Source: Terriglobia bacterium
Lineage (GTDB): Bacteria; Acidobacteriota; Terriglobia; Versatilivoradales; Versatilivoraceae
Length of the DNA stretch: 64,000 bases
Direction of reading: 5' to 3'
NCBI GenBank assembly: GCA_022452285.1
Contig: JAKUNG010000002.1
Coordinates: forward strand, 83,716 to 147,715
Shown: piece by piece, positions 1-64,000 of the stretch
Layout of the letters: the number at the start of each line of letters is the position of its first letter
Position numbering within the stretch: position 1 is the stretch's first letter
Notes under the pieces: model-generated
Databases searched by the model: none
What the model was told of the DNA's origin: nothing
Seen by the model: the letters and a program-made list of their open reading frames with translations, nothing else
Position numbers and translations under genes: made by a program

Positions 1-1520
1 CTGAAGATCATGCTTACAATGTAAGCCAACTTGCTAGTAGTGGAGTGGATACTTTAGTTTATTTTGCAAGTGTTGAGGGTGGGAGTGCCCTCTACGATAG
101 TAAGGCTGTCCAAGTATGGGGTGATGAAGTTAAGAAATGGACTCACTATGTTTGGTACAGGGCAGGACGAATTTTACGGCAACTCATTGACGATGGACAT
201 GACCCTCTTAAAATTTTATGTGATCGTTGCCACAAGACGGATATTTTAATGATTGCTAGCGGTTGGGTTAGTCTTCATGGAGGACCCCGAGAAAAGGTAG
301 AAGGCCTGGGACGATCAACTGCGTTTACCATGGATAATCCACAGTTTCAGGTCGGTGATGATCCAGACCCCAAAGCTAAAGGAATATCAACTAGTCGCTT
401 TAGCTTCTTACATGAAGAAGTACGTCAAGAACGATTACGGTTATTTGAGGAAATGTTAGCTGCTTATGAAACTGATGGGATTGAATTAAACCTTACCTCT
501 GCAATGCCATACTGTAAATTTTCTGAAGCTGACAGGCTAGCTCCAATTATGACCCAGTGGCTTCGGAAGTTAAGAGCAATAGCAGACAATGCACAGGAAA
601 AGCAAGGTCGAAAAAAACGTATTTATGCCAGAATTCCAGCTCATCCAGATGCTTGGAAACTCGTTGGATATGAGGTGCCTACCTGGATCTCAGAAAATCT
701 AGTGGATGGATTCTTCTGTGAAAGCAGCTACTCCGAAGATGAAGGTATGGATCAATTTCCTGACCTTAAAACCATTATTCAATTAACTCGAGGTACTAAC
801 TCCCGTGTCCTATATGCTTTTTATAATGGGTTAGGTCGACAGCTGGCACGCTATGCCACTCCTCCTATGATATGGGCTGCCGCAGCAAATTCATATGCTC
901 AGGGAGCGGACGGTTTTGGAGTTGCAGGCCATCACTGGACACCGAATGGATGGCCCTGGACAGCCCAGGAATATGATACATTGCGATTATTAGGGCATTC
1001 GGATTTGCTAGCTACAGCTGACAAACATTACCACGTTCGTTCAAGTAACCGGCAAGTGGAGTCCTGGAGTTGGCTTCCTGGAAGATACACCCCGTTACCT
1101 AGAACATTAACTGAAGGAAAATCTGAAACTATATTGTTTAAATTAGCTGATAATCTATCTCACTGGGAAGATTTAGGTCGTGTTGAATCAGTTATTCTTC
1201 GAGTGAGATTTACAAATTTTCAACCTCATTACGACAAAATCAAGATCAAGCTGAACGGTCAAGAGCTTCCAGAATCAATTCTTAAGAAAGTTGATATGAC
1301 CTATCGATTGCTACGAATGGGACCTGTTAATCCCTATGGCTATGCTTTTGATTATCACCTCACCCCAGATCACTTTCCTAAACAGGGACTTAATCAAGTG
1401 ACAGTTGTTCTACTTAAACGTGATCCTAACGTTACATTTAAGATGGACTTATATGATGTTGACTGCTCAATAAAATATCGCTTGCATCGACATTTTGAAG
1501 ACAAACCGATTGAATACTAG
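1..1520 (+). CDS. TIM-barrel glycoside-hydrolase-like protein, 5' end missing
   Basis: The reading frame is open from base 3 to the TAG at 1518-1520, so the gene starts upstream of the window. GTG 45 is only an internal codon, because the residues before it (EDHAYNVSQLASSGVDTLVY) continue the same fold. The visible 505 residues look like a (beta/alpha)8 barrel of the kind found in uncharacterised glycoside-hydrolase-like proteins. Examples are strands such as GIELNL and RVLYAF, and an aromatic stretch GHHWTPNGWPWT near the barrel end. A beta-sandwich-like C-terminal domain follows (about 350-490). The 3' end overlaps the next gene by up to 26 bases, suggesting co-transcription. Substrate and exact family are unknown; catalytic carboxylates cannot be assigned without an alignment. 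Confidence is good that it is a real gene, low for function. Confidence 0.75.
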   Translation, partial: EDHAYNVSQLASSGVDTLVYFASVEGGSALYDSKAVQVWGDEVKKWTHYVWYRAGRILRQLIDDGHDPLKILCDRCHKTDILMIASGWVSLHGGPREKVEGLGRSTAFTMDNPQFQVGDDPDPKAKGISTSRFSFLHEEVRQERLRLFEEMLAAYETDGIELNLTSAMPYCKFSEADRLAPIMTQWLRKLRAIADNAQEKQGRKKRIYARIPAHPDAWKLVGYEVPTWISENLVDGFFCESSYSEDEGMDQFPDLKTIIQLTRGTNSRVLYAFYNGLGRQLARYATPPMIWAAAANSYAQGADGFGVAGHHWTPNGWPWTAQEYDTLRLLGHSDLLATADKHYHVRSSNRQVESWSWLPGRYTPLPRTLTEGKSETILFKLADNLSHWEDLGRVESVILRVRFTNFQPHYDKIKIKLNGQELPESILKKVDMTYRLLRMGPVNPYGYAFDYHLTPDHFPKQGLNQVTVVLLKRDPNVTFKMDLYDVDCSIKYRLHRHFEDKPIEY

Positions 1521-3333
1521 AAAACTACCTAGATTGTTGGCTAAAGCCTGTAGTATTTTCATCTCAACTACAATGTTCTGGGGACTCTCTCTTTCTAGCC
1601 GGGCTGATTCAAATAATGGAGATCGTTTCCCCACCTCGACTCCTCCTCTCAATGACATTCAAGTCGAAAACCGCGTACCTGTCCCTATGAGAGATGGCAC
1701 CATTCTTTACGCAGATATCTTTCGTCCTGTCAACGAAGGTCGTTATCCTGTTCTCGTCTGTCGAACACCCTATGGCGTGGAAGGAAGAGCTGAACCTGCA
1801 TTCTTTTCCAAACGAGGCTATGTTTTTCTAATTCAGGACGTGAGAGGACGTTATGAATCTGAAGGTAGATGGGATCCCTTTCGGAACGAGGCAAATGATG
1901 GTTATGATACGGTGGAATGGGCAGCTAAACAACCATGGTCTAATGGTAAGATCGGGATGCAGGGTAAATCCTATCTAGGCCTCGTCCAATGGCAAGCGGC
2001 TAAGACTCGACCACCGCATCTAATAACCATTTTCCCGGATGTAGCATCCGTTAGCCCCTACCATAGCTTTGTTACCCTCAATGGAGCATGGAGACTTTCA
2101 TTCAATTTTGGATGGGGAGCGGTTCGACAAGAATCGCGTATCGGGCAAAATACGGTATTACATAAAAAAGGCGGAGGCTCACAAAACCTTAGTTACAACC
2201 AAGTCATCTGGCATCTACCCTTGCTTGACATGCAACGACTTTTAGGACGGCAAGCTCAATTTTATACCGAATGGATTCAACATCCCGACTATGATGATTA
2301 TTGGAAAGTACTTGATGTGACTAAACATTTTTCCAAGATCACAATCCCCGTTCATACTCTTGGTGGGTGGTTTGATATTTTTACTCAGGGAACTATTGAC
2401 GGCTATCTAGGAATGAGCCAGACCGGTGGATCTTTAAAGGCACGACAAGGCTCTCAAATCACTATTGGTCCCTGGGGACATGGCCCTACCCGATCCTTTG
2501 GAGATTTAGCTTTTGGTGACACCGCTATGGTGGACGTATTAGCAATTCAACTTCAATGGTTTAATTACTGGCTTAAAGATCTACCCGGACTTAACACCGA
2601 ACTTGCTGCCAGAATTTTCGTGATGGGAAAAAACAAATGGAGATTCGAAAAAAAATACCCTCTAGCCAATACTGAGTATAGAAAACTTTATCTCCATAGT
2701 AAGGGAGAAGCTAACAGTGCAAGAGGCAACGGAAAACTCAGCTGGAATATCCCTAACTCAAACTCAAAACCTGACCATTATCGCTATGACCCCAATAACC
2801 CTGTGAAAAGTCTCGGGGGCAATAACTGTTGTGGAGTGCCAACACGAGCTGGCCCTGTGGACCAGCAATCCATTGAACAGCGCCACGACGTCCTTGTCTA
2901 TACTTCTGATTTCCTACAAGAATCTCTAGAGGTAACAGGGCCCATAAAACTAAAGCTCTATGCCTCTTCTAGTTCAACAGAGACGGATTTTGTGGCAAAA
3001 CTAATAGACGTCTACCCTGATGGAACGGCTATTAATGTAGCTGAAGGACTTCTGCGCACCCGGTACAGAAAGAGCCTTGATCAACCTAAAAAGCTCAATC
3101 CTGGAAAAATCTATGAACTGATGATTGATTTAGTAGATACCAGCAACCTATTTCTCAAAGGTCACCGTATCCGGTTAGATGTAACTAGTAGCCACTTCCC
3201 CCAATTTAATCGTAACCTGAATACAGGGGAGGCTTTTGGTTTACACCAAAAGCCTCAAGTAGCTAATCAGACTATTTACCATTCTAATACTTATCCGTCA
3301 CATTTTATTTTGCCTATTATTCCTTCTGACTAA
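1495..3333 (+). CDS. CocE/NonD family (peptidase S15) alpha/beta hydrolase, secreted
   Basis: About 612 residues with the order expected of the X-Pro dipeptidyl-peptidase S15/CocE family. A hydrophobic N-terminal segment (about 15-35) is likely a signal peptide. An alpha/beta-hydrolase domain follows, with nucleophile Ser159 in GKSYLG, Asp294 in GGWFD and His329 in GPWGHG. The C-terminal jelly-roll PepX_C domain spans about 460-605. Family members hydrolyse acyl esters or amides; cocaine esterase and glutaryl-7-ACA acylase are known examples. The start is uncertain: TTG 1495 overlaps the previous gene, TTG 1510 is preceded by a weak GAAG, and ATG 1573 would cut the signal peptide. The stop overlaps the convergent RidA gene by four bases. 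Likely a periplasmic or exported esterase/amidase; substrate unknown. Confidence 0.88.
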   Translation: MKTNRLNTRKLPRLLAKACSIFISTTMFWGLSLSSRADSNNGDRFPTSTPPLNDIQVENRVPVPMRDGTILYADIFRPVNEGRYPVLVCRTPYGVEGRAEPAFFSKRGYVFLIQDVRGRYESEGRWDPFRNEANDGYDTVEWAAKQPWSNGKIGMQGKSYLGLVQWQAAKTRPPHLITIFPDVASVSPYHSFVTLNGAWRLSFNFGWGAVRQESRIGQNTVLHKKGGGSQNLSYNQVIWHLPLLDMQRLLGRQAQFYTEWIQHPDYDDYWKVLDVTKHFSKITIPVHTLGGWFDIFTQGTIDGYLGMSQTGGSLKARQGSQITIGPWGHGPTRSFGDLAFGDTAMVDVLAIQLQWFNYWLKDLPGLNTELAARIFVMGKNKWRFEKKYPLANTEYRKLYLHSKGEANSARGNGKLSWNIPNSNSKPDHYRYDPNNPVKSLGGNNCCGVPTRAGPVDQQSIEQRHDVLVYTSDFLQESLEVTGPIKLKLYASSSSTETDFVAKLIDVYPDGTAINVAEGLLRTRYRKSLDQPKKLNPGKIYELMIDLVDTSNLFLKGHRIRLDVTSSHFPQFNRNLNTGEAFGLHQKPQVANQTIYHSNTYPSHFILPIIPSD

Positions 3334-4508
3334 TCCCCCTTCTTAACTGCCACAAATTGCATTCCAATCTTGTTGGTTCCAGGAAGTTCAGCTACTCCCA
3401 GTGTAGCTCTTGTCGGAGGACTTTCAGGGAAATAACTTCTATATGCATTGTTCATCTCTGCATAATCAGCCATATCGCTTAGGTATACACGGGCTTCAAC
3501 AACGTTTTTAAGACTAAAACCCCCAGCTTCTAGAATTTGTTTAACTCGACTCAAACAATCATTTACACGGTCTGCAACTGTTTCCTTCCCACTAAATACT
3601 CCTGCAATATAGATAGTATTGCCTACCTTAAGTCCTCGACTATAAGCTCCACTTGGTGGCATGCCTTCTGGAAGGACCGGTTCTTTCTGTTTCCGGCTGG
3701 CAATCATTGTAATCTCTACAGGAGAATTTAAAGGAATATTTGAGACGAGGATTGGAACTCGAGCTGGCTTAGGATCAGGAACCTTCGACACATAAACTTC
3801 ACTCATTGGTCCAAAGAATTCACCACTTGACATGAAAACTTCTGTAGAAACTACATTAGAAAAATCCATATTTCCTGCTTTTAAGATGCTTTCAATATTT
3901 GTTAGTGTCTGACTTACTTGAACCTTAATATCTCCTTCCACCAATTTTCCTCCTGACGTGCCCGCCTGTCCGGAAACAAATAAGTAGTCCCCACACAGAA
4001 TGCCTGGAGTAAATGGTAATTTCCATTCATCGCGCTTAATTTCGAGAGGATAAATAGCTTTTTTTTCTCCCCGCATTGCTACCATTGCAATTTCGATACT
4101 TGCCCCAATTGCTAACTTATCAATACCAACAGTTGTTCGAGTAGGCAAATCCTTGGTTTTAAAAAATGATCGGTACACCTGGCTCATTACACCTATTTTG
4201 CTAAGATCTGTCATCCACACATGAGTAGCTACTACATCAGAAAATCCATATCCTTTAGCTTTTAACTCTCGGCCTAGATTTTCCATTGTCACTTTAGTTT
4301 CTGCTTCAATGCCAGAAGCCAACTCTTTAGTTGTTGGATTCAAACCTACTTGACCTGAAAGATAAAGTAAGTCACCAACTTCTATCGACTGACTAAAAGG
4401 TAAAGACGGTGGAGGACTCTCAACTTCAGTGGACTGTTGACAAGCCATACTCAGGAGAATACAAAATAAAGTAAAGCTTCTTAGAATCATTACTTTCTTT
4501 TTAATCAT
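3330..4508 (-). CDS. Three-domain RidA/YjgF-family putative lipoprotein
   Basis: 392 residues containing three consecutive RidA (YjgF/YER057c/UK114) domains at roughly 25-140, 155-270 and 278-390. Each carries the family signature of an SGQ/AGV strand and a late conserved PTR(T/A)T(V/L)G or equivalent block (domain 1 PTRTTVG, domain 3 PTRATLG; domain 2 has PARVPIL). RidA proteins hydrolyse reactive enamine/imine intermediates released by PLP enzymes. The N-terminus MIKKKVMILRSF...LLSMAC looks like a lipoprotein signal, so this copy would sit outside the cytoplasm, unlike classical RidA. I chose ATG 4508 over ATG 4523 because GAGGAG lies 7 bases before it and would be coding with the longer start. 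It is divergent from the amidohydrolase-aminotransferase fusion, which fits a role with imine chemistry, but that is inference. Domain 2 looks degenerate. Confidence 0.85.
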   Translation of the reverse strand: MIKKKVMILRSFTLFCILLSMACQQSTEVESPPPSLPFSQSIEVGDLLYLSGQVGLNPTTKELASGIEAETKVTMENLGRELKAKGYGFSDVVATHVWMTDLSKIGVMSQVYRSFFKTKDLPTRTTVGIDKLAIGASIEIAMVAMRGEKKAIYPLEIKRDEWKLPFTPGILCGDYLFVSGQAGTSGGKLVEGDIKVQVSQTLTNIESILKAGNMDFSNVVSTEVFMSSGEFFGPMSEVYVSKVPDPKPARVPILVSNIPLNSPVEITMIASRKQKEPVLPEGMPPSGAYSRGLKVGNTIYIAGVFSGKETVADRVNDCLSRVKQILEAGGFSLKNVVEARVYLSDMADYAEMNNAYRSYFPESPPTRATLGVAELPGTNKIGMQFVAVKKGD

Positions 4509-4549
4509 GATGGAACTCCTCATATAATTTTCTTGCTACATTCTGGGAA

Positions 4550-4566
4550 CCTTGCAAAGTGCAAGG
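4550..4566. repeat. Short hairpin in the RidA 5' region
   Basis: A perfect 7-bp inverted repeat, CCTTGCA-AAG-TGCAAGG, lies 41 bases upstream of the RidA start in the divergent intergenic region. It has no U-run, so it is more likely an operator or mRNA leader hairpin than a terminator. Function is unknown. Confidence 0.4.
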
Positions 4567-4629
4567 ATTCTTAATTTTAGATAACTACTATTTTCATAAT
4601 GAAAACACATTTAAAAATTAAACTTAATT

Positions 4630-4644
4630 TTGTCAACTAGACAA
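4630..4644. promoter_or_regulatory. Operator-like dyad TTGTC-N5-GACAA
   Basis: The 15-base element TTGTCAACTAGACAA is a perfect 5-bp dyad with a 5-base centre, about 160 bases upstream of the fusion gene and 120 upstream of RidA. A copy with one mismatch lies at 22450-22464 between two other divergent catabolic genes. The TTGT...ACAA form resembles GntR/FadR-type operators, but no such regulator is encoded in this window, so the assignment is speculative. Confidence 0.3.
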
Positions 4645-4802
4645 TCTCTGTAATCAGAACTTATAATGCACAGGTGTTCAACTTTAATTCCCTAGTGGTT
4701 GGACATCTTACTAAACCAATAATAGAAAAGTCTGTTGGAATTATTATAGAAAGTTTAACTTTTTTCAATCTTGTCGTTGCATAATCCTTGGAGAACCTCC
4801 CT

Positions 4803-7163
4803 ATGAAAGATGGAATCACAGAAAAACTCCACCCAGCTAACAACCTTACTGATTTTACCGTGACTAATGATGATGTCGATTTCTTTAATCGTCATCTACG
4901 GAATTTTGTTCCGACAGAATCTTTTGACTCTCATGCCCATTTCTATGAAAACTCACATCTAGGAAACACACTTAATGATAATTACCTAAAATATCGTCCA
5001 AATCCAGGCGGATGGGCTGCCTACCAAAAACACCTCAAAATGTTGATGGGTGACCGCGCTCCACAAGGAGGATTGTTTTTTGCAATGCCTCGAAAAGATG
5101 TAAATATGAGGGCAGCTAATGAATTTGTAGCAGAACAAGTGTCACAATCTGACAAACTTAGAGGTTTGTTATTGATTCATCCAAAAGATGACCCAGACCA
5201 TGTTAATCAGCAAATTACTGATCAAGGTTTTGTTGGAATAAAAGTTTACCTAACTTATGCTGATCGTGATGACCCATACAATGCTGAGATTGAAGAATTT
5301 CTACCGGACTGGGCTTGGGAAATTGCTGACAAAAATAGACTAGTAATCATGCTACACATGGTTAAACCCAGAGCAATAGCTGACACCCTTAATCAACAAT
5401 ACATCCGTGAACATTGCCTGCGTTATCCTAATGCAAATCTTATTCTTGCCCACTGTGCTCGGAGCTTTAACTCTGGGCATATCCTCGAAGGACTTGATTC
5501 TCTGCGTGGACTTGAAAATATCTTCTTTGACAACTCAGCCATTTGTGAGCCTCAACCTGTTGAAGAGATTCTTAAAATATTTGGACCATCAAGACTTTTA
5601 TTTGGTACAGATTTTCCCGTTTCTATGCTTCGGGGTCGAGCAGTTAGCACTGCTGATGGATTTCTTTGGCTTGGTCAGGGTAACGTGGACTGGTCAACAG
5701 CAGCTTTTGGAAATAATACCGTGTTAGGACTAGAGAGTCTATTGGCACTTAAACATGGGTGTCAGCGAATGAACCTGATTGACACAGATATTGAACGGAT
5801 TTTTTTTCAAAATGCTTATCAGTTATTTAAAATAGAAGAACAAGAAGTTGGACGTGGCCAAAATCTGTATATTGAAGCAAAGAAAATCATTCCTGGCGGA
5901 ACTCAACTGCTGAGTAAACGACCTGAGTTATGGGCTCCTGATCAGTGGCCTGTGTATTACAAAGAAGCCCGAGGATGCTCAATCATAGATATGGATGGTC
6001 AGCATTATACGGATTTTAGCGTTAATGGAATTGGCTCAACTATGTTGGGGTATGCAGATCCAGATGTAACTGCAGCTGTAATTAGACGAGTCCAACACGG
6101 TTCTATGTGCTCACTCAATGTGCCTGAGGAAATGGAAGTAGCTCGACTTCTTTTACAGTTGCATCCTTGGGCTGATAATGCTCGTTTCACACGGGCTGGA
6201 GGAGAATCATTAACAGTGGCCGTTCGAATTGCACGCGCAGCAACTCAAAGACAAAACGTCGCAATCTGTGGTTACCATGGATGGCATGATTGGTATATTG
6301 CTACAAATATAGGAACAGAACATAATCAAAAACTAAACGAACATCTTTTAAAAGGAATTGACCCAGCTGGGGTACCCTCCAGACTTGGTGGCACCACTTT
6401 CCCTTTTCGCTACGGAGAACTCCAAGAACTAGAACAAATATTTGATTCTGCTCCAGAACCTTTAGCTGCTATTGTTATGGAACCTACTAGAAGCGAAGAT
6501 CCTGCTCCAGACTTTCTTCCATCCATTCGAAAATTGTGCAATGAACATGGTGTTAAGTTAATCTTTGACGAGGTATCTATTGGGTGGAAACTAACAGTAG
6601 GTGGTGCACACCTCAAATATGGAGTTAATCCTGACATAGCTGTATTTGCAAAATCAACGGCTAATGGACACCCTATGGGTGCCATCATAGGAAATGAAGA
6701 AACTATGCAAGCCGCTCAAGAATCTTTCATCTCTAGTTCATTTTGGACTGAAGGAGTAGGTCCCGCTGCTGCAGTTGCTACTATTAAGAAAATGATGCGG
6801 GTTGATGTAGTTGGGCACGTCGATCGCATTGGACAATCAATGAAAGATGTTTGGCTGAAACTAGGTACCCAATATAAACTTCCTCTAACAGTGGATGGAC
6901 ACAATGCATCTTGTGGTTTTTCTCTCAATCATCCAAAAGTTAGGGCCCTGGAAACATTATTTACCGTTAGAATGCTTAAAGCTGGGTTCCTTGCAACCCC
7001 CCACATAACTTTAACTCTTGCTCATGAACCCTACCATGTTGAGGCATATGCTAAAGCAGCAGAGCCTATCTTTTATGAACTAGCTACAGCCATTGAAAAA
7101 GATGACGTCGAATCCCGCATTGGTGGTCCGATAAGACATTCAGGTTTTCAACGACTAACCTAG
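4803..7163 (+). CDS. Amidohydrolase fused to class III (GSA-type) aminotransferase
   Basis: One uninterrupted 786-residue frame encodes two complete enzymes. Residues 1-345 form an amidohydrolase_2-type TIM barrel, with HxH metal ligands H44 and H46 in FDSHAHFYEN, an ILAHCARSF strand and D270 in LLFGTDFPV. Residues about 355-785 form a PLP-dependent class III aminotransferase closest in style to glutamate-1-semialdehyde aminomutase. Evidence is IPGGTQLLSKRPE near the start, GYHGWHDWY, the LIFDEV Asp and Lys617 in FAKSTANGHPMGA as Schiff-base candidate. The start is ATG 4803, with GGAG at 4790-4793; TTG 4788 has no ribosome site. The M81 gene follows after 30 bases, so they form an operon. A plausible job is hydrolysis of a cyclic or amide substrate whose product is transaminated or isomerised by the second domain. 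Substrate unknown. Confidence 0.88.
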   Translation: MKDGITEKLHPANNLTDFTVTNDDVDFFNRHLRNFVPTESFDSHAHFYENSHLGNTLNDNYLKYRPNPGGWAAYQKHLKMLMGDRAPQGGLFFAMPRKDVNMRAANEFVAEQVSQSDKLRGLLLIHPKDDPDHVNQQITDQGFVGIKVYLTYADRDDPYNAEIEEFLPDWAWEIADKNRLVIMLHMVKPRAIADTLNQQYIREHCLRYPNANLILAHCARSFNSGHILEGLDSLRGLENIFFDNSAICEPQPVEEILKIFGPSRLLFGTDFPVSMLRGRAVSTADGFLWLGQGNVDWSTAAFGNNTVLGLESLLALKHGCQRMNLIDTDIERIFFQNAYQLFKIEEQEVGRGQNLYIEAKKIIPGGTQLLSKRPELWAPDQWPVYYKEARGCSIIDMDGQHYTDFSVNGIGSTMLGYADPDVTAAVIRRVQHGSMCSLNVPEEMEVARLLLQLHPWADNARFTRAGGESLTVAVRIARAATQRQNVAICGYHGWHDWYIATNIGTEHNQKLNEHLLKGIDPAGVPSRLGGTTFPFRYGELQELEQIFDSAPEPLAAIVMEPTRSEDPAPDFLPSIRKLCNEHGVKLIFDEVSIGWKLTVGGAHLKYGVNPDIAVFAKSTANGHPMGAIIGNEETMQAAQESFISSSFWTEGVGPAAAVATIKKMMRVDVVGHVDRIGQSMKDVWLKLGTQYKLPLTVDGHNASCGFSLNHPKVRALETLFTVRMLKAGFLATPHITLTLAHEPYHVEAYAKAAEPIFYELATAIEKDDVESRIGGPIRHSGFQRLT

Positions 7164-7193
7164 TTTAGCTTCTAAATCAGAGGAGATATGAGA

Positions 7194-8690
7194 ATGAAAC
7201 GGATTGGGATAGCTGGGTTTCTTCATGAATCCAATAGCTTTTCTCCAATACCCACCCCCTACCAACATTTTAAAGAAACTAGTTATACAACTGGAAAAAG
7301 CCTGTTGGATCGTTGGGAAGGTACCCACCACCAACTCGGTGGATTTTTGGAAGGAGCTAAGCAGTTTGGATTTAAACCTGTGCCTATTTTTGCTACTTAT
7401 GGTATCCCCTCAGCTCCAATGTCAAAGGAATCCTTCGAACAACTATCAAGTGATATGATCGGCTTAATTCAAACGGCCCTTCCCCTAGATGGGTTACTCC
7501 TAGCTTTACATGGTGCCGCAGTATCAGAACCTTTTCCAGATGCAGATGGCGAGCTCTTAGCTCGCATTCGGCGTTTAGTCGGTCCGAGCCTCCCAATTGT
7601 CTCGGTAATTGATCTCCACGCTAATGTCTCTCCTGAAATGATCAATGCAACCCATGCCCTTATTTCGTACCGTTCTAATCCCCATCTAGATCAACGTCAA
7701 TGTGGAATTGAAGGTAGCAGCATAATAATGAGAATTCTTAATCAAGAGATTAGTCCTATTCAAGCTCTTGAATGTCCTCCTTTACTTATAAATATTACAA
7801 AGCAGTACACAAATGAAGCTCCCTCTAAACAACTTTACTCTGACCTTGAAACAGTACTGAATTGGCCAGGGATTTTGTCTGCCAGCACCGCCATGGGTTT
7901 CTATTATTCTGATGTTAAGGATATGGGTGCCTCTTTCTGGGCAATTTCAGATTCTAATCCTTCTCTGGCAAAAAAAGCTGCACAATGGCTAGCTCAAAGA
8001 GCCTGGGACAGACGACAACAATTTCTCGGAGATCTTCCCAATGCTAAACAGGCTGTTCATATGACCCAGTCAAAAATTGATGGCCCCATAGTTCTTATGG
8101 ACGTTGGTGATAATGTAGGAGGGGGTGGCCCAGGTGACTCAACATTTCTTTTGTCTGAAATCGTTTGCCAGAAAACCTCAAATGCATTAGTAGTTCTTTT
8201 TGACCCAGAGGCTGTACTAACTTGCGTAGAAAAGGGTGTTCGCCAGTCCATTGATCTACTGGTTGGTGGAAAAACAGATAACCACCACGGTCAGCCTGTA
8301 AGAATAAAAGGAAAAATACGGTTAATTTCGGACGGAAGATCCTTGGACACCCAACCTAGACATGGCGGTCATGGATTGTTTGATCAGGGTTTAACTGCAG
8401 TAATACAAACCCTTGAAGGACATTTAGTTGTACTAACTACTCTCCGCAGTGCCCCTCGGAGTCTCGAACAGCTTTACGCTTTAGCTATTGTTCCTGAAAA
8501 TATGCACCTCATAGTTGCAAAAGGGGTTGTTGCTCCAAGAGCTGCTTATGAAGCCATTGCTTCTCAAACTATAATCGTAGATACCCCTGGTGCTACAACA
8601 GCTAATCCAGCAAATTTTAAGTTTCAACACTGCCGCCGCTCCCTTTACCCCCTTGTCAAAGACGTAAAATACTCAGCATCGACTTTATAA
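7194..8690 (+). CDS. M81 family metallopeptidase (MlrC/microcystinase C-like)
   Basis: 498 residues with the DUF1485 plus MlrC C-terminal domain order. Marks include the N-terminal GFLHESNSFSP, DLHANVS near residue 140 (metal-binding Asp/His) and DVGDNVGGGGPGDS near 303. The archetype, Sphingomonas MlrC, is a zinc enzyme that opens the linear tetrapeptide product of microcystin. Most homologues act on other small amide-containing substrates that remain unknown. The start is ATG 7194, 8 bases after AGAGGAG (7179-7185); ATG 7188 is too close to that site. It lies 30 bases downstream of the amidohydrolase-aminotransferase fusion and probably shares its transcript. No signal peptide, so cytoplasmic. 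Confidence 0.88.
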   Translation: MKRIGIAGFLHESNSFSPIPTPYQHFKETSYTTGKSLLDRWEGTHHQLGGFLEGAKQFGFKPVPIFATYGIPSAPMSKESFEQLSSDMIGLIQTALPLDGLLLALHGAAVSEPFPDADGELLARIRRLVGPSLPIVSVIDLHANVSPEMINATHALISYRSNPHLDQRQCGIEGSSIIMRILNQEISPIQALECPPLLINITKQYTNEAPSKQLYSDLETVLNWPGILSASTAMGFYYSDVKDMGASFWAISDSNPSLAKKAAQWLAQRAWDRRQQFLGDLPNAKQAVHMTQSKIDGPIVLMDVGDNVGGGGPGDSTFLLSEIVCQKTSNALVVLFDPEAVLTCVEKGVRQSIDLLVGGKTDNHHGQPVRIKGKIRLISDGRSLDTQPRHGGHGLFDQGLTAVIQTLEGHLVVLTTLRSAPRSLEQLYALAIVPENMHLIVAKGVVAPRAAYEAIASQTIIVDTPGATTANPANFKFQHCRRSLYPLVKDVKYSASTL

Positions 8691-8843
8691 ACCAACCCTA
8701 CGCTAATCCATTATCCAAAATTTGCTTGCAGATCTTTAAAACACAGCTGGTTATTCCCCTAAAGACTTCGCTTTATAACTCTAAGCATAAACTCTCAGTA
8801 ACTGCTTGTAAAAATCTGGTAAAAAATATACTGATCATTCCCA

Positions 8844-8874
8844 TTGACATTAACCTAACGTGTTAGGTTATAAT
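8844..8874 (+). promoter_or_regulatory. MerR-type promoter: consensus -35/-10 with 19-bp spacer holding a dyad
   Basis: TTGACA (8844-8849) and TATAAT (8869-8874) are perfect sigma70 hexamers separated by 19 bases instead of 17. The spacer contains TAACCTAAC-GT-GTTAGGTTA (8851-8870), a perfect 9-bp dyad that runs into the -10 box. An over-long spacer filled by a dyad is the hallmark of promoters activated by MerR-family regulators through DNA twisting, though a TetR-type repressor could use the same site. The expected transcription start, about 7 bases after the -10, falls on the ATG at 8881, so the transcript would be leaderless. No MerR gene lies in the window. Confidence 0.6.
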
Positions 8875-8880
8875 AAAAGA

Positions 8881-9078
8881 ATGAAATGTACAATTCACAA
8901 CATTCAACTAATTTGTTACTGTCCGGCTTGTCGTGGTTCTATATCCTCACAACGAAAAACCCGTACATCTCGTGCTAATGGACTTCTAGGAGGCAGACCA
9001 AAAAAAGAAAAGGGGGAGTTAAATTTAAGTAAAACTTGTGAAGAAGCCATCCTAAACAAAATGATAACGGGAAAGTGA
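8881..9078 (+). CDS. 65-aa Cys-rich basic protein, putative zinc-ribbon/AT-hook-like
   Basis: A short gene starting at ATG 8881, directly downstream of an excellent promoter. GTG 8860 would lie within the dyad upstream of the -10 box, so it cannot be the start. The protein begins MKCTIHNIQLICYCPAC, giving a possible metal knuckle from C3, H6, C12, C14 and C17. A basic middle with NGLLGGRPKKEK follows, where the GRP core flanked by lysines resembles an AT-hook. The C-terminal 20 residues may form a helix. A DNA- or RNA-binding role, perhaps metal- or redox-sensing, is inference. The stop codon lies inside an 11-bp hairpin. I do not recognise a named family. Confidence 0.6.
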   Translation: MKCTIHNIQLICYCPACRGSISSQRKTRTSRANGLLGGRPKKEKGELNLSKTCEEAILNKMITGK

Positions 9079-9105
9079 AATAAGAGCGATTAAATCTTAT
9101 TTCAC
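9075..9105. terminator. 11-bp hairpin over the stop codon of the small protein
   Basis: GTGAAATAAGA (9075-9085) pairs perfectly with TCTTATTTCAC (9095-9105) across a 9-base loop. It contains the TGA stop of the 65-aa gene and separates it from the convergent symporter gene. There is no U-run on either strand, so it may act as an mRNA-end stabiliser or a weak bidirectional terminator. Confidence 0.45.
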
Positions 9106-9164
9106 TGGTTCTACGTGGACACATTCCTAATTACAACATAATATTTAGAACAATCAGACTTTTA

Positions 9165-10694
9165 TTAATTTGCAGAATTCCTTGTCCAAACTGTCAAGTC
9201 AGTTAAATCTCGGACAGCTCTTCTCCCCGAGAGGCAACTGATACCTATTCCTAACAAAAATAAAAAACTATTAGCTAAAACAATAATCCAGAACTTGTCT
9301 GGAAGAATATGTGCTATACCTGGGGATATTTGCCTTCCAATTTCACTATCAAAAAATAACCAAAGAAAAACACCTAATACCGTCCATATAGTTGCAATAG
9401 AAGCAGATTTACTATCAACCCTCTTAGTTAAAAATCCTAACAGAAACAGACCTAGTAATCCTCCACTCATAACAGAAATCAAAGTCGCTTGAAGATCTTG
9501 TAACGTTTCGGTTCTTGTAAAGTGAATGACCAGAGCTAATACAATCATGACAACTCCAAAAACTCCCGATATCCACCGTCCAAAGGTTACATAATGTTTT
9601 TCTTTCTTGCTAGGAGCAATCAATCTACGATAAAAATCAGTCGTTACTGCTGATGCTGACGCATTAATACTAGAATCTAGAGTAGACATAGCGGCAGCTA
9701 ATAATCCAGACATAACAAATCCAGCAACACCAGCAGGCACATGACTTAAAATAAAAAATGGATAAACCTGTTCGGGCAACATTGTCTCCAACTCTGGCCT
9801 GGGGGAATGCTTGTAAAGCACATAAAGAGCAGTACCAATAAAGCTGAAGAAAACCCATACCATTACTGTAGTCACAGCACTGAGAACAATACCCTTTTTC
9901 GCCTCTTTAGTTGTCTTTATTGCAGCATATCTTTGAATCGTCATTTGATTTACACACATGTACTGGGTAAAGTGAAACAGGTGCATTAAAACCATAATCC
10001 AAACCGTTTTTTCTGAAAAATTTAGTGCTGTACTTCCGATCGAGAGCTTGCCATCCGCATAGGCCTCTCCAATTATCTGTTCGAAGCCCCCTGGCACCAT
10101 ATTAAAAATAATAGGAAGGCATATTAGTCCCCCCAAAATTAGAGCAAAGCCTTGAATCATGTCGGTCCAAATGACAGCTTCTAACCCTCCAGCAATAGTA
10201 TAAGAAGCAACCAACACCCCAAAAATTACAATAATCCAAGGCAAAGAAAATCCTGTCATTGTCTCAATGGGAAGACAAACAGCATAAAGAATCACTCCGA
10301 GACGAAACATCTGAAACAACACGAAGGCTGCCCCTGCATACAAACGTGCCCAGGCACCAAAACGTTTTTCTAGATATTCATATGCAGATTGAAAATTTCC
10401 TTTTCGAAAAAGGGGCATAAAAAGAAACAGCCCCGGAATAGATGCTAATAAATAAGTAAACAAGGGAGGCACATAACGCCAGTTTTCGGCATAAGTAAAA
10501 CCTGGAGTTGCCAGAAAAGTCATTGAACTCACAATCGTTGCCATCATTGAGAGCCCAACAACCCAACCTGGCATATTTCGACCAGCCAAAAAGTAGGCAT
10601 CTGAAGATTTACTTTTCCTAGCGCAGTACACACCAATACAAACCATTACAACAAGGTTAAGTCCGATTACTATCAGGTCAGCTAATCTCCACAT
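9165..10694 (-). CDS. Sodium:solute symporter (SSS family)
   Basis: 509 residues with about 13 predicted membrane segments. The SSS core features are present: an N-terminal helix followed by SSDAYFLAGRNMPGWVVGLSMMATIVSSMTF split into TM1 and TM2, YTIAGGLEAVIWTD in the middle, and SGLLAAAMSTLDSSINASAS, which supplies the conserved serines near the Na2 site. Family members import sugars, proline, pantothenate, sialic acid and other organic solutes with sodium. ATG 10694 is preceded by AGGGAGAG at good spacing. It is the last gene of the minus-strand set with the Rieske protein and two amidohydrolases, so it may import their substrate, although 147 bases separate it from the Rieske gene. Substrate not predictable. 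Confidence 0.93.
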   Translation of the reverse strand: MWRLADLIVIGLNLVVMVCIGVYCARKSKSSDAYFLAGRNMPGWVVGLSMMATIVSSMTFLATPGFTYAENWRYVPPLFTYLLASIPGLFLFMPLFRKGNFQSAYEYLEKRFGAWARLYAGAAFVLFQMFRLGVILYAVCLPIETMTGFSLPWIIVIFGVLVASYTIAGGLEAVIWTDMIQGFALILGGLICLPIIFNMVPGGFEQIIGEAYADGKLSIGSTALNFSEKTVWIMVLMHLFHFTQYMCVNQMTIQRYAAIKTTKEAKKGIVLSAVTTVMVWVFFSFIGTALYVLYKHSPRPELETMLPEQVYPFFILSHVPAGVAGFVMSGLLAAAMSTLDSSINASASAVTTDFYRRLIAPSKKEKHYVTFGRWISGVFGVVMIVLALVIHFTRTETLQDLQATLISVMSGGLLGLFLLGFLTKRVDSKSASIATIWTVLGVFLWLFFDSEIGRQISPGIAHILPDKFWIIVLANSFLFLLGIGISCLSGRRAVRDLTDLTVWTRNSAN

Positions 10695-10841
10695 GAGAAA
10701 TACTCTCCCTATGCATCACCTATCAATATTTTTAGTTGATTTTAAAAGTCTACTCTAGAAATTATTATCTTGTACTGAGGCTATTAACAAAAATGTCCAC
10801 TAAAACTAGATCCTTATTTATAAAGGGTTATCTTTTCTTTT

Positions 10842-11267
10842 TTAGGGAATCTCAACAAATATATATTGATCATTAATAGTTACAGGATAAGTTTCAGCTT
10901 TGTAAGGCAACTCTACAGAAGAAGAATCTCTGTTTGGACCTTCTACGGTTACTTTGTATGTCCTGACTCGGGTATGATCTGGTTCAATACAGGATTGGCC
11001 ATTTTTAAGATCAAATTCCCAACCATGCCAAGGACATCTAATAATCTCACCCCTTCGCGTAAAGTGATATTCGCCCGGAACATTCGCTTCTACGAATCCA
11101 GAAACCTGTCCTAGGCATAATGGACCGCTTTGATGAGGGCAATGATTCAAAATGGCAAAAAACTCACCCTCCACATTAAAGATTCCAATAGATCTGCCCT
11201 TAATTTGGGCAATCTTTCTTCCTCCACGAGGGATTTCTCCAACAGCAGCCACTGCATGCTTAGCCAT
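10842..11267 (-). CDS. Rieske [2Fe-2S] ferredoxin-like protein
   Basis: 141 residues forming a single Rieske domain. The cluster ligands are C43 and H45 in NHCPH, and C78 and H81 in RCPWHGWEFD. It lacks a signal peptide and a catalytic mononuclear-iron domain, so it would act as a small soluble electron carrier. Usual partners are ring-hydroxylating oxygenases or nitrite-reductase-like enzymes, but none is encoded beside it here. The start is ATG 11267, preceded by GAGAGAGG rather far upstream; the TTG just before it is less likely. The gene sits between the symporter and two amidohydrolases on the same strand. Relatives of those amidohydrolases include decarboxylases in aromatic catabolism, so an aromatic or heterocyclic ring pathway is possible. 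Confidence 0.9.
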   Translation of the reverse strand: MAKHAVAAVGEIPRGGRKIAQIKGRSIGIFNVEGEFFAILNHCPHQSGPLCLGQVSGFVEANVPGEYHFTRRGEIIRCPWHGWEFDLKNGQSCIEPDHTRVRTYKVTVEGPNRDSSSVELPYKAETYPVTINDQYIFVEIP

Positions 11268-11373
11268 CAAATAGTTATAACCTCTCTCAGCTTCCTTTAA
11301 GAATTATTTTTAATAAAAAATTAACAAAACTAATCTTTTTCAGATCTGGAATTCACCTATGGCTACGAAATCT

Positions 11374-12501
11374 TTAATTCAAGTCATATAGAGTTCGAGC
11401 ATTTTCAGACATAATTTTTTTTCTTACCTCATCATCAAGTCCAGCCGGAAGTGCTGCCTCAGGAGAGTCAAAATCCCAGTGTGGGTAATCTGTTGCAAAC
11501 AGTAATCGATCTGAAGCATCCAGATGTTCTAGCAATTGCTTAAAATAGACCGGTTTAGAAGGCTCTTCCATCGGTTGAGTACTCATCCAGATATGTTTAC
11601 GGATATAGGATGAGGGGGTCGATTTAAGTGCAGGCACTTCTTGGGGAAGCTTTTTCCAGCAATTATCTAATCGCCACATTAAGGAAGGCATCCATCCAAA
11701 ACCACCTTCAATTAGAACCACTTTCAGTAAAGGAAACTTTTCAAAGATCCCTTCAAAAACTAAACTGATAACCTGAGATTGAAAGGCTTGGGGCATTCCA
11801 CCATGATCCTCAATATAGTAAGATGGCCACCCTGCTCCTGTTAGGGGTCCTCCGCCTGCTCCGCCAAAATGGATCCCCACCGGCAGATTATGCTTAATCG
11901 CTGCCTCATAAATTCCATGATATTTTCGTCGCCCTAACGGTTCACGGGTTCGAACTAAGAATAAAACTTGAACAAAACCGGGATGACTTCCTACTCTATC
12001 TATTTCTTCAGCTGCCAGTTCTGCATCCTCATAGGGAATTACAAGTGATGCACGAAGTCTCGGTTCAGGATCCAGCCATTCAGCAATCTGCCAGTCATTG
12101 ATCGCTCTGGCTAGGGCTGCCCCATATTCAAGGTTTAACTGTCCACCAACACCAAATAGACAATTAAGAACTCCAAACTCAATATCATACAGATCGAGCA
12201 ACTGATATTTCATAAAGTCTAGATCCGATCCAGCAGGCAGCCCAGAGGGTGGCCAAGAATCATGCCGAGCTGCATTCATTAGGGCTCTGGGGTAAAACGA
12301 GCCTAAATGGCCTCTAAGTCCAAACATTTGGTGATGTTCACGCCATCTTTGGGGAAGATATTTGTAAAGGGTTTCATTTGAAGGAATGAAGTTGTGGATG
12401 TCACAATCAATAATTTTCTGGTTCTGAGTTTTAAGTTTATTCTTATTTTTCTTGAATAAAGTTGACGATTTCATTTTTTGTTTTGATAAGCTTAAGCGCA
12501 A
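11374..12501 (-). CDS. Amidohydrolase_2 family metal-dependent hydrolase/decarboxylase (copy A)
   Basis: About 375 residues of the amidohydrolase_2 family, whose members include ACMSD and 5-carboxyvanillate-type decarboxylases. Seen are the N-terminal metal motif IIDCDIHN, LPVGIHFGGAGGG at a middle strand, VVLIEGGFGWMP, and the C-terminal LLFATDYPHWDFDSP, whose Asp is the usual late metal ligand. The N-terminus is lysine-rich with no obvious signal, so cytoplasmic. The start is uncertain: TTG 12501 gives the longest form, while ATG 12474 (MKSSTLFKKN) is the more standard start; neither has a clear ribosome site. The next gene upstream is a clear paralogue, so this is a tandem duplication. Confidence 0.87.
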   Translation of the reverse strand: MRLSLSKQKMKSSTLFKKNKNKLKTQNQKIIDCDIHNFIPSNETLYKYLPQRWREHHQMFGLRGHLGSFYPRALMNAARHDSWPPSGLPAGSDLDFMKYQLLDLYDIEFGVLNCLFGVGGQLNLEYGAALARAINDWQIAEWLDPEPRLRASLVIPYEDAELAAEEIDRVGSHPGFVQVLFLVRTREPLGRRKYHGIYEAAIKHNLPVGIHFGGAGGGPLTGAGWPSYYIEDHGGMPQAFQSQVISLVFEGIFEKFPLLKVVLIEGGFGWMPSLMWRLDNCWKKLPQEVPALKSTPSSYIRKHIWMSTQPMEEPSKPVYFKQLLEHLDASDRLLFATDYPHWDFDSPEAALPAGLDDEVRKKIMSENARTLYDLN

Positions 12502-12551
12502 AATAATTAAAAATATATCTGCTTTACTCTTACTATCCTAACTCAAAAATC

Positions 12552-13670
12552 TTAGAAACGATAAAATGATTGAGCATTTTTCAATAGTATTTTTGTAGTT
12601 ACTTCCCTAGAAAGACCAAGTGGGAAAGCCTCTTCAATACGATCAAACTGCCAATGTGGATAATCAGTTGAAAACATTAACATTTCTTCAGAATCTAATT
12701 GCCCAATTACTTCCGAAAATTGCTTGATATTTCCAGGCCCGTCAATTGGCTGAAGCGTCAAACGGATGTGCTTACGGATATACTCAGATGGAGGCTTTTT
12801 TACCCAAGGAATATTTCGCCGCAGACCTTTCCATTCTTTATCTAATCTCCACATCAAAGGAGGCATCCAAGTAAAACCACCCTCTATGAGAGAAACTTTT
12901 AGGGTTGGAAATCGATCAAACGCTCCTTCCACAATTAAACTCATTACTTGAGATTGAAACACTTGGGACATGGAAGCAAATTCTTCAGCATAAGTTGAAA
13001 GCCATCCACTTGGCGTTGACGGATGTCCAGGTGAACCACCAAATTGTATGCCCAAAACCAGACCGTGTCTAACTACTGCTTCATAAATAGGATCGTATTT
13101 TCGACTTCCATAGGGAATTAATGAACGAACAGGCATAATTACCTGAACAAATCTAGAATCATGCCCCCACCGATCTATTTCCTTCGCTGCCAATATCGGA
13201 TTTTGACTAGGAATGACAATAGAACCCCTTAAACGGGTATCGCGTGATAACCAGGTATCAACTTGCCACTGATTAACAGCTGAAGAAAGTGTTAAAGCCA
13301 ATTGTTCATCATGGACAGCCTGGACCCTATAAGCGCAGTTTAAAATACCAAACTCTATTTTTAGTTTGTCAAGTAACCCTTCCCTTAACTCCCCTATGTC
13401 AAGATTCCCCTTAACCGAACCAGTCTTCCGGAAACTCAAAGCCACTGAAGTTGGGGCCCCTTCTGGATAATCATCTGAGTCTGGCCCACGGAAAGCTGAT
13501 TCCTCGATATAGGACCGCCAATGATCGGAAAGATATGGTTTTAAAACCTCAATATTTGGGACTTCATTGTGAATATCACAATCAATGACATTTTGATTAA
13601 TCCAAAACAAATCATTTAAGTCATTATCCGATAAGGGTGCCAAGAATATTCCTTTCTTCTGACCTTTCAT
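12552..13670 (-). CDS. Amidohydrolase_2 family metal-dependent hydrolase/decarboxylase (copy B)
   Basis: 372 residues, aligned along its whole length with the neighbouring amidohydrolase. Shared blocks include VIDCDIHN, QVFQSQVMSLI, EGGFTWMPPLMWRLD, SEYIRKHI and FSTDYPHWQFD. Substitutions around the active site (for example LGIQFGGSPG where copy A has VGIHFGGAGG, changing a His to Gln) suggest the two copies have different substrates or form a hetero-oligomer. It starts at ATG 13670 without a convincing ribosome site and is the first gene of the minus-strand group. The 210-base gap to the divergent Tat DHDPS-family gene should hold both promoters. Reaction not determinable. Confidence 0.87.
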   Translation of the reverse strand: MKGQKKGIFLAPLSDNDLNDLFWINQNVIDCDIHNEVPNIEVLKPYLSDHWRSYIEESAFRGPDSDDYPEGAPTSVALSFRKTGSVKGNLDIGELREGLLDKLKIEFGILNCAYRVQAVHDEQLALTLSSAVNQWQVDTWLSRDTRLRGSIVIPSQNPILAAKEIDRWGHDSRFVQVIMPVRSLIPYGSRKYDPIYEAVVRHGLVLGIQFGGSPGHPSTPSGWLSTYAEEFASMSQVFQSQVMSLIVEGAFDRFPTLKVSLIEGGFTWMPPLMWRLDKEWKGLRRNIPWVKKPPSEYIRKHIRLTLQPIDGPGNIKQFSEVIGQLDSEEMLMFSTDYPHWQFDRIEEAFPLGLSREVTTKILLKNAQSFYRF

Positions 13671-13883
13671 TATGTGGTTGAAGAGTTGTCATAATTATCA
13701 AGTTAATTTGTAAATAGAATACCGCAGAACCCTACAACTTCTCAATTCTAGTATATAAATAATCCTAAAAAGAAGTCAGTTACAACTTAATTATGATATA
13801 ACAAGAAATTATACAAAAATTAGATTCTGTTTATTCCTTGAATTTTTCATAGTTACACCAGTTTGGTGCCCGGAGAGCCACAA

Positions 13884-14915
13884 ATGAAAAAACAACATAG
13901 AAGGCTATTCATGAAAAATCTTACCCTCGCTACCGGCACTTTAATGTCGACTTCTTTTGGCTGCATTAAAACTACTCATAGTAAAGGATCAATGCAAAAT
14001 CGCAGGGACCTAATCCACGCACTTGAGGGAGTCCATAATTTTATGGTAACTATTTTTCACCCAGATTTTGAACTAGATTCCGAAGGACTCCGACAGAATA
14101 TATCTGACCACGCTCAAGGCTTTCACAAAAAGATGTCAATTGTCGTTGCAGGTGGCTTGGGTGAACTATACAGCCTTGATATTGAAGAGCATCGTTCTCT
14201 TGTAACAGCTGCAGTAGCCGGAGCTGATGGTAAAATGCCTGTAATAGCAGGTATTGGTGGTGGCTATCGTAATGCTATGCGAATGGCTAAAAATGCTGAA
14301 CGTGCAGGTGCTGATGCTGTTTTACTCTTTCCTCCTGGTTCTCGTTGGGGTCAAAGGGACGGAACATACCGTTGCTGTCTAGACGTGGCTAAATCTGTGG
14401 ATATCGGTGTTCTAATTTATCCTCGCTCCGAAGATTATTGGCCTGAACTTTTAAAACAGTTAGCTAGAATTGAAAATATAATTGGTTTTAAAGATCCTAG
14501 TGGAGATACCAAAGTAGGTTTAAGCTTAGGAAGTATCATTCCTGAAAATTTCCTTTGGATTGCAGAAGGAGAAAACCACGCTGTTAAATCTCTTCCTGTT
14601 GGAGGTAGAGCCTATACAACGGCTGTAGCGACCTTTGCCCCAAAAGCTAGCTATGATTTTTGGTCAGCTGGCATAGCAGGTAATAACAAAAAGATGACTC
14701 AAGTTTTAACTGATAAAATTGAGCCTATTGTCAAACTTCGTGGAGTCAAATCTGGTTATGGCATCAGTGGAATTAAAGTAGGCCTCAAATCGTTAGGCAG
14801 AGCTGGTGGCCCTGTACGTCCTCCAGGAACTCAAGTAGATCCCAAAGACCGAGCTGCTATTGCCAAGATTGCACATTTGCATTCCGAGGTGCGAGGAGAT
14901 TCTTCTAGCGATTGA
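13884..14915 (+). CDS. Tat-exported DHDPS/NAL-family lyase, putative lipoprotein
   Basis: 343 residues of the dihydrodipicolinate synthase/N-acetylneuraminate lyase superfamily, class I aldolases that act through a lysine Schiff base. Lys203 in IIGFKDPSGD is the Schiff-base lysine and Tyr179 in LIYPR matches the catalytic tyrosine. The N-terminus HRRLFMKN...TSFGC is a twin-arginine lipoprotein signal with Cys27 as lipidation site, so this aldolase would act in the periplasm. The start is ATG 13884 with GGAG 8 bases upstream. It heads a plus-strand group with an exported amidohydrolase and an exported creatininase-family protein. Cleavage or synthesis of a 2-oxo acid is expected; the actual substrate is unknown. 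Confidence 0.87.
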   Translation: MKKQHRRLFMKNLTLATGTLMSTSFGCIKTTHSKGSMQNRRDLIHALEGVHNFMVTIFHPDFELDSEGLRQNISDHAQGFHKKMSIVVAGGLGELYSLDIEEHRSLVTAAVAGADGKMPVIAGIGGGYRNAMRMAKNAERAGADAVLLFPPGSRWGQRDGTYRCCLDVAKSVDIGVLIYPRSEDYWPELLKQLARIENIIGFKDPSGDTKVGLSLGSIIPENFLWIAEGENHAVKSLPVGGRAYTTAVATFAPKASYDFWSAGIAGNNKKMTQVLTDKIEPIVKLRGVKSGYGISGIKVGLKSLGRAGGPVRPPGTQVDPKDRAAIAKIAHLHSEVRGDSSSD

Positions 14916-14982
14916 TTAATTAATAATTTGATTTTAGACAAAATAATTTAAAAACAAATTATCCACACCAAGGGAGGTGCTT

Positions 14983-15963
14983 GTGAAAGACCTAAACCGT
15001 CGAGAATGGATTATCTCAGCTAGTGCAATGGGATTATTCGGCGCATGCAATTCACCCAAAGAAGACAAACCTTTGGTTGAACCTACTATCGTTGATGCCC
15101 ATGTACATGTATGGAGTTCTGATTTTAGACGTTATCCTCTAGCCCCAGGATTCGAACCTACAGATCTTTGGATTCCTAGTTATTCAGTCGAACGACTAAT
15201 TAGAGAGGGCAAACCCGCTGGTATCGGCAAAACTAATTTGATTCAAATGACATGGTACGGTTTGGATCACTCATATATTTTGGACATTATTGCTAAAGAC
15301 CCTAAACATTTCGTAGGTACAGGGATTGTTCCTGCAGTTACCGATGTTTCTCTTCCAAGTCCTGATAAAACGATGATCGCTCTATCTAAAAAAGGAATAT
15401 ATGCCTTCAGGGTTCGTGGTGGAACGACTCGTCCTCCACTCGGTGGGGGACCCCAATGGATGGACCATCCTGGATTTGACATGATGTTTAAGGCAGCTGC
15501 TGAACACAACCTGGCACTGAGTTTTTTGATGAGTATCAATGACTTACCTGAACTTGCCCGAATGTGTGAGCACTTTCCTGACAGTCCTGTGATTATTGAT
15601 CATCTTGCTGGCACCCATGAAGCCTCGACTGAAGAAGAAATCCAGTTGCTTTTAAAAATGGCACAACATAAGAAAGTTATGATTAAGGTAGGAGCTTTTT
15701 ATGGAAGAGGCAGGACACCTCCATACTTAAGTTTGTTGCCCTTAATAAAACGAATAGTCGATGCATTTGGCCCAGAGAGATGCATGTGGGAAAGTGATGC
15801 TCCCTTTCCTCCAGACAGGCCATCTCGACACCCATTACCTGAGGTGCCTCACGGCATTGAACCTGCTGTCGCACTTATCCGTGACCATGCCGACTTTCTG
15901 AGCCAATCAGACAAGCACCAGATTTTAACTAAGACAGCGGAAGATTTTTTCTTTAACCGATAA
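14983..15963 (+). CDS. Tat-exported amidohydrolase_2 lipoprotein (copy 1)
   Basis: 326 residues. The Tat signal NRREWIISASAMGLFGAC has lipobox Cys22. The barrel shows the HxH motif IVDAHVHVW, the block LIQMTWYGLDHSYILD, VIIDHLAG, and a final CMWESDAPFP with the late metal-ligand Asp. This arrangement resembles lactonase-like members of the family (PDC/LigI-type and fuconolactonase-type). GTG 14983 is the start, placed 5 bases after AGGGAGG (14971-14977). A close paralogue lies at 53921-54892, with identical stretches such as DVSLPSPDKTMIALS. It sits 67 bases after the DHDPS-family gene and 70 before the creatininase gene, each with its own ribosome site, consistent with one transcript. Confidence 0.87.
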   Translation: MKDLNRREWIISASAMGLFGACNSPKEDKPLVEPTIVDAHVHVWSSDFRRYPLAPGFEPTDLWIPSYSVERLIREGKPAGIGKTNLIQMTWYGLDHSYILDIIAKDPKHFVGTGIVPAVTDVSLPSPDKTMIALSKKGIYAFRVRGGTTRPPLGGGPQWMDHPGFDMMFKAAAEHNLALSFLMSINDLPELARMCEHFPDSPVIIDHLAGTHEASTEEEIQLLLKMAQHKKVMIKVGAFYGRGRTPPYLSLLPLIKRIVDAFGPERCMWESDAPFPPDRPSRHPLPEVPHGIEPAVALIRDHADFLSQSDKHQILTKTAEDFFFNR

Positions 15964-16033
15964 AATAAATCAATGGATATAATTTGATTTTTTATTAAGC
16001 ATATGTGTCCTATAACAATCAGGGAGTCATAAA

Positions 16034-17089
16034 ATGAAAACCAAACTATCTCGGAGAAATTTTATTCAGACGTTGACAGCAATAGGTTCTGCTGGTGCTG
16101 CATTAGCAAGCTCATCTTGTCAGGAGTCTTCAAAGCCCGTTTCTACGGCCCAGGTTGCATCGATAAATACTGCAGGTTTGGCTTCCTCTCCTCTTCCCTA
16201 CTCAACGATGTCAAGTAATTCTATTGATCCTCGAAAAGTTCTCCTCTGGGAACAAACACGTAAGGAAGTTCGCGAAGCCTTACAGCGAGGAGACATTAAA
16301 GCTGCAATAGTTCCCACAGGATCTACCGAACAACACAATGAACACTTAGTTCTAGGAACCGATGTTGCTAGTGCAACTCTTTTGTCAGAACAAACAGCAC
16401 TGCGACTCTATCCCCAAGTCATCGTATCCACACCTTGCCCTGTAGGCTGGGCTCCTTATCATATGGCACGAAAAGGGACACTCACCCTGAGCAAGGAAAC
16501 TTTTCGGGCCTTTGTTTTTGAGGTAATTGAAAGTCTTATTGCACATGGAATCAAAACTATTTTAGTCTGTAATGGACATGGTGGAAATCATCATATTCTC
16601 AAACAAGCCCTTCCTGAATGGCGGAAAAAACTAGGAATTACTCTGGACGCTATTTCCTACTCAGAAGCCTATAAAGATGAGGAACTAGCAACGTTTTTAA
16701 CATCTTACAAACTACGTCTAGAGGGTAAATACGACAACATTGCAGAACAAACCGCAGATAGTCACGCATCAGAACACGAAACTTCAATCGCTTTGGCAGC
16801 CTACCCAGAGAGGGTTCGCTCTGTTAGCATGAAAGATTATGATGATGCAAAGCTAAATTATGAATCTGGAATGACACCTAAGGTTTGGGAATACATGAAA
16901 CCCTTTGACTCTCAGAGAACAACTAACCCAGAAAATGCCAGGGATAGAGCCCGTCAACACCAAGCTTTACTCGGTACAGCAGAAAAGGGTAAAAAGTTAA
17001 TAGAAATTTCTGCAACATATCTCTCTAAGAAATTGCAGAAAATGATTCATGCAACCGAGAAAGGGCTTACCTGGCCTACGAAGACTTAA
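16034..17089 (+). CDS. Tat-exported creatininase-family amidohydrolase, putative lipoprotein
   Basis: 351 residues. The Tat signal LSRRNFIQTLTAIGSAGAAL is followed by Cys29 as likely lipidation site and a low-complexity linker to about residue 60. The creatininase fold shows the metal-site motifs TGSTEQHNEHLVLGTD (E99, H101/H104, D110), CNGHGGN and HASEHETS. Known members open cyclic amides (creatininase) or act on formamides in pterin and flavin metabolism. Most are cytoplasmic, so export is unusual. ATG 16034 follows AGGGAG at good spacing. It is the last gene of the exported three-enzyme group, and a hydrolytic lactam/amide step fits the neighbours. Confidence 0.87.
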   Translation: MKTKLSRRNFIQTLTAIGSAGAALASSSCQESSKPVSTAQVASINTAGLASSPLPYSTMSSNSIDPRKVLLWEQTRKEVREALQRGDIKAAIVPTGSTEQHNEHLVLGTDVASATLLSEQTALRLYPQVIVSTPCPVGWAPYHMARKGTLTLSKETFRAFVFEVIESLIAHGIKTILVCNGHGGNHHILKQALPEWRKKLGITLDAISYSEAYKDEELATFLTSYKLRLEGKYDNIAEQTADSHASEHETSIALAAYPERVRSVSMKDYDDAKLNYESGMTPKVWEYMKPFDSQRTTNPENARDRARQHQALLGTAEKGKKLIEISATYLSKKLQKMIHATEKGLTWPTKT

Positions 17090-17296
17090 TATGCTTTTGT
17101 TCTTGAATGATATTTGACTCTGATATTTGGCTCAACGAAGAGCTTTAAATAATCCAATAAAAACTAATTCAGGTATCTCAGCAGGGAGATGTCTGGATAG
17201 GCACACACTCAGCTAGACTCCCACAGCTACTACACCTGCTACAAAAGAGAAGATACCTAATATTGCAAGGACTAGTACTGAGCAGTATCATTAGGC

Positions 17297-18004
17297 ATGA
17301 CTAAGATTCCCAAAGAAGCTCACACAGTTTCTTCACCTTTTTCCAATAACATAATCCCATTGGAAGAGGAGAACAAAGAGTACATAGACAATCTTTGTCC
17401 TGACTCTAAGAAGGTCCAGCATCCAGAAGCATTGGATTTTGACAAGAAGCCTCTGGCAGGAGAGAGCTATCAAAAGAAGATGATGACCTTAGCTGAGTCT
17501 ATTGAGTACATAGGTAACAGTTACAGGAGCAGTTTGAGTCAGGCTAAATACTTCCCAACAAAAGAACAGAATGATGAATTCCTTAGAGAGTTAAGGACTG
17601 TATCTCTCCGACTTGATGAATTACTTAAAGAAACAATCTATGGAGACAAAGCTATTTTTGCTTCTAGAGCTAAAGGTTTTGGAATCTCAGAGGACACTAT
17701 TAATACCCTAGAGAAAGCTATCAGTGAACTACAACCAGATATAGATGTAGCAGAAGAAAGAAACAGAGCTAGACAGCTTCAGAAGATTGCAACCACAACA
17801 AGATGTTTTATATATGATGCAGTCAGGGATGCTTTTGAACGGTATGGACTAACTCCTACTTACTATGAGGATGATGGGAAGAGATCTCCTTTTTACCAAT
17901 GCCTGTACATTGCACTCCAACTTGCTGGTGACAATATGATTGAGAACATGGATAAGGTACATCAACACTGCATAAAGTCTAAGTACCAAGAACCTACCAA
18001 GTAA
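17297..18004 (+). CDS. Orphan hypothetical protein with atypical codon use
   Basis: 235 residues, mostly charged and helical, with no signal peptide, membrane segment or recognised motif. Features seen are a polar N-terminal third, a helical region LAESIEYIGNSYRSSLSQAK, and a C-terminal part with several aromatics and Cys. Of the 12 arginines I counted, ten are coded AGA or AGG. The nearby DHDPS-family gene uses mostly CGN codons (13 of 20). That bias and the unremarkable flanks (17090-17296 and 18005-18172, no gene seen) suggest recent transfer, perhaps from a phage or plasmid. The start ATG 17297 has only a weak TTAGG upstream. Function not recognised. Confidence 0.6.
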   Translation: MTKIPKEAHTVSSPFSNNIIPLEEENKEYIDNLCPDSKKVQHPEALDFDKKPLAGESYQKKMMTLAESIEYIGNSYRSSLSQAKYFPTKEQNDEFLRELRTVSLRLDELLKETIYGDKAIFASRAKGFGISEDTINTLEKAISELQPDIDVAEERNRARQLQKIATTTRCFIYDAVRDAFERYGLTPTYYEDDGKRSPFYQCLYIALQLAGDNMIENMDKVHQHCIKSKYQEPTK

Positions 18005-18172
18005 TAAAACCACCTAGAACAATTACTAAAACTCCAGTCCTTTTTTACCTCTCCTGTAAGCAGCAAAGTGGGAGTGGTTTGTCATATGTTCACCTTCTAT
18101 CATGGTGTAAATCGCCAAGGGTTCCTATTTGCTACCTAGGAGTTACACAGCTACATCACAATAAATCTTATT

Positions 18173-19177
18173 TTATAAAATTCCCTGCTTTATCAAGAAT
18201 TCTCTCAACTGTTTTTTTTCTGCAGTACCATGTGAACCTGTTGGAGGTCTCCACAAGTTAGTTTTAAATAGACCAGTTAATTCTAAAATGGTTTTGATCG
18301 TCTGACCCCACCCCAAAGTTCTTGCAATATTCATTAGGGGATCCTCGTACTGATACATAACCTTGCGAGCCTCGTCCAGATCATTTTCCTTCAAAGCTCT
18401 ATAAAACTTTAATGCTATGGATGGAGCGAAGGGAGCATAGGGGCACAAATAACCATGAGATCCTATCAGAAATCCAAAAAGGAAATTACGCATTTGACCA
18501 CCACCAATAACTACAAATTTTTTATCTCTTACCACCCGAATAAAATCATGATAACGATACAACGCATCATGACTCTTTAACCCACAAACCCGAGGTATAG
18601 TTGATAAACGGGCAACCAAATCCGGAGAATAATTTTCATCTAAGGCAAGAAGGGGCAATTTTGTTTGGTTAGAGACCTCCGAAAATGTCTCGAATACTTC
18701 TTCAGCTTTATTAGTATTGAGATGAAGGTTAATCCCATCAACGCCCGAATCATTTAATCGATTAATAAAATCAATACTTTTGTTAGTCCACCATTTCCCG
18801 GTACCACCAATCACCAGAGAACGTCCCCTAGACTGGTCTGCAGCTGTACGACAGAGTTTTTCAATTTCCCATTCACTCATGTTTTTAAACTCACTACTTC
18901 CATGAGTAAAGAAAATTACAGGTACTTTTTGTTCGCAAAGAAAATCCACATAAGACCTTAGATTTCCGTAATCAACAGAATAGTCTTTAGCAAGAGGAAT
19001 GTTAATAGGAACAACTGGGCCTCGGAGCCGCTGATAAACTTGGTCCACAGTCTTCTCATATTTTGGGGTTAAGGTAGAAGCTCTCACTCGGTGATTCAGT
19101 GCCAAAATACTAGCAGCTGATGATGTTAAAAACTGTCTCCGACTAAACCAACTGTATGATTGTCGAAATCCTTTCAT
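18173..19177 (-). CDS. Tat-exported DHDPS-family protein
   Basis: 334 residues with a classical twin-arginine signal, FSRRQFLTSSAASILAL, and no lipobox Cys, so a soluble periplasmic protein. The body is a DHDPS/NAL-type TIM barrel with Lys201 in RVCGLKSHDAL as Schiff-base lysine. The usual Tyr region after the sixth strand reads LLALDENY rather than a typical YNVP, so the chemistry may be altered. The gene starts at ATG 19177; its ribosome site AAAGGAG lies in the last codons of the cupin gene, giving a 4-base gap and tight coupling. It is the third gene of an operon with an unknown 161-aa protein and a cupin. Convergent with the orphan gene at 17.3-18.0 kb. Confidence 0.85.
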   Translation of the reverse strand: MKGFRQSYSWFSRRQFLTSSAASILALNHRVRASTLTPKYEKTVDQVYQRLRGPVVPINIPLAKDYSVDYGNLRSYVDFLCEQKVPVIFFTHGSSEFKNMSEWEIEKLCRTAADQSRGRSLVIGGTGKWWTNKSIDFINRLNDSGVDGINLHLNTNKAEEVFETFSEVSNQTKLPLLALDENYSPDLVARLSTIPRVCGLKSHDALYRYHDFIRVVRDKKFVVIGGGQMRNFLFGFLIGSHGYLCPYAPFAPSIALKFYRALKENDLDEARKVMYQYEDPLMNIARTLGWGQTIKTILELTGLFKTNLWRPPTGSHGTAEKKQLREFLIKQGIL

Positions 19178-19181
19178 AGGA

Positions 19182-19562
19182 TCATTCTCCTTTGTTTTTT
19201 TGAGCAGCTGCTCGTTCTACAGGATCACGTCTAACATCAACCTCTGGGTAAAAGTAGGCAATTACCATTAGGTCGTGACTGTGATTATGAAAGCAGTGGG
19301 GCACTAGGGGTGGAACAATAGTGGCATCGTATTTGTCTAAATGAAATAGTTTTCCATTAATTTCAGCCGTTGCCTTACCTTCAATAATGATTACGGTTTC
19401 CTCACAAGGGTGAGTATGTAAAATAACTGAAGCACCTGGTTGAAAAGTAGCAACACCAGCCGTCATATGTTTTGCACCCTTTTGTCGGTGTACTAGCCGT
19501 AGAGCTTCAAGTCCCTGATCACTTCGATCAATGGGTTCTTCACATGAATGGACGATTTTCAT
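19182..19562 (-). CDS. Small cupin-domain protein
   Basis: 126 residues forming one cupin_2 barrel. Motif 1 is HTHPCEETVIIIEG, with metal ligands H49, H51 and a Glu at 54/55; motif 2 ends with VPHCFHN (H89). Such one-domain cupins act as dioxygenases, isomerases or binding proteins, and the motif alone does not separate these. Its ATG overlaps the stop of the upstream gene as ATGA, and the DHDPS-family gene follows 4 bases after its stop, so the three should be translated in stoichiometric coupling. No signal peptide, so it is cytoplasmic while its partner is exported by Tat. Confidence 0.85.
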   Translation of the reverse strand: MKIVHSCEEPIDRSDQGLEALRLVHRQKGAKHMTAGVATFQPGASVILHTHPCEETVIIIEGKATAEINGKLFHLDKYDATIVPPLVPHCFHNHSHDLMVIAYFYPEVDVRRDPVERAAAQKNKGE

Positions 19563-20044
19563 TCTGGCCCCTCTCCTAAAAGTGCCTCCCAGCTTACTTC
19601 TTCAATACTTTGTGACTTTAACTCTCCCATTAGTGCCATCTCTTTCAGTAAGTTTTCAGCCTGTGCCCTTTCAAAACAACCTACCTTCCATTTTTCCACT
19701 CCTCCTTGCTGAATCTCCATGCCAATCCGAAATCCGTGGTTCCGAGCAACAGCCTCTGAACAATAGCCCTGTTCAGGACTTGCCTCAGTGAGGATACGAA
19801 TGAATGCTTTATCCGATGTCCTTTCAAGTAACTGGCTCTCTGCAATGCCATCGGCATTCCTTAAACTATCCAAAACTGCCTTAACTTCGCCTTCACTTGG
19901 ATTGTCTAGAACTAAGATTTCCTCCGCTGCAGTTGGGCTTAAAATAAATCCACCTGGACAAACAAATCGAACACTTGGCACATTCCTAGATAATTGATTA
20001 ACCAAGCATCCGCGGTGAACAACACCAAATTCAACTTTAAACAT
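19559..20044 (-). CDS. Conserved-looking 161-aa protein, possible regulator or ligand-binding domain
   Basis: 161 residues, predicted alpha/beta, starting MFKVEFGVVHRGCLVNQLSR and containing FVCPGGF and GYCSEAVARNHGF. The general look (two repeated alpha/beta halves, Cys-Pro-Gly-Gly motif) recalls the N-terminal domain of archaeal bacterio-opsin-activator-like regulators. No helix-turn-helix is evident, and I would not name it. The start is ATG 20044, with AAAGGAGA 7 bases upstream; TTG 20050 is inside that spacing. It is the first gene of the operon with the cupin and the Tat DHDPS-family protein, sharing an ATGA overlap with the cupin. Confidence 0.65.
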   Translation of the reverse strand: MFKVEFGVVHRGCLVNQLSRNVPSVRFVCPGGFILSPTAAEEILVLDNPSEGEVKAVLDSLRNADGIAESQLLERTSDKAFIRILTEASPEQGYCSEAVARNHGFRIGMEIQQGGVEKWKVGCFERAQAENLLKEMALMGELKSQSIEEVSWEALLGEGPE

Positions 20045-20132
20045 AAGCAAATCTCCTTTCCTATTTTAAAAAGTCGCTTCTAATTGGGAGTGGGCTTTTC
20101 ACTATAACTCAGACTCAATAGCTTGATTGGAT

Positions 20133-22370
20133 TTATTTTGTATACTTGAAATAATGTACTACTTTTAAACTTCGGGGAGAGACCTCAACCTCAAAAGCAC
20201 CGTCTCTAATAATTAGTTCCTTTCCATCAAATAAATCTTTAGCCCGATGGATTTCCTCTTGTGGCTGGAGCTGAACTTTTGCTCGAGAACTTTTTAGGTT
20301 TAATACGAACAAAAGATTACCAGTTTTAAAAGATCCTCTTTCAAGAACAACAACTTTATCTCCCTTTACTAAGACTGGCTGAGAAACACCTGCCATTTCC
20401 ATGAATGACACGAGTAGTTTCTTTGCAGCCACACCGTCAAATGCATGTCCATACGGCAAGTCTTTAAGTATTGGCTTAGGAAGCCCACCCAAGGAGGACC
20501 CAATGGGGATTGCTAAATAGGTAAAGCGTCGGTCATGAGTCTGTACACCCACCACTTCTTTACCAAAATGAGCAATAGCACGGGTCATATTCCTAGGTGA
20601 AAGGCTGGCATAATTACACCCTTTTTCAATTTTATAATCACCGTAAATGGTTTGAATTATATTTCGACCTTCATGCAAATCCAGAGTGTCAATACGAGAA
20701 TAATCTAACACTTCCACCCCTAGTAATTGAGTCAACCCTTCTGGGGGATTGTAACTAAACCGTCCCGTTGGAGCATTTGTTCCCAGAATTCCATCAGCAA
20801 CAAGATACGTCTCTGGTTGCTCTCGAATTACTCGATGAATTTTATTAATTGTCGACTTAGTCATCAACATCAAATTTGGAAGAAAAATTAATTTGTAACC
20901 TGACCAATCCATCTTTGGAGTCACCAAGTCAACTGGAACATTACTTTCCCAAAACCCGCGGTAGATTCCTTTTACAAAACGCCATTGCTGTTCTTTTTCG
21001 TTTTCCATTTCTATCAAGATGTCATTGTCACTATCGTGAACAATAGCAACTTCTGCCTGTGAAATTTTTAATGGCAAATGAGCTGAAACTTCTAGACTTT
21101 TAATAGAACTTATCGCCTGTTCAATAGCTTTTAGTTGTGGAAGAGGCTTTCCATTTGGACTAACCAAATTTAGACCAGGGGCCTCATGAGTACCATACTC
21201 TTGACGGTATTGCCAAAAAATAGCCCCTTCAGCCCCATATATCAAACCCATCCATAAACACATTGCTAAATCCTCAGGGAGAGTTTGCTTACGATACTGC
21301 ATGCCACCGTGATAAAAACCTGAATAAATTTCTGTATACCACCAACGGTTATCTTTTCCAACGGCCCGTGACCACTGGCTTGCATATGCAATATTGCTAT
21401 ACAGATATGGATCTTCACTATTAAAAAGATTTGTGCTGTGAGATGCAAAACCCCAGCTATCAGACTCCTGACTAGCTCCTTCGTCGAGAGCTTGTGGATA
21501 ACGAAAACCATGGCTATGAAGCTCGTGTTTCTTGTCTATACTTCGAACAATCTCGACTTGCCATTTAAGAGTTTTTGCTACATTTTCATAAAGAAATTGC
21601 CTGAATAACAGACCTGCCATAACTAAGTTTTTTGACTGCGGAGCCTCAACATCTTTCCAAGTTCTATAACGTCTTCCTAATCTTTCACTTAGACTATCTA
21701 ATGTGAATCTTTCCTTTAACCACTTCTTGTACTTCGAAACAGTGTGAGGACAAAAACAGCTAAATCCGGGGCTAACGTCATTACCAGCTCCAGGAATTCC
21801 TGGTCCATCCCATACGACCCACATTCCCATAGCTGGATGATCCTTATATCTATTCACTACGGTTCGGAGCACTTCTTCCGAATATGTTTTCCACATTGGA
21901 TGATCATAGCAATGCCTATTCCCCCCTTGAACACCTGCTGAATTTGCAAATGGCTGAGCAATCTCGCCAGTGCTATAAACAACCCTCATATCAGGATGTT
22001 TTCTTAGCATCCAGTCAGGACACGCCATGTGAGTAGACAAAGTAAAATCAAAGATCACCTTTAAACCATGCTTGGCAGCCAACTCGAACATCCGATCAAA
22101 ATCATCTAATTCAATTTTTCCTTCTTCTGGATTTAACCAATTCCAAGAACTAAATGTCCTAACTGATTCCAATCCTGCACGACGAATAGTAGCAAAGTCC
22201 TCGTCCCACATCGACATCGGAGGAAAAGGAGCTCGGTAATATTCAACGCCTACCTTGTAGCGCCACGGGTCGCTCTTGTACTTTGGAATGTGCGTATTTG
22301 TTCCCTCTAATTCCAAGGTGCCAGCTGCTGCCATCGCAGTAGATAGAGACAAGAATTCTCTTCGGTCCAT
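20133..22370 (-). CDS. GH42-like (beta-galactosidase family) protein with altered acid/base site
   Basis: 745 residues with a Tat-like N-terminus MDRREFLSLSTAMAAAG. The layout is that of glycoside hydrolase family 42: catalytic barrel about 35-420, a trimerisation-type flavodoxin-like domain about 430-660, and a C-terminal beta domain. Typical barrel blocks are FDRMFELAAKHGLKVIFD and a putative nucleophile Glu347 in WWYTEIYSG. In the usual W-Q-x-D-N-E-x-G motif this protein reads WVVWDGPG (184-191), so the acid/base Glu is replaced by Gly189. The activity may therefore be lost, or changed as in beta-galactosidase-like proteins using a different acid. ATG 22370 follows CAGGAG. Divergent from the DUF1080 gene. 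Confidence 0.85.
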   Translation of the reverse strand: MDRREFLSLSTAMAAAGTLELEGTNTHIPKYKSDPWRYKVGVEYYRAPFPPMSMWDEDFATIRRAGLESVRTFSSWNWLNPEEGKIELDDFDRMFELAAKHGLKVIFDFTLSTHMACPDWMLRKHPDMRVVYSTGEIAQPFANSAGVQGGNRHCYDHPMWKTYSEEVLRTVVNRYKDHPAMGMWVVWDGPGIPGAGNDVSPGFSCFCPHTVSKYKKWLKERFTLDSLSERLGRRYRTWKDVEAPQSKNLVMAGLLFRQFLYENVAKTLKWQVEIVRSIDKKHELHSHGFRYPQALDEGASQESDSWGFASHSTNLFNSEDPYLYSNIAYASQWSRAVGKDNRWWYTEIYSGFYHGGMQYRKQTLPEDLAMCLWMGLIYGAEGAIFWQYRQEYGTHEAPGLNLVSPNGKPLPQLKAIEQAISSIKSLEVSAHLPLKISQAEVAIVHDSDNDILIEMENEKEQQWRFVKGIYRGFWESNVPVDLVTPKMDWSGYKLIFLPNLMLMTKSTINKIHRVIREQPETYLVADGILGTNAPTGRFSYNPPEGLTQLLGVEVLDYSRIDTLDLHEGRNIIQTIYGDYKIEKGCNYASLSPRNMTRAIAHFGKEVVGVQTHDRRFTYLAIPIGSSLGGLPKPILKDLPYGHAFDGVAAKKLLVSFMEMAGVSQPVLVKGDKVVVLERGSFKTGNLLFVLNLKSSRAKVQLQPQEEIHRAKDLFDGKELIIRDGAFEVEVSPRSLKVVHYFKYTK

Positions 22371-22449
22371 AAGATGCTCCTGACTGTTGTATTTCTTTTA
22401 CTTGATATAGTAATCTAGAAGTTAATAAGGTATTGGTTCTTGCCGCTTA

Positions 22450-22464
22450 TTGTCAACTATACAA
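22450..22464. promoter_or_regulatory. Operator-like element, near-copy of the one at 4630
   Basis: TTGTCAACTATACAA differs by one base from the element at 4630-4644. It lies in the 229-base divergent region between the GH42-like and DUF1080 genes. Two near-identical 15-mers, both in divergent promoter regions of catabolic genes, could be sites for one GntR-like regulator; chance cannot be excluded. Confidence 0.3.
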
Positions 22465-22599
22465 CACTAATGAAGTTACGATTATACTGATCTAAAGGTT
22501 AATCTGCATTGATTTATATTTGATGGTAGCCGGACAACCAGATTTCATTGTAAAATTACCTCATCTCAGAATAGACTCTCATCACGTCAAGGAGCCTTT

Positions 22600-23367
22600 A
22601 TGAAAGCACCTCTTTACATTGGACTGATCTTAACCGGAATTATGTTTTGTTTTGTCTCGCCTGGTTTTGATATTGACATTTCAGCTTCTTCAGAAAAATG
22701 GCAGATCCTGGTAAATGGTAATACCCTTTCTGGCTGGCAAGCTCAAGACCCTTCTAAGCCGCATGAATGGACAACAGCCAAGACTGTCAAAGTTAATCCT
22801 CACAACAACCGACTTTTTGAGATTAAATCTGGTCAAGGAATGTTTGTTAATGGAAAAACAGGAAAAACTCAAAATCTAGTTTCTTCAAAACACTTTAGTG
22901 ATATTGAAGCACACATAGAATTTAATGTTCCCCACAAATCTAATTCAGGCGTATTTTTTATGGGACTCTATGAGCTGCAAGTCCAAGATGACTATGGAAG
23001 AAAAGACCTTGTATTCTCAATGTGTGGTGGTTTTTATGCTAGAAAAATTGGAGGCTACTATTCTTCTAGTAACGAATGGGTTGGTGGCACACCTCCTAAA
23101 GTTAATGCCTGTAAACCCCCTGGTGTTTGGCAAACTTTCGACGTTAAGTTCAAAGCTCCCCGATTTAATAGTGAGGGAAAGAAAATCAAAAATGCTCTAT
23201 TCTTAGAAGTCCGTCAAAATGGAATTCTTATACATCAAAATGTAGAGATGCCAGGTCCAAATAGTGCTCATATGCCTATCCCTGAAGCTCCTAGAGGACC
23301 CTTAATGCTTCAAGGAGATCATGGTCCTGTAGCATACCGAAATGTTCGTATTCGCCCACTTCGTTAA
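22600..23367 (+). CDS. DUF1080 (3-keto-disaccharide hydrolase-type) secreted protein
   Basis: 255 residues. A Sec-type signal segment (about 5-25) precedes a DUF1080 concanavalin-like beta-sandwich. Its marks are WQILVNGNTLSGWQ, FSDIEAHIEFNVPHKSNSGVFFMGLYELQVQDDYG read across two strands, and a C-terminal GPLMLQGDHGPVAYRNVRIRPL ending typical of the family. Biochemically studied members cleave 3-keto-glycosides or bind polysaccharide. ATG 22600 follows AAGGAG with good spacing. The PSCyt gene begins 24 bases after the stop, so an operon DUF1080-PSCyt-DUF1501 is likely. Confidence 0.9.
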   Translation: MKAPLYIGLILTGIMFCFVSPGFDIDISASSEKWQILVNGNTLSGWQAQDPSKPHEWTTAKTVKVNPHNNRLFEIKSGQGMFVNGKTGKTQNLVSSKHFSDIEAHIEFNVPHKSNSGVFFMGLYELQVQDDYGRKDLVFSMCGGFYARKIGGYYSSSNEWVGGTPPKVNACKPPGVWQTFDVKFKAPRFNSEGKKIKNALFLEVRQNGILIHQNVEMPGPNSAHMPIPEAPRGPLMLQGDHGPVAYRNVRIRPLR

Positions 23368-23391
23368 AAACTAATTATAAAGAAGATACCC

Positions 23392-26300
23392 GTGTTCTAT
23401 TTCAACCGAAAACCATATCATCTCAAATATTTTTTCCAAAAATGGGCCTCTCAATTTTTTCTGGCATTCTTAATATTAACAACCCATAGCATTAAACCAA
23501 ATCTTTTCTTTTCAATTGGTCAACCGTTCCATCAAGCACAAGCCAAGCCTAAATCAAAATCTGAATTTTCTGAATTCGATGAAAAACTATTTCCAATCTT
23601 TCAGAGACATTGTCTGCGATGTCATAGCTCCAGTATTCAAATGGGTGGTCTAAACCTAAGCAGTAGAAAATTCCTTTTTGCAGGTAGTGACTCAGGTAGT
23701 GTTATTTCTCCTGGACAACCTGAAAACAGCAGACTATTTCAGGTTGTCAGGGCGAGACAAATGCCTCCAGACCAAAAAACAGTCGTTTCTTCTTCAGAGC
23801 TTAGTATTATTCAAAATTGGATCAAGGGTGCTGATCTTAAAGGCCTGTCAGCTAGTCACCAAAAGGTCAATCAGCAACACATAATTCCTCTAATGTTTCT
23901 TCACTGTACAGCCTGCCATGGCCAACGTCTTCAAGAAGGGAGATTAGACCTTCGAACAAAAGTCTCCATGTTGAAAGGAGGCCGATCAGGCCCAGCTATT
24001 ATTCCAGGAGATCCAGAAAATAGCCTTATCATTCAAAAAATTCATAACAAGGAAATGCCCCCACCAGGCCGGGAAGTCGAAGCTAGTGTTCGACCAATGT
24101 CTTCTCGGGAACTAACCCTCCTCAAAAAATGGATTGCTGCAGGTTTACCTGAAATAACAAATGAGCTCGACACCAATGAAGCTGATTTATCTTTGGTCAA
24201 TCAAGATCAAAGGTTTTGGTCTTTCCAAGCACCTGACTCTGAATTAAAACCACCCCTAGTAGAACTTGGCAATCCTACTCTGACAAGTAACCCAATTGAT
24301 GCGTTTATCTCAGCTAAATTAGAAAAGAAAAACTTGTTTCCTTCACCTCGAGCAGACAAACAAACATTAATACGCCGGGCTAGCTTTGATCTCACTGGCC
24401 TACCTCCCAGCCCTCAAGATGTTAAATCTTTTCTTGCTGACACTAACCCTAAAGCATACGAATCTTTAATCAAACGACTGCTCAGTTCCCCTCGTTATGG
24501 TGAACGCTGGGGTCGTTATTGGTTAGATCTAGTTGGTTATCAAGATCATCCATATGCGTACCGCTACAGAGATTATGTCATTCGTTCTTTTAATAAGAAT
24601 AAGCCGTACAATCGCTTTCTGCTAGAACAAATCGCAGGTGATGAATTAGTGGATCTAAAGAACCTTCCAAGTATTAACCAAGAAACGATTGACAATTTAA
24701 TTGCTACAGGTTTTCTTCGAATGGTCCCCGATGAAACAGGCAATCGGCTAACAAATTTTGTAGAACATCGTCTTCGAGTAATTAACGATCAAATTCAGAT
24801 TTTTAGTTCCAGCATACTAGGATTAACCATTGGTTGTGCTCGATGTCATGACCACAAATTTGAACCTATTTCCCAAAGAGATTATTATCGGTTAGCTGCA
24901 ATTTTTAAAGGAGCTTTTGATGAACATGACTGGATGCCAGCTCAGTTTGTCAACGATCCTGATCGACCAATGCTACATACAGAAGCACGGATCCTTCCTT
25001 ATGTAAACCCTCTAAAAAATGCTTTTCTTCTGAACAAAGAGCGTCTATCTCGCGAGAAACATAATGAAAAAATCAATCAAAACATTGCTCGCATTGAGGC
25101 TGCTCTCAAAGAAAAGGGCAAACCAATAAGAGAAAAGATAATCAACTTACGATTATCAGCTTTGCCGAAAGTCTTACATGAAGATTTAAAAACCATGTTG
25201 GACACAAAACCTGAGAATCGTACCGACGAACAGAAACTTTTAGCCAAAAACTTTGAACAGGGATTAATAATTAGATTTAGAGATCTAGAGGATTTTGATC
25301 CTAACTATAAAACACTTTCATATAAAACTAGGAAAAAAGTTAGACTTCTCCAAGCCAAGCTAATTCCTGAGTCCAAAATTAGAGCTTTATGGGACCGTGG
25401 AACACCCTCTCCAACCTATATCTTGCGTCGAGGAGATCCAATGAGTCCAGGTCGATGGGTCAATCCAGGAGTCCCAACTGTTTTAATAAAAAATCCTAAA
25501 TCGTTTAATGTACGACGTCCCTGGCCAGATGCTAAGAAAACAGGAAGACGTTTAGCTCTGGCACATTGGTTAACCCGGTCAGACCACCCTTTAACATCCA
25601 GGGTCATGGTAAATCGAATATGGAAATATCATTTTGGGCATGGAATCGTTAAAAGTCTTGGCAATTTTGGCCGAAGTGGAATTAAGCCTTCTCACCCTGA
25701 ACTCCTTGATTGGCTCTCTATAAAATTCATTCAAAGTGGATGGGACATTAAGAGCCTGCATTACTTAATGATGACTTCCAATACTTACAAACAAGCTTCA
25801 AAGGTTTCGCCAGATATGGAGAGAATGGACCCAGAAAATATTTTATTCTCCAGAATGCCTCTCCGTCGAATGGATGCTGAAGAATTAAGAGATACTCTCT
25901 TTCTGATTTCAGGTCGCCTTAATGAAAAACCCTATGGTCCTCCCGACATAGTTTTAGAAAGGAAAGATGGATTAGCAACTGCTATTTTTAGCAAAAAAGG
26001 ATGGCGCCGTAGTATCTATGTTACTCAAGATGCGAATAATAATAATGGCAGGAAAAATCCTACTATCCTAGATAACTTTGATTTCCCTTCAATGACGCCT
26101 AATTGCCTTGAGAGAGTAGAATCAACAGTAGTCCCCCAGGCACTGCATCTATTAAACAACTCGACAGTACTCGAACTTTCAGGCTTAATAGCAAATCAAA
26201 TCATCGTAGAATCAGGTAATAATCCTTCAAATCAGGTACACCAGGCTTACTGGAAGATTCTTAACCGTCCTCCTATTGCAACAGAAAACTCTATAGGGGT

Positions 26301-26424
26301 AGAAGCATTGCTCAAGTTACAACAAACTGCTAGTCAAAACACACAAGAGAAAAATGTTAAAAAGGCTCTTGCTAAATTTTGTCATACCCTTTTAAATTCA
26401 GCAGGATTTCTCTACATTGATTAG
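23392..26424 (+). CDS. Planctomycete-type cytochrome protein, 2x PSCyt1 + PSCyt2 + PSD1 (pair 1)
   Basis: 1010 residues with an N-terminal membrane/signal segment. Two tandem PSCyt1 haem domains follow (CLRCH at 74-78 and CTACH at 172-176, each followed by a GG..G..I.PG.P..S.L...MPP pattern). Then come PSCyt2/DUF1549 with a CARCH motif near 482-486 and C-terminal PSD1/DUF1553 ending in HTLLNSAGFLYID. The third CxxCH may also bind haem. These proteins always pair with DUF1501 proteins; their biochemical role is not established, though they are thought to be periplasmic electron-transfer or polysaccharide-related oxidoreductases. The start is GTG 23392 with a weak GAAGA site. Followed by the DUF1501 gene after 80 bases. 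Confidence 0.92.
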   Translation: MFYFNRKPYHLKYFFQKWASQFFLAFLILTTHSIKPNLFFSIGQPFHQAQAKPKSKSEFSEFDEKLFPIFQRHCLRCHSSSIQMGGLNLSSRKFLFAGSDSGSVISPGQPENSRLFQVVRARQMPPDQKTVVSSSELSIIQNWIKGADLKGLSASHQKVNQQHIIPLMFLHCTACHGQRLQEGRLDLRTKVSMLKGGRSGPAIIPGDPENSLIIQKIHNKEMPPPGREVEASVRPMSSRELTLLKKWIAAGLPEITNELDTNEADLSLVNQDQRFWSFQAPDSELKPPLVELGNPTLTSNPIDAFISAKLEKKNLFPSPRADKQTLIRRASFDLTGLPPSPQDVKSFLADTNPKAYESLIKRLLSSPRYGERWGRYWLDLVGYQDHPYAYRYRDYVIRSFNKNKPYNRFLLEQIAGDELVDLKNLPSINQETIDNLIATGFLRMVPDETGNRLTNFVEHRLRVINDQIQIFSSSILGLTIGCARCHDHKFEPISQRDYYRLAAIFKGAFDEHDWMPAQFVNDPDRPMLHTEARILPYVNPLKNAFLLNKERLSREKHNEKINQNIARIEAALKEKGKPIREKIINLRLSALPKVLHEDLKTMLDTKPENRTDEQKLLAKNFEQGLIIRFRDLEDFDPNYKTLSYKTRKKVRLLQAKLIPESKIRALWDRGTPSPTYILRRGDPMSPGRWVNPGVPTVLIKNPKSFNVRRPWPDAKKTGRRLALAHWLTRSDHPLTSRVMVNRIWKYHFGHGIVKSLGNFGRSGIKPSHPELLDWLSIKFIQSGWDIKSLHYLMMTSNTYKQASKVSPDMERMDPENILFSRMPLRRMDAEELRDTLFLISGRLNEKPYGPPDIVLERKDGLATAIFSKKGWRRSIYVTQDANNNNGRKNPTILDNFDFPSMTPNCLERVESTVVPQALHLLNNSTVLELSGLIANQIIVESGNNPSNQVHQAYWKILNRPPIATENSIGVEALLKLQQTASQNTQEKNVKKALAKFCHTLLNSAGFLYID

Positions 26425-26504
26425 TATTTTTGGAAAAGATATTATCTTCATTTTATACTTAATTAAATTTTTCGGCTAGAAAGGGCTAAATTAGGAGAAC
26501 GACT

Positions 26505-27998
26505 ATCACTAATCTAATTTCTACAGAATTAGCTCCAAGATACTCTCTTTCACGCCGGAGTTTCTTTAGTAGCCTAACTAATGGAATCTGCGGTGCAGCA
26601 TTAGTTTCACTTCTTCAAAAAGATCTATTCGGGGACACTTCTCTCCCTCGAAGTGTCTATGACCTCAAACCACGAAAACCACACTTTAAACCTAAGGCCA
26701 AATCTGTAATCCAATTTTTCATGAATGGAGGACCTAGTCAGGTTGATTTGTTTGATCCAAAGCCCCTTTTAAATAGATATCATGGCCAGCCATATTTGAA
26801 TAAATTAGAAGTAGCAGATGTTCAGGACCCGGAATTTGCCGGAGCTTTAATGGGTAGTCCTTTTAAGTTTGCTCAACATGGACAGTCAGGAGTTTGGTTG
26901 TCCGAACTTCTTCCTCATTTGGAAAAACAGGTAGATGATATTGCATTTATCCGATCGATGCATACAACTACTCCCGATCATGGAGGAGCATGTTTTAAGA
27001 TTAACTCCGGTCATATGTTTTCTGGTTACCCCAGTTTAGGATCTTGGGTCACCTATGGCTTAGGTAGTGAAAGTCAAAATCTGCCCGCTTATGTGGTTTT
27101 ACAAGATATATCCCCTCCCGTTAATGGATCACAGGGTTGGCAACCAGGATTTCTTCCCCCTATCTATCAAGGAACACCCCTTCGTTCAACTGGGTCACCT
27201 CTCTTAAATCTCCGCCCTGAAGTTAAAGAACCAACGGAATTCACGAAGGCTGGTCAGGATCTTTTAAAAAAACTTGATTTAATCCATAAGAATAAACGTA
27301 CAGGTCAGCCACGGTTAGACGCTCGAATTGCTAGTTATGAACTTGCTGCTCGAATGCAACTAGCTGCAACTGATGCTCTTGACCTTTCTAAGGAGAACCA
27401 AACGACATTAAATATGTATGGCGTTGGGGAAAGTTCACCTTTCAGAGGCCGAACTCATCCTATTGATGGACCAGACAACTATGCCCGGCGTTGTATCATG
27501 GCTAGGCGCTTAATTGAACGGGGCGTTAGGTTTGTACAAATTTACATTAATACCCAAATATGGGATATGCATACCCATATTGAAAATGACATGCGCGCTG
27601 CATGCAAAAAAACTGATCAACCAATTGCGGCTCTGATATACGATCTTAAACAACGAGGGCTCCTCGATGACACTCTCCTAATTTGGAATGGGGAATTTGG
27701 TCGACTTCCAATAACTCAATTTCATAAACAAAGGGTAGGACCTGGGCGGGACCATAATCCCCATGCTTTTACTCTTTGGATGGCAGGTGGGGGTGTAAAA
27801 GGTGGAACTGTCTATGGTTCAACTGATGAGTTTGGGTACCGGGCGGTTGAAAATCGCGTCAGTGTTCCCGACTGGCATGCAACTGTCCTGCATCTTCTGG
27901 GGTTACATCATGAGGAATTCTTTTTTACCCGTGGTGGCCTAAAAGAAAAATTAACCTCTACATCTGAACCGAAAATTATCGATGACATCATTGCCTAA
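26505..27998 (+). CDS. DUF1501 protein (pair 1), apparent ATC start codon
   Basis: DUF1501 is an alkaline-phosphatase/sulfatase-like fold. Here it has the conserved blocks MNGGPSQVDLFDPKP, FKFAQHGQSG, RRCIMARRLIERGVRFVQ, WNGEFGRLP and GRDHNPHAFTLWMAGGGVKGG. The first ATG (26721) lies deep inside the fold and would remove the Tat signal SRRSFFSSLTNGICGAAL that every paralogue has. The frame is open upstream to a TAA at 26487. A good ribosome site, GGAG 26494-26497, sits 7 bases before ATC 26505, and reading from there gives ITNLISTELAPRYSLSRRSFF. So either initiation is at AUC or an ATG was changed by one base (mutation or sequencing error). The paralogue has a normal ATG. Otherwise intact: about 498 residues. 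Confidence 0.85.
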   Translation: MTNLISTELAPRYSLSRRSFFSSLTNGICGAALVSLLQKDLFGDTSLPRSVYDLKPRKPHFKPKAKSVIQFFMNGGPSQVDLFDPKPLLNRYHGQPYLNKLEVADVQDPEFAGALMGSPFKFAQHGQSGVWLSELLPHLEKQVDDIAFIRSMHTTTPDHGGACFKINSGHMFSGYPSLGSWVTYGLGSESQNLPAYVVLQDISPPVNGSQGWQPGFLPPIYQGTPLRSTGSPLLNLRPEVKEPTEFTKAGQDLLKKLDLIHKNKRTGQPRLDARIASYELAARMQLAATDALDLSKENQTTLNMYGVGESSPFRGRTHPIDGPDNYARRCIMARRLIERGVRFVQIYINTQIWDMHTHIENDMRAACKKTDQPIAALIYDLKQRGLLDDTLLIWNGEFGRLPITQFHKQRVGPGRDHNPHAFTLWMAGGGVKGGTVYGSTDEFGYRAVENRVSVPDWHATVLHLLGLHHEEFFFTRGGLKEKLTSTSEPKIIDDIIA

Positions 27999-28144
27999 TA
28001 ATACAGCTCCATTTTCTAGTATTCGATTCAAGTCAACAATAAAATTTACAACTTTTAGATTTCTTAATTCTTCTAAAATTTGATCTAATGCAACTCTATT
28101 TAATGAAATGATTTAGTTTAAACTGCCATCAGGAAGGCATCTAA

Positions 28145-29668
28145 TTAAATTAAAATATCCTTGACAACTTTAGGTTTGAAATTAAAGGTGATCTTTTCGT
28201 TGAGTCCATTTCTTTCAAAGAAAAGCTCTTCATGATTTAGCCCCAGGAGATGTAGAACGGTAGCATGAAAATCTTCAATGCTAACAGGATTTTCAACCGC
28301 CCGGTACCCAAACTCATCAGTTGAACCATAGACAGTTCCACCTTTTACACCCCCACCTGCCATCCAAAGGCTAAACCCTCTGGGATTATGATCACGGCCA
28401 GCAACCCCTTCTTTTGGCATAATTTGAGCTATGGGATGACGTCCAAACTCACCAGTCCATATTACCAAGGTACTATCTAATAATCCTCGTTCCTTTAAAT
28501 CTCTTAGTAAGGCGGCAACAGGCTGATCAGTCCGATCACAACATGACCTCAAATCATCTTCTAAATGAGAGTGACTATCCCAAATTTGATCATTAACACA
28601 AACCTGGACATAGCGAACTCCCCTCTCCACTAATCGTCTTGCCATAACACAGCGCCGTGCATAATTATCTGGTCCAGGATTGACATGAGTACGTCCGGTA
28701 ACAGCTGGTTTACGACCAACACCGTACATTTCTAGAGTCTTTGGAGACTCCTGCGAGAGGTCTAATGCATCAGAAGCTTCCACCTGCAAGCGTGCAGCAA
28801 GTTCATAATTAGCTAAACGGGCATCTAGTTGAGAAATACCTGGGCGTGACTGACGATGAATCAAGTCAAGCTGGCGACGTAAATCTTCTCCCATTTTAAT
28901 CAATGCACTTGGTTCTTTTATACTAGGACGAAGATTCAATAAAGGTTCTCCTGCTGAGCGAAAACGAGTGCCTTGATAGATCGGAGGTAGAAATCCAGAT
29001 TGCCAGTTTGCTATCCCATTGATAGGAAGTCCCATAGGATCATCTAAAACTACAAAAGCTGGAAGATTTTGATTTTCACTACCCAAGCCATAGACCACCC
29101 AGGCTCCAAGAGTAGGCAACCCAGGGATCATTCTTCCTCCCTGAAACTTATATAGGGCTGCAGGGTGCGCTGGACTTGTTGTATGCATCGATCTGATCAC
29201 TGCAATATCATCTACTTGTTTAGCTAAATGAGGCATTACCTCTGACACCCAAATGCCTGATTGCCCATGCTGAGCAAATTTAAAGGGACTGCGTAACAGC
29301 CCTCCAGCTTGATCGGGGGATGGGACATCAACTGCAACCTTGTCAAAATATGGCTCTCCATGATGTTTATCAAGCATGGGTTTTGGATCTAGCAGATCCA
29401 TTGGACTCGGGGCTCCGTTCATAAAGAGCAGAATGACTGACTTAGCTTTTGGTTCAAAGTGTGATCTTTTTGGTTGAACATCATAACCACTAGGTCTTTT
29501 TTGTTTATCTTGTAAAGATTTTTCCAAAGAAAATGGTTTACCAAGAAGTTCTTCAGAAAATAATTTAGTAAGAGCAATTCCATAGATACCGTCAGACATT
29601 CGGCCAAAAAAATGCCGACGATTCATCAAACTTGTTACTTTTTTAGATTTAAACGGTAAGGTTGACAT
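28145..29668 (-). CDS. DUF1501 protein (pair 2)
   Basis: 507 residues, very similar to the DUF1501 protein of pair 1 (shared FKFAQHGQSG, FLPPIYQGT, NLRP, MYGVG, RGVRYVQ, GRDHNP, GGGVKGGTVYGSTDEFGYRAVEN). The Tat signal is NRRHFFGRMSDGIYG. The start is ATG 29668, nine bases after the stop of the upstream PSCyt gene; ATG 29626 (MNRRHFF) is an alternative that would begin directly at the twin arginines. No clear ribosome site for either. The two genes are certainly co-transcribed. Proposed periplasmic partner of the PSCyt protein; activity unknown. Confidence 0.92.
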   Translation of the reverse strand: MSTLPFKSKKVTSLMNRRHFFGRMSDGIYGIALTKLFSEELLGKPFSLEKSLQDKQKRPSGYDVQPKRSHFEPKAKSVILLFMNGAPSPMDLLDPKPMLDKHHGEPYFDKVAVDVPSPDQAGGLLRSPFKFAQHGQSGIWVSEVMPHLAKQVDDIAVIRSMHTTSPAHPAALYKFQGGRMIPGLPTLGAWVVYGLGSENQNLPAFVVLDDPMGLPINGIANWQSGFLPPIYQGTRFRSAGEPLLNLRPSIKEPSALIKMGEDLRRQLDLIHRQSRPGISQLDARLANYELAARLQVEASDALDLSQESPKTLEMYGVGRKPAVTGRTHVNPGPDNYARRCVMARRLVERGVRYVQVCVNDQIWDSHSHLEDDLRSCCDRTDQPVAALLRDLKERGLLDSTLVIWTGEFGRHPIAQIMPKEGVAGRDHNPRGFSLWMAGGGVKGGTVYGSTDEFGYRAVENPVSIEDFHATVLHLLGLNHEELFFERNGLNEKITFNFKPKVVKDILI

Positions 29669-29677
29669 AAATTATTT

Positions 29678-32668
29678 TCAATCTATATAAACAAATGCAG
29701 CTGAATTAAAAAGAGTGTGCACTAATTTAGCTAATACCATCGTCAAAGGCTCCGAACCATAGTTCAAACCTTCCAATGTTGCCTTTACTGCTTCAATAGT
29801 AATTCTTTTCTCCTTAGGATCTGGAGGTCGATTCAAAACAATCCAATAAATCTTAACAATCTGCTTTTCAAGTTCATCGTCTGACTCATATGTTACTTGC
29901 CTAGCTAGGAAATTTGCAAGCGATCGAATGTTTGAATCATTAAGTAAGTGAAGAGCCTGGGGTGCCACTGTTGACTGAGATCGCTCTACACAATTAGGAT
30001 TCATCTGTGGATAATCAAACAAATCTAGCGTTGTAGCAGAGGTTAATCTCGGCTGACTTAAATATATGCTCCGTCTCCAACCCTTTTCTCTGCTATAACC
30101 TGTTGCCAATCCATCTGATCGAACAAAAATTGGATCCGGAGGTCCAAATCTTGTCTTATCTAAACGTCCACTCACCAAAAGAAGGCTATCGCGAAGAGTC
30201 TCACCATCCATTCTTTTTATTGGCCATCTAGACAAAAGATTATTCTCTAAATCAAGTTCTTCATGTTTTTGGGTTACCTTAGATGATTGGCGATAAGTCG
30301 CTGAGTCCATTATCAACCGATGCATGGATTTGAGACTCCACTTCTGTTCAATAAATTCTACGGCTAACCAATCAAGTAATTCTGGATGGGTAGGTCGGGC
30401 ACCAGATCTCCCAAAATTTCCTAATGTTTCAACAATTCCTTTTCCAAAATGGTGGCGCCAAATCCTATTCACCATAACTCGAGCTGTTAGAGGATTATTT
30501 TTCTTCACTAACCATCTGGCTAATGCTAAGCGTCTTCCCGTCTTGTTAGATCCTGGCCAAGGAGGATTAACATCAAAGGTAGTTTTTCCATCAGTTAAAA
30601 CTGATGGGACACCCGGACCTACTAATCGACCTGGAGTAGAGTATTCTCCCCTTTTAAGCATATAGGTTGGAGAAGGAGAGCCTCTATCCCATAATGCTCT
30701 AATATTCGGCTCCGTCTTTTGTTCATATCTCAACCAAATAATCTTTCTTTCAATTTCTTCTGCCCTTTTCCGATAAACAGGGTCCACCTCTTTTAGCTCT
30801 TTGGGGCTCACCATTAACAAAGTCTTATATTTCTTTGCTAAAAGTTTTTGTCTTTCATTGCGTTTATTTTCTGGAATTGAAACCAAGTGCTTTAATTCAT
30901 TGTAAAGATCCATCGAAAGCTGTGAGAAGCGTTTGTCTAGGACTTTTTCTTTCAATGGCTTATTTAATTTATCCAAAGCTTTTTCGAAAACCTTTATTTT
31001 CTCTTCTAATTTTTCATTTTGATCTTCTCGTTGTTTATTAATTTCCATCAAACGAATTGGATTGATTCCTGGTATCACATAAGGCAGAACTCTTTGTTGA
31101 AATCTAACTACTTCATTAATAGGAGTGCCTGCTAGCCAATCAAATTCGTCAAGGGCTCCTTTCAGGGTGTCAGCTAACCTGTAATAGTCTCTCTGGGGAA
31201 TGGGATCAAACTTGTGGCTATGACACCTAGCACACTGAAGAGTCATTCCTAAAATTCCTGTCCCTAGAATTTCAATTTCATCTGCGATAACATCAAATCT
31301 GTCCTCTACAAAACTGAGTTCATAACCCGTACTGTCGGGTCCCATCCGTAAAAAGCCCGTGGCAACAAGATTGTTGATCATGTCCTCTCTAATAACTGGA
31401 GCACTCTCATAGTCAATTAATTCATCTCCTGCAATCTGTTCAAGAAGAAATTGGTCATAGGGTTTATCAGCATTTAACGACTGAATGACATAGTCCCTAT
31501 ACCGCCACGCATTTTTTCGCCCGGGTCCATCTTTATTGACTTTTCCACCCTCATAATCAGCATATCCAGCTAGATCCAGCCAATATCTCCCCCATCGCTC
31601 ACCGTAATGTGGAGATTCCAACAGGCTGTCGACTAATTTTTGATAGGCTTGAGGATCAGAATCCTGCACAAACTTCCTCACCGCTTTAGAAGTAGGAGGT
31701 AAACCCGTTAAATCAAAAGTTACTCGTCGTATTAAAGTTAATCGACTTGCTTCTTCGGAAAGGGATAATCCCTGAGCTTCCAATTTCTCAAGAATAAAAC
31801 TATCAATGGGATTAATTACCTGTTCTTGGCTTTCTACGTTAGGTAATCTAGCTTGCTTGGGTGGCTGAAAGGCCCAAAATTGACGATCTTCATCACTAAC
31901 AAGCGGATCAGGACTATTAGTGGCAATGTCAGGCTTAAGTTGTGTTTCTGGTGCGCCTTGAAGAATCCATTCTTCAAGAGTTCTTAAATCGGTCTTGGAA
32001 ACGGGAGTAACACCAACCTCAAAGAGTCTTTTATTAGGGGGCATTAATCCAGAATGAATTTTCTGGATCATCAAGCTATCCTTGGGTTTTCCTGGAACAA
32101 AAGCAGGACCAGATTCACCTCCACGGAGCATTGAATCCCTAGTTCTTAGATCTAGATAGTTTTCTTGTCGACGAACCCCATGACAAGTCACACAATGCCT
32201 TAACATTATAGGAATTACATCATGTTGATTTAATTTCTTTTTTGCTGATTGATAGGAAAGCTTTTTTGAAATCCATATACGAATTGTTTCTAGTTGTTCC
32301 TTTGGGATCGTTCCCTTTTGATCAGGGGGCATATTACCTGTCTCAATAAGCTGAAACAGTTTGCTTTTGTTGGGTCTGCCGGGAACTACAACTTGCCCTG
32401 ATTCACTGCCTGAAAATAGGGTTTCTATACTAGCAAGATTCAGTTCTTTGATGCTAAGCTCATTACCATGACATTGAAGACAGTGTTCTTTAAAAATCGG
32501 CAGGATATTATCTGTAAAAACTTGGTTTACACTTGGTATTAATGGTTTTGCCGCAAAAGAATGATGGGCCCAAGACAGATGAGTGGGAATAGACACCAAT
32601 ATTAGTATTTTTATAATTAATAAAAAACAATCAGGTGAAGGGCTAAAAATTGAGCTAAACCTTCTCAT
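29678..32668 (-). CDS. Planctomycete-type cytochrome protein, 2x PSCyt1 + PSCyt2 + PSD1 (pair 2)
   Basis: 996 residues with the same architecture as the pair 1 protein: signal segment, CLQCH and CVTCH in two PSCyt1 domains, CARCHSHKFDPIPQRDYYRLA in PSCyt2, and a PSD1 domain ending HTLFNSAAFVYID. The region about 540-640 is a Lys/Glu-rich coiled-coil-like linker also present in pair 1. ATG 32668 follows AAGGAGAAG. Pairs 1 and 2 face each other tail to tail across 28.0-28.15 kb, so they look like an old inverted duplication rather than independent acquisition. Role as for pair 1: a periplasmic haem protein acting with DUF1501, mechanism unproven. Confidence 0.92.
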   Translation of the reverse strand: MRRFSSIFSPSPDCFLLIIKILILVSIPTHLSWAHHSFAAKPLIPSVNQVFTDNILPIFKEHCLQCHGNELSIKELNLASIETLFSGSESGQVVVPGRPNKSKLFQLIETGNMPPDQKGTIPKEQLETIRIWISKKLSYQSAKKKLNQHDVIPIMLRHCVTCHGVRRQENYLDLRTRDSMLRGGESGPAFVPGKPKDSLMIQKIHSGLMPPNKRLFEVGVTPVSKTDLRTLEEWILQGAPETQLKPDIATNSPDPLVSDEDRQFWAFQPPKQARLPNVESQEQVINPIDSFILEKLEAQGLSLSEEASRLTLIRRVTFDLTGLPPTSKAVRKFVQDSDPQAYQKLVDSLLESPHYGERWGRYWLDLAGYADYEGGKVNKDGPGRKNAWRYRDYVIQSLNADKPYDQFLLEQIAGDELIDYESAPVIREDMINNLVATGFLRMGPDSTGYELSFVEDRFDVIADEIEILGTGILGMTLQCARCHSHKFDPIPQRDYYRLADTLKGALDEFDWLAGTPINEVVRFQQRVLPYVIPGINPIRLMEINKQREDQNEKLEEKIKVFEKALDKLNKPLKEKVLDKRFSQLSMDLYNELKHLVSIPENKRNERQKLLAKKYKTLLMVSPKELKEVDPVYRKRAEEIERKIIWLRYEQKTEPNIRALWDRGSPSPTYMLKRGEYSTPGRLVGPGVPSVLTDGKTTFDVNPPWPGSNKTGRRLALARWLVKKNNPLTARVMVNRIWRHHFGKGIVETLGNFGRSGARPTHPELLDWLAVEFIEQKWSLKSMHRLIMDSATYRQSSKVTQKHEELDLENNLLSRWPIKRMDGETLRDSLLLVSGRLDKTRFGPPDPIFVRSDGLATGYSREKGWRRSIYLSQPRLTSATTLDLFDYPQMNPNCVERSQSTVAPQALHLLNDSNIRSLANFLARQVTYESDDELEKQIVKIYWIVLNRPPDPKEKRITIEAVKATLEGLNYGSEPLTMVLAKLVHTLFNSAAFVYID

Positions 32669-32783
32669 GATTAATGCTTCTCCTTATCTCAACTCTTTAA
32701 ATGTGTATCAATAGGAATCTACACTAATAAACAGGTTCAAGACCTTTTTAAAAAGAAACCCACTTAATCGTTCAGTATTATCC

Positions 32784-34241
32784 TCAACCATAACTTTTTC
32801 GATCAAGAATCTCATTTATAACCTTAGCTCCTGTCACTGGATAATCAGTAGGTGTTTCATCCCTTCCATGGTGAAGATAGACTAGCTTCTTATGGTCAAT
32901 TCCCATTTGGTGTAAAATCGTTGCCTGCAAATCAGGCACACTTACACGGTTATCAGTAGCTCGATAACCAAATTCATCTGTTGCTCCATACACAAAACCT
33001 TTTTTGAATCCACCTCCAGCTAACCATAAGCTAAAAGCATTTCGATTATGATCACGGCCCATTCCTCCTTGTGAGACAGGAAGTCTTCCAAACTCTCCAC
33101 ACCACATAACAATAACACTATCTAAGAGTCCACGACCCTTAAGGTCATTAATAAGACCAGCTCCAGGAAGATCTGTTCTAGCAGCAATAGCTTCAATTTC
33201 ATCCTTAGTATGTCTATGACTATCCCATGGTTGACTTGAGGTTCTAGTTGGAGGGAATACTTGCACATATCGAACCCCTGCTTCTACTAGCCTTCGAGCT
33301 AGTAGTAACCGCATTCCGTATCCAGCTGTTTCTGGTATATCCAAACCATAAAGTTCTTTAGTCGCTTGTGATTCCTTTGAATTATCTAAAATCTCTCCTG
33401 CAGCAAGTTGCATGCGGGCTGCTAATTCATAATTCTGAATTCGAGTTTCTAACTCTTTATTATGGGGATAGGATTGAGAATGTTCTTTATTTATTTTCTC
33501 CAGAAAATTCAGCTGGTCATAACGAGACTTTTTGTCAATTGGCAATGCTGGATTAAGATCTAAAACTGGAGAACCCTTTGAACTAAACTCTGTTCCACGA
33601 TATAGTGAGGGTAACCACCCGTTTTCCCATAACTCAGCTGCACTGGTGCCATAACCTGCTGGATCCCTTAAAACAACATAACTGGGCAAATTTTGATTTT
33701 CAGTTCCTAATCCATAACTAATCCATGCACCCATAGACGGTCGCCCTGGAAATATTTTGCAAGTCTGTAGCATAACCAAAGCCTCAGTATGATTATTGTG
33801 TTCGGTATACATGGAGCGAACTAAACAGATATCATCCACTATTGACGCAGTGTGAGGAATAACGTCAGAGAGTTCAATCCCCGACTGCCCTCTTGGTGCA
33901 AATTTGAAAGGGCTTCCCAACAGAACATTCCCCTCACTACCTGGTTGAAAAGTTTCAACTTTTTCAGTATGAGATTGTCCTGATCTTTTCTGAAGTTCAG
34001 GTTTTGGATCAAAGAGATCCATCTGGCTAGGACCTCCATTCTGCATAAGCTGAATAACGGCACGGGCTCTTGGCTTAAAGTGGGGCTTTCGAGGTAAGAG
34101 GTTCAAACTAGGTTTTGTTTCTGCAAATAATTCATTGTGCATCAAATGAGCTAGTGCTATTCCACCAAACCCTAAACCTGATGTATGCAGGAACCTTCTT
34201 CTGGAAACTAATTGCTGATTATCTTCTGAAACTTTATTCAT
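32784..34241 (-). CDS. DUF1501 protein (pair 3)
   Basis: 485 residues from ATG 34241, with Tat signal VSRRRFLHTSGLGFGGIALAHLM. The conserved DUF1501 blocks are present: MQNGGPSQMDLFDPKP, FKFAPRGQSG, ARRLVEAGVRYVQVF, WCGEFGRLP, GMGRDHNRNAFSLWLAGGG and YGATDEFGYRATDN. ATG 34271 is possible but would overlap the upstream PSCyt gene by 23 bases; ATG 34241 lies 7 bases after that gene's stop. More diverged from pairs 1 and 2 than they are from each other, so this is an older paralogue or a separate substrate class. Confidence 0.92.
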   Translation of the reverse strand: MNKVSEDNQQLVSRRRFLHTSGLGFGGIALAHLMHNELFAETKPSLNLLPRKPHFKPRARAVIQLMQNGGPSQMDLFDPKPELQKRSGQSHTEKVETFQPGSEGNVLLGSPFKFAPRGQSGIELSDVIPHTASIVDDICLVRSMYTEHNNHTEALVMLQTCKIFPGRPSMGAWISYGLGTENQNLPSYVVLRDPAGYGTSAAELWENGWLPSLYRGTEFSSKGSPVLDLNPALPIDKKSRYDQLNFLEKINKEHSQSYPHNKELETRIQNYELAARMQLAAGEILDNSKESQATKELYGLDIPETAGYGMRLLLARRLVEAGVRYVQVFPPTRTSSQPWDSHRHTKDEIEAIAARTDLPGAGLINDLKGRGLLDSVIVMWCGEFGRLPVSQGGMGRDHNRNAFSLWLAGGGFKKGFVYGATDEFGYRATDNRVSVPDLQATILHQMGIDHKKLVYLHHGRDETPTDYPVTGAKVINEILDRKSYG

Positions 34242-34248
34242 TAAGATT

Positions 34249-36930
34249 TTACCCAATATATAGAAACTCATTACTATTCAGTATCATTTGGCAGAAACCA
34301 GTTAAAGCCTTAAGTTTAGCTTTATCAGCTTCATGCCCATGTTGAAGATGGCGCTTGACTTCTGATTGTAACAAGTCTTGGCTCCATTTAATTTCCTGTT
34401 GTTTAGGGTTTCTAGCCAAGGCTATTCGAAATGCTTGTTTAATTATTTGTTCAGACATTTCTTTATCTGAATGCTTAAACAACTTCTCAGCAAAAAATCT
34501 TGCTTGTTCCATCACAAACTCATTATTAAGCATAGTCAGGGTTTGTAAAACAACAGCTGAACTATTTCTCTTAGTGCAATTTGAAGATAACTTCGGTTGA
34601 TCAAAAACACTCAACATCGTGAGATTGTAATTTCGGCGACCAGATAAATAAATACTTCGTCTCCACTGGTCTCCGGGATGATTCAGTCCTTTTTTAAAAA
34701 TAGTCACCATGCCATTAGGATGATTATTAAGTTTGACAGGCTTGCCTCCCATTGCTCTGTTCAATTTTCCACTAACTGTCATAATTGAATCTCGTATGAC
34801 CTCCGACTCCGCACGACGCAAAGGCATCTTCCACAATAGTTTGTTGTCAGGATCCTTTTTAAAAGCAATGCTAAATTGATCATTCAATTTTTCTTTCTCT
34901 ATTTGAAATGCAGATGACGTACCAGATACCTGTCGGTAAACAGTTGAATTTACTATTGTTCTAATGAGAGGTTTTACCCGCCAACCTCCTGAAATGAAAC
35001 GATGAGACAACCAATCAAGAAGTTCTGGATGAGTAGGATCCATTCCATTCCGTCCGAAGTTATCCGAAGTTTCAACAATACCGGTCCCAAATAATCGTTG
35101 CCAAATTCTATTTACTCTAACTCGAGCCACCAAATTAATAGCATTATCCTTAGGATTTGTTAGCCAACGGGCAAGCGCTAAACGACGTCCACTACTAACT
35201 CCAGGATGTTTCTCTTCTTCTATAAAGATTTTTTTCGAATTAGTAAGAATCTTTGGGACACCTGGCGTCACCTCTGGTCCCGGAGTTAAATAATTTCCTC
35301 TAATTAAAAAATAGGTTGGTGGAGGATCGCCAGTGTCTACGACTGCTTGAATCGTGCCATAGACTTGCCGGTATTTTTCAAGGGAGTTAATATTATTCTT
35401 TAGATCGAAAACAAGATTTCCCTCATCAGGGGTCAATAGTTTATCAAGCTCTTTGTCGGTTGGAGTAACTATAGGTCCAAATTTTTCTTTTAGGTACTGT
35501 TGTGCAGGCCGTAGCTCATTGTCGAATGCATAGAGTGCGGTCTCTAAATCGGAACGAATTATTTCAGGAATCCGCATTAACCGTTCTTTAATTATTTGCT
35601 GTTTATAAGGATGATAAATAGCATTCAATTTTCTAAGAAAAGGTTTGATTTTATTTTCTAGCTCCTTTGTATTCTTTTCAATGACTTCTTTTTCAGCAGG
35701 TGATACCTCAGACAACGAACGCTCTGCAGGTTTTAACCAGCGTTGTGGATTAAAAGCGGGAGTAAATAAGGCAGTTAACCGATAGTAATCTAATTGAGAA
35801 ATAGGATCGTACTTGTGGTCGTGACATTGTGCACAGCCAATGGTAAGTCCTAGCACATTACTCGAAAAAGTTTGAACCGTTCTTTGTAGAATCCCATAGC
35901 GAATGTCTGGTGTATTCAGAACACCTTGATTGGTATCATCAGCTGCCACTCTCAAAAAACCAGTAGCCTTTAACAGTCTTTTCATTTCCTCTGTCATTAC
36001 TGTTGCAGACCGCCAATCTAAAAGTTCATCTCCAGCTATTTGCTCCAACAAAAACCGATCGTAGGGTATATCTGAATTTAACGCATCTACCACATAATCT
36101 CTGTATTTCCATTTGCCTGGAGAAAGAAATATGTCGTGACCAATTACAAAATCATTATCAATTCCTAAGGTATCTGTATGTCCAGCTTCATCTAGCCAAT
36201 GTCGACCCCAGCGTTCTCCAAAATGAGGAGAGGCTAACACCTGATCAACTAGTCTCTCATAAGCACCTGGGATGCTATCTTTTAAGAACCCATCTATTGC
36301 TTCAGGCGACGGGGGCAAACCCAGAAGGTCCAGATAAAGTCTTCGAATCTGTGTTTCTCGATTAGCATCTGGAGAAAGACTGGTTCCTATGTTTTCTAAA
36401 GAACTCAAAAGAAAAGTGTCTACCGGAGTACGTGCACGTGTATTGTGATTAATACGAGGAATAGTTTGACGTTTTAGTTCAGTAAAAGCCCAAAATTTTC
36501 TGTCTTTTGTAGAGAGTTTTGGAACTGCAATGTTTGTTTCATTTTGTTTTTTTCCAGTCTGACCATCTGCTTTATAGAATTTTATGGTTGGTGCGCCTGC
36601 ACCAATCCACTTCCTAATAGTCTCAATTTCATTGTCAGACGGTCGCTTCTGACCGGCAGGCGGCATGGAACCGTTTAAAACCCGTTGGTAGAGGAGGCTA
36701 GCTTCAGGAGAATGTTTTACCAAAGCAGGGCCATTGACACCACCCTTTTCTATGAATAGCGGATTGGTCATATCTAAGCTACCCATTGGTTCAAGGCTCC
36801 CATGGCAATGAATACAGTAGCGTGATAAGATCGGCATCACATCAGTCTCAAACTGAGGAACCGATTGGCCAAAAAATTCAAAACAAGACAACAAAACCCA
36901 ACAAATTGTCAAAAACAATTTTCTCTGCAT
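34249..36930 (-). CDS. Planctomycete-type cytochrome protein, single PSCyt1 + PSCyt2 + PSD1 (pair 3)
   Basis: 893 residues with a Sec-type signal MQRKLFLTICWVLLSCFEFFG. Only one PSCyt1 domain (CIHCH) is present, where pairs 1 and 2 have two; then PSCyt2 with CAQCHDHKYDPISQ and PSD1 ending MILNSNEFLYIG. The start is ATG 36930, 8 bases after AGGA; GTG 36951 sits too close to its only purine-rich site and would add a less signal-like N-terminus. Followed at once by the pair 3 DUF1501 gene. Preceded by the sialidase-like gene in reverse order of transcription, 106-127 bases away, so the three may form one unit. Confidence 0.91.
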   Translation of the reverse strand: MQRKLFLTICWVLLSCFEFFGQSVPQFETDVMPILSRYCIHCHGSLEPMGSLDMTNPLFIEKGGVNGPALVKHSPEASLLYQRVLNGSMPPAGQKRPSDNEIETIRKWIGAGAPTIKFYKADGQTGKKQNETNIAVPKLSTKDRKFWAFTELKRQTIPRINHNTRARTPVDTFLLSSLENIGTSLSPDANRETQIRRLYLDLLGLPPSPEAIDGFLKDSIPGAYERLVDQVLASPHFGERWGRHWLDEAGHTDTLGIDNDFVIGHDIFLSPGKWKYRDYVVDALNSDIPYDRFLLEQIAGDELLDWRSATVMTEEMKRLLKATGFLRVAADDTNQGVLNTPDIRYGILQRTVQTFSSNVLGLTIGCAQCHDHKYDPISQLDYYRLTALFTPAFNPQRWLKPAERSLSEVSPAEKEVIEKNTKELENKIKPFLRKLNAIYHPYKQQIIKERLMRIPEIIRSDLETALYAFDNELRPAQQYLKEKFGPIVTPTDKELDKLLTPDEGNLVFDLKNNINSLEKYRQVYGTIQAVVDTGDPPPTYFLIRGNYLTPGPEVTPGVPKILTNSKKIFIEEEKHPGVSSGRRLALARWLTNPKDNAINLVARVRVNRIWQRLFGTGIVETSDNFGRNGMDPTHPELLDWLSHRFISGGWRVKPLIRTIVNSTVYRQVSGTSSAFQIEKEKLNDQFSIAFKKDPDNKLLWKMPLRRAESEVIRDSIMTVSGKLNRAMGGKPVKLNNHPNGMVTIFKKGLNHPGDQWRRSIYLSGRRNYNLTMLSVFDQPKLSSNCTKRNSSAVVLQTLTMLNNEFVMEQARFFAEKLFKHSDKEMSEQIIKQAFRIALARNPKQQEIKWSQDLLQSEVKRHLQHGHEADKAKLKALTGFCQMILNSNEFLYIG

Positions 36931-37057
36931 TTGAAAAATCCTACGATTCACTTTCCCCGTTAAGTCAAACCCTTTTTGTTAGGGCTTCCACTGTTTCAAC
37001 TGCAAACCAACTTTTTTCAATCTGTAAGTATTTACTCTATCATCTATTTAAAAAAAA

Positions 37058-38452
37058 TTAGGCCAGCATCGTCGCTGTAATATCTTTTCCCAAAAGAAAG
37101 TGTTTTCTATCTGGATACCACATAATTTGCTTACCACCGGCATAGCTCATTGCACCGTAAAAAGACAACCAAGTTCTACCTCCCTCGAGCCCCCCATTAC
37201 CAGGACCAACTGCAATATTTTCTGCATCGCAAAAAATCTTAGGCTCATTAAAAGAAATTGGCTGGTGGGAATTAGGATTAAATTTTCCTATCGAATAGAA
37301 CATAGGAGCTCTTCGTGCACCCATATCTCCAGCTCCTTTGGCTCCATATCCAGTTCCATCATGATTTTGAAAAAAGAGAATATAACGACCATCCAATAAA
37401 CGATAGAGGGGTGAGGTATTCTTGGGATGAGTCATAAATCGACCATGATCATGCAATCGCAATGGCTCTGTTTTTCTCCACACCCTACCATCTATATCCG
37501 CCGACACCGAATACCATATCTTTCCTGTAATTGTCCGCATTACAGTGAAAAGTTTGCCATTCGGAAGGAGCACAACTCCCGGTTCCTCGGCTAAACTATA
37601 TCCTCGACTTGTATGGGGTTCAAAAGGACAGGGGACGGACAATGAATCCCCTTCAGGCAACCAAGTCAATTTCAAATCTCTCGGATGAGGCCCCTCATCG
37701 ATATTATCGAATCTTACAAATTCAGATCGAGAATCAGGATACCAGCCATTAGGACCATTAGCCATTGGGAAACGAGCTGGATGTAAACTGCTCCAGCGTG
37801 TGAAGCCCAACAACATCCGATCTTTAGAATCACGGATAGGAAGCTGCCAAAAAATGAGATTTTTTTGCATTTGAGGGTCAGGATGATCATATCTTGGGCG
37901 GCGACGCACTTCCAAATCACATCCCTCTACCCAAGTGTGGCCGTCATCATCTGAATAAATACATCGTTGAAACCCGGTAATGGTATAGGACATATCAGTA
38001 ACACCAACATGCTTATTAAAAAGCAAATAGATTCGACCACTTCGACTGACTAACGGGACCGCAAAGGAAGCTGTAAATCCAGGATGATCGGTAGGACCAA
38101 CAATCATCTCCGGCCGACTCCAGGTCACACCTCCATCCTTGCTTCTCGATGAAACAGTCCGATAATCACGGGACATCTCATAGGCTCCTTGACTCCAGGT
38201 TGCCAGGAGATCTCCTTTGGGTGTTTCAACTACCAATAAGTGTTCATTATCCCCATCGTCTGCTAATGGTTCTGGAGGCAAGTAGAGTGAATAATCGGGC
38301 TTGGTCCTTTTCCATTCATTTGTATAACAGGTCTGATGAGATTGATCTGCACTATCTTTGGGGTTCAGACTAGAACCCAGTAATGATACTCCTGTGGATC
38401 CGGCCATTACGGGGACACTAGCTAATGATTTAATAAGTTGACGTCGGTTCAT
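37058..38452 (-). CDS. Sialidase-like BNR/Asp-box protein, Tat-exported
   Basis: 464 residues. The Tat-type signal MNRRQLIKSLASVPVMAG precedes a six-bladed-propeller-type exo-sialidase family body. Asp boxes S-x-D-x-G-x-T-W are visible at 102-111 (SRSKDGGVTW) and 167-174 (SDDDGHTW), and a degenerate one at SVSADIDGRVW. Family members hydrolyse sialic acids or related glycosides, or simply bind them. The classical three-Arg site cannot be confirmed by eye. ATG 38452 follows AAGGGAGAA. On the same strand as the pair 3 PSCyt/DUF1501 genes downstream; a role in exported glycan breakdown fits the neighbourhood. Confidence 0.85.
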   Translation of the reverse strand: MNRRQLIKSLASVPVMAGSTGVSLLGSSLNPKDSADQSHQTCYTNEWKRTKPDYSLYLPPEPLADDGDNEHLLVVETPKGDLLATWSQGAYEMSRDYRTVSSRSKDGGVTWSRPEMIVGPTDHPGFTASFAVPLVSRSGRIYLLFNKHVGVTDMSYTITGFQRCIYSDDDGHTWVEGCDLEVRRRPRYDHPDPQMQKNLIFWQLPIRDSKDRMLLGFTRWSSLHPARFPMANGPNGWYPDSRSEFVRFDNIDEGPHPRDLKLTWLPEGDSLSVPCPFEPHTSRGYSLAEEPGVVLLPNGKLFTVMRTITGKIWYSVSADIDGRVWRKTEPLRLHDHGRFMTHPKNTSPLYRLLDGRYILFFQNHDGTGYGAKGAGDMGARRAPMFYSIGKFNPNSHQPISFNEPKIFCDAENIAVGPGNGGLEGGRTWLSFYGAMSYAGGKQIMWYPDRKHFLLGKDITATMLA

Positions 38453-38889
38453 CGAATTTCTCCCTTACACACCTTTATAATCGATCGACAGCTGTTTTTA
38501 ATCTAAAACTACAATCTCGTTGAGTCTTAATTAACTAAACTGCTCGCTTCAAACTTATACAGTTTTCTATCGAAGCTCGTATTTATTATTCCACATCCTT
38601 GACATGCTTAAAACCTTTGTCCTAAACGTTCCTTTTTAACCAAACTTGATAATCTGATTTAGAAACCTATAACCTTAATCCTACAACAAAAAAAAAGAAT
38701 CTCCCAGACCCTTTACCGAACTTAAACCTGCAACTTTTCAAGACCAAAAACCACAAATAAATTATTCACGGCAGTAAAAACATATTTTACGATAAAATAA
38801 CCCTAGTTTATTCAAAACTGACATTGAATTTTATTAATTGAACCAACAAAATAAACAGACCATCTTTTTAACCAAATGAGTTTAATTTT
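38453..38889. other. Intergenic region, no gene seen
   Basis: 437 AT-rich bases between divergent genes (sialidase-like on the minus strand, phosphoesterase on the plus strand). I see no reading frame with a start and ribosome site, no RNA gene and no convincing hairpin with a U-run. It must hold the promoters of both flanking genes, but no strong consensus hexamers with 17-base spacing stand out. Confidence 0.6.
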
Positions 38890-39870
38890 ATGAAAATTTT
38901 ATCAGGCCCAGTAAAATCCCACTATTTTTTACTTAAGCTGGCATCATTGCTTATGGTTCTCTCCATGGGATGTCAGAATTCAAACGAACCTAGTTTTGGA
39001 CTAATTGGAGATCTTCCCTATTCAAAATCAGAAGAACAGGGATTTGAGGATCTAATCAAAAACCTAAACAAACAGAAGCTGTCATTTGTTGTGCATGTTG
39101 GTGATTTCAAAAGTCAAAATCAACCTTGTCATGATGATGTCTATCAGTTGCGCCTCAAACAATTTCACCAGTCCTCAAATCCATTAATATTTGTACCTGG
39201 CGATAATGAATGGACAGATTGTCATAAACCAGAAATCTCTTATTCTCCCCTTGAGCGCCTTGAATTACTCAGAAAATTGTTTTTTCCAAGAGGCCAAAGT
39301 CTTGGGAAAACTCCACTTTTATTAAAACGACAAAGCACCGAAAAACATTTTTCTGATTATAAAGAAAATAGCCGCTGGTCTCTCTCTAAAGTTCTGTTCG
39401 TCACACTTCATGTAGTCGGCAGCAATAATGGTTTTGGAAGGACTCCAGAAGAAGATCAGTCGTTTCTACAACGTCAGACTGCTAACCAGAAGTGGCTAGA
39501 ACAGGCATTTGATGATGCTAAAGATAAACAGTACCGCGCTCTAATGTTATTCATTCATGGTAATCCTAAATTTGACCTGTCTAGTGACGACCCTTCCAGC
39601 CAAGGTTTTGAAGGATTTCTACGAAACCTTGAAACTCAAATGTCAGAATTTGACAAGCCAGTGGTTCTGGTCCATGGAGACACCCATTATTTTCGAATAG
39701 ACAAACCCTTAAGAGCTACTGACACTAAACGCCGTATCATTAATTTAACTCGAGTTGAAACTTTTGGGGTTCCAGACATTCACTGGCTTAAAGTAACAAT
39801 ACAATCAACTAATCCAAATGTTTTTTCCTTTGAACCTGTTTTACTTGAAAATGCTGTGGAGAAATTGTGA
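38890..39870 (+). CDS. Metallophosphoesterase lipoprotein
   Basis: 326 residues with a lipoprotein signal ending LSMGC (Cys28). A calcineurin-type metallophosphoesterase core shows GDLPY (D41), HVGDF (D72), VPGDNEWTDC (D105, N106), FIHGNP and VHGDTH, which together supply the dinuclear metal ligands. Some members hydrolyse phosphomonoesters or cyclic nucleotides; periplasmic ones often scavenge phosphate. ATG 38890 has only a weak upstream GAGT. The amidase gene starts within the stop codon (GTGA overlap), so both are one operon. Confidence 0.88.
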   Translation: MKILSGPVKSHYFLLKLASLLMVLSMGCQNSNEPSFGLIGDLPYSKSEEQGFEDLIKNLNKQKLSFVVHVGDFKSQNQPCHDDVYQLRLKQFHQSSNPLIFVPGDNEWTDCHKPEISYSPLERLELLRKLFFPRGQSLGKTPLLLKRQSTEKHFSDYKENSRWSLSKVLFVTLHVVGSNNGFGRTPEEDQSFLQRQTANQKWLEQAFDDAKDKQYRALMLFIHGNPKFDLSSDDPSSQGFEGFLRNLETQMSEFDKPVVLVHGDTHYFRIDKPLRATDTKRRIINLTRVETFGVPDIHWLKVTIQSTNPNVFSFEPVLLENAVEKL

Positions 39871-41279
39871 CCGAGAATGAAATTTATTTCGTAAGTGCTA
39901 GCAAGCAAGCTGAACTCATTCGAAAAAAGATAATTTCTCCAGTTGAACTTATTCACTCCTACCTAGATCGAATTCAATCCCTTAACCCCTCTCTCAACGC
40001 AATTGTCACGGTTTCAGAAAAAGCCATTGAACAGGCGCGTCAGGCCGAAACTAAAGTAATGAAAGGTGAGTACCTAGGGAAGTTACATGGTGTTCCATTT
40101 ACAGCCAAGGACTGTTTTGATACTGCAGGAATCAAAACTACGAGAGGTTCTCGTCTATTTCAGAATCGTATACCTGATCAAGATGCAACAGCAGTCAAAA
40201 GGCTCAAACAAGCAGGTGCAATTCTGCTCGGGAAAACTAATCTCCCGGAATTTGCTTTATCAGCTGAAACCAACAACAACGTATTCGGTCAAACAAATAA
40301 TCCTTGGAACCTACTAAAAACGGCTGGAGGCTCAAGTGGCGGGGAAGCTTCAGCTATTGCTGCAGGACTTTCTCCTTTAGGTATTGGCACCGATCTAGGG
40401 GGATCAAATCGCCTCCCTGCCCATTACTGCGGCATTGTCGGGTTCAAACCAACGCATGGACGAATCCCTTTAACAGGCCAATGGCCGGAATTAATGTCAC
40501 GTTATATGCATGTTGGTTCACTAAATCGAAGCGTGAAAGATGCAGCCCTGACTTTATCAGTGCTATTAGGTCCTGATGGACAAGACCCTTATGCTGTTCC
40601 GGTTGTGGATCCGGACATAAGCACCATAGACCTACATAACCCACAATTAAAAATTGGTTGGATAGCCGAGGGTCCCTTTCAACCTGTAGCCCAAACAATT
40701 CAAAAAGCAGTTGCAGATGCAGCATCAGTACTAAAAAACCATGGTTGGATCGTAGAACCAGTTTCCTTGGATAAATGGAAACAAAATAAACCAATTAACC
40801 TTGTGATGGATCTTTTAATTGCTGAAGCTCCCCATTATTTTGAACAGTTGATTGAGGGGAAACATGACCAGCTAACTGCTCCAATTCAACAGCTTTTAGG
40901 AACACCGCTTCCAAGTATTCAAGATTATATTAGAGCATTAGCAGGGTGTGAACAACTTCGACATGACATGATAAAGCATTTCTCAACTTTTGACATTCTA
41001 CTCTTACCTACCGCACCTATGACTGCCCCAATCCATGATGCAGTTAGTCATTCAATCAATGGAAAGACTGCTCCTCCTATACACGGAGCTAGTATCACAC
41101 CTGCCTTTGGTATCACTGGTTCACCGGCTATTTCAATACCATTTACACAAAGCCCTGATGGGCTTCCAATAGGCGTTCAGCTAGTTGCAGCACACTTTAA
41201 TGAATCTAAATTATTCCAAGCAGCTATGGCACTGGAAAAGAATACAGGAACAAGGTTTCATCGTCCTCCCCAATTTTAA
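39867..41279 (+). CDS. Amidase-signature (GatA-like) amidase
   Basis: 470 residues of the amidase signature family. The Lys-cisSer-Ser triad is visible as Lys81 in VPFTAKD, Ser156 in TAGGSSGGE and Ser180 in TDLGGSNR. Members hydrolyse carboxylic amides, aryl-acyl amides or Glu-tRNA(Gln) amide groups. The lack of gatB/gatC neighbours makes catabolic amide hydrolysis the more likely role. GTG 39867 overlaps the stop of the phosphoesterase gene by three bases and has GGAG just upstream. Convergent with the SDR gene, six bases apart. Cytoplasmic, no signal. Confidence 0.92.
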   Translation: MTENEIYFVSASKQAELIRKKIISPVELIHSYLDRIQSLNPSLNAIVTVSEKAIEQARQAETKVMKGEYLGKLHGVPFTAKDCFDTAGIKTTRGSRLFQNRIPDQDATAVKRLKQAGAILLGKTNLPEFALSAETNNNVFGQTNNPWNLLKTAGGSSGGEASAIAAGLSPLGIGTDLGGSNRLPAHYCGIVGFKPTHGRIPLTGQWPELMSRYMHVGSLNRSVKDAALTLSVLLGPDGQDPYAVPVVDPDISTIDLHNPQLKIGWIAEGPFQPVAQTIQKAVADAASVLKNHGWIVEPVSLDKWKQNKPINLVMDLLIAEAPHYFEQLIEGKHDQLTAPIQQLLGTPLPSIQDYIRALAGCEQLRHDMIKHFSTFDILLLPTAPMTAPIHDAVSHSINGKTAPPIHGASITPAFGITGSPAISIPFTQSPDGLPIGVQLVAAHFNESKLFQAAMALEKNTGTRFHRPPQF

Positions 41280-41285
41280 AATCTC

Positions 41286-42140
41286 TCATGGATTTATTAA
41301 CTTTTTCAGTGGCTCTGACCGCCGAGGAGGGGTTGCAGAAACTCCTTCAAGACGACCACTAACTCTTAACACTTCTCCTGTAATCCAAGCTGAGGAAGGG
41401 CTACAAAGAAATGCAACCGCTTCAGCAATTTCCTTGGGTTCTCCCCATCGCCCTAGTGGTATTGATTTTCCTACTCGAGATATCATTTCCTCTTCTGAAA
41501 TGTTTAATGTTTGAGCTCGCTCAGCCATCACTTTTTTATTGAAGTCAGTATAGATAGGTCCTGGGCTTACCGCATTAACTCGAACACCATAAGCGGCCAG
41601 TTCAAGAGCTAGTGTTTTAGTTAAACTGATTACCCCTGCCTTAGCCACATTATAGGCAGCGACTAAAGCCGCAGGGCTTTGTCCAGCAACAGAAGCCAAA
41701 TTGACAATTACACCCGAGCCTTGTCTTTCTAAAATAGGTACTGCAGCTCGACAACAATAAAATGTCCCCGTTAGTGTCACTGTTAGAACTTTATTCCACT
41801 CCTCATCACTTAGCTCTCCAACCGACATAACCGTCTGTCCTAGTCCAGCATTATTCACCAAGATATCAAGCTGCTGGTGTTGGGACATTACTTCTCTAAA
41901 AGCATTATTTACCTGACTGCTATCTGAAACATCCAGAATCAAAGATTGGACATTTAGTCCGTCATCTTGAAGTCTTGATACAACCTCTCTAAGCTTTTTT
42001 TCCTGTACGTCAGTCATTACAACACAAGCATTTCTTTTAGCAAGTTCCTTACTAATACCTAAACCTAGTCCCTGTGCAGCTCCAGTCACCAAACCTACTA
42101 AGCCGTCCAGGTTATAGGAACTTGTTCCGTAATTATCCAT
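41286..42140 (-). CDS. SDR-family NAD(P)-dependent oxidoreductase
   Basis: 284 residues of classical short-chain dehydrogenase/reductase type. Evidence: TGAAQGLG cofactor motif (19-26), NNAG (95-98), catalytic Ser149, Tyr162 and Lys166 (YNVAK), and PGPIYTD. Asp at 43 after the second strand suggests NAD preference, which is inference. The C-terminus lacks the common VDGG motif and instead has RVSGRLEGVSATPPRRSEPL, an extension of about 20 residues. ATG 42140 follows TAGGAGA. Substrate unknown; divergent from the ribokinase gene. Confidence 0.92.
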   Translation of the reverse strand: MDNYGTSSYNLDGLVGLVTGAAQGLGLGISKELAKRNACVVMTDVQEKKLREVVSRLQDDGLNVQSLILDVSDSSQVNNAFREVMSQHQQLDILVNNAGLGQTVMSVGELSDEEWNKVLTVTLTGTFYCCRAAVPILERQGSGVIVNLASVAGQSPAALVAAYNVAKAGVISLTKTLALELAAYGVRVNAVSPGPIYTDFNKKVMAERAQTLNISEEEMISRVGKSIPLGRWGEPKEIAEAVAFLCSPSSAWITGEVLRVSGRLEGVSATPPRRSEPLKKLINP

Positions 42141-42278
42141 GACAAGAGTCTCCTATTCTAAAAATTAAAACCCCATGAAAAATATCCTTGTATCAAAATC
42201 TTTAAAATTATAAAAATAGTATGCACCATATTCCAAGTTTATGACATTTTGTTTAATAGATTCGCTCCTGAGGCAAGT

Positions 42279-43226
42279 ATGAAACCCATTATAGTTATAG
42301 GAGATTTAAATATGGACTTTGTTGTTCAAACTCCAAAACTACCAGTAAGGGGAGAAACTATAATGGGTACAAATTTTCGTATGGTCCCTGGAGGAAAAGG
42401 TGCCAATCAGGCAGTTGCAGCAGGAAAACTAGGAAAGCGGGTTAAGATGATTGGTCGGGTAGGTAAAGACATATTTGGAGAAAATTTAATAACAGGCCTT
42501 TCATCAGTAGGTGTCGATACCCAATTAGTGCTATCAACTCCGGAGATTTCTACTGGAATAGCCCTTATTTTGGTTGAAGATGGAGGACAAAATCAAATTA
42601 CTGTGACACCTGGAGCTAATGACGCATTACAACCAAATGATTTTAAGGAATTATTTCAAGAATATCAGGAAGGCTACCTACTTACCCAGCTAGGATTACC
42701 TTTAAAAACCGTAGAAGAGGCTATCTCTTTAGCAAAAGACACTGGGATGACAACCATTCTAGATCCAGCTCCAGCAAGCACCCTAAATCCTAGTTTACTT
42801 AACAGTGTTGACATCCTGACTCCTAATGAAAGTGAAGCTCTTATATTACTCGGTCAGCAATCAGGAGAAATCACCTTGGAACAAGCAGCTTCAATGAGTC
42901 AAGATTTACTATCACTTGGACCATCCTGTGTCATTTTAAAGATGGGGAGAAAAGGAGCCTGGTTAACTAGTCAAAAAGAATGTCGTCATTTTCCGGCACA
43001 TCCGGTCGAAGCGATTGATGTAACTGCTGCTGGAGACACCTTTAATGGGGCCTTAGCCGTTGGATTATCTGAGAAAAAAACTTTAGAAGAATCAATTCTT
43101 TTTGCTAATGCTGCCGCTGCAATCTCAGTGACCTCTCTAGGAGCACAGGATTCAATTCCCTCACGCGGTGAGGTTAATTCATTTTTAAATAAAGTATCAC
43201 ATTCAATAAATAGATTTAATAAATAG
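42279..43226 (+). CDS. rbsK: Ribokinase (PfkB family)
   Basis: 315 residues. The PfkB signature 1 is GGKGANQAVAAGKLG (38-52) and signature 2 is DVTAAGDTFNGALA with catalytic Asp253. Ribokinase-specific features include the N-terminal GDLNMDFVVQTPKLP. It would phosphorylate ribose or a similar sugar at O5 in the cytoplasm. The start is ATG 42279, with GAGG about 7 bases upstream; earlier in-frame starts would add a non-conserved stretch. No ribose transporter or RbsD lies nearby. The next gene starts 46 bases downstream with its own site. Confidence 0.88.
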   Translation: MKPIIVIGDLNMDFVVQTPKLPVRGETIMGTNFRMVPGGKGANQAVAAGKLGKRVKMIGRVGKDIFGENLITGLSSVGVDTQLVLSTPEISTGIALILVEDGGQNQITVTPGANDALQPNDFKELFQEYQEGYLLTQLGLPLKTVEEAISLAKDTGMTTILDPAPASTLNPSLLNSVDILTPNESEALILLGQQSGEITLEQAASMSQDLLSLGPSCVILKMGRKGAWLTSQKECRHFPAHPVEAIDVTAAGDTFNGALAVGLSEKKTLEESILFANAAAAISVTSLGAQDSIPSRGEVNSFLNKVSHSINRFNK

Positions 43227-43272
43227 ATTTAAAACAACTTCATATAATTCATTAACGTTTGGAGATATTACT

Positions 43273-44043
43273 ATGCCCTCTGTAGAAATTCGGTCAACAC
43301 AATTAATCCTACCCTTAGACTCTAAGGGCATTGATCTAGCAGCCTTATGGTTCCCCGAAATAATTGAAATTGGGGCTACTGGAGAAAGACCCCTCTTTTT
43401 TAATGCTGCAACTCCTTCAGTTTCTTGGTCGTCCATGACTGATTCAAGCCTTCGTTATGAACTGAAAGTTCCATCACGAATTACTGTTACCGCTTCCATC
43501 AAACCTGACAATTCTGGCTTTGAATTGAATTTATCTATTACTAATCTTAGTGGAATTCACTGGAAGAGAGTTCATGCGGCTGTTTGCCTACAACTAACTC
43601 AAGCTTTTTCTTTTTTAGATCTCAAAAGAGAACGAACGGGCTGCGTAGTTAACGGTCAAACTAGAACATTGAATGACATGAAAACAGTTGGTGGCAATCC
43701 AGAATGTCTATTTGCAATAGTCAAAAATCATCTTCCTCAGAAACTCCATGGAGATCCTACAATTCCAGGTGCTAAATGGGGTCATACTGTCGAAAAACCT
43801 GACGATGGATTTATTTGGGTAAGATCGACTGACACAGAAAAGACTCTCTGGGTAGCTTGGTCCGACAGCCAATTTCTTCAGAGTAACACTGCAGCAGCGT
43901 ATGGGTGTATTCACTCAAATCCTTTCTTTGGAGATCTTTCTCCTGGTAAAAGCTCACATCGTCGTGGACGACTGGAAGTCCTTAGTGGATCACCTTTAGA
44001 AGCTTATCAGTCGTTTCTAAAGGAATTTGGTGAATCCAATTGA
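43273..44043 (+). CDS. Uncharacterised beta-rich protein
   Basis: 256 residues, no signal peptide, beta-rich with repeated short strands (for example SWSSMTDSSLRYELKVPSRI). Possible sugar-binding features are a Trp-rich block WGHTVEKPDDGFIWVRST and HSNPFFGDLSPGKSSHRRGRL near the C-terminus. The fold might be a galactose-mutarotase-like or other beta-sandwich; I do not recognise the family. ATG 43273 follows GGAG. It lies 46 bases after the ribokinase gene on the same strand, so a role in sugar handling is possible. Confidence 0.6.
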   Translation: MPSVEIRSTQLILPLDSKGIDLAALWFPEIIEIGATGERPLFFNAATPSVSWSSMTDSSLRYELKVPSRITVTASIKPDNSGFELNLSITNLSGIHWKRVHAAVCLQLTQAFSFLDLKRERTGCVVNGQTRTLNDMKTVGGNPECLFAIVKNHLPQKLHGDPTIPGAKWGHTVEKPDDGFIWVRSTDTEKTLWVAWSDSQFLQSNTAAAYGCIHSNPFFGDLSPGKSSHRRGRLEVLSGSPLEAYQSFLKEFGESN

Positions 44044-44184
44044 TAACTAAAGTTTGAATGAGTTTATTGTTGGTTACTGATGAAAGCGAATTCGTTTAAT
44101 CCCTATCAAGTGAAGCTTCTATCAATAAAAGGGTCCGGCACTAACCCATCTTGCTCACGATGATAAGTTGAATTAAAATTGTAT

Positions 44185-44213
44185 GTTAAAATAGCATGCT
44201 ATTGCCGTTTAAC
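44185..44213. promoter_or_regulatory. Nested palindrome upstream of the PhyH gene
   Basis: AATAGCATGCTATT (44190-44203) is a perfect 14-bp palindrome. Outer arms GTTAAA (44185-44190) and TTTAAC (44208-44213) are also inverted. It lies about 50 bases before the dioxygenase start, where a regulator could act. No regulator is known. Confidence 0.35.
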
Positions 44214-44260
44214 AGGAAAAAGCCTAAAATCGGGTTTATCTTAAAATAAAAGGAGAAACT

Positions 44261-45064
44261 GTGCACTTTAATCAGGAACAAATTGATTTCTTTCGGACCA
44301 ACGGTTACCTACTAGGCCCCCGTGTATTATCAGATGAACAAATAAAAGAATTAAAAAACCGTATTCAAGGGATCTTAGATGGAAGTGTCTCTTTTCCTCA
44401 ATTATACAAAGGAGAGACTGTTGACCGCTCCAAAGCCAAGGGTCAATTGCCTTCAGTAAAAATTGTGAACTTACATCGCCATGACACTACTTTTGCAAAA
44501 ATTTTAGAGAATATTGATGTTAGTTGTCTAGCCCATGACCTTATGGATGGTCCCGTTCGTCTATGGGAAGATCAAATGATTTATAAACCCGCCTACGATG
44601 AAAAAACTGCTCTCGCTTGGCATCAAGACTATACCTACTGGTCCCATGTTTCCCCGGCAGACCTAGCAACTTGCTGGATTGCCCTTGATGACGCAACTGT
44701 GGATAATGGCTGTATGCATGTTGTTCCTGGAAGCCACCGGTGGGATGTTAAATACAGCAGAGATGATATTGATGTTACGGATTCCGAATGGCTATTAAAC
44801 AGACCCGACTTGCCAACTAAGGTAACTCCTGTTGCCTGTGAAGTTCCAGCCGGTCATTGTCACTTCCACCATTGTCGAACATTTCATGGCTCCTATGGGA
44901 ATAAAACTGACAATCCACGCCGAAGTTATGTCTTACACCTAATGCCGGGCCATATTCGGAGAACTGGCAACGACTGGAATGACCGAATGGCTTCTGTAGA
45001 AGATGTCGCCGTTGGCGAAGTCATCAAAGGACCGAACTATCCTGAACTTCCCTCTCCTGTTTAA
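44261..45064 (+). CDS. Phytanoyl-CoA dioxygenase family (PhyH) protein
   Basis: 267 residues of the Fe(II)/2-oxoglutarate-dependent PhyH family. Iron ligands are H121 and D123 in AWHQDYTYW and the distal H209 in RTFHGS; Arg220/221 would bind 2-oxoglutarate. The block DNGCMHVVPGSHR is typical. Members hydroxylate a wide range of small molecules, so the substrate is unknown. GTG 44261 is the start, with AAAGGAGA at good spacing. It is convergent with the propeller-cupin gene across a hairpin. Confidence 0.9.
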   Translation: MHFNQEQIDFFRTNGYLLGPRVLSDEQIKELKNRIQGILDGSVSFPQLYKGETVDRSKAKGQLPSVKIVNLHRHDTTFAKILENIDVSCLAHDLMDGPVRLWEDQMIYKPAYDEKTALAWHQDYTYWSHVSPADLATCWIALDDATVDNGCMHVVPGSHRWDVKYSRDDIDVTDSEWLLNRPDLPTKVTPVACEVPAGHCHFHHCRTFHGSYGNKTDNPRRSYVLHLMPGHIRRTGNDWNDRMASVEDVAVGEVIKGPNYPELPSPV

Positions 45065-45073
45065 CTGTTCTGA

Positions 45074-45110
45074 GAAACTGGTTTTCCCCTAAGAAGGAAC
45101 AACCAGTTTC
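45074..45110. terminator. Bidirectional terminator-like hairpin
   Basis: GAAACTGGTT (45074-45083) pairs perfectly with AACCAGTTTC (45101-45110). It lies between two convergent genes (PhyH and propeller-cupin), the usual place for a shared terminator. The U-run is poor on both strands, so efficiency is uncertain. Confidence 0.5.
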
Positions 45111-45117
45111 CCAACTG

Positions 45118-46425
45118 TTAATCTTCAATATTTCTCCACTCTAATTGTAAGAACTTAAAGGGTTGATCACCGAGAACCTTATAACCATGTTTTACGAATC
45201 GGGGACAAAAAATGACGTCTCCTGGGCCAACCTCTTGCTCAAACTCACCTATCTCCCACAAAGCTTTCCCAGATATCACAATTTCAATTTGCTCCATATT
45301 AGGATGGTAGTGAACAGGGGTATTACCTCCAGGAGCATACTGGACCAAAGCGATAATGGTAGCCTCTGAATTAATATCGGGACCAATAAACATCGTCTGA
45401 GAAATCCCGTAGTGCCCACCCGCTTCTTCTTTACTTATCTCTTTAATAGGATGTGTTTTTTCAGAAATTACCTGACCCACTGGTCTAGCCAATGCAACAT
45501 CTATAGCTCCACTGCCACCGACATCCAATCCCTTCTTAGCTACTGGATTCCAATTTTTCCATCCACCTAGCTTAAATTTAAACCTTGAAACAGTAGTTGA
45601 ACCCGGCTTTCCATTAGCAACAAATAATTCGCCCGAAGCAGTAAAATCCATTCCTCTTGGTGCACTTAAACTAGAATTACTCAAAGGATCTCCTGCAACT
45701 AAAACACCCTCTTTAAGAGAAACCCTTTGGAGTTCATTCTTTACACTATCCGCAATAAAAACTTCTCCCCATGGACTAATAGCTGCAGAAGTCAATTCAC
45801 TTTCTGCAAGCACCAATGCTGTTTTAGGTCCATTCTTTAATGACTTTCCTTTTTTATCGGAAAGCTGATAAATATGATCTCCTGAGATAGCAAATATCTT
45901 CCCATCAAGAACAAAAATATCTTTATACGTACTGCCTGTTAGATTTTCAAATTTATGGACTAAAGATTCATATCTGGAAGGACTGGCCCAATCCTTGAAA
46001 TACATATGACTTCTAACTCTAAAAGACTCATCAAGATTAGGATTTTCGAGAAGCTTCCCTGTAAGACTGGCACGATCGCCTGGATTACCATCATATAATT
46101 CCAACCGATCAGATCTGGGATTATAAACTAACCGACCCTTTAGTTCCTTAGACTGATCATAAACGGAGAGGATGTTCCCTCTCCTCATCTTAATTGAATC
46201 AGCAGGGAAAACTCCTGGGAAATTCTCTTTATTATAAGTCGTAACCTGTGTAACTTCGTTTTTAACTTCGCTCTTAACGGATTTATTGACAAATTGTCTA
46301 ATTCTATACTGAACAATCTGTTCTTGATCTTTTAGAATGAATACTCTCTCAGTTCCAAAACACTGAAATGTAACAGCTACTAGAGCAAATAAAACAAGCA
46401 TTATTCGACCATACTTGATTCCCAT
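45118..46425 (-). CDS. Beta-propeller protein with C-terminal cupin domain
   Basis: 435 residues: a hydrophobic N-terminus (signal or lipoprotein-like, about 5-22), a repeat region (about 95-290) with NHL/SMP-30-like strands (for example AAISPWGEVFIADS and APRGMDFTASGELFVANG), and a C-terminal cupin. The cupin holds motif HYHPNMEQIEIVISG and FVKHGY with His/Glu metal ligands. The start is ATG 46425, 5 bases after GGAGG; ATG 46437 precedes the site. The pairing is unusual but each half is a common binding or lactonase fold. Function unknown, probably an exported carbohydrate or lactone binding/processing protein. Confidence 0.8.
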   Translation of the reverse strand: MGIKYGRIMLVLFALVAVTFQCFGTERVFILKDQEQIVQYRIRQFVNKSVKSEVKNEVTQVTTYNKENFPGVFPADSIKMRRGNILSVYDQSKELKGRLVYNPRSDRLELYDGNPGDRASLTGKLLENPNLDESFRVRSHMYFKDWASPSRYESLVHKFENLTGSTYKDIFVLDGKIFAISGDHIYQLSDKKGKSLKNGPKTALVLAESELTSAAISPWGEVFIADSVKNELQRVSLKEGVLVAGDPLSNSSLSAPRGMDFTASGELFVANGKPGSTTVSRFKFKLGGWKNWNPVAKKGLDVGGSGAIDVALARPVGQVISEKTHPIKEISKEEAGGHYGISQTMFIGPDINSEATIIALVQYAPGGNTPVHYHPNMEQIEIVISGKALWEIGEFEQEVGPGDVIFCPRFVKHGYKVLGDQPFKFLQLEWRNIED

Positions 46426-46529
46426 GACTTCCTCCATTTATTTGATTTGTAATAATTAAATAACTTTGTGTCCAGGTGACTCATTTACTATCTCTAGAAG
46501 AGACATCACAGAATTTCTCTCCCAAAAAA

Positions 46530-47387
46530 TCAAGAAAAGTGCAGCTTAGCCCACTCATCTGCTGTTTGAACGGCACGAGAAGGACAGCTCTCACTCCGTG
46601 CAATATGTCCTTGTTCCTTTCGCAAAGTCGGCTGTTGACCATCCTGATAACGCCAATCTAGATTCCATCTCACTGTCTTACTCCGATTTGGAAGACCTTG
46701 GTGGAAAAGAAGATTGCTAAATAAAACAACATCACCTGGATTTAGTTCAATAGAGATAGCATTATCAAAAAGTGCTGTATACTTTGGATCAATGATTTCT
46801 AAATAGTAACGTCGACTAACATGAGGAACCACTCCCAGTTTATGGGATCCAGGGACAAACTGCATACATCCGTTTAGTTCTCGAGCAGGAACTAAAGGAG
46901 ACCAAACATTTAACATGCGTAAGTCCTCTACATCGTTGCTCTTAATACTCTTGTCGGTATGCACATAGTGAGTATATCCACCGTCCTGATGCCACCAAAT
47001 TCGAGTGCCCTCCCAATCAGGAAGTTTGGGACGCACAGTGTAGTTAGGATAAAGACGAATCTCTGAACCTATGACCAACTCTACAACGTCTAGTAACTGC
47101 TTATGGAAGAAGAATCCATAAAATCCTGGCAAGTGGAGCTCTCGTCGAAAAGATTTAGGTGCTTCATCAATACAGTTACTAAAAAGAGAATATATACGAG
47201 TTTCTAATCCCTCATCTTTGAAAAGAGATTTGATTTTACCCTCTTTCAATAACCTAGCTGCCTGTTGATCTACTAGTTTTTCTAGTTCAGCCCTAGCCTG
47301 CGCAATCACCGGTGGCTCTATAATTTGCTCCAATACCAGGAATCCTTCTTCATCAAATTGCTGTCTCCACTCAGGTTTTATAAACAT
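46530..47387 (-). CDS. Phytanoyl-CoA dioxygenase family (PhyH) protein, second type
   Basis: 285 residues of the same Fe(II)/2-oxoglutarate superfamily as the gene at 44.3 kb but clearly different in sequence. Ligands are H133 and D135 in IWWHQDGGY and H229 in LLFHQGLP, with Arg240 as the likely 2-oxoglutarate binder. FVPGSHKLG is typical of PhyH. ATG 47387 has no strong ribosome site. Two members within 3 kb on opposite strands suggest separate hydroxylation steps, although no shared pathway is evident. Confidence 0.9.
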   Translation of the reverse strand: MFIKPEWRQQFDEEGFLVLEQIIEPPVIAQARAELEKLVDQQAARLLKEGKIKSLFKDEGLETRIYSLFSNCIDEAPKSFRRELHLPGFYGFFFHKQLLDVVELVIGSEIRLYPNYTVRPKLPDWEGTRIWWHQDGGYTHYVHTDKSIKSNDVEDLRMLNVWSPLVPARELNGCMQFVPGSHKLGVVPHVSRRYYLEIIDPKYTALFDNAISIELNPGDVVLFSNLLFHQGLPNRSKTVRWNLDWRYQDGQQPTLRKEQGHIARSESCPSRAVQTADEWAKLHFS

Positions 47388-47415
47388 TTAAGAGGCTCTC
47401 TGAAAATTTAGTTTA

Positions 47416-48816
47416 TCAGTTATTTTTATTTTCTTTAGAAATGTTTGTTGTTTTCTCCAACTGATAGAATAATCCTATAATGAATATTACGACACTAACT
47501 GGATGTAAAAACAATCTACTAGCTGTAGTTTTAAGATACCAAGCAATGTCCATTTCTGGATGGTCAGGAATTAAAATATAGACACTTGTATAGACAAAAA
47601 ACACCCCTAAAATTGCAAAAAACAAGTGTCGTAGTTCTGGCAACAAAAATTTTCTGAAGTTAAATACTACTGCAACCAGAAAAATAATCCATATTAAGTT
47701 CCATACTCTAAGACCAAACACTTGGTTTTGGTATTGATATGCAATTGGTATGATTCTGGTTATCCTATCCCAGCTTAAAGTCAAAAAAGAAGTTGTGTTA
47801 ATCGCATGAGTGGTCCCTCCAATTAACGTTTTCAATAATAGCCAGGGGAAAAGAACTGCACAAACTACCACAAAATAACTTCCTATGACTCGCAATTTTT
47901 CTTTAACTGAAGAATAACCTATTTCTGAACAACAAAATCCGGTTAATACTACCTGCAAAACACATAATGCTATTCCTTCATCCTTTGTTAATCCAGCCAT
48001 TCCAATGAGTATAGCTGACAGGAAGAAGAATATCTTCTGTTGTTCTCTCACCCAAAAATATAGACAAATTGAACTCATTGAAAAATAAACACTAAAAATC
48101 CAATCTGCATACCCATTAAAGGAATGTCTAATGACGAGAGGAGTACTAACCAACATAAATACAAAAAATAAACTACTCTTTCGATCTAACAAGCTCCGAC
48201 GAAAGCTAGTAAAAAGGAAACTTGCCATAGCTAATAGGAATAGAGGAAAAATCCATTTAGCGGAAAATTCGTCATAGCCATCTATAAGTGATGAACTAAA
48301 AACCTGACTGAGCGGCACTAAAAGCGGATAATTTGAATGCGGATAATAACTATTATCAAATAACTCCCAGGGAAGTGCCTGACTGAGTGTAATTGCTTTT
48401 GCCTTTAATCCCCAGTTAAAAACTGCATCAAAAGCCTCCATCGGTTTCGTCAAAGCTTGGAATAAAACAACTAGGAAATGAATCCCAATACCTAATAACA
48501 TAAGAGTCTCTGATAAGGTCCATTTTAAATAATGGATACTCTCTTTTGAACTATGCAGTTTATTAACAATCATACTAAGGACAAAAAATAACGCACTAAA
48601 TCCGACAATGGGTCCCATCAAAAAGCTTGATTCCAAGGTTTGCTTGAAATGAAAAAGTATAATCATCCACCAAGTAACCAATCCTAATCCAATCACAAAA
48701 CCAAGTGATAGAAGCTCAGCTTTTTTAAGGAGGTTTTTTGAATCAAACACCCGTATTAAACTACAACCTAATGCTGTGCTTAAAATTATTGGAACTAAAC
48801 TCAAAAAAAAGTTCAT
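47416..48816 (-). CDS. Multi-pass membrane protein, GT-C glycosyltransferase-like
   Basis: 466 residues with about 11-12 membrane segments. The motif EAFDAVFNWGLKAKAITL in the first large loop and WELFDNSYYPHSNYPLLVPLS resemble the acidic-loop region of polyprenyl-phosphate-sugar-dependent (GT-C, PMT/ArnT-type) glycosyltransferases. That would make it an enzyme adding a sugar to a lipid or protein at the outer face of the inner membrane. The assignment is motif-level only. The 138-aa gene overlaps its start by four bases (ATGA), so the two are coupled. Confidence 0.7.
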   Translation of the reverse strand: MNFFLSLVPIILSTALGCSLIRVFDSKNLLKKAELLSLGFVIGLGLVTWWMIILFHFKQTLESSFLMGPIVGFSALFFVLSMIVNKLHSSKESIHYLKWTLSETLMLLGIGIHFLVVLFQALTKPMEAFDAVFNWGLKAKAITLSQALPWELFDNSYYPHSNYPLLVPLSQVFSSSLIDGYDEFSAKWIFPLFLLAMASFLFTSFRRSLLDRKSSLFFVFMLVSTPLVIRHSFNGYADWIFSVYFSMSSICLYFWVREQQKIFFFLSAILIGMAGLTKDEGIALCVLQVVLTGFCCSEIGYSSVKEKLRVIGSYFVVVCAVLFPWLLLKTLIGGTTHAINTTSFLTLSWDRITRIIPIAYQYQNQVFGLRVWNLIWIIFLVAVVFNFRKFLLPELRHLFFAILGVFFVYTSVYILIPDHPEMDIAWYLKTTASRLFLHPVSVVIFIIGLFYQLEKTTNISKENKNN

Positions 48817-49229
48817 TTTGCAGGGTCTTTCTCCCGAAGATCAACAATACAAATATCTTCACCTAAAGAAGCCTTTAAACGGTGTCTGGATTTTCTACAA
48901 TCAGATTTTTTATAGACAACTAAAAATTCTGGATCATTACTTAAAAGACGTGGATAGAGATTGTACAGCAAGCGCGCTCGATGAATTGAAGCAAGAGGAA
49001 TTCCAACTATCTGATATCGTGAATTACTAGGCAAGTGTTCTTTACAGAAATTAAAAAACTGATGCCACTCCTTCCCGTAAACCATGCTTCGTCTATTTTC
49101 ATCACTAGACACAATTAATTCAAAAAACTTTTCTATCCTGCTCGGATCTTTAATCCAGAGGCGAACCTGAAGGACACCCCAAGTTATTAACCATAGGGCA
49201 ACAATGATTTGCACTGAACGTTTTAACAT
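48813..49229 (-). CDS. Small membrane-anchored protein coupled to the GT-C-like gene
   Basis: 138 residues: one N-terminal membrane helix (about 5-22) and a basic soluble part of about 110 residues with no recognised motif. Its stop overlaps the start of the membrane glycosyltransferase-like gene by four bases, a typical sign of translational coupling. It could be an assembly or regulatory partner, but I cannot name it. It starts at ATG 49229 in a 260-base divergent gap with the aldolase gene. The gap shows no other gene. Confidence 0.65.
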   Translation of the reverse strand: MLKRSVQIIVALWLITWGVLQVRLWIKDPSRIEKFFELIVSSDENRRSMVYGKEWHQFFNFCKEHLPSNSRYQIVGIPLASIHRARLLYNLYPRLLSNDPEFLVVYKKSDCRKSRHRLKASLGEDICIVDLREKDPAK

Positions 49230-49489
49230 TATGTGTTTGGTAGGTTCACAATTAAACTATTTTGAAAAGCTGACACTGAAATCACTTATTGTAAAATTAA
49301 TACTATCAAAAAGACCTATCACCCCCAAGCTGTTAGGCTAGAGAAGAATTCCTATCTTGAATCATATTGAATCCTTTATAATTCCATTCAGAATATTGAG
49401 TTAATGTCTTTTAGTTAAAAAGTTCATACGATATTTTGATCAACAGAATTTCCAGACAAATAAATCAATAAAAGTGAGGAGTCTACATA

Positions 49490-50305
49490 GTGAGAAAAAG
49501 TAAAGTATTGGTTAAATTTCGCGGTGGAGAATTTGCCCGTTTCTGTGGTATGGGTCACTTTCTTCCCTTCTTCATACGTCATGCTTCCTATTGTCAATAT
49601 GACGGTATCTGGTTTGATTTGGAGCATCGAGCAATGTCAGATAGAGAAGTTCAGTCAGTTCTAGCACTTTGTCACCTTCACAATATTGATTGTATGATTC
49701 GGCCTTCAACACGAGAGCCTGCTCGTCTCTACCGCTATCTTGAAGATGGCGCAGCTGGTTTCATGTTTCCTTTTGTTAATAATGCTGAGATTGCAAGACA
49801 ACTCGTACAGGCCACCAAGTTTCCACCCCAAGGTAATAGGGGAGTTGATGGAGCAGGGCTAGATGGCGACTACGTTATAGGAGCCTGGGCGGAAGGAAGT
49901 GATTATTTTGAGGAAGCTAATAATCAAACATTCATTCTAGCGCAAATTGAAACTCCAGAGGCAGTTGAGAATGTGAATGAAATTGCTTCCGTAGAAGGCA
50001 TTGATTGTCTTTTTATTGGACCCGGCGATTTAGGTCGAAGGTTATCCACCCTTCCACAAACTATTTCAACTCAAGGTGGCACATCCATCAGTCTTGATGA
50101 AGTTATACAACGGGTTTCCAAAGCTGCTAAGGAAACAAATAAGGCTTGGGGCATTACAGCTGGATCGCTAGAAGCCCTAGAAAAATATCGGGGAATGGGA
50201 GCCCAAGTCGTCCCTTGGGGAGGGGACTTTGCCCTAACTGGTGTCCTGGAAAAATGTGGACAGCAATTAGATCAAGTATTAAAAAAAAATAAGGTTGAAG
50301 AATAG
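49490..50305 (+). CDS. HpcH/HpaI-type aldolase
   Basis: 271 residues. Class II (divalent-metal) pyruvate aldolase motifs of the HpcH/HpaI family are present: WFDLEHRAMSDREV (His46 base), Arg71, a GAAGFMFPFVNNAEIARQLV block, KFPPQGNRG, and metal ligands E154 (AQIETPEA) and D180 (FIGPGDLG). Members cleave 4-hydroxy-2-oxo acids to pyruvate plus an aldehyde, or make the reverse reaction. GTG 49490 is the start, after GTGAGGAG. No neighbours of an aromatic meta-cleavage or rhamnonate pathway are present, so the substrate is open. Confidence 0.9.
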   Translation: MRKSKVLVKFRGGEFARFCGMGHFLPFFIRHASYCQYDGIWFDLEHRAMSDREVQSVLALCHLHNIDCMIRPSTREPARLYRYLEDGAAGFMFPFVNNAEIARQLVQATKFPPQGNRGVDGAGLDGDYVIGAWAEGSDYFEEANNQTFILAQIETPEAVENVNEIASVEGIDCLFIGPGDLGRRLSTLPQTISTQGGTSISLDEVIQRVSKAAKETNKAWGITAGSLEALEKYRGMGAQVVPWGGDFALTGVLEKCGQQLDQVLKKNKVEE

Positions 50306-50313
50306 TTATCTCT

Positions 50314-51069
50314 TCAAGAAGAAACTAAATCTTTTCGCCAAGGCTTAAAGCTATTTCTAAGGTGTAATGCCTTTTGGGAAAGACAGCTGCAATTCTGAGC
50401 CAGAACCTCAAATATCCTATTTGCTGTAACCTGATGGCCAAGATTATTAAGATGAATTCCATCAGAATCAATCATCCAGGGAGCTATTCCCTGTGCCTCA
50501 AATACATCAGCATAGAGTACATCACACTGTATTGCTAGAGAGTTGATTGCCTCATTGAAAGATAGTAAGGAATCTAAATTTGCTTGGTCAAAAGGTGGTT
50601 GTTTTTCAAAGGCTAGCATAAAGTAAACATTGACCAATAAAATAAGGCCCTTCGTTTTTTCTTTAACATCTAGAACAATGTGTCTTAAATTCTTAATAAA
50701 CTCTTCTATCGAAGTTCCAGCTCTGGCATCGTTAAGACCATAGGCCAGCAAGATCAAATTTGGACTCTTATCAATAACATCTTTTGTATAACGCTCTAGG
50801 GCACTGTATTTTTCCGATTGAGCATAAGCAGGACTTCGCTTTGAAAGCAAATCATCACTCAACCCACAATTCATCATTTTAATCGGTTCCAACTGTGCCT
50901 CATTTAATAACTTGGTCAGAAGAGCCACCCAACATAATTCAGGCTGGGTAGCAGTTCCCCCTGCAGTAACACTGTCACCCATTGCCACTGCAATCTTAAA
51001 GGGTTTACTACAATAATCTTTTTTCATATAGGATCTTAAACTCTCAATACGTTGTATTGGAGATATCAT
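50314..51069 (-). CDS. SGNH/GDSL-family hydrolase
   Basis: 251 residues with a SGNH esterase fold: GDSVTAGG (Ser33 nucleophile), GLSDD, YGLND (Asn113) and DGIHLNNLGH (Asp203 and His206 of the triad). Such enzymes remove acyl or acetyl groups from carbohydrates or lipids. No signal peptide is visible. ATG 51069 has no good ribosome site; ATG 51027 is an alternative. Convergent with the aldolase gene, nine bases apart. Confidence 0.88.
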   Translation of the reverse strand: MISPIQRIESLRSYMKKDYCSKPFKIAVAMGDSVTAGGTATQPELCWVALLTKLLNEAQLEPIKMMNCGLSDDLLSKRSPAYAQSEKYSALERYTKDVIDKSPNLILLAYGLNDARAGTSIEEFIKNLRHIVLDVKEKTKGLILLVNVYFMLAFEKQPPFDQANLDSLLSFNEAINSLAIQCDVLYADVFEAQGIAPWMIDSDGIHLNNLGHQVTANRIFEVLAQNCSCLSQKALHLRNSFKPWRKDLVSS

Positions 51070-51232
51070 CAGGAAGGAAATTTAATCCGTGGTTTCACGA
51101 GATTTAACATCTAAATACTAACAGGTATAAACTTAATATCTTTACTCCAATACAAAATCAATCTTTACGGTTTACTATCTTATTCTGTCTCAAATTATTA
51201 ACTCATATTCTCAGGAACAAAGTACCTCTAAC

Positions 51233-52183
51233 TCACCTTATAAACCAGCGAATTGCATGCCGTGTTTGGCTCTTTTTAAACTTCAAAGTATAGGGATCTA
51301 CTAACCAACGGGCTACATGACCATCAGTACGGACAAGTAACCAACCAAAATCCCAGTTCTTACTTTCATATCTAATTGGAATGGAAGGCTTCACTCTGAC
51401 AACAGGCTGGGTACCACCCCAAAACAACTTTTGTTCCGTGTAAAAATAATTAGAACCAACATGGACAAAAACTTCGTGTTCCATATTCTGATCAGAGCTT
51501 GCTAAAAGATCAGAACACAATCCTCGAATTGCAACCTTCACATCTCTACCACTAGCACACTCTCGAGCTAAATCTTCTACCGAACCTGAAATTACAGTTC
51601 CATCGTCCTCATGAGAAAACACCTCCTTCCAAACATCATGTACCATAAATTGGTAGGTTTCAAAATCGTAAACAAAGTTGTGACTGGGGGCATTAGTTTC
51701 TCCATCCCACCAATCAAAGTAATGACTATTTGGATCATCATTCAATGAAAAATCTGGCTCAGCTTGAATAGGTGCGCCATCGAGATGTGGCCTAGCAATC
51801 GATTGCAAACCGTTCTGGTTATACATGAAAAATGACATCGAAGGCCGAGGACCAAATCCTTCTCCCATTAATGCAACGGGCTGTCGAAGATTCATAATTC
51901 CAGCAACCCACTGGTTTTCCATTAGATAGGTTATCCTGAAATCAGAAACTTCCTGCACCAATTCAGGATTCTTAGATGTTCGATCTATATGTTCGCTGTG
52001 GCGAAATTCAGTATAAATTCTTAAATCAGCACCTCTCCTAATTGCATTGCTCAACCTCTCATCACTTCCAAATACTAGTTCTCGTTTCTTGTTTAAAGAA
52101 CAAACTAATTCCCAGTCTTGTAAACCTGAATCATTTTTATTTTTTAATTCATTATTTCCAGACATAATCGACTCGAACCTCAC
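51233..52183 (-). CDS. Uncharacterised protein
   Basis: 316 residues with no signal peptide and no motif I recognise. Aromatic and acidic stretches such as SHYFDWWDGETNAPSHNFVYDF and a C-terminal WLLVRTDGHVARWLVDPYTL suggest a compact, mixed alpha/beta enzyme-like fold. The start is ambiguous: GTG 52183 or ATG 52165 (MSGNNELK). Located between the SGNH hydrolase and D-aminoacylase genes on the same strand. Possibly linked to amide or ester turnover by context only. Confidence 0.6.
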   Translation of the reverse strand: MRFESIMSGNNELKNKNDSGLQDWELVCSLNKKRELVFGSDERLSNAIRRGADLRIYTEFRHSEHIDRTSKNPELVQEVSDFRITYLMENQWVAGIMNLRQPVALMGEGFGPRPSMSFFMYNQNGLQSIARPHLDGAPIQAEPDFSLNDDPNSHYFDWWDGETNAPSHNFVYDFETYQFMVHDVWKEVFSHEDDGTVISGSVEDLARECASGRDVKVAIRGLCSDLLASSDQNMEHEVFVHVGSNYFYTEQKLFWGGTQPVVRVKPSIPIRYESKNWDFGWLLVRTDGHVARWLVDPYTLKFKKSQTRHAIRWFIR

Positions 52184-52258
52184 ATAGTCTCTAACTGTTA
52201 AATCCTATACTTTTGCTATATTCTCTCACCTAGAATTGTAAAACCTTTAATTTAAAAT

Positions 52259-53794
52259 TCAATGTTTCAAAGCCCTTCCTGGATATTGCCCACTAAACTT
52301 ACCGTTCTTTAAAACCCATTGTCCGTTAACCAAGACATGACAGATACCTTGGGGAGAATGGTGGGGATCAATATAGTTGGCTTTAGTTCCAATTTTATCT
52401 GCATCAAACACAGTAATATCAGCTAGATAGTTGGATTTTATCAATCCTCTACGGTCAATTCTAAAGCGACGAGCCGGAACGGCAGTGGCTTTTTGAATAG
52501 CATCCTCAACAGTAAACCAGTGTTTTTCACGAACAAATTCCCCAAATAACGTTGGATACGTTCCAAACGTTCTTGGATGAGGATTTCCTTCTGTGAACAA
52601 GCCATCTGTAATGATTGAAGTTAAGGGATGGGTCAAAACCTTTTTCAGGTTTTCTTCTGATGAATTGAAGGAGACAATAACAAGTGTTGCCTTCGTTTCA
52701 ATTAATAAATCCAAAGCTGTTTCAATACCAGAACGACTTCTTTCTTCTGCAACCTGGTGGATTGTTTTTCCTATTAGATCCTGGAAACCGTTTTCACTAA
52801 CTGAAGCTATTAAAATATTTTCCCAACCTTGAGCCATGTCTAACTCGGTTTCATCTGCAATTCTATCCCTAGACTCTTTATCTAAAAGACGTTCTAACAG
52901 CCTGGTTGTTCCACCTTCTAAGGCCCAAGTAGGTAACGCTTGGGTAAGGTGGGCTGACCCAGCTAGATATGGATAGGCATCCATTCCAACATCTACACCT
53001 TCTTTATTGGCTTGATCTATAAGTTCTAGAATCCTATCCATCTTTTCCCAATTCTTTTTCCCACAAGCTTGTAGATGAGATAGTTGAACTGGGACTTGTG
53101 TTTCTCGTCCTAAATTCAAGGCCTCTTCTACTGCCTCGATGATGTGGAATTTATAATCCCGCAAATGAGACGTGTAGAAGGCATTATATTTTTTAACGAT
53201 TTCACAAAGTTTCTTGAGCTCCTGAAAATCACCAAAACTACTTGGGACCTCGTTAAGGCCCGTGGAAAGTCCTATCGATCCTTGTTCCAAGCAAGTGGAA
53301 AGATGGTTTTCAATATTTCGCCATTCCTGGGAATCTAACGATTCTGCTTTGATCCCTGAAACATTTGCTCTAAGGGTTGAGTGTCCAGTCAGTGCTGCTA
53401 CATTGGTTAAGCTGCCTCCCTTTTGCAAGTTATTAAAATAATCACTGGCATCAACCCAATCTCTATCTCTTCTATCAAACAAATCAAAGCTGGGAACAAG
53501 TGCTGAAGAGCAAAGTTTTGGGAAAAGAGAAAAACCACAATTTCCAACTACTTCAGTCGTTACACCCTGACTTATTTTATCCTTTCGATGTTCCAACACT
53601 TCTAAATCACCATGGCTATGGACATCAATAAATCCTGGGGAAATAGTTAGCTCAGAACAATCAATTATTTCCATGTCAGATGTAGGCACAATCTGTCCTA
53701 CATCTTTAATTTGATCATCACAAACCAGAACCGAACCCTTCTCCCCTAGCTTACCACTACCATCAACTACAGTCCCATTAGACAATAAAATCAT
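52259..53794 (-). CDS. N-acyl-D-amino-acid deacylase (D-aminoacylase) family amidohydrolase
   Basis: 511 residues of the amidohydrolase superfamily, D-aminoacylase group. Seen are the N-terminal DVHSHGD (H59, H61), the conserved Cys86 in VGNCGFS, TSHLRDY, QLSHLQACGKKNW (late His ligand region), and a C-terminal strand with LADITVFDADKI. The family hydrolyses N-acyl-D-amino acids or N-acyl-D-glutamate and related substrates. The start is ATG 53794, 6 bases after GGGGGA; ATG 53812/53818 would be too far upstream of that site. Single gene with no clear operon partner. Confidence 0.88.
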   Translation of the reverse strand: MILLSNGTVVDGSGKLGEKGSVLVCDDQIKDVGQIVPTSDMEIIDCSELTISPGFIDVHSHGDLEVLEHRKDKISQGVTTEVVGNCGFSLFPKLCSSALVPSFDLFDRRDRDWVDASDYFNNLQKGGSLTNVAALTGHSTLRANVSGIKAESLDSQEWRNIENHLSTCLEQGSIGLSTGLNEVPSSFGDFQELKKLCEIVKKYNAFYTSHLRDYKFHIIEAVEEALNLGRETQVPVQLSHLQACGKKNWEKMDRILELIDQANKEGVDVGMDAYPYLAGSAHLTQALPTWALEGGTTRLLERLLDKESRDRIADETELDMAQGWENILIASVSENGFQDLIGKTIHQVAEERSRSGIETALDLLIETKATLVIVSFNSSEENLKKVLTHPLTSIITDGLFTEGNPHPRTFGTYPTLFGEFVREKHWFTVEDAIQKATAVPARRFRIDRRGLIKSNYLADITVFDADKIGTKANYIDPHHSPQGICHVLVNGQWVLKNGKFSGQYPGRALKH

Positions 53795-53920
53795 CTTACT
53801 TCCCCCAGGCATATTCACCTAATTCCCGAAATACTTCCCATGTAACAGCGCATGAGCTTAACAATTAAAGTTTTCTATTTTTCAGACTTCAATTATTTTT
53901 TCACCAGCTAGTTTCTTTCA

Positions 53921-54892
53921 TTATCTAAAAAAGAAATTTTCCGCAGTCTTGACTAAAATCTGCTCTTTGTCATCTGAACTCAAAAAATCTGCATGATCTC
54001 GGATTAAAGCTACTGCAGAATCATAAGTATTTGGTGATTCAGTTGCTTGTAAGGGAGCATCACTTTCCCACATGCATCTTTCAGGACCAAAAGCATCTAC
54101 CACTCTCCGAATTAGAGGCAGTTGTTCCAAATAGGGAGGCCTTTTCTTTCCTAATGCATAAAAGGCTCCAATCTTAACCATTACCTTTTTATGTTTTGCC
54201 ATTTTGCACAGTGCAACAATATCCTCTTCAGGAAATAAACCGCGTCGCCCAATTAAACAAAGGTGGTCAATAATAACCGGTGATTCAGGGAACCGTTGGC
54301 ACATTCGATCAACCTCAGGAAGGTCAGGCGGCGACATCAGAAAGCTTAAAGCAAGATTATACTCTGCAGCGGCTTTAAACATTTTCTCATAGCCAGGATG
54401 ATCTAACCATTGATCACCATCGCCTAGCTTAGGTCGAGTAGTTTTCCCGCGGATACGAAATGCACGGATACCACCCTGAGAAAGGGCTATCATTGTCTTG
54501 TCTGGACTGGGAAGTGACACATCAGTAACTGCAGGAACAATTCCTGTGCCAACATAATGTTCTGGATTGTTGGCAATAACATCTAGAATGTAACTATGGT
54601 CTAATCCATACCAAGTCATTTGAATTAAGTTGATCCGCTTTACACCACTAGGGCGACTATGACTCAGCAAGTCATCTACTGTGAAACTTGGAAACCAAAA
54701 ATCTTTTACAGTAAAACCTGATGCTAGGGGATAGGTCTTAGTATCTGGAGTCCACACATGCACATGTGAATCAATGATATCAAGACGGTCTTGACTCAAA
54801 GATTTGTCAGGAAGTTTTGATTTAGAACAACCAGTTAAAACTCCTCCAATCAATGCTGATAAAAGAACTTGTCTCCGCGTGAAAGGCTCCAT
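53921..54892 (-). CDS. Tat-exported amidohydrolase_2 lipoprotein (copy 2)
   Basis: 323 residues. It is a close paralogue of the lipoprotein at 14983-15963. It shares the block LIQMTWYGLDHSYILD, GTGIVPAVTDVSLPSPDKTMIAL and FGPERCMWESDAP (split across these positions), and has its own TRRQVLLSALIGGVLTGC signal with Cys22 as lipidation site. The HxH motif IIDSHVHVW is intact. The start is ATG 54892, with GGAGG about 7 bases upstream. Here it lies alone, not next to a DHDPS-family or creatininase gene, so either the copies act in different pathways or this locus lost its partners. Confidence 0.88.
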   Translation of the reverse strand: MEPFTRRQVLLSALIGGVLTGCSKSKLPDKSLSQDRLDIIDSHVHVWTPDTKTYPLASGFTVKDFWFPSFTVDDLLSHSRPSGVKRINLIQMTWYGLDHSYILDVIANNPEHYVGTGIVPAVTDVSLPSPDKTMIALSQGGIRAFRIRGKTTRPKLGDGDQWLDHPGYEKMFKAAAEYNLALSFLMSPPDLPEVDRMCQRFPESPVIIDHLCLIGRRGLFPEEDIVALCKMAKHKKVMVKIGAFYALGKKRPPYLEQLPLIRRVVDAFGPERCMWESDAPLQATESPNTYDSAVALIRDHADFLSSDDKEQILVKTAENFFFR

Positions 54893-54959
54893 GACAATCC
54901 TCCTCAATCATTTAAAAAGGCTTCAATCTACCATTTACTTCCTAATAACAGGAACCACA

Positions 54960-56270
54960 TTATTGCTGCTTTAAAGTGCTGTCCAACCAAGTTAACACGT
55001 GATCTAATTTTTGGATGCCCTCTGAAATTTGATCAGTATTAACCACTAACGGTGGAGCTATTAAAATAAGATTGCCGCGCGCCAAAAAATGCAGTCCATT
55101 TTCCCAAGCTTGACGCCTAATCAATCTAGCCAATGAAGCGCTGTTTGAGGATTCTATCAGAGGCAATTTGCTAACACGATCACGAACAAGTTCTACACAC
55201 GTTAAAAGACCTTGTCCCCGAACATCTCCAATACAAGGGTGACATTCTTTAAGTTCACCTAACTTTTTAAGAAGTAGTGCTCCCATTTTTTGAGCATTGT
55301 TAACACAGTCTTCTTCTTGATAAGCTTTCAAACAAGCTCGGGCTGCAGCGGTTGCTATCGGATTACCAGCATAGGTTCCACCAATTGGCAACATACGTGA
55401 CTCAAAATATTGACTCATATGACTGCGTACAACAATAGCTCCCATGGGAATGTATCCTGAGGTCAACCCCTTAGCCAAAACCAAGATGTCAGGAATAACA
55501 TTCTCATGGTTAACACCAAACCACTTGCCAGTTCGACCAAACCCTGTAATGACCTCATCGGCAATTAGTAGGATTCCATACTTGTCACAGATTGCTCTCA
55601 AACGCTTTAGATAGCCTTCTGGTAAAGGAAAACCACCAGCTGCACCAGTAACAGGTTCCACCACAATTGCTGCTACAGTAGCAGGATTTTCCAATTGAAT
55701 TTGGGTCTCCAGAGCGTCTAAACAATGAATACAGCAATCGGGAAATTCTAACTTGAAATCACAACGATAACAGTACGGATCAAAAAAACGTACACAACCA
55801 GGAGGACCAGGTTCAACAGCTATCCTTCGAGGATCGCCAGCTGTACCTAAGGTGCCGTACGTTGTTCCATGATAGCTACGATATTTGGCAAAAATCTTAG
55901 GCCTCCCTGTCATCATTCGAGCCATGATAAAAGCTAACTCATTAGCCTCGCTTCCACTATTTACATAAAGGCATTTGTCAAGATCTCCTGGAACCAATTG
56001 GATTAATTCTTTTGAAAGTAAGGAGCGCTCCTCTGTCAATAGTTGAGGAGAAATACAACATGCTTGTTCCGCTTGATTCCTTATTGCTTCTATAACCCGA
56101 TGATTTCCATGCCCTAAATTACAATTAAACAACTGAGACAAAAAATCTAAATAGCACTTATCCTGTCTGTCATAAAAGTACACTCCATCTCCCCTAACAA
56201 ACTCTAAAACAGGGTCTTCCTGTTCTTGGACAGTCCATGGCAAAAAAATATGTTGACGGTTTGCATTCAT
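54960..56270 (-). CDS. Class III aminotransferase with a Cys-rich insertion
   Basis: 436 residues, fold type I PLP enzyme. Motifs: NSGSEANE substrate/PLP loop, YHGTTYGT, the Asp238 in LLIADEVITGFGRTG and the Schiff-base Lys267 in LVLAKGLTSGYIPMGA. Between about 165 and 185 lies a cluster of Cys residues (C167, C170, C179, C180, C183) that might bind metal. Members use taurine, beta-alanine, GABA, ornithine or other omega-amines with 2-oxo acids. ATG 56270 is the start, after AAGAAAG. The ammonium transporter lies downstream on the same strand but separated by its own terminator, so they are likely regulated apart. Confidence 0.9.
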   Translation of the reverse strand: MNANRQHIFLPWTVQEQEDPVLEFVRGDGVYFYDRQDKCYLDFLSQLFNCNLGHGNHRVIEAIRNQAEQACCISPQLLTEERSLLSKELIQLVPGDLDKCLYVNSGSEANELAFIMARMMTGRPKIFAKYRSYHGTTYGTLGTAGDPRRIAVEPGPPGCVRFFDPYCYRCDFKLEFPDCCIHCLDALETQIQLENPATVAAIVVEPVTGAAGGFPLPEGYLKRLRAICDKYGILLIADEVITGFGRTGKWFGVNHENVIPDILVLAKGLTSGYIPMGAIVVRSHMSQYFESRMLPIGGTYAGNPIATAAARACLKAYQEEDCVNNAQKMGALLLKKLGELKECHPCIGDVRGQGLLTCVELVRDRVSKLPLIESSNSASLARLIRRQAWENGLHFLARGNLILIAPPLVVNTDQISEGIQKLDHVLTWLDSTLKQQ

Positions 56271-56410
56271 AGTCAATCTTTCTTGTAAAAAAAATTAAAC
56301 TGTAATTGACGGAAAATTATTTTAATAGCGGCATATCAAAAATTAAGCTTCTTTATTCCTGAAATGTTCCTAATAGATATCAAAACTACTTGATGCCAAC
56401 GATCAATACC

Positions 56411-56462
56411 AAAAAAAAACAAGACAAGGAGAACCAATCACCTGCGATTCTCCTTGCCTTGT
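56411..56462 (-). terminator. Strong intrinsic terminator of the ammonium transporter gene
   Basis: On the minus strand a stem of about 15 bp, with loop near 56434-56444, is followed by a run of nine T (56419-56411). It lies 77-128 bases after the stop of the transporter gene and ends its transcript before the aminotransferase gene begins. Confidence 0.85.
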
Positions 56463-56538
56463 ACCACACCTTTTCTATGAAAATAACAGTGACTCTAGAA
56501 ACAGAGTCTCTACACCAAAATGTTCTCACATAGAAACT

Positions 56539-57849
56539 CTACAAGTTATAACCTTCTTCTCCGTGCAAGGAACTATCCAGACCTTGTGTCTCTTCTTCCT
56601 CACTAACACGAAGTCCCATAGTTGCATCTACGATTTTAAGGATGATAAATGAAACAACTCCACTATAAACCACCGTGGTCAAGACACCTATAGCCTGTTT
56701 TCCAAGCTGGCCACCCATAGTTACACCCTCTGCCAGACCTGTTCCACCGAAACCTTTAGCTACAAATATTCCTGTTAGAAGTGCTCCTACAATTCCACCA
56801 ATTCCATGTACTCCAAAAACATCGAGGGAATCGTCATAACCACACTTGGCCTTGAGACACGTGGCTCCCCAATAACAAGCAATTCCGGAAGCAATGCCGA
56901 TCGCAAGAGCGCCCATTGGACCCACACTTCCTGATGCTGGAGTAATCGCAACCAGACCAGCAACAGCGGCAGTAATAACTCCAAGAATACTGGGTTTACC
57001 ATTTTTAATCCACTCAATCAACATCCAAGTGACAACAGCACCTGCAGTTGCAACTTGAGTAACCAACATAGCCATCGTTGCAGTACCATTGGCTGCTAAT
57101 GCACTGCCTGCGTTGAAGCCAAACCAACCAACCCAAAGCATAGCTGCACCAATAACACTTAATCCTAAATTATGAGGTGTCATTGATGTCTCCGGATAAC
57201 CCTGCCGTTTACCAATAATAAGAGCAGCTACTAGGGCAGCAATTCCAGCATTTATGTGAACCACTGTTCCTCCGGCAAAATCTAGAACACCTAGATCGAA
57301 GAAAAATCCTCCTTCGGCCCACGCCATGTGACAAATTGGTGCATAAACTAAAATAGACCAAACAATCATAAACACAGTCATTGCAGAAAATTTTATTCGT
57401 TCAGCAAAAGCCCCTACCATCAGCGCAGGAGTAATGATCGCAAAAGTCATTTGAAACATCAAAAATACTGACTCTGGAATAGTCCCACTTAAAGTGTCCA
57501 CTCCAATACCACTAGCAAAGACCTTAGAAAACCCTCCAACAAATGTATTCATACTCCCAGTTGTATCGAAAGCCAAGCTATAACCGATTACTACCCAGAC
57601 TATTGTTAAAACACCGGTTAAGGCAAAGCATTGCATCAAAACGGATAGAACATTTTTAACTCTAACCAACCCAGCATAAAACAATGCCAGACCAGGGATA
57701 GTCATAAATAAAACTAGTGCTGATGCGGTTAAAAGCCATGCAGTATCCCCAGAATCTAATTTCGCTTCATGACCATCGGCCATTGCCAGAACGGGCATTC
57801 CAAGTGCTAAAAGAAATCCCCATATGGTTTTCAAACTAATTTTTTTCAT
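56539..57849 (-). CDS. amt: Ammonium transporter
   Basis: 436 residues with an N-terminal cleaved-type signal segment and about 11 membrane helices. The Amt/Rh conserved elements are present: GLALFYAGLVRVKNVLS, the paired pore histidines in DFAGGTVVHINAG and VFGVHGIGGIVGAL, and PICHMAWAEGG. It forms a trimeric channel importing ammonium or ammonia across the inner membrane, usually controlled by GlnK; no glnK/glnB lies next to it. ATG 57849 is the start, with AAAGGAG upstream. A perfect TAGTG-T-CACTA dyad at 57929-57939, about 80 bases upstream, may be a regulatory site. Bounded by terminators on both sides, so it is a single-gene unit. Confidence 0.95.
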   Translation of the reverse strand: MKKISLKTIWGFLLALGMPVLAMADGHEAKLDSGDTAWLLTASALVLFMTIPGLALFYAGLVRVKNVLSVLMQCFALTGVLTIVWVVIGYSLAFDTTGSMNTFVGGFSKVFASGIGVDTLSGTIPESVFLMFQMTFAIITPALMVGAFAERIKFSAMTVFMIVWSILVYAPICHMAWAEGGFFFDLGVLDFAGGTVVHINAGIAALVAALIIGKRQGYPETSMTPHNLGLSVIGAAMLWVGWFGFNAGSALAANGTATMAMLVTQVATAGAVVTWMLIEWIKNGKPSILGVITAAVAGLVAITPASGSVGPMGALAIGIASGIACYWGATCLKAKCGYDDSLDVFGVHGIGGIVGALLTGIFVAKGFGGTGLAEGVTMGGQLGKQAIGVLTTVVYSGVVSFIILKIVDATMGLRVSEEEETQGLDSSLHGEEGYNL

Positions 57850-57964
57850 AACACTCCTTTGCCTTAGAATGATATTGTGGATCGCAAACTTCCTTAGTCC
57901 CCTTCTAAATTAAATTGAACAAATACGTTAGTGTCACTACTATCAAAACAACTTTGTGTAATTC

Positions 57965-58010
57965 AAAAAAAAAGCCCATTGTTTCGAAACTTAATTCGAA
58001 TTCAATGGAC
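57965..58010 (-). terminator. Intrinsic terminator downstream of the aldehyde dehydrogenase gene
   Basis: On the minus strand a hairpin (arms around 57974-57988 and 57996-58010, pairing CCATTG with CAATGG and a TTCGAA core, one small mismatch) runs into nine T (57973-57965). It ends transcription before the ammonium transporter gene. The remaining 417-base gap (57850-58266) shows no gene; it carries the transporter promoter region. Confidence 0.65.
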
Positions 58011-58266
58011 CTCGCTGTCCGATATATCAGTTACCTAAAAATGCTACACTGACGTTTCGAATCTACAAATTATTTTTATTTCTTGATACAGCTTTGTATC
58101 AGGTTAACACCATTGTAATGCGCTTAAACCAAGCGTCAAATTCATTTATTTTATAGGGACTATTAGATTTAATTATAACCTCTAACAATCCATTTTAAGT
58201 CCTACTTATTCAAAGGGTTGCAGATAAAGAGCCCCTGCTAATTATCTAAATTCCTGAATTTTACCC

Positions 58267-59685
58267 TCAAGACATTTGAAATGCTCTTGCTCGAAAAAGA
58301 AAATCGACGATATTACCTTCATGAGGCTGATGCCAGTTAAGTTTGATCGTAGGTACTGGTCCCAAGTTCAGGCGGTCAATATTTCTAGCGTCGATTAGTT
58401 CCCTGCAAAAAATCTCATCCTCAGTGATAGCGGTTGCTACTAAAGTATCTCCAATTGAATTAATCATTTTTTCCTGTGGGCAGGCAACTACGGATACAAA
58501 GGGATACATATATTCTTTTTTCGCCATGCCTACATCTGGAGACTGGCAATGAATGACTGTAGGACGCAGAAAGTCACAACGTTCCTGCTGAACCAAACGA
58601 TCACCATCACGATACCGATTAGTTATCTCCTCAGCTCCAGACTCTTGCAAACCACTATCTATATCTTCAGAAATCGCTTTTGCCTGACCTGGAACGGTAA
58701 ATGCAGCTAAGGCAGCCTGTTCATTTTCAGGAGGTAGAGGGGCAATGGAACCTATTCGTTTGGAAATTGCATCAGCAATTTCTCTGGTATTTCGTGAAGC
58801 CCAGATGCCTGAACAATTAATACAGCTCCGACCGCTATTGACTAACACACTATCTACCATTAGATCTAAGTATTTTTCCCAATTATCGATCTGATCATCA
58901 CCAATTAGAATCTTACTAAAACCAGGCCCATGAACCTGCACTGCAGGATTATTCTTATACTGATTTACAGTTGCTGTTCCACCAAAAATTAGACTGCGCG
59001 GAGAATGACTTAGTACAGCTGCTCCTACTTCTCCAGCTCCTGGATAAAGAGCAATTGCTTGTTTAGGAATGCCCGCCCGAATAAAAGCTTGGGACATGCG
59101 CCATGGGGTCCAGGGTTCTTGTGGTCCCGGTTTAAGAACCAAACCAATTTTCAATGGAATAACTGGCAACCAAAGACTATGAACTCCTGGCGAGTTAGAA
59201 GGAAGGACCATTCCCAGTACTGGGGTATTTGCCTGGTAACTTCTCATTAGCCCTTCTTCTTCCCCATATCCTTTAGAGAGTATTTCTAAGTCTAGCCCCC
59301 TTGTAAGTGAATTAAGAATATTTTCTATTTCATCTAGAACATATCTGAGTTTTTCCATATTCATCCGACACATTCTCTCCGGGAGCCCCGTAGTTGCAGA
59401 CTGTTGTCGGACAAAATCATCAGGTGTTTGGGTCCCCTCCCCTAATGGAAGCTCTGCAGAAGAAAAGTATTCTCCTGCTTTACGAATCATTGCTAGAAGA
59501 TCTTTTGAAGAGATTTCCTGCAATACTTGACGTGCTCGTTCTGCATTCCGCATATCTCTTGCAATTAATCCTGGGTTAGCCTGACTAACTTCGGCAATTG
59601 GTTCTCCAGTAGAGAAATGAAACACTTTATTTACTTCTAAACTTTTATAGGGCTCTCCCCAACGTAACACCGGAAAGTGAAGCAT
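58267..59685 (-). CDS. Aldehyde dehydrogenase-superfamily enzyme, possible acyl-reductase
   Basis: 472 residues. The ALDH-type core shows LPSNSPGVHSLWLPVIPLK, LKPGPQEPWTPWRM, SLIFGGTATV and the nucleophile Cys288 in NSGRSCIN. Its size and Cys position also match LuxC-type acyl-CoA reductases, which reduce activated acyl groups to aldehydes; ordinary aldehyde oxidation is the alternative. ATG 59685 follows AAAGGA. The adenylating gene directly upstream on the same strand, 53 bases away, suggests acyl activation followed by reduction to an aldehyde. A terminator follows. Confidence 0.85.
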   Translation of the reverse strand: MLHFPVLRWGEPYKSLEVNKVFHFSTGEPIAEVSQANPGLIARDMRNAERARQVLQEISSKDLLAMIRKAGEYFSSAELPLGEGTQTPDDFVRQQSATTGLPERMCRMNMEKLRYVLDEIENILNSLTRGLDLEILSKGYGEEEGLMRSYQANTPVLGMVLPSNSPGVHSLWLPVIPLKIGLVLKPGPQEPWTPWRMSQAFIRAGIPKQAIALYPGAGEVGAAVLSHSPRSLIFGGTATVNQYKNNPAVQVHGPGFSKILIGDDQIDNWEKYLDLMVDSVLVNSGRSCINCSGIWASRNTREIADAISKRIGSIAPLPPENEQAALAAFTVPGQAKAISEDIDSGLQESGAEEITNRYRDGDRLVQQERCDFLRPTVIHCQSPDVGMAKKEYMYPFVSVVACPQEKMINSIGDTLVATAITEDEIFCRELIDARNIDRLNLGPVPTIKLNWHQPHEGNIVDFLFRARAFQMS

Positions 59686-59738
59686 AAAATCCTTTCTTAC
59701 TTAGTCAAATCACAGCCTGAAAGTTTTGGCTTATTCCC

Positions 59739-60851
59739 TTAATAAACGCCAACAGTAGTGCTTGAGGCCAAACGACTAAAAGGCCGTAGACCACTAACAC
59801 CGTCCCAAGGGTAGTCTTCTACAGGACTTTCTCTTTCTCCTTCATCTCGTTCTAGAAATCGTGGCAAGAAAAATTCTTTAGTTAATGTAGTTAACATAAC
59901 TCGACCGGTATCTCCATAATTTACAACTTGCAACGAATCATCAAAGTCAACTATCTGAATTACAGCCCGGGGTTGAGGTGCAAAGTAAGTAATTTTGTAA
60001 TTATCCTCAGCTCCGCTCAATGGACTAGGTGCCAACCCCATCAACGTATTTCCATAGGTTGGTGCCAAATATACATCCTCAAGAAGTTCTTCTCGTGCAA
60101 ACCTGTGCCACTGAGGGGTAAACTCTGTTCCGCCTGAAAAAATTCCAGTAATACCAGATTCTTTAATACTCGAACCTTCCTCTTCTAACCGAGTGGCAAG
60201 AGCTTCTAGAAGTTTAGGAGTGGTAAACATACATTTAATCTCATGTCCAGCAGATAAGACAGTCATAGCCTGATCAATCACATGATCTTGATAAGCTTTT
60301 AAATGTTCCATCCAACCAAACTTAATTAATTTAACAACCCAGCGGGGATCCAAATCCACACAAAAACAAATTCCACCACGAAAATGGGCTAGGTGTTCAA
60401 CAGCAAGTCTCAATCGGCGTGGTCCGCTGGGACCAAGCATTAGCCAATTAGAATCTGGTGGAAAATATTTATCAGGAAGAGTTTTTGAGAACAATTCATA
60501 ATCAATCCGAAAATCCTGCATGTTGATCCGACTCTTAGGAATGCCAGTTGTACCGCCAGTCTCAAAGACATAAACCGGATGTTCATTTAATCCCTTGGGA
60601 ACCCAACGAGACATAGGACCACCACGCAGCCATTCATCTTGAAAATTTCCAAATTTTTCGAGATCCTTGAAACCCTTTATTTCCACCTTGGGATCCCAAT
60701 CAACATTGCGGACCCAGTCAAGCCAAAAAGGACAACCTGTTTCTGGACTAAAATGCCAGTTAACCATCTCTACTACATGGGCATTTAACAGTTCTCGATG
60801 CTCTGATATTTTCTGACTAAATTCCTGCTCTTTAGAATTAATAGTTGCCAT
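59739..60851 (-). CDS. LuxE/PaaK-like acyl-adenylating enzyme
   Basis: 370 residues of the adenylate-forming superfamily. The P-loop-like phosphate-binding motif TGGTTGIPKSR is at about 98-108, and YGNTLMG and GDTGRVMLTTL are at later sites typical of the AMP core. At 370 residues it is shorter than phenylacetate-CoA ligases (about 430) and close to LuxE acyl-protein synthetase. It lacks an obvious C-terminal domain lysine motif, so it may load acyl groups onto a protein or partner rather than CoA. ATG 60851 is the start, with AGGTTGAG just upstream. It pairs with the aldehyde dehydrogenase gene as a putative carboxylic-acid reduction module. Confidence 0.8.
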   Translation of the reverse strand: MATINSKEQEFSQKISEHRELLNAHVVEMVNWHFSPETGCPFWLDWVRNVDWDPKVEIKGFKDLEKFGNFQDEWLRGGPMSRWVPKGLNEHPVYVFETGGTTGIPKSRINMQDFRIDYELFSKTLPDKYFPPDSNWLMLGPSGPRRLRLAVEHLAHFRGGICFCVDLDPRWVVKLIKFGWMEHLKAYQDHVIDQAMTVLSAGHEIKCMFTTPKLLEALATRLEEEGSSIKESGITGIFSGGTEFTPQWHRFAREELLEDVYLAPTYGNTLMGLAPSPLSGAEDNYKITYFAPQPRAVIQIVDFDDSLQVVNYGDTGRVMLTTLTKEFFLPRFLERDEGERESPVEDYPWDGVSGLRPFSRLASSTTVGVY

Positions 60852-61028
60852 TCTCAACCTATTCTTTGTTCTTATATTATAATTATGTTGGGCATTCTTT
60901 GTTACTTACAAAAGGTTCAGTATATCCTATTTTTCCAAAAAACAGGATCTTTATGAATCTTGAAAAATTGATTAAAGTAGTGTCAGAATAGAATTACGTC
61001 TGAACCTTTTAAGCTCTTTGGAGGCTCC

Positions 61029-61898
61029 GTGAATTACACAGAATTACCTAACTCAAGCCAAATTAAACCAACCAAGGTTTCTTCCTTAACCTACTACTCT
61101 GAGGGTCCTGTAATTGACTCTTCCGGCGATCTTTATATTTCACATGGTGATTCTATATCGAAATTGATTGAAGAAAGGACACTTATTCCATGGACAACGA
61201 CAACAGCTCCAAATGGACATAAAATCCTCCCTAATGGCAATCATCTAGTTTGCGATGGAAAACATAGTGCTGTTCTCCTAATTAATCAGAACGGCAAAAT
61301 AATTGGAAAGGCAGCCAGTGGATCCTATAAAGATCTAGAAATAACCTCTCCTAATGATTTATGTCTACATCCTAATGGTGGATTTTATTTTACTGATTCA
61401 CTCCCAAAAGTTGGTGTTGTCTACTATGTTAGTCAAGCCAAAACAATTCATGTTCTAGCTCGCAATCTTGATGTGCCTAATGGGATAGCATTGTCAGAGA
61501 ATTGTCGTCAATTATTTGTATCAGAAAGCTACACCAATCGCATTTTATTATTTGAAATAGACGAAAAAGGAATGGCTTCTAGTGCCCCAAAAGTTTTTTC
61601 GAACCTCCCAAGGAACCAGAAAAAAGGCAAAGATGCTGCTAATATGCCAGATGGCATTGCGTTAGATGCTGACGGAAGACTCTGGGTAGCGCATTATGGA
61701 ATGCATGCAATCCAGGTTCTTTCTCCTGAAGGAGAACTCCTAGTTACTTATGACACCGGAATTCGTTGTACTAGTAATATTTGTTTTGGTGGTAAAAACT
61801 TGACCACAGCATTTGTTACGGGAGGAGAGGGAGAACCAACACCAGGGGCATTAATTCGTCTGGATGTCGGGGTACCTGGGCTTTCAGTTCTCCGCTAG
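61029..61898 (+). CDS. SMP-30/gluconolactonase-family protein
   Basis: 289 residues with the six-bladed propeller signature of SMP-30: SPNDLCLHPNGGFYFTDS, VPNGIALSENCRQLFVSES and MPDGIALDADGRLWVAHYG (calcium and active-site Asn/Asp loops). Typically hydrolyses gluconolactone or other aldonolactones. GTG 61029 follows GGAGG at good spacing. Divergent from the LuxE-like gene. It does not carry a signal peptide, so a cytoplasmic lactonase is likely. Confidence 0.9.
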   Translation: MNYTELPNSSQIKPTKVSSLTYYSEGPVIDSSGDLYISHGDSISKLIEERTLIPWTTTTAPNGHKILPNGNHLVCDGKHSAVLLINQNGKIIGKAASGSYKDLEITSPNDLCLHPNGGFYFTDSLPKVGVVYYVSQAKTIHVLARNLDVPNGIALSENCRQLFVSESYTNRILLFEIDEKGMASSAPKVFSNLPRNQKKGKDAANMPDGIALDADGRLWVAHYGMHAIQVLSPEGELLVTYDTGIRCTSNICFGGKNLTTAFVTGGEGEPTPGALIRLDVGVPGLSVLR

Positions 61899-61990
61899 AG
61901 CATAAGATTGTTTAGAAACGAGCAAACTACAGTTGGATCAAAACTTAACTTTACTAATCTAAAATTTTAAGTGCTTCTAACTGTAAAAAA

Positions 61991-62378
61991 GGCAGGTCTA
62001 TAAGCCGAATTCTGTACCTTGATTAAAGGTAACGGTCATTCCTCTAGCCTAGAAGTTGCCCTCTAGGTCGTGCATTCTACCCGGATGTCAATCGGCGCGG
62101 GTAACGCCTCCATCCCTATTTGAACTTGCTCCATGTGAGGTTTGCCAGGCATGCTCTTTACAGAGCACCCGGTGTGCTCTTACCACACCATTTCACCCTT
62201 ACCTCGTAAGAAGATTTTAACCAACCCTTGTCATCTTTCAAGGCGGTATATTTTCTGTTGCACTTTCGGTACTCATAGAAGCCTATGAGTCCCCCGTGTT
62301 ACGGGGCACATTACCCTGTGGAGTTCGGACTTTCCTCCCGCCCAAAAATACTGAGCCAGCGACCGTTCGACCTGCCTA
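61991..62378 (-). ncRNA. rnpB: RNase P RNA (class A)
   Basis: On the minus strand the RNA begins with AGGCAGGTC near 62378 and ends with GACCTGCC at 61991, which pair as helix P1. The universally conserved core follows: GGGAGGAAAGTCC-type CR-I (around 62327-62339) and the 3' CR-V with AGAATTCGGCTTATAGACC (around 61996-62014). About 388 bases is normal for the ancestral bacterial type. It processes tRNA precursors. A U-run (61990-61985) after the 3' end would help termination. Together with its promoter this is a confident call. Confidence 0.95.
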
Positions 62379-62382
62379 CCTA

Positions 62383-62412
62383 ATTCTAAGGGCTCACTAG
62401 AAAATTCGTCAA
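62383..62412 (-). promoter_or_regulatory. rnpB promoter
   Basis: On the minus strand TTGACG (62412-62407) and TAGAAT (62388-62383) are spaced by 18 bases. The start expected 6-7 bases after the -10 falls at about 62377, the mature 5' end of RNase P RNA. An extended -10 TGGTATAAT also lies upstream (TATAAT 62428-62423), perhaps a second promoter. Confidence 0.65.
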
Positions 62413-62629
62413 GGAACAACTCATTATACCAACTGCTCCAAAAAACTAATTCAGGAGCAAACCTTCAAAATTCTTTCTTCTTTATTAAGATTCAACCTAG
62501 CTTTTACAGTTACATTTTTTGGCAAATTAATAGAGATTCCAGAAACCTCTTCTATTTAGCAAACTGCCTCTATTTAATGTATCATTACAAACAGAATAAG
62601 CTAGAATCTTATTAAACAAGACACCTAAT

Positions 62630-63451
62630 ATGGTAACGTATTTTAAAGCGTTGACAGTTGCTGGTTCAGATTCAGGCGGTGGAGCAGGAATTCAAGCTGA
62701 CCTAAAAACTTTTGCGGCCCTCAAAGTTTTTGGAACTTCAGCAATTACTTCAGTAACCGCCCAAAACACTCAGAACATTCTAGCTATCAAGTATTTACCT
62801 TCTTCATTAATCATCCAACAAATTAATGCAGTTCTGTCCGATATTGGCGCTAATGCAATTAAAACAGGCTTATTGGGAAAACCTAGAGTCATCAGAGCAG
62901 TTGTAAAATGCCTCGCAGCACACCCCGAAATTCCATTGATAATTGATCCTGTAATGACCTCTACAACTGGAAAGACCCTTGTGGACGCTGAAACAATTGA
63001 AGTGTTACGCAACCTTTTACTACCTTTAGCCCACGTAGTAACTCCAAACTTTCCAGAAGCAAAGGCCCTAACAGGGAGAAGAATTGAGACAGAAGCTGAT
63101 TGTCAGCATGCGGCAGAAGAAATTTTTCAAATGGGACCCAAAGTTGTTATTTTAAAAGGTGGCCATGTTCCAAAAAATCTGAGAAGTGCTAATGAAAAAG
63201 TTACTGACTTATATTTTGATGGAAACAACTTTCAAAAAATATCAGGCCCTTATATACCTGGAGAGACTAAACATGGAACTGGCTGTACTTTTTCTGCAGC
63301 TATCACAGCGGGAATAGCTCAGGGACTTTCAGTCCTCCATGCTACTCAATTAGCTCGAAAATATTTAACGAAAACATGGATAAATTCATTTCGGGTTGGA
63401 AGAGGTCGGGCGTCACCTTTAAACCACTTCTATGAATCATGGGAGGCATAG
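62630..63451 (+). CDS. thiD: Hydroxymethylpyrimidine/phosphomethylpyrimidine kinase
   Basis: 273 residues of the ribokinase-like ThiD type. N-terminal TVAGSDSGGGAGIQADLK, DPVMTSTTGKTLV, a VTPNFPEAKALTG block and the C-terminal GETKHGTGCTFSAAITAGIAQGL (catalytic region) define it. It makes hydroxymethylpyrimidine diphosphate for thiamine synthesis. ATG 62630 has no clear ribosome site. I see no TPP riboswitch in the 62401-62629 region upstream. Convergent with adk, and a short CATCAA/TTGATG hairpin at 63453-63473 may act as a weak terminator. Confidence 0.95.
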   Translation: MVTYFKALTVAGSDSGGGAGIQADLKTFAALKVFGTSAITSVTAQNTQNILAIKYLPSSLIIQQINAVLSDIGANAIKTGLLGKPRVIRAVVKCLAAHPEIPLIIDPVMTSTTGKTLVDAETIEVLRNLLLPLAHVVTPNFPEAKALTGRRIETEADCQHAAEEIFQMGPKVVILKGGHVPKNLRSANEKVTDLYFDGNNFQKISGPYIPGETKHGTGCTFSAAITAGIAQGLSVLHATQLARKYLTKTWINSFRVGRGRASPLNHFYESWEA

Positions 63452-63506
63452 ATCATCAAGCTGAAAAATTGATGGACAAGTTTTTAAAAGTTAATTTATT
63501 GACCAT

Positions 63507-64000
63507 TTAATTTTCAACTGCTGCTAACTTCTCTAGTAGGTCATCCAATATTTTCCCAATCGCACCCTCAGCATCAAGAGAAGTTAATATACCCTGCTGG
63601 CTGTAATGTTTTACGATAGGCTCAACCTCTTGGACATATTCACGAAAACGCGCCTGCACTACTTCAGGGCGATCATCTTTCCTTCGTTTGTATTCGACTC
63701 CTTTGGGTGGAGGATTAGTCTCTAAATTATAAGGAACCCCATTCAAGTCAATGACTCGACTAGAAAGTCTTGCCAGAACTTGCTCTTCAGTAACTTCAAA
63801 TAAAACCACACACGACAAACTTAAAATCTCATCAAGAGCTTTAGCCTGACCAAGTGTACGAGGGTATCCATCTAAAACAAGTCCAGCGTTACTATTCTGA
63901 CTTGAAAAAGACTTAAACAATTCCAGAACGAGTGGTTCAGGAACAAGTTTGCCTTCCTGAACATATTCTGCTGTTTTTCGTCCAAGATCAGAACCCTTGT
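63507..64000 (-). CDS. adk: Adenylate kinase, N-terminal part outside the window
   Basis: The frame is open to the window end; the internal ATG at 63920 is not the start because GSDLGRKTAEYVQEGKLVPE continues upstream. Visible: GSDLGRKT and GLVLDGYPRTLGQA (NMP-binding region), LSSRVIDLNGVPYNLETNPPP (LID, without zinc-binding cysteines), and RKDDRPEVVQARF (catalytic arginines). The N-terminal P-loop lies outside the window. Catalyses ATP + AMP to 2 ADP. Convergent with thiD. Confidence 0.95.
   Translation of the reverse strand, partial: KGSDLGRKTAEYVQEGKLVPEPLVLELFKSFSSQNSNAGLVLDGYPRTLGQAKALDEILSLSCVVLFEVTEEQVLARLSSRVIDLNGVPYNLETNPPPKGVEYKRRKDDRPEVVQARFREYVQEVEPIVKHYSQQGILTSLDAEGAIGKILDDLLEKLAAVEN

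Follow-up and report, generated by a model that had tools for sequence, protein, structure and literature searches.

A widespread two-domain protein joining an amidohydrolase-superfamily barrel to a class III aminotransferase related to enzymes of nonulosonic-acid gene clusters

What brings a metal-dependent barrel of the amidohydrolase superfamily and a PLP-dependent aminotransferase into one polypeptide, and on what kind of compound might the two act? The question is posed by a gene in a 64,000-nucleotide stretch of DNA (the window) from an acidobacterial MAG of sponge-symbiont type, near Candidatus Versatilivorator, with an estimated contamination of 7%. The literature searched contained no paper describing the host genus. 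Translation revealed 786 codons open without a stop at window positions 4803-7163 (+), preceded by GGAG at 4790-4793, nine bases 5′ of the ATG at 4803. Pfam identified both modules well above its gathering cut-offs: Amidohydro_2 (PF04909) at residues 104-282 (60.7 against 26.4 bits) and Aminotran_3 (PF00202) at residues 381-730 (152.8 against 30.5 bits). The gene is laid out as follows.

4803..7163, + strand: fusion gene, amidohydrolase-superfamily domain plus class III PLP aminotransferase, 786 aa (stop-free translation, Pfam, homologues)
4860..5828, + strand: N-terminal amidohydrolase (TIM-barrel) domain, residues ~20-342 (Pfam, AlphaFold, Foldseek)
4932..4940, + strand: HxH metal-ligand motif, H44/H46
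5610..5612, + strand: D270, metal/catalytic Asp, conserved also across unfused relatives (alignment A2)
5829..5852, + strand: short interdomain linker, residues ~343-350 (alignment; the C domain starts at residue ~351 in homologues)
5853..7160, + strand: C-terminal class III aminotransferase domain, residues ~351-786 (Pfam Aminotran_3; nearest solved fold GSAM 5i92)
6651..6653, + strand: K617, PLP lysine, common to unfused relatives

A sequence-only reading of this DNA had proposed two intact catalytic modules in one frame and had named HxH, D270 and K617 as key residues; both proposals held. Across 36 aligned full-length fusions with 38-72% identity to the window protein, the barrel residues H44, H46, K147, H185, H217 and D270 and the PLP-site residues D589 and K617 are invariant (36/36), and the structure model of the whole fusion reached a pTM of 0.85; channelling between the metal and PLP sites, which the earlier reading considered likely, would be a putative property. 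Judged by its sequence, the protein is a genuine bifunctional enzyme with both active sites intact. That one domain is merely structural or regulatory, leaving a single-function protein, is very improbable in the face of two catalytic residue sets preserved down to 38% identity.

To establish how far this architecture extends, we surveyed related and distant genomes. Seven other host-family genomes carry full-length homologues at 68-72% identity, and an eighth copy is interrupted where its contigs end. Searching GTDB genomes yielded some thirty further full-length fusions (38-70% identity) outside the host family, distributed among Planctomycetota, Verrucomicrobiota, Armatimonadota, Hydrogenedentota, Bacteroidota, Spirochaetota, Lentisphaerota and Bacillota, which brings the total to about nine phyla with Acidobacteriota included. 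The full fusion was absent from 49 other genomes sampled across the host class, and no match among sequenced plasmids covered 80% of the fusion query. Contamination of the host MAG could have favored the spurious joining of two genes by misassembly or frameshift, the refutation that the earlier reading itself had foreseen as a missed stop or frameshift; the chance of this is practically nil, and we rejected it, given more than 35 independent full-length homologues, among them those of the Bacteroidota isolates Chitinophaga alhagiae and Membranihabitans marinus. The same reading had allowed that the fusion might prove to be a common annotated family. Widespread it is, but we found neither a curated model spanning the full chain nor, in the literature searched, a paper describing the fusion. 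This two-domain family is thus real, widespread and apparently unstudied; its novelty lies in the architecture, both component domains being already known.

Phylogenetic analysis of the N domain placed all fused copies in a single clade (SH-aLRT 100), separate from unfused relatives. This topology fits a single fusion, the most likely origin of the family, of a COG2159-like barrel to a class III aminotransferase. The C-domain tree divides the fused copies into two groups that include some unfused aminotransferases, with moderate deep support; these unfused members may represent losses or separate copies. No amidohydrolase was detected beside the unfused in-clade aminotransferases of four loci (L062 and L064; L077 and L079, the latter two by ORF inspection).

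Unfused members of the same two families also occur together elsewhere. Their genes lie 15 bases apart in locus L036, overlap by 8 bases in L070, are divergent neighbors in L092, and share one cluster, 7.7 kb apart, in L117; in L058 and L114, a COG3618-type (lactonase-type) amidohydrolase is found near or beside an unfused aminotransferase. The L036 pair was considered as a fission product of the fusion and rejected, its N gene belonging to a different N clade. The link between the two families has therefore recurred, in fused form and as separate juxtapositions, and this recurrence offers the best evidence that the two domains very probably share a substrate. Of the coupled two-activity pathway suggested earlier, the link between the activities is accordingly supported by the fusion and by the L036, L070 and L092 pairs, but its aminomutase variant is not, as the domain scores given below indicate.

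The barrel was modeled by AlphaFold with a pLDDT of 95. Its best Foldseek matches were LigJ hydratase, gamma-resorcylate decarboxylase, LigY, 2-pyrone-4,6-dicarboxylate lactonase and COG3618 proteins, although identity to solved relatives was mostly 12-18% and TM-scores were ~0.5-0.6. The named enzymes, all of the COG2159/Amidohydro_2 type, share the TIM-barrel and the HxH..H..H..D pattern with the fusion, whereas the fusion barrel has conserved motifs of its own (GxKVYH, LHxV and SAICE). Amidohydro_2 relatives of known function act mostly on C-C, C-O or lactone bonds and rarely on amides. Because the nearest solved relatives are hydratases, decarboxylases and lactonases and amides are rare among the substrates, the hydrolysis step assumed by the earlier reading is not established; by analogy, lactone opening, hydration and decarboxylation would be equally possible. 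The host genome additionally encodes two tandem unfused barrel relatives with 35-39% identity (L118:8847-10865), a pair that is conserved in another genome (G009, locus L122).

The nearest solved structures of the C-terminal domain are glutamate-1-semialdehyde aminomutases (HemL; PDB 5i92 and 4e77), with which it has the class III PLP fold and the catalytic lysine in common. In contrast to HemL, it carries GGTQLLSKRPE in place of the GGVNSPxRAF-type motif, along with additional CGYHGWHDWY and SSxWTE motifs. It scored 170.2 bits against a cut-off of 527.3 for TIGR00713 (HemL) and 213.3 against 486 bits for PRK06209, and on these scores, far under the cut-offs, and the missing motif, a HemL (glutamate-1-semialdehyde 2,1-aminomutase) function was rejected. 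Separate class III genes are present in the host genome, one of them (L005) with the HemL-type GGVNSPARAF motif.

The LLSKRPE/CGYHGWHDWY/SSxWTE signature instead marks a subfamily that groups apart from HemL-like enzymes in the tree. Its unfused members, 45-57% identical to the C domain, reside mostly inside biosynthesis clusters for nonulosonic acids (NulO) of the pseudaminic-acid type. In L071 and L085, the aminotransferase adjoins NeuB, a CTP_transf_3 cytidylyltransferase and a PseG-like protein; on a Pseudosulfitobacter plasmid, it is fused to CTP_transf_3 and lies between annotated pseB, pseC, pseG and pseI. Such a second fusion of the aminotransferase subfamily, with CTP_transf_3 in NulO clusters, was observed at L130:7287-9320 and L081:7281-9398. 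The Legionella sg6 O-antigen cluster follows the order PseG, aminotransferase (Lp6_764), cytidylyltransferase (PMC3694923), and we place Lp6_764 in the subfamily by this published cluster rather than by alignment. No biochemical role of the NulO-cluster class III aminotransferase was found in the papers searched.

Comparison of the fused and NulO-cluster aminotransferases identified ~70 alignment positions that are invariant across the two groups; none of the positions conserved in each (85% or more per group) differs between them. This shared invariance, with no group-specific differences, makes it plausible that both catalyze one type of reaction, with related substrates. Their settings differ: the NulO-cluster enzymes are found in a biosynthetic context, alone or fused to a cytidylyltransferase, and not to an amidohydrolase as the window protein is. 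The window fusion lies outside any NulO biosynthesis cluster, among neighbors of catabolic type, which are listed here.

3330..4523, - strand: predicted lipoprotein with three RidA stretches, divergent (Pfam Ribonuc_L-PSP; conserved in the host family)
7188..8690, + strand: M81/MlrC-family gene, 24 bp downstream of the fusion (Pfam DUF1485 and MlrC_C)
9165..10694, - strand: sodium:solute symporter (SSF), nearest solved relative SiaT (5nv9); conserved in the host family
10842..13670, - strand: Rieske protein and two Amidohydro_2 proteins (Pfam; conserved neighbors in the host family)
13863..15963, + strand: DHDPS-family protein and COG3618-type Amidohydro_2 protein (Pfam; conserved neighbors in the host family)

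Three other host-family genomes carry the whole block, from RidA through the fusion to the COG3618-type gene, at 54-81% identity, and more of them retain part of it. The M81 gene follows the fusion on the same strand as had been noted, but at 24 rather than 30 bases. It is the next gene in the window and in six host-family loci (62-64% identity), whereas none of the inspected loci of other phyla has M81 adjoining the fusion, the closest approach being one distant M81 ~6 kb away in L055. Of the pair whose conservation had been proposed as a check, the fusion thus extends to about nine phyla, but its M81 neighbor is confined to the host family, and M81 was rejected as a cross-phylum partner.

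The RidA gene is indeed divergent next door, but the quenching role suggested for it is weakened. By eye, its homologues carry a canonical lipobox LAAC and the window protein LSMAC, so that the triple-domain product is a predicted exported lipoprotein, whereas no export signal is evident by eye in the fusion or M81 proteins. With a lipoprotein-type signal on RidA and none on the fusion, quenching of a cytoplasmic fusion enzyme's product is doubtful. Tat/lipoprotein-like N-termini were likewise seen by eye on the DHDPS-family and COG3618-type proteins at 13863-15963 and 53921-54907, which suggests that these may form an exported enzyme set.

The transporter offers a hint of the solute. SiaT was the best solved relative of the window SSF (E 2e-68; next, 2e-45). 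SiaT contacts its substrate through Thr58, Ser60, Thr63, Gln82 and Arg135, of which Ser60, Thr63 and Arg135 bind the carboxylate (PMC5931594). The window SSF retains exactly this carboxylate-binding trio (3/5 substrate residues) but differs from SiaT in Thr58 → Ile and Gln82 → Leu, and in the SSF of L047, a Trp aligns at Arg135. The conserved trio suggests that the solute of the window SSF would bear a carboxylate but need not be a sialic acid; because of the Thr58 and Gln82 changes in the window protein and the Trp in L047, Neu5Ac itself is unlikely as the solute of either.

Fused copies usually sit in catabolic-looking clusters that combine uptake and breakdown genes, although neighbor sets vary among phyla. 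An HpaI aldolase accompanies fused or closely related unfused copies in eight loci (L047, L052, L053, L065, L113, L058, L066 and L087). Other recurrent neighbors are SDR, Gfo/Idh, aldo-keto reductase (AKR), SSF or MFS transporters and BNR_2 (sialidase-like) proteins; HpaI, SDR, AKR and Gfo/Idh together adjoin the fusion in L047, L052 and L053, and some of them do so in other loci. The host cluster has no BNR gene beside the fusion, and M81 in its place. We do not accept BNR_2 neighbors as proof of sialic-acid use: these genes are common (5-35 per genome), and although chance would place only ~0.1 of them in an 18-kb locus, polysaccharide genes cluster anyway. Neighboring DHDPS proteins were also considered as NanA, for which NCBIfam gives no support, none of them scoring as such.

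Integrating these lines of evidence, we tentatively propose, at somewhat less than even confidence, that the fusion is a bifunctional enzyme catabolizing an imported acidic, amino-sugar-like compound as its putative substrate. A neighboring SSF or MFS transporter would import an acidic, amino-bearing, sugar-like compound, on which the fusion enzyme would act in the cytoplasm. The PLP domain would move the amino group, the metal domain would convert the same intermediate in an adjacent step (hydrolytic, lactonase-like or a decarboxylation), and HpaI- or DHDPS-type aldolases would then cleave the chain. Weighing against this proposal are the altered SiaT residues, the variation of neighbor sets among phyla, the commonness of BNR_2 genes and their absence beside the host fusion, the lack of a NanA-scoring DHDPS neighbor, and the in-clade aminotransferases that have no amidohydrolase detected at their side. 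A more specific form, in which the fusion would be the core enzyme for the breakdown of bacterial sialic acids of the pseudaminic/legionaminic type (di-amino NulO), with a biosynthetic-route aminotransferase recruited and a new amidohydrolase-superfamily activity added, appears distinctly improbable. None of the papers searched described how bacterial diamino nonulosonic acids are degraded.

Two other pathways would account for the same neighbors in different ways. The fusion could serve amide or peptide nitrogen catabolism, in which, together with M81/MlrC and creatininase- or hydantoinase-like neighbors, nitrogen is stripped from an N-acyl or cyclic amide, the barrel opening the amide or ring and the aminotransferase taking the freed amine. 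The M81 gene directly after the fusion in six host-family loci besides the window speaks for this, as do the combination of M81, class III aminotransferase, RidA and creatininase on a Halobaculum plasmid, the pairing of M81 and a class III aminotransferase on one from Natrialba, and the hydantoinase A and deaminase-like ORF of the paralogous cluster L117. Yet M81 adjoins no fusion in the loci inspected outside the host family, the other M81 neighborhoods inspected lack such an aminotransferase (they hold ABC transporters, D-aminoacylase, D-serine ammonia-lyase or M20 peptidases), the chemistry of the barrel's relatives, in part family knowledge, is mostly not that of amides, and the C domain resembles those of NulO clusters; we consider this pathway rather unlikely.

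Slightly less credit still goes to non-phosphorylative sugar oxidation, in which an AKR or SDR would make a lactone, the barrel would act as lactonase, HpaI would cut the 2-keto-3-deoxy acid, and the aminotransferase would only recycle a side intermediate. A barrel-type lactonase step occurs in the L-fuconate pathway. The redox and aldolase genes around the fusion in L047, L052, L053 and partly elsewhere suit this scheme, and so do the COG3618 lactonase-type enzymes of L058 and L114 and the appearance of 2-pyrone-4,6-dicarboxylate lactonase and COG3618 among the fold matches; however, it leaves unexplained why an invariant aminotransferase is joined to a lactonase, and we judge it unlikely. 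Catabolism of an acidic amino-sugar-like compound is the reading that we prefer.

Both domains come from large, often loosely annotated families, and the chain would usually be labeled a plain class III aminotransferase or amidohydrolase. The fusion names two activities with a very probably common substrate, and the subfamily ties that substrate to nonulosonic-acid-like chemistry. A poorly annotated family of about nine phyla, with cultured Chitinophaga and Membranihabitans strains, makes the substrate class testable in the laboratory.

Several minor observations accompany this analysis. The paralogous cluster in a host-family genome (G002; L117:172-13863) contains an unfused aminotransferase, an N-like amidohydrolase and another Amidohydro_2 protein, with an SSF 56% identical to that of the window. 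On the Halobaculum plasmid, class III aminotransferase, M81, RidA and creatininase lie together (L127:5583-8924) as an echo of the window. Within the window, translations inspected by eye revealed three adjacent pairs at 23392-36951 resembling large cytochrome/DUF1549-type and DUF1501-type proteins; such pairs are typical of Planctomycetes, and the host here is acidobacterial. At 58267-60857, an aldehyde dehydrogenase-family protein stands beside a weak AMP-binding protein, an arrangement that recalls LuxC/LuxE-like pairs.

Follow-up and report, generated by a model that had tools for sequence, protein, structure and literature searches.

We found three predicted exported enzymes encoded beside a putative dinuclear oxygenase in a Terriglobia bacterium. 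The three belong to the DHDPS, amidohydrolase and creatininase families, which usually work inside the cell. At the start of each, a twin-arginine (RR) motif precedes a hydrophobic stretch, and a cysteine comes next (residues 27, 24, and 29, respectively). We suggest, at a probability of roughly 0.45, that the genes belong to a catabolic locus split between compartments, with pre-processing in the periplasm, import by a symporter, and hydroxylation in the cytoplasm.

Organization and conservation of the locus

We analyzed a stretch of 64,000 nucleotides (the window; GenBank assembly GCA_022452285.1, contig JAKUNG010000002.1) from a genome whose assembly is listed with 7% contamination. The genes for the three enzymes follow one another, and Pfam matches agree with the positions and families that a sequence-only reading of the window had given them (Table 1). 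Running in the other direction is a four-gene operon (9165-13670), whose products are a sodium symporter, a small Rieske protein, and a pair of PF04909 proteins, here called AH2a and AH2b. Both promoters likely lie in the 213 bases between the two gene runs, which may share regulation. A promoter scan of this region gave background levels only.

Table 1. Features in and around the locus (positions in the window)
Feature	Position	Strand	Evidence
P0001, DHDPS-family (KdgD-like) lyase, Tat signal and signal Cys27	13884-14915	+	PF00701 1.3e-36
P0002, PF04909 (Amidohydro_2) hydrolase, Tat signal and lipobox Cys	14977-15963	+	PF04909 1.5e-24
P0003, creatininase-family hydrolase, Tat signal, Cys29	16034-17089	+	PF02633 9.3e-47
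Intergenic region between two divergent gene runs, 213 bases	13671-13883		gene coordinates
AH2b, PF04909 protein, putative AibH1-like accessory subunit	12552-13670	-	Pfam and residue comparison
AH2a, AibH2-like dinuclear oxygenase subunit (predicted activity)	11374-12501	-	Pfam, structure match, ligand set
Small Rieske ferredoxin-like protein, putative AibG-like role	10842-11270	-	PF00355 3e-14
Sodium:solute symporter (SSF)	9165-10694	-	PF00474 1.8e-46; best solved structure 5nv9, 2.3e-68
M81/MlrC-family protein	7188-8690	+	belongs to block in G006, G007, G010
PF04909 domain fused to class-III aminotransferase	4788-7163	+	in block in G006 (partial), G007, G010

The order symporter, Rieske protein, AH2a, AH2b and then the divergent lyase was found in all six genomes with enough contig, including that of the window, and protein identity across this block was 59-81%. 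(L068, L069, and L070 were not counted as genomes beyond G010, G007, and G008.) The co-occurrence with the symporter, proposed as a check in the sequence-only reading, thus held in 6/6 genomes. Tight spacing of the three genes is a feature of the window genome, in which 70 bases separate the amidohydrolase and creatininase genes. It is not shared by all relatives: there the gap can be as short as about 80 bases or as long as 1.4 kb, with further ORFs inside it in L068 and L070.

Two genomes had a different gene content. In G003, Tat-tagged amidohydrolase and creatininase homologs are adjacent, no oxygenase or symporter was found in the 9 kb before this pair, and the best match to AH2a was only 43%. 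These observations indicate that the trio and the oxygenase are separable. G011 has a creatininase at 65%, and we found no close AH2a or lyase ortholog there.

We searched a phylum set of 396 evenly drawn genomes, own genome included, for the lyase and the creatininase-family protein, scoring up to five candidates per genome. The lyase had no match at 1e-45 outside its own genome. The creatininase-family protein had none at 1e-50 and two (L176 and L177) at 1e-20; the signal of L177 looks like a Sec type. A genome contig scan gave seven loci, three at 71-73% identity and four at 28-30%.

Tat signals and signal cysteines

We searched for Tat signals with a pattern of our own (RR motif plus an uncharged hydrophobic stretch). 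A lipobox in a PROSITE-like form was added to define the Tat-plus-lipobox class. Among the 42 window ORFs of at least 150 aa, eight were Tat-like and four were Tat plus lipobox: the three enzymes and an ORF at 53921-54907. By the same rule, 20 stretches sampled from the same genome, covering 400 kb out of 3.24 Mb, contained 14/275 Tat-like ORFs and 0/275 with Tat plus lipobox. Shuffled N-termini gave 49/6340 and 0/6340, respectively. The genome encodes TatC (1.2e-68). Tat-like signals occur on 5/15 DHDPS, 2/4 creatininase, and 3/17 Amidohydro_2 proteins of the genome, with L023 among these assigned by eye outside the pattern. Such signals are therefore a trait of the lineage and not peculiar to a single operon.

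The twin-arginine motif, recognized on all three proteins in the sequence-only reading, is kept in 6/6 orthologs of the lyase, 6/6 of the amidohydrolase, and 7/7 of the creatininase-family hydrolase, counting close orthologs with a readable N-terminus. Within homologous operons, none of these was unsignalled, which supports co-export. Paralogs L046, L057, L059-L061, L066, and L067, in which an RR motif is visible by eye and the pattern says no Tat, were left out of these counts. The motif, hydrophobic stretch, ortholog conservation, and TatC together argue that the three enzymes are Tat substrates, with export itself a prediction.

The NCBIfam Tat model TIGR01409 was less generous. Only the creatininase-family protein, alone of the three, passed its cut-off, and the lyase and amidohydrolase had no match at E<=0.01. 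This model found 7 places at E<=0.01 in the whole genome. It seems insensitive in this genome, and we dropped it as a genome-wide Tat counter.

We found that the signal cysteine is conserved in two of the three families. It is present in 6/6 readable close orthologs of the lyase and in 6/6 of the amidohydrolase, and we regard both enzymes as putative lipoproteins. Lyase orthologs have a Pro at -4, a departure from the lipobox pattern used here, with the Cys present. The amidohydrolase start is more likely the GTG at 14983 than 14977 because it fits the ribosome-binding sequence better; the Cys is then residue 22. In contrast, Cys29 of the creatininase-family protein, directly behind SSS, occurs only in the window genome, and 0/7 close orthologs have a Cys in the signal region. 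By the measure of a conserved lipobox Cys, this protein does not qualify as a putative lipoprotein. The claim that all three are lipoproteins therefore stands for the lyase and amidohydrolase and fails for the creatininase.

In the lyase, the amidohydrolase and their orthologs, a lipobox Cys comes after the RR motif. This is the arrangement of Tat lipoproteins (Tat/SPII), here on DHDPS and PF04909 enzymes. In the parts of the reports available, the SignalP 6.0 data set held only 36 Tat/SPII sequences (PMC9287161), and none of the Tat substrates of P. aeruginosa was a lipoprotein (PMC6085387).

Families of the three enzymes

The nearest relatives of the lyase are PRK03620 (1e-61), 5-dehydro-4-deoxyglucarate dehydratase (KdgD; 1.1e-53, NCBIfam), and 4ur7 (8.8e-30, PDB). 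The Lys of GFKD and the Tyr also align. Unlike KdgD, the lyase is predicted to be exported, and it falls far below the KdgD equivalog cut-off (182.3 of 373.95 bits).

The creatininase-family protein shares PF02633 with creatininase and with the 3-dehydro-scyllo-inosose hydrolase IolN, and matches both NCBIfam models (6.3e-17 and 9e-22, respectively). It differs from both in its Tat signal and in scores far below the cut-offs (62.1 of 235 bits for creatininase, EC 3.5.2.10; 77.5 of 245 bits for IolN). Its predicted fold (mean pLDDT 54.3) was too poor for use alone. All 26 Foldseek matches of this model at E<=0.001 were creatininase-family chains, which agrees with Pfam and adds little. E99, H101, D110, H182, and E247 are invariant in an alignment of four sequences and are candidate catalytic residues, presumably with that role in the family. 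For the amidohydrolase, H42, H44, H209, and D274 are invariant among five aligned sequences, and we assume that these candidates are catalytic; its predicted fold (mean pLDDT 46.6) was likewise too poor for use alone.

We considered two known catabolic functions. Creatinine catabolism has been reported for sponge archaea (PMC7848895, seen in part). We set it aside for this locus, as the score of P0003 does not come near the creatininase cut-off. Breakdown of 3-keto-sugars was considered because of a DUF1080 gene at 22600, and was rejected: the relatives' stretches held no DUF1080 match. Our literature search found no work joining twin-arginine with creatininase (the lone co-mention sits in a reference list), and the portions of PMC9007349 and PMC3827258 at hand held nothing bearing on an exported trio.

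A putative dinuclear oxygenase

AH2a and AH2b look like an amidohydrolase-related dinuclear oxygenase, a predicted activity. The best structure match of AH2a was a chain of 6m1w (6.4e-95), which is AibH1H2 (PMC7782822, in part), and both proteins match chains of 8sm6-8sm9 at 1e-57 or better. AH2a has all six AibH2 metal ligands and D342 in 5/5 genomes, and a small Rieske gene adjoins it in 6/6, both features of the dinuclear-oxygenase family within PF04909. The CxH...Cx2H motif of the Rieske protein is present in 5/5 genomes. AH2b lacks the equivalents of H211 and D342 (2 of 7 AibH2 positions) in 5/5 genomes. We found no N-terminal signal on AH2a or AH2b in the window genome.

This arrangement resembles the AibH1H2-AibG-AibF 2-aminoisobutyrate monooxygenase of Rhodococcus wratislaviensis, as far as the available parts of the reports describe it (PMC7782822, PMC10401708). 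In both, one PF04909 subunit carries the complete set of dinuclear ligands and a second is degenerate, and both have a small Rieske protein and a cluster permease. In contrast to the Aib system, the permease is an SSF protein and not an amino acid permease, the His with which AibH1 binds its metal is missing from AH2b, and a predicted Tat-exported trio is attached. Nor did Pfam reveal an AibF-like flavin reductase among the nine genes at 4788-17089, so the locus falls short of a complete AibH1H2GF set. SfbO and other amidohydrolase-related dinuclear oxygenases likewise pair PF04909 with a small Rieske protein; the excerpted report describes their native substrates as unknown and does not mention exported-enzyme neighborhoods (PMC10811679). 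Our literature search found no work joining AibH2 or a dinuclear oxygenase with Tat.

Discussion

In the two-compartment pathway that we propose, the lyase, amidohydrolase, and creatininase-family hydrolase would fold in the cytoplasm and exit via Tat. The first two would be anchored as lipoproteins, and the third would probably be cleaved and soluble in most relatives. In the periplasm the three would trim a compound that the cell meets in its surroundings. The small product would enter via the sodium symporter and be hydroxylated in the cytoplasm by the AibH1H2-type oxygenase, with the small Rieske protein feeding this enzyme. More tentatively still, the partly membrane-anchored trio may release the native substrate of this amidohydrolase-related, perhaps Mn/Fe, enzyme. 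Weighing against the two-compartment pathway are the TIGR01409 result (P0003 only), the background-level promoter scan, the missing AibF among the nine genes, the gene content of G003 and G011, and the 1.4 kb gap in some relatives.

Alternatively, this Acidobacteriota family might tag many hydrolases and lyases for Tat by habit, with the trio sharing a locus but no joint pathway, either among its members or with the oxygenase. The recurrence of Tat-like signals on these families speaks for it. In addition, four Tat-plus-Cys DHDPS copies group in a single clade (support 0.80), which suggests that the lyase inherited its signal type, and in G003 no more than a pair of the trio's genes stay together. 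However, the conserved order from symporter to lyase runs counter to mere habit, and we consider this alternative unlikely, if a serious one.

The sequence-only reading itself pictured three membrane-anchored lipoproteins that open a lactam or lactone, cleave it, and pass the product to the symporter. A Cys follows the hydrophobic stretch on all three proteins in the window genome and the symporter is conserved nearby, in keeping with its co-export and transport. But the creatininase orthologs lack the Cys, and the chain leaves out the oxygenase pair and Rieske protein. The symporter shares their operon, which indicates that the locus does more than open, cleave, and transport. No enzyme passes a substrate-naming equivalog cut-off, so the lactam or lactone chemistry and its order of steps stay conjectural. 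We judge the chain as a whole improbable.

A reading in which the enzymes remain mostly cytoplasmic, their N-termini being no more than weak or vestigial signals, is more improbable again: the lyase and amidohydrolase fall short of TIGR01409, and the lyase's hydrophobic stretch (1.06 on our scale) is the lowest of the window's eight Tat-like ORFs, but RR motif and hydrophobic stretch persist in all readable close orthologs while other signal positions vary.

Genes for the trio, an importer, and a metal-dependent oxygenase lying back to back suggest that a small group of related bacteria has a two-compartment breakdown pathway. Among 555 AibH2-like proteins, a Rieske protein co-occurs with 90% and a permease with 40%; these oxygenases are uncharacterized, and their neighborhoods gave few clues to substrates, according to the part of the survey available (PMC10401708). 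A conserved, predicted-exported trio beside an AibH2-like oxygenase offers one such clue, open to testing one protein at a time. Sampling of Tat lipoproteins is poor, and DHDPS enzymes forming a clade of predicted Tat lipoproteins would make a good test set. If the trio does release the native substrate of the oxygenase, it would be the key to the natural substrate of one group of orphan AibH2-like oxygenases.

Three adjacent genes encode proteins with Tat signals

We found that three neighboring enzymes carry twin-arginine (Tat) export signals. Gene coordinates and family matches bore out where the sequence-only reading had placed the three genes and the families to which it had assigned them (see table). 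Each N-terminus has a twin-arginine motif followed by a hydrophobic stretch and a cysteine (Cys27, Cys24 and Cys29 in P0001, P0002 and P0003). Since the first GTG of P0002 and the ribosome-binding sequence overlap, the GTG at 14983 is the more likely start; the signal Cys would then be residue 22. The same genome encodes TatC. Among the three proteins, P0003 alone reached the cut-off of the NCBIfam Tat model.

Genes of the trio, the divergent operon and other features
Feature	Position	Direction	Remark
Aminotransferase fusion	4788-7163		class III, fused to PF04909 domain; adjoins MlrC (M81) gene
Sodium symporter	9165-10694	away from trio	
Small Rieske protein	10842-11270	away from trio	CxH...Cx2H motif
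AH2a	11374-12501	away from trio	PF04909 pair member
AH2b	12552-13670	away from trio	PF04909 pair member
P0001	13884-14915	+	DHDPS-family lyase
P0002	14977-15963	+	Amidohydro_2 amidohydrolase
P0003	16034-17089	+	creatininase family
P0004	18173-19177		DHDPS, Tat, no lipobox; cupin gene upstream, same strand
Genes past the block	20133-26424		Tat-like GH42-type, DUF1080 (3-keto-disaccharide hydrolase), PSCyt1/DUF1549/DUF1553 proteins
Second PF04909 protein with Tat and lipobox	53921-54907		64% identity to P0002 across aligned part

The run of three neighboring proteins with Tat plus lipobox is not due to chance. By a rule of our own, which uses a lipobox pattern, is not equivalent to SignalP and overlooks some signals that do have a Cys (with Pro at -4), 8 of the 42 window ORFs of at least 150 aa were Tat-like and 4 had Tat plus lipobox, namely the trio and the Amidohydro_2 protein at the far end of the table. 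The same rule scored as Tat-like 14/275 ORFs in a 400 kb sample of this genome and 49/6340 shuffled N-termini. Tat plus lipobox was found in none of either (0/275 and 0/6340), and chance is therefore rejected.

The Tat signal is constant and the predicted lipid anchor variable

We compared orthologs in the 12 genomes that make up the order, all in one family. Close orthologs of the trio are present in genus g4. Every readable one has a Tat signal: lyase 6/6 (G005 to G010, the G005 copy at a contig end), amidohydrolase 6/6 and creatininase 7/7. The signal Cys is present in the lyase (6/6) and amidohydrolase (6/6) and in none of the creatininases (0/7). Among close orthologs, then, the Tat signal is constant, whereas the anchor predicted from the Cys varies. 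Of the original proposal that all three are Tat lipoproteins, the Tat part stands; predicted lipidation holds for the lyase and amidohydrolase and fails for the creatininase. Unsignalled copies in homologous operons, named beforehand as counting against that proposal, were sought and none was found; unsignalled paralogs exist at other sites (e.g., L006). For G003, which belongs to a different genus, the best homologs of all three proteins have a Tat motif and none has the signal Cys. Its best lyase homolog lies on a separate contig, and a second of equal identity (G003:C201, L049) has no Tat signal.

Within this genome, Tat-like signals occur on 5/15 DHDPS, 2/4 creatininase and 3/17 Amidohydro_2 proteins (one of these three called by eye). 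A tree of the DHDPS proteins, from which two short matches were dropped to leave 13 of 15, grouped the four Tat plus Cys copies in one clade (support 0.80) whose sister was an unsignalled copy (support 1.0). The window's other Tat-tagged DHDPS, P0004, fell outside this clade (support 0.73), and its placement suggests that its Tat signal was gained separately. A 71% relative of P0004 shares a G006 contig with the trio.

Tat-like signals also occur at two further loci. The genes at L162:3716-11089 encode, in order, a Tat-like BNR-repeat protein whose signal has a Cys, a sulfatase, two side-by-side DHDPS proteins (one unsignalled and one with Tat plus Cys) and an RraA-like protein. At L165:6700-8859, a Tat-like molybdopterin oxidoreductase gene precedes a creatininase paralog with a Tat motif.

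A divergent operon encodes a putative amidohydrolase-related oxygenase

The symporter, Rieske and AH2a-AH2b operon (9165-13670), absent from the sequence-only reading, is now central to the explanation. AH2a and AH2b matched solved amidohydrolase-related oxygenase chains (6.4e-95 and 1.6e-73). In the published work on AibH1H2, the 2-aminoisobutyrate monooxygenase, the AibH2 metal ligands are D25, H27, H211, E265, D337 and H340, and D342A lowers activity (PMC7782822, PMC10401708). AH2a has all seven positions in 5/5 genomes. In AH2b, H211 is replaced by Gln and D342 by Gln or His (5/5). As described there, AibH1 likewise has no D342 counterpart; unlike AH2b, it retains the His. The Rieske motif is kept in 5/5 genomes, and a small Rieske gene beside PF04909 genes is the search rule for such oxygenases in PMC10811679. 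An AibF-like reductase was absent among the nine genes at 4788-17089.

As had been anticipated, the symporter co-occurs with the trio locus. The order symporter-Rieske-AH2a-AH2b with the divergent lyase is kept in all 6 genomes with enough contig (this one, G005, G006, G007, G009 and G010). The G008 contig ends after AH2b and the start of AH2a; that of G011 starts inside the amidohydrolase gene, and searches of G011 turned up no close ortholog of AH2a or the lyase. The MlrC gene and aminotransferase fusion extend the block here and in three relatives (G010, G007, G006). Neither was matched within 1.86 kb past the symporter in G005, and the G009 contig ends in that region. The amidohydrolase-creatininase gap is 70 bases here and about 80 bases to 1.4 kb in relatives. 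These two genes also adjoin in G003, with neither oxygenase genes nor symporter nearby in the stretch read.

A possible periplasmic pathway

The idea of an exported pathway feeding a transporter is strengthened, and altered, by adding the oxygenase operon. From the observed signals, families, ligand sets and gene order we infer export, compartment and chemistry as follows. The trio enzymes would fold in the cytoplasm, cross by Tat and work in the periplasm, two of them lipid-anchored; the symporter would import the product, which the oxygenase would hydroxylate. A plausible reason for using Tat is that the hydrolases are metal-loaded before export and that the lyase family folds as oligomers. 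The substrate is likely, if tentatively, a sugar-acid or cyclic amide derivative, because the nearest families are KdgD, IolN and creatininase; the trio proteins reached none of these families' cut-offs.

Among the other 395 Acidobacteriota genomes searched, outside the family, P0001 had 0 matches at 1e-45 and P0003 had two at 1e-20. Bin names lead us to guess at a sponge habitat for these bacteria. The system is one of known parts in a new arrangement, found, within the searches made, in one Acidobacteriota family only.
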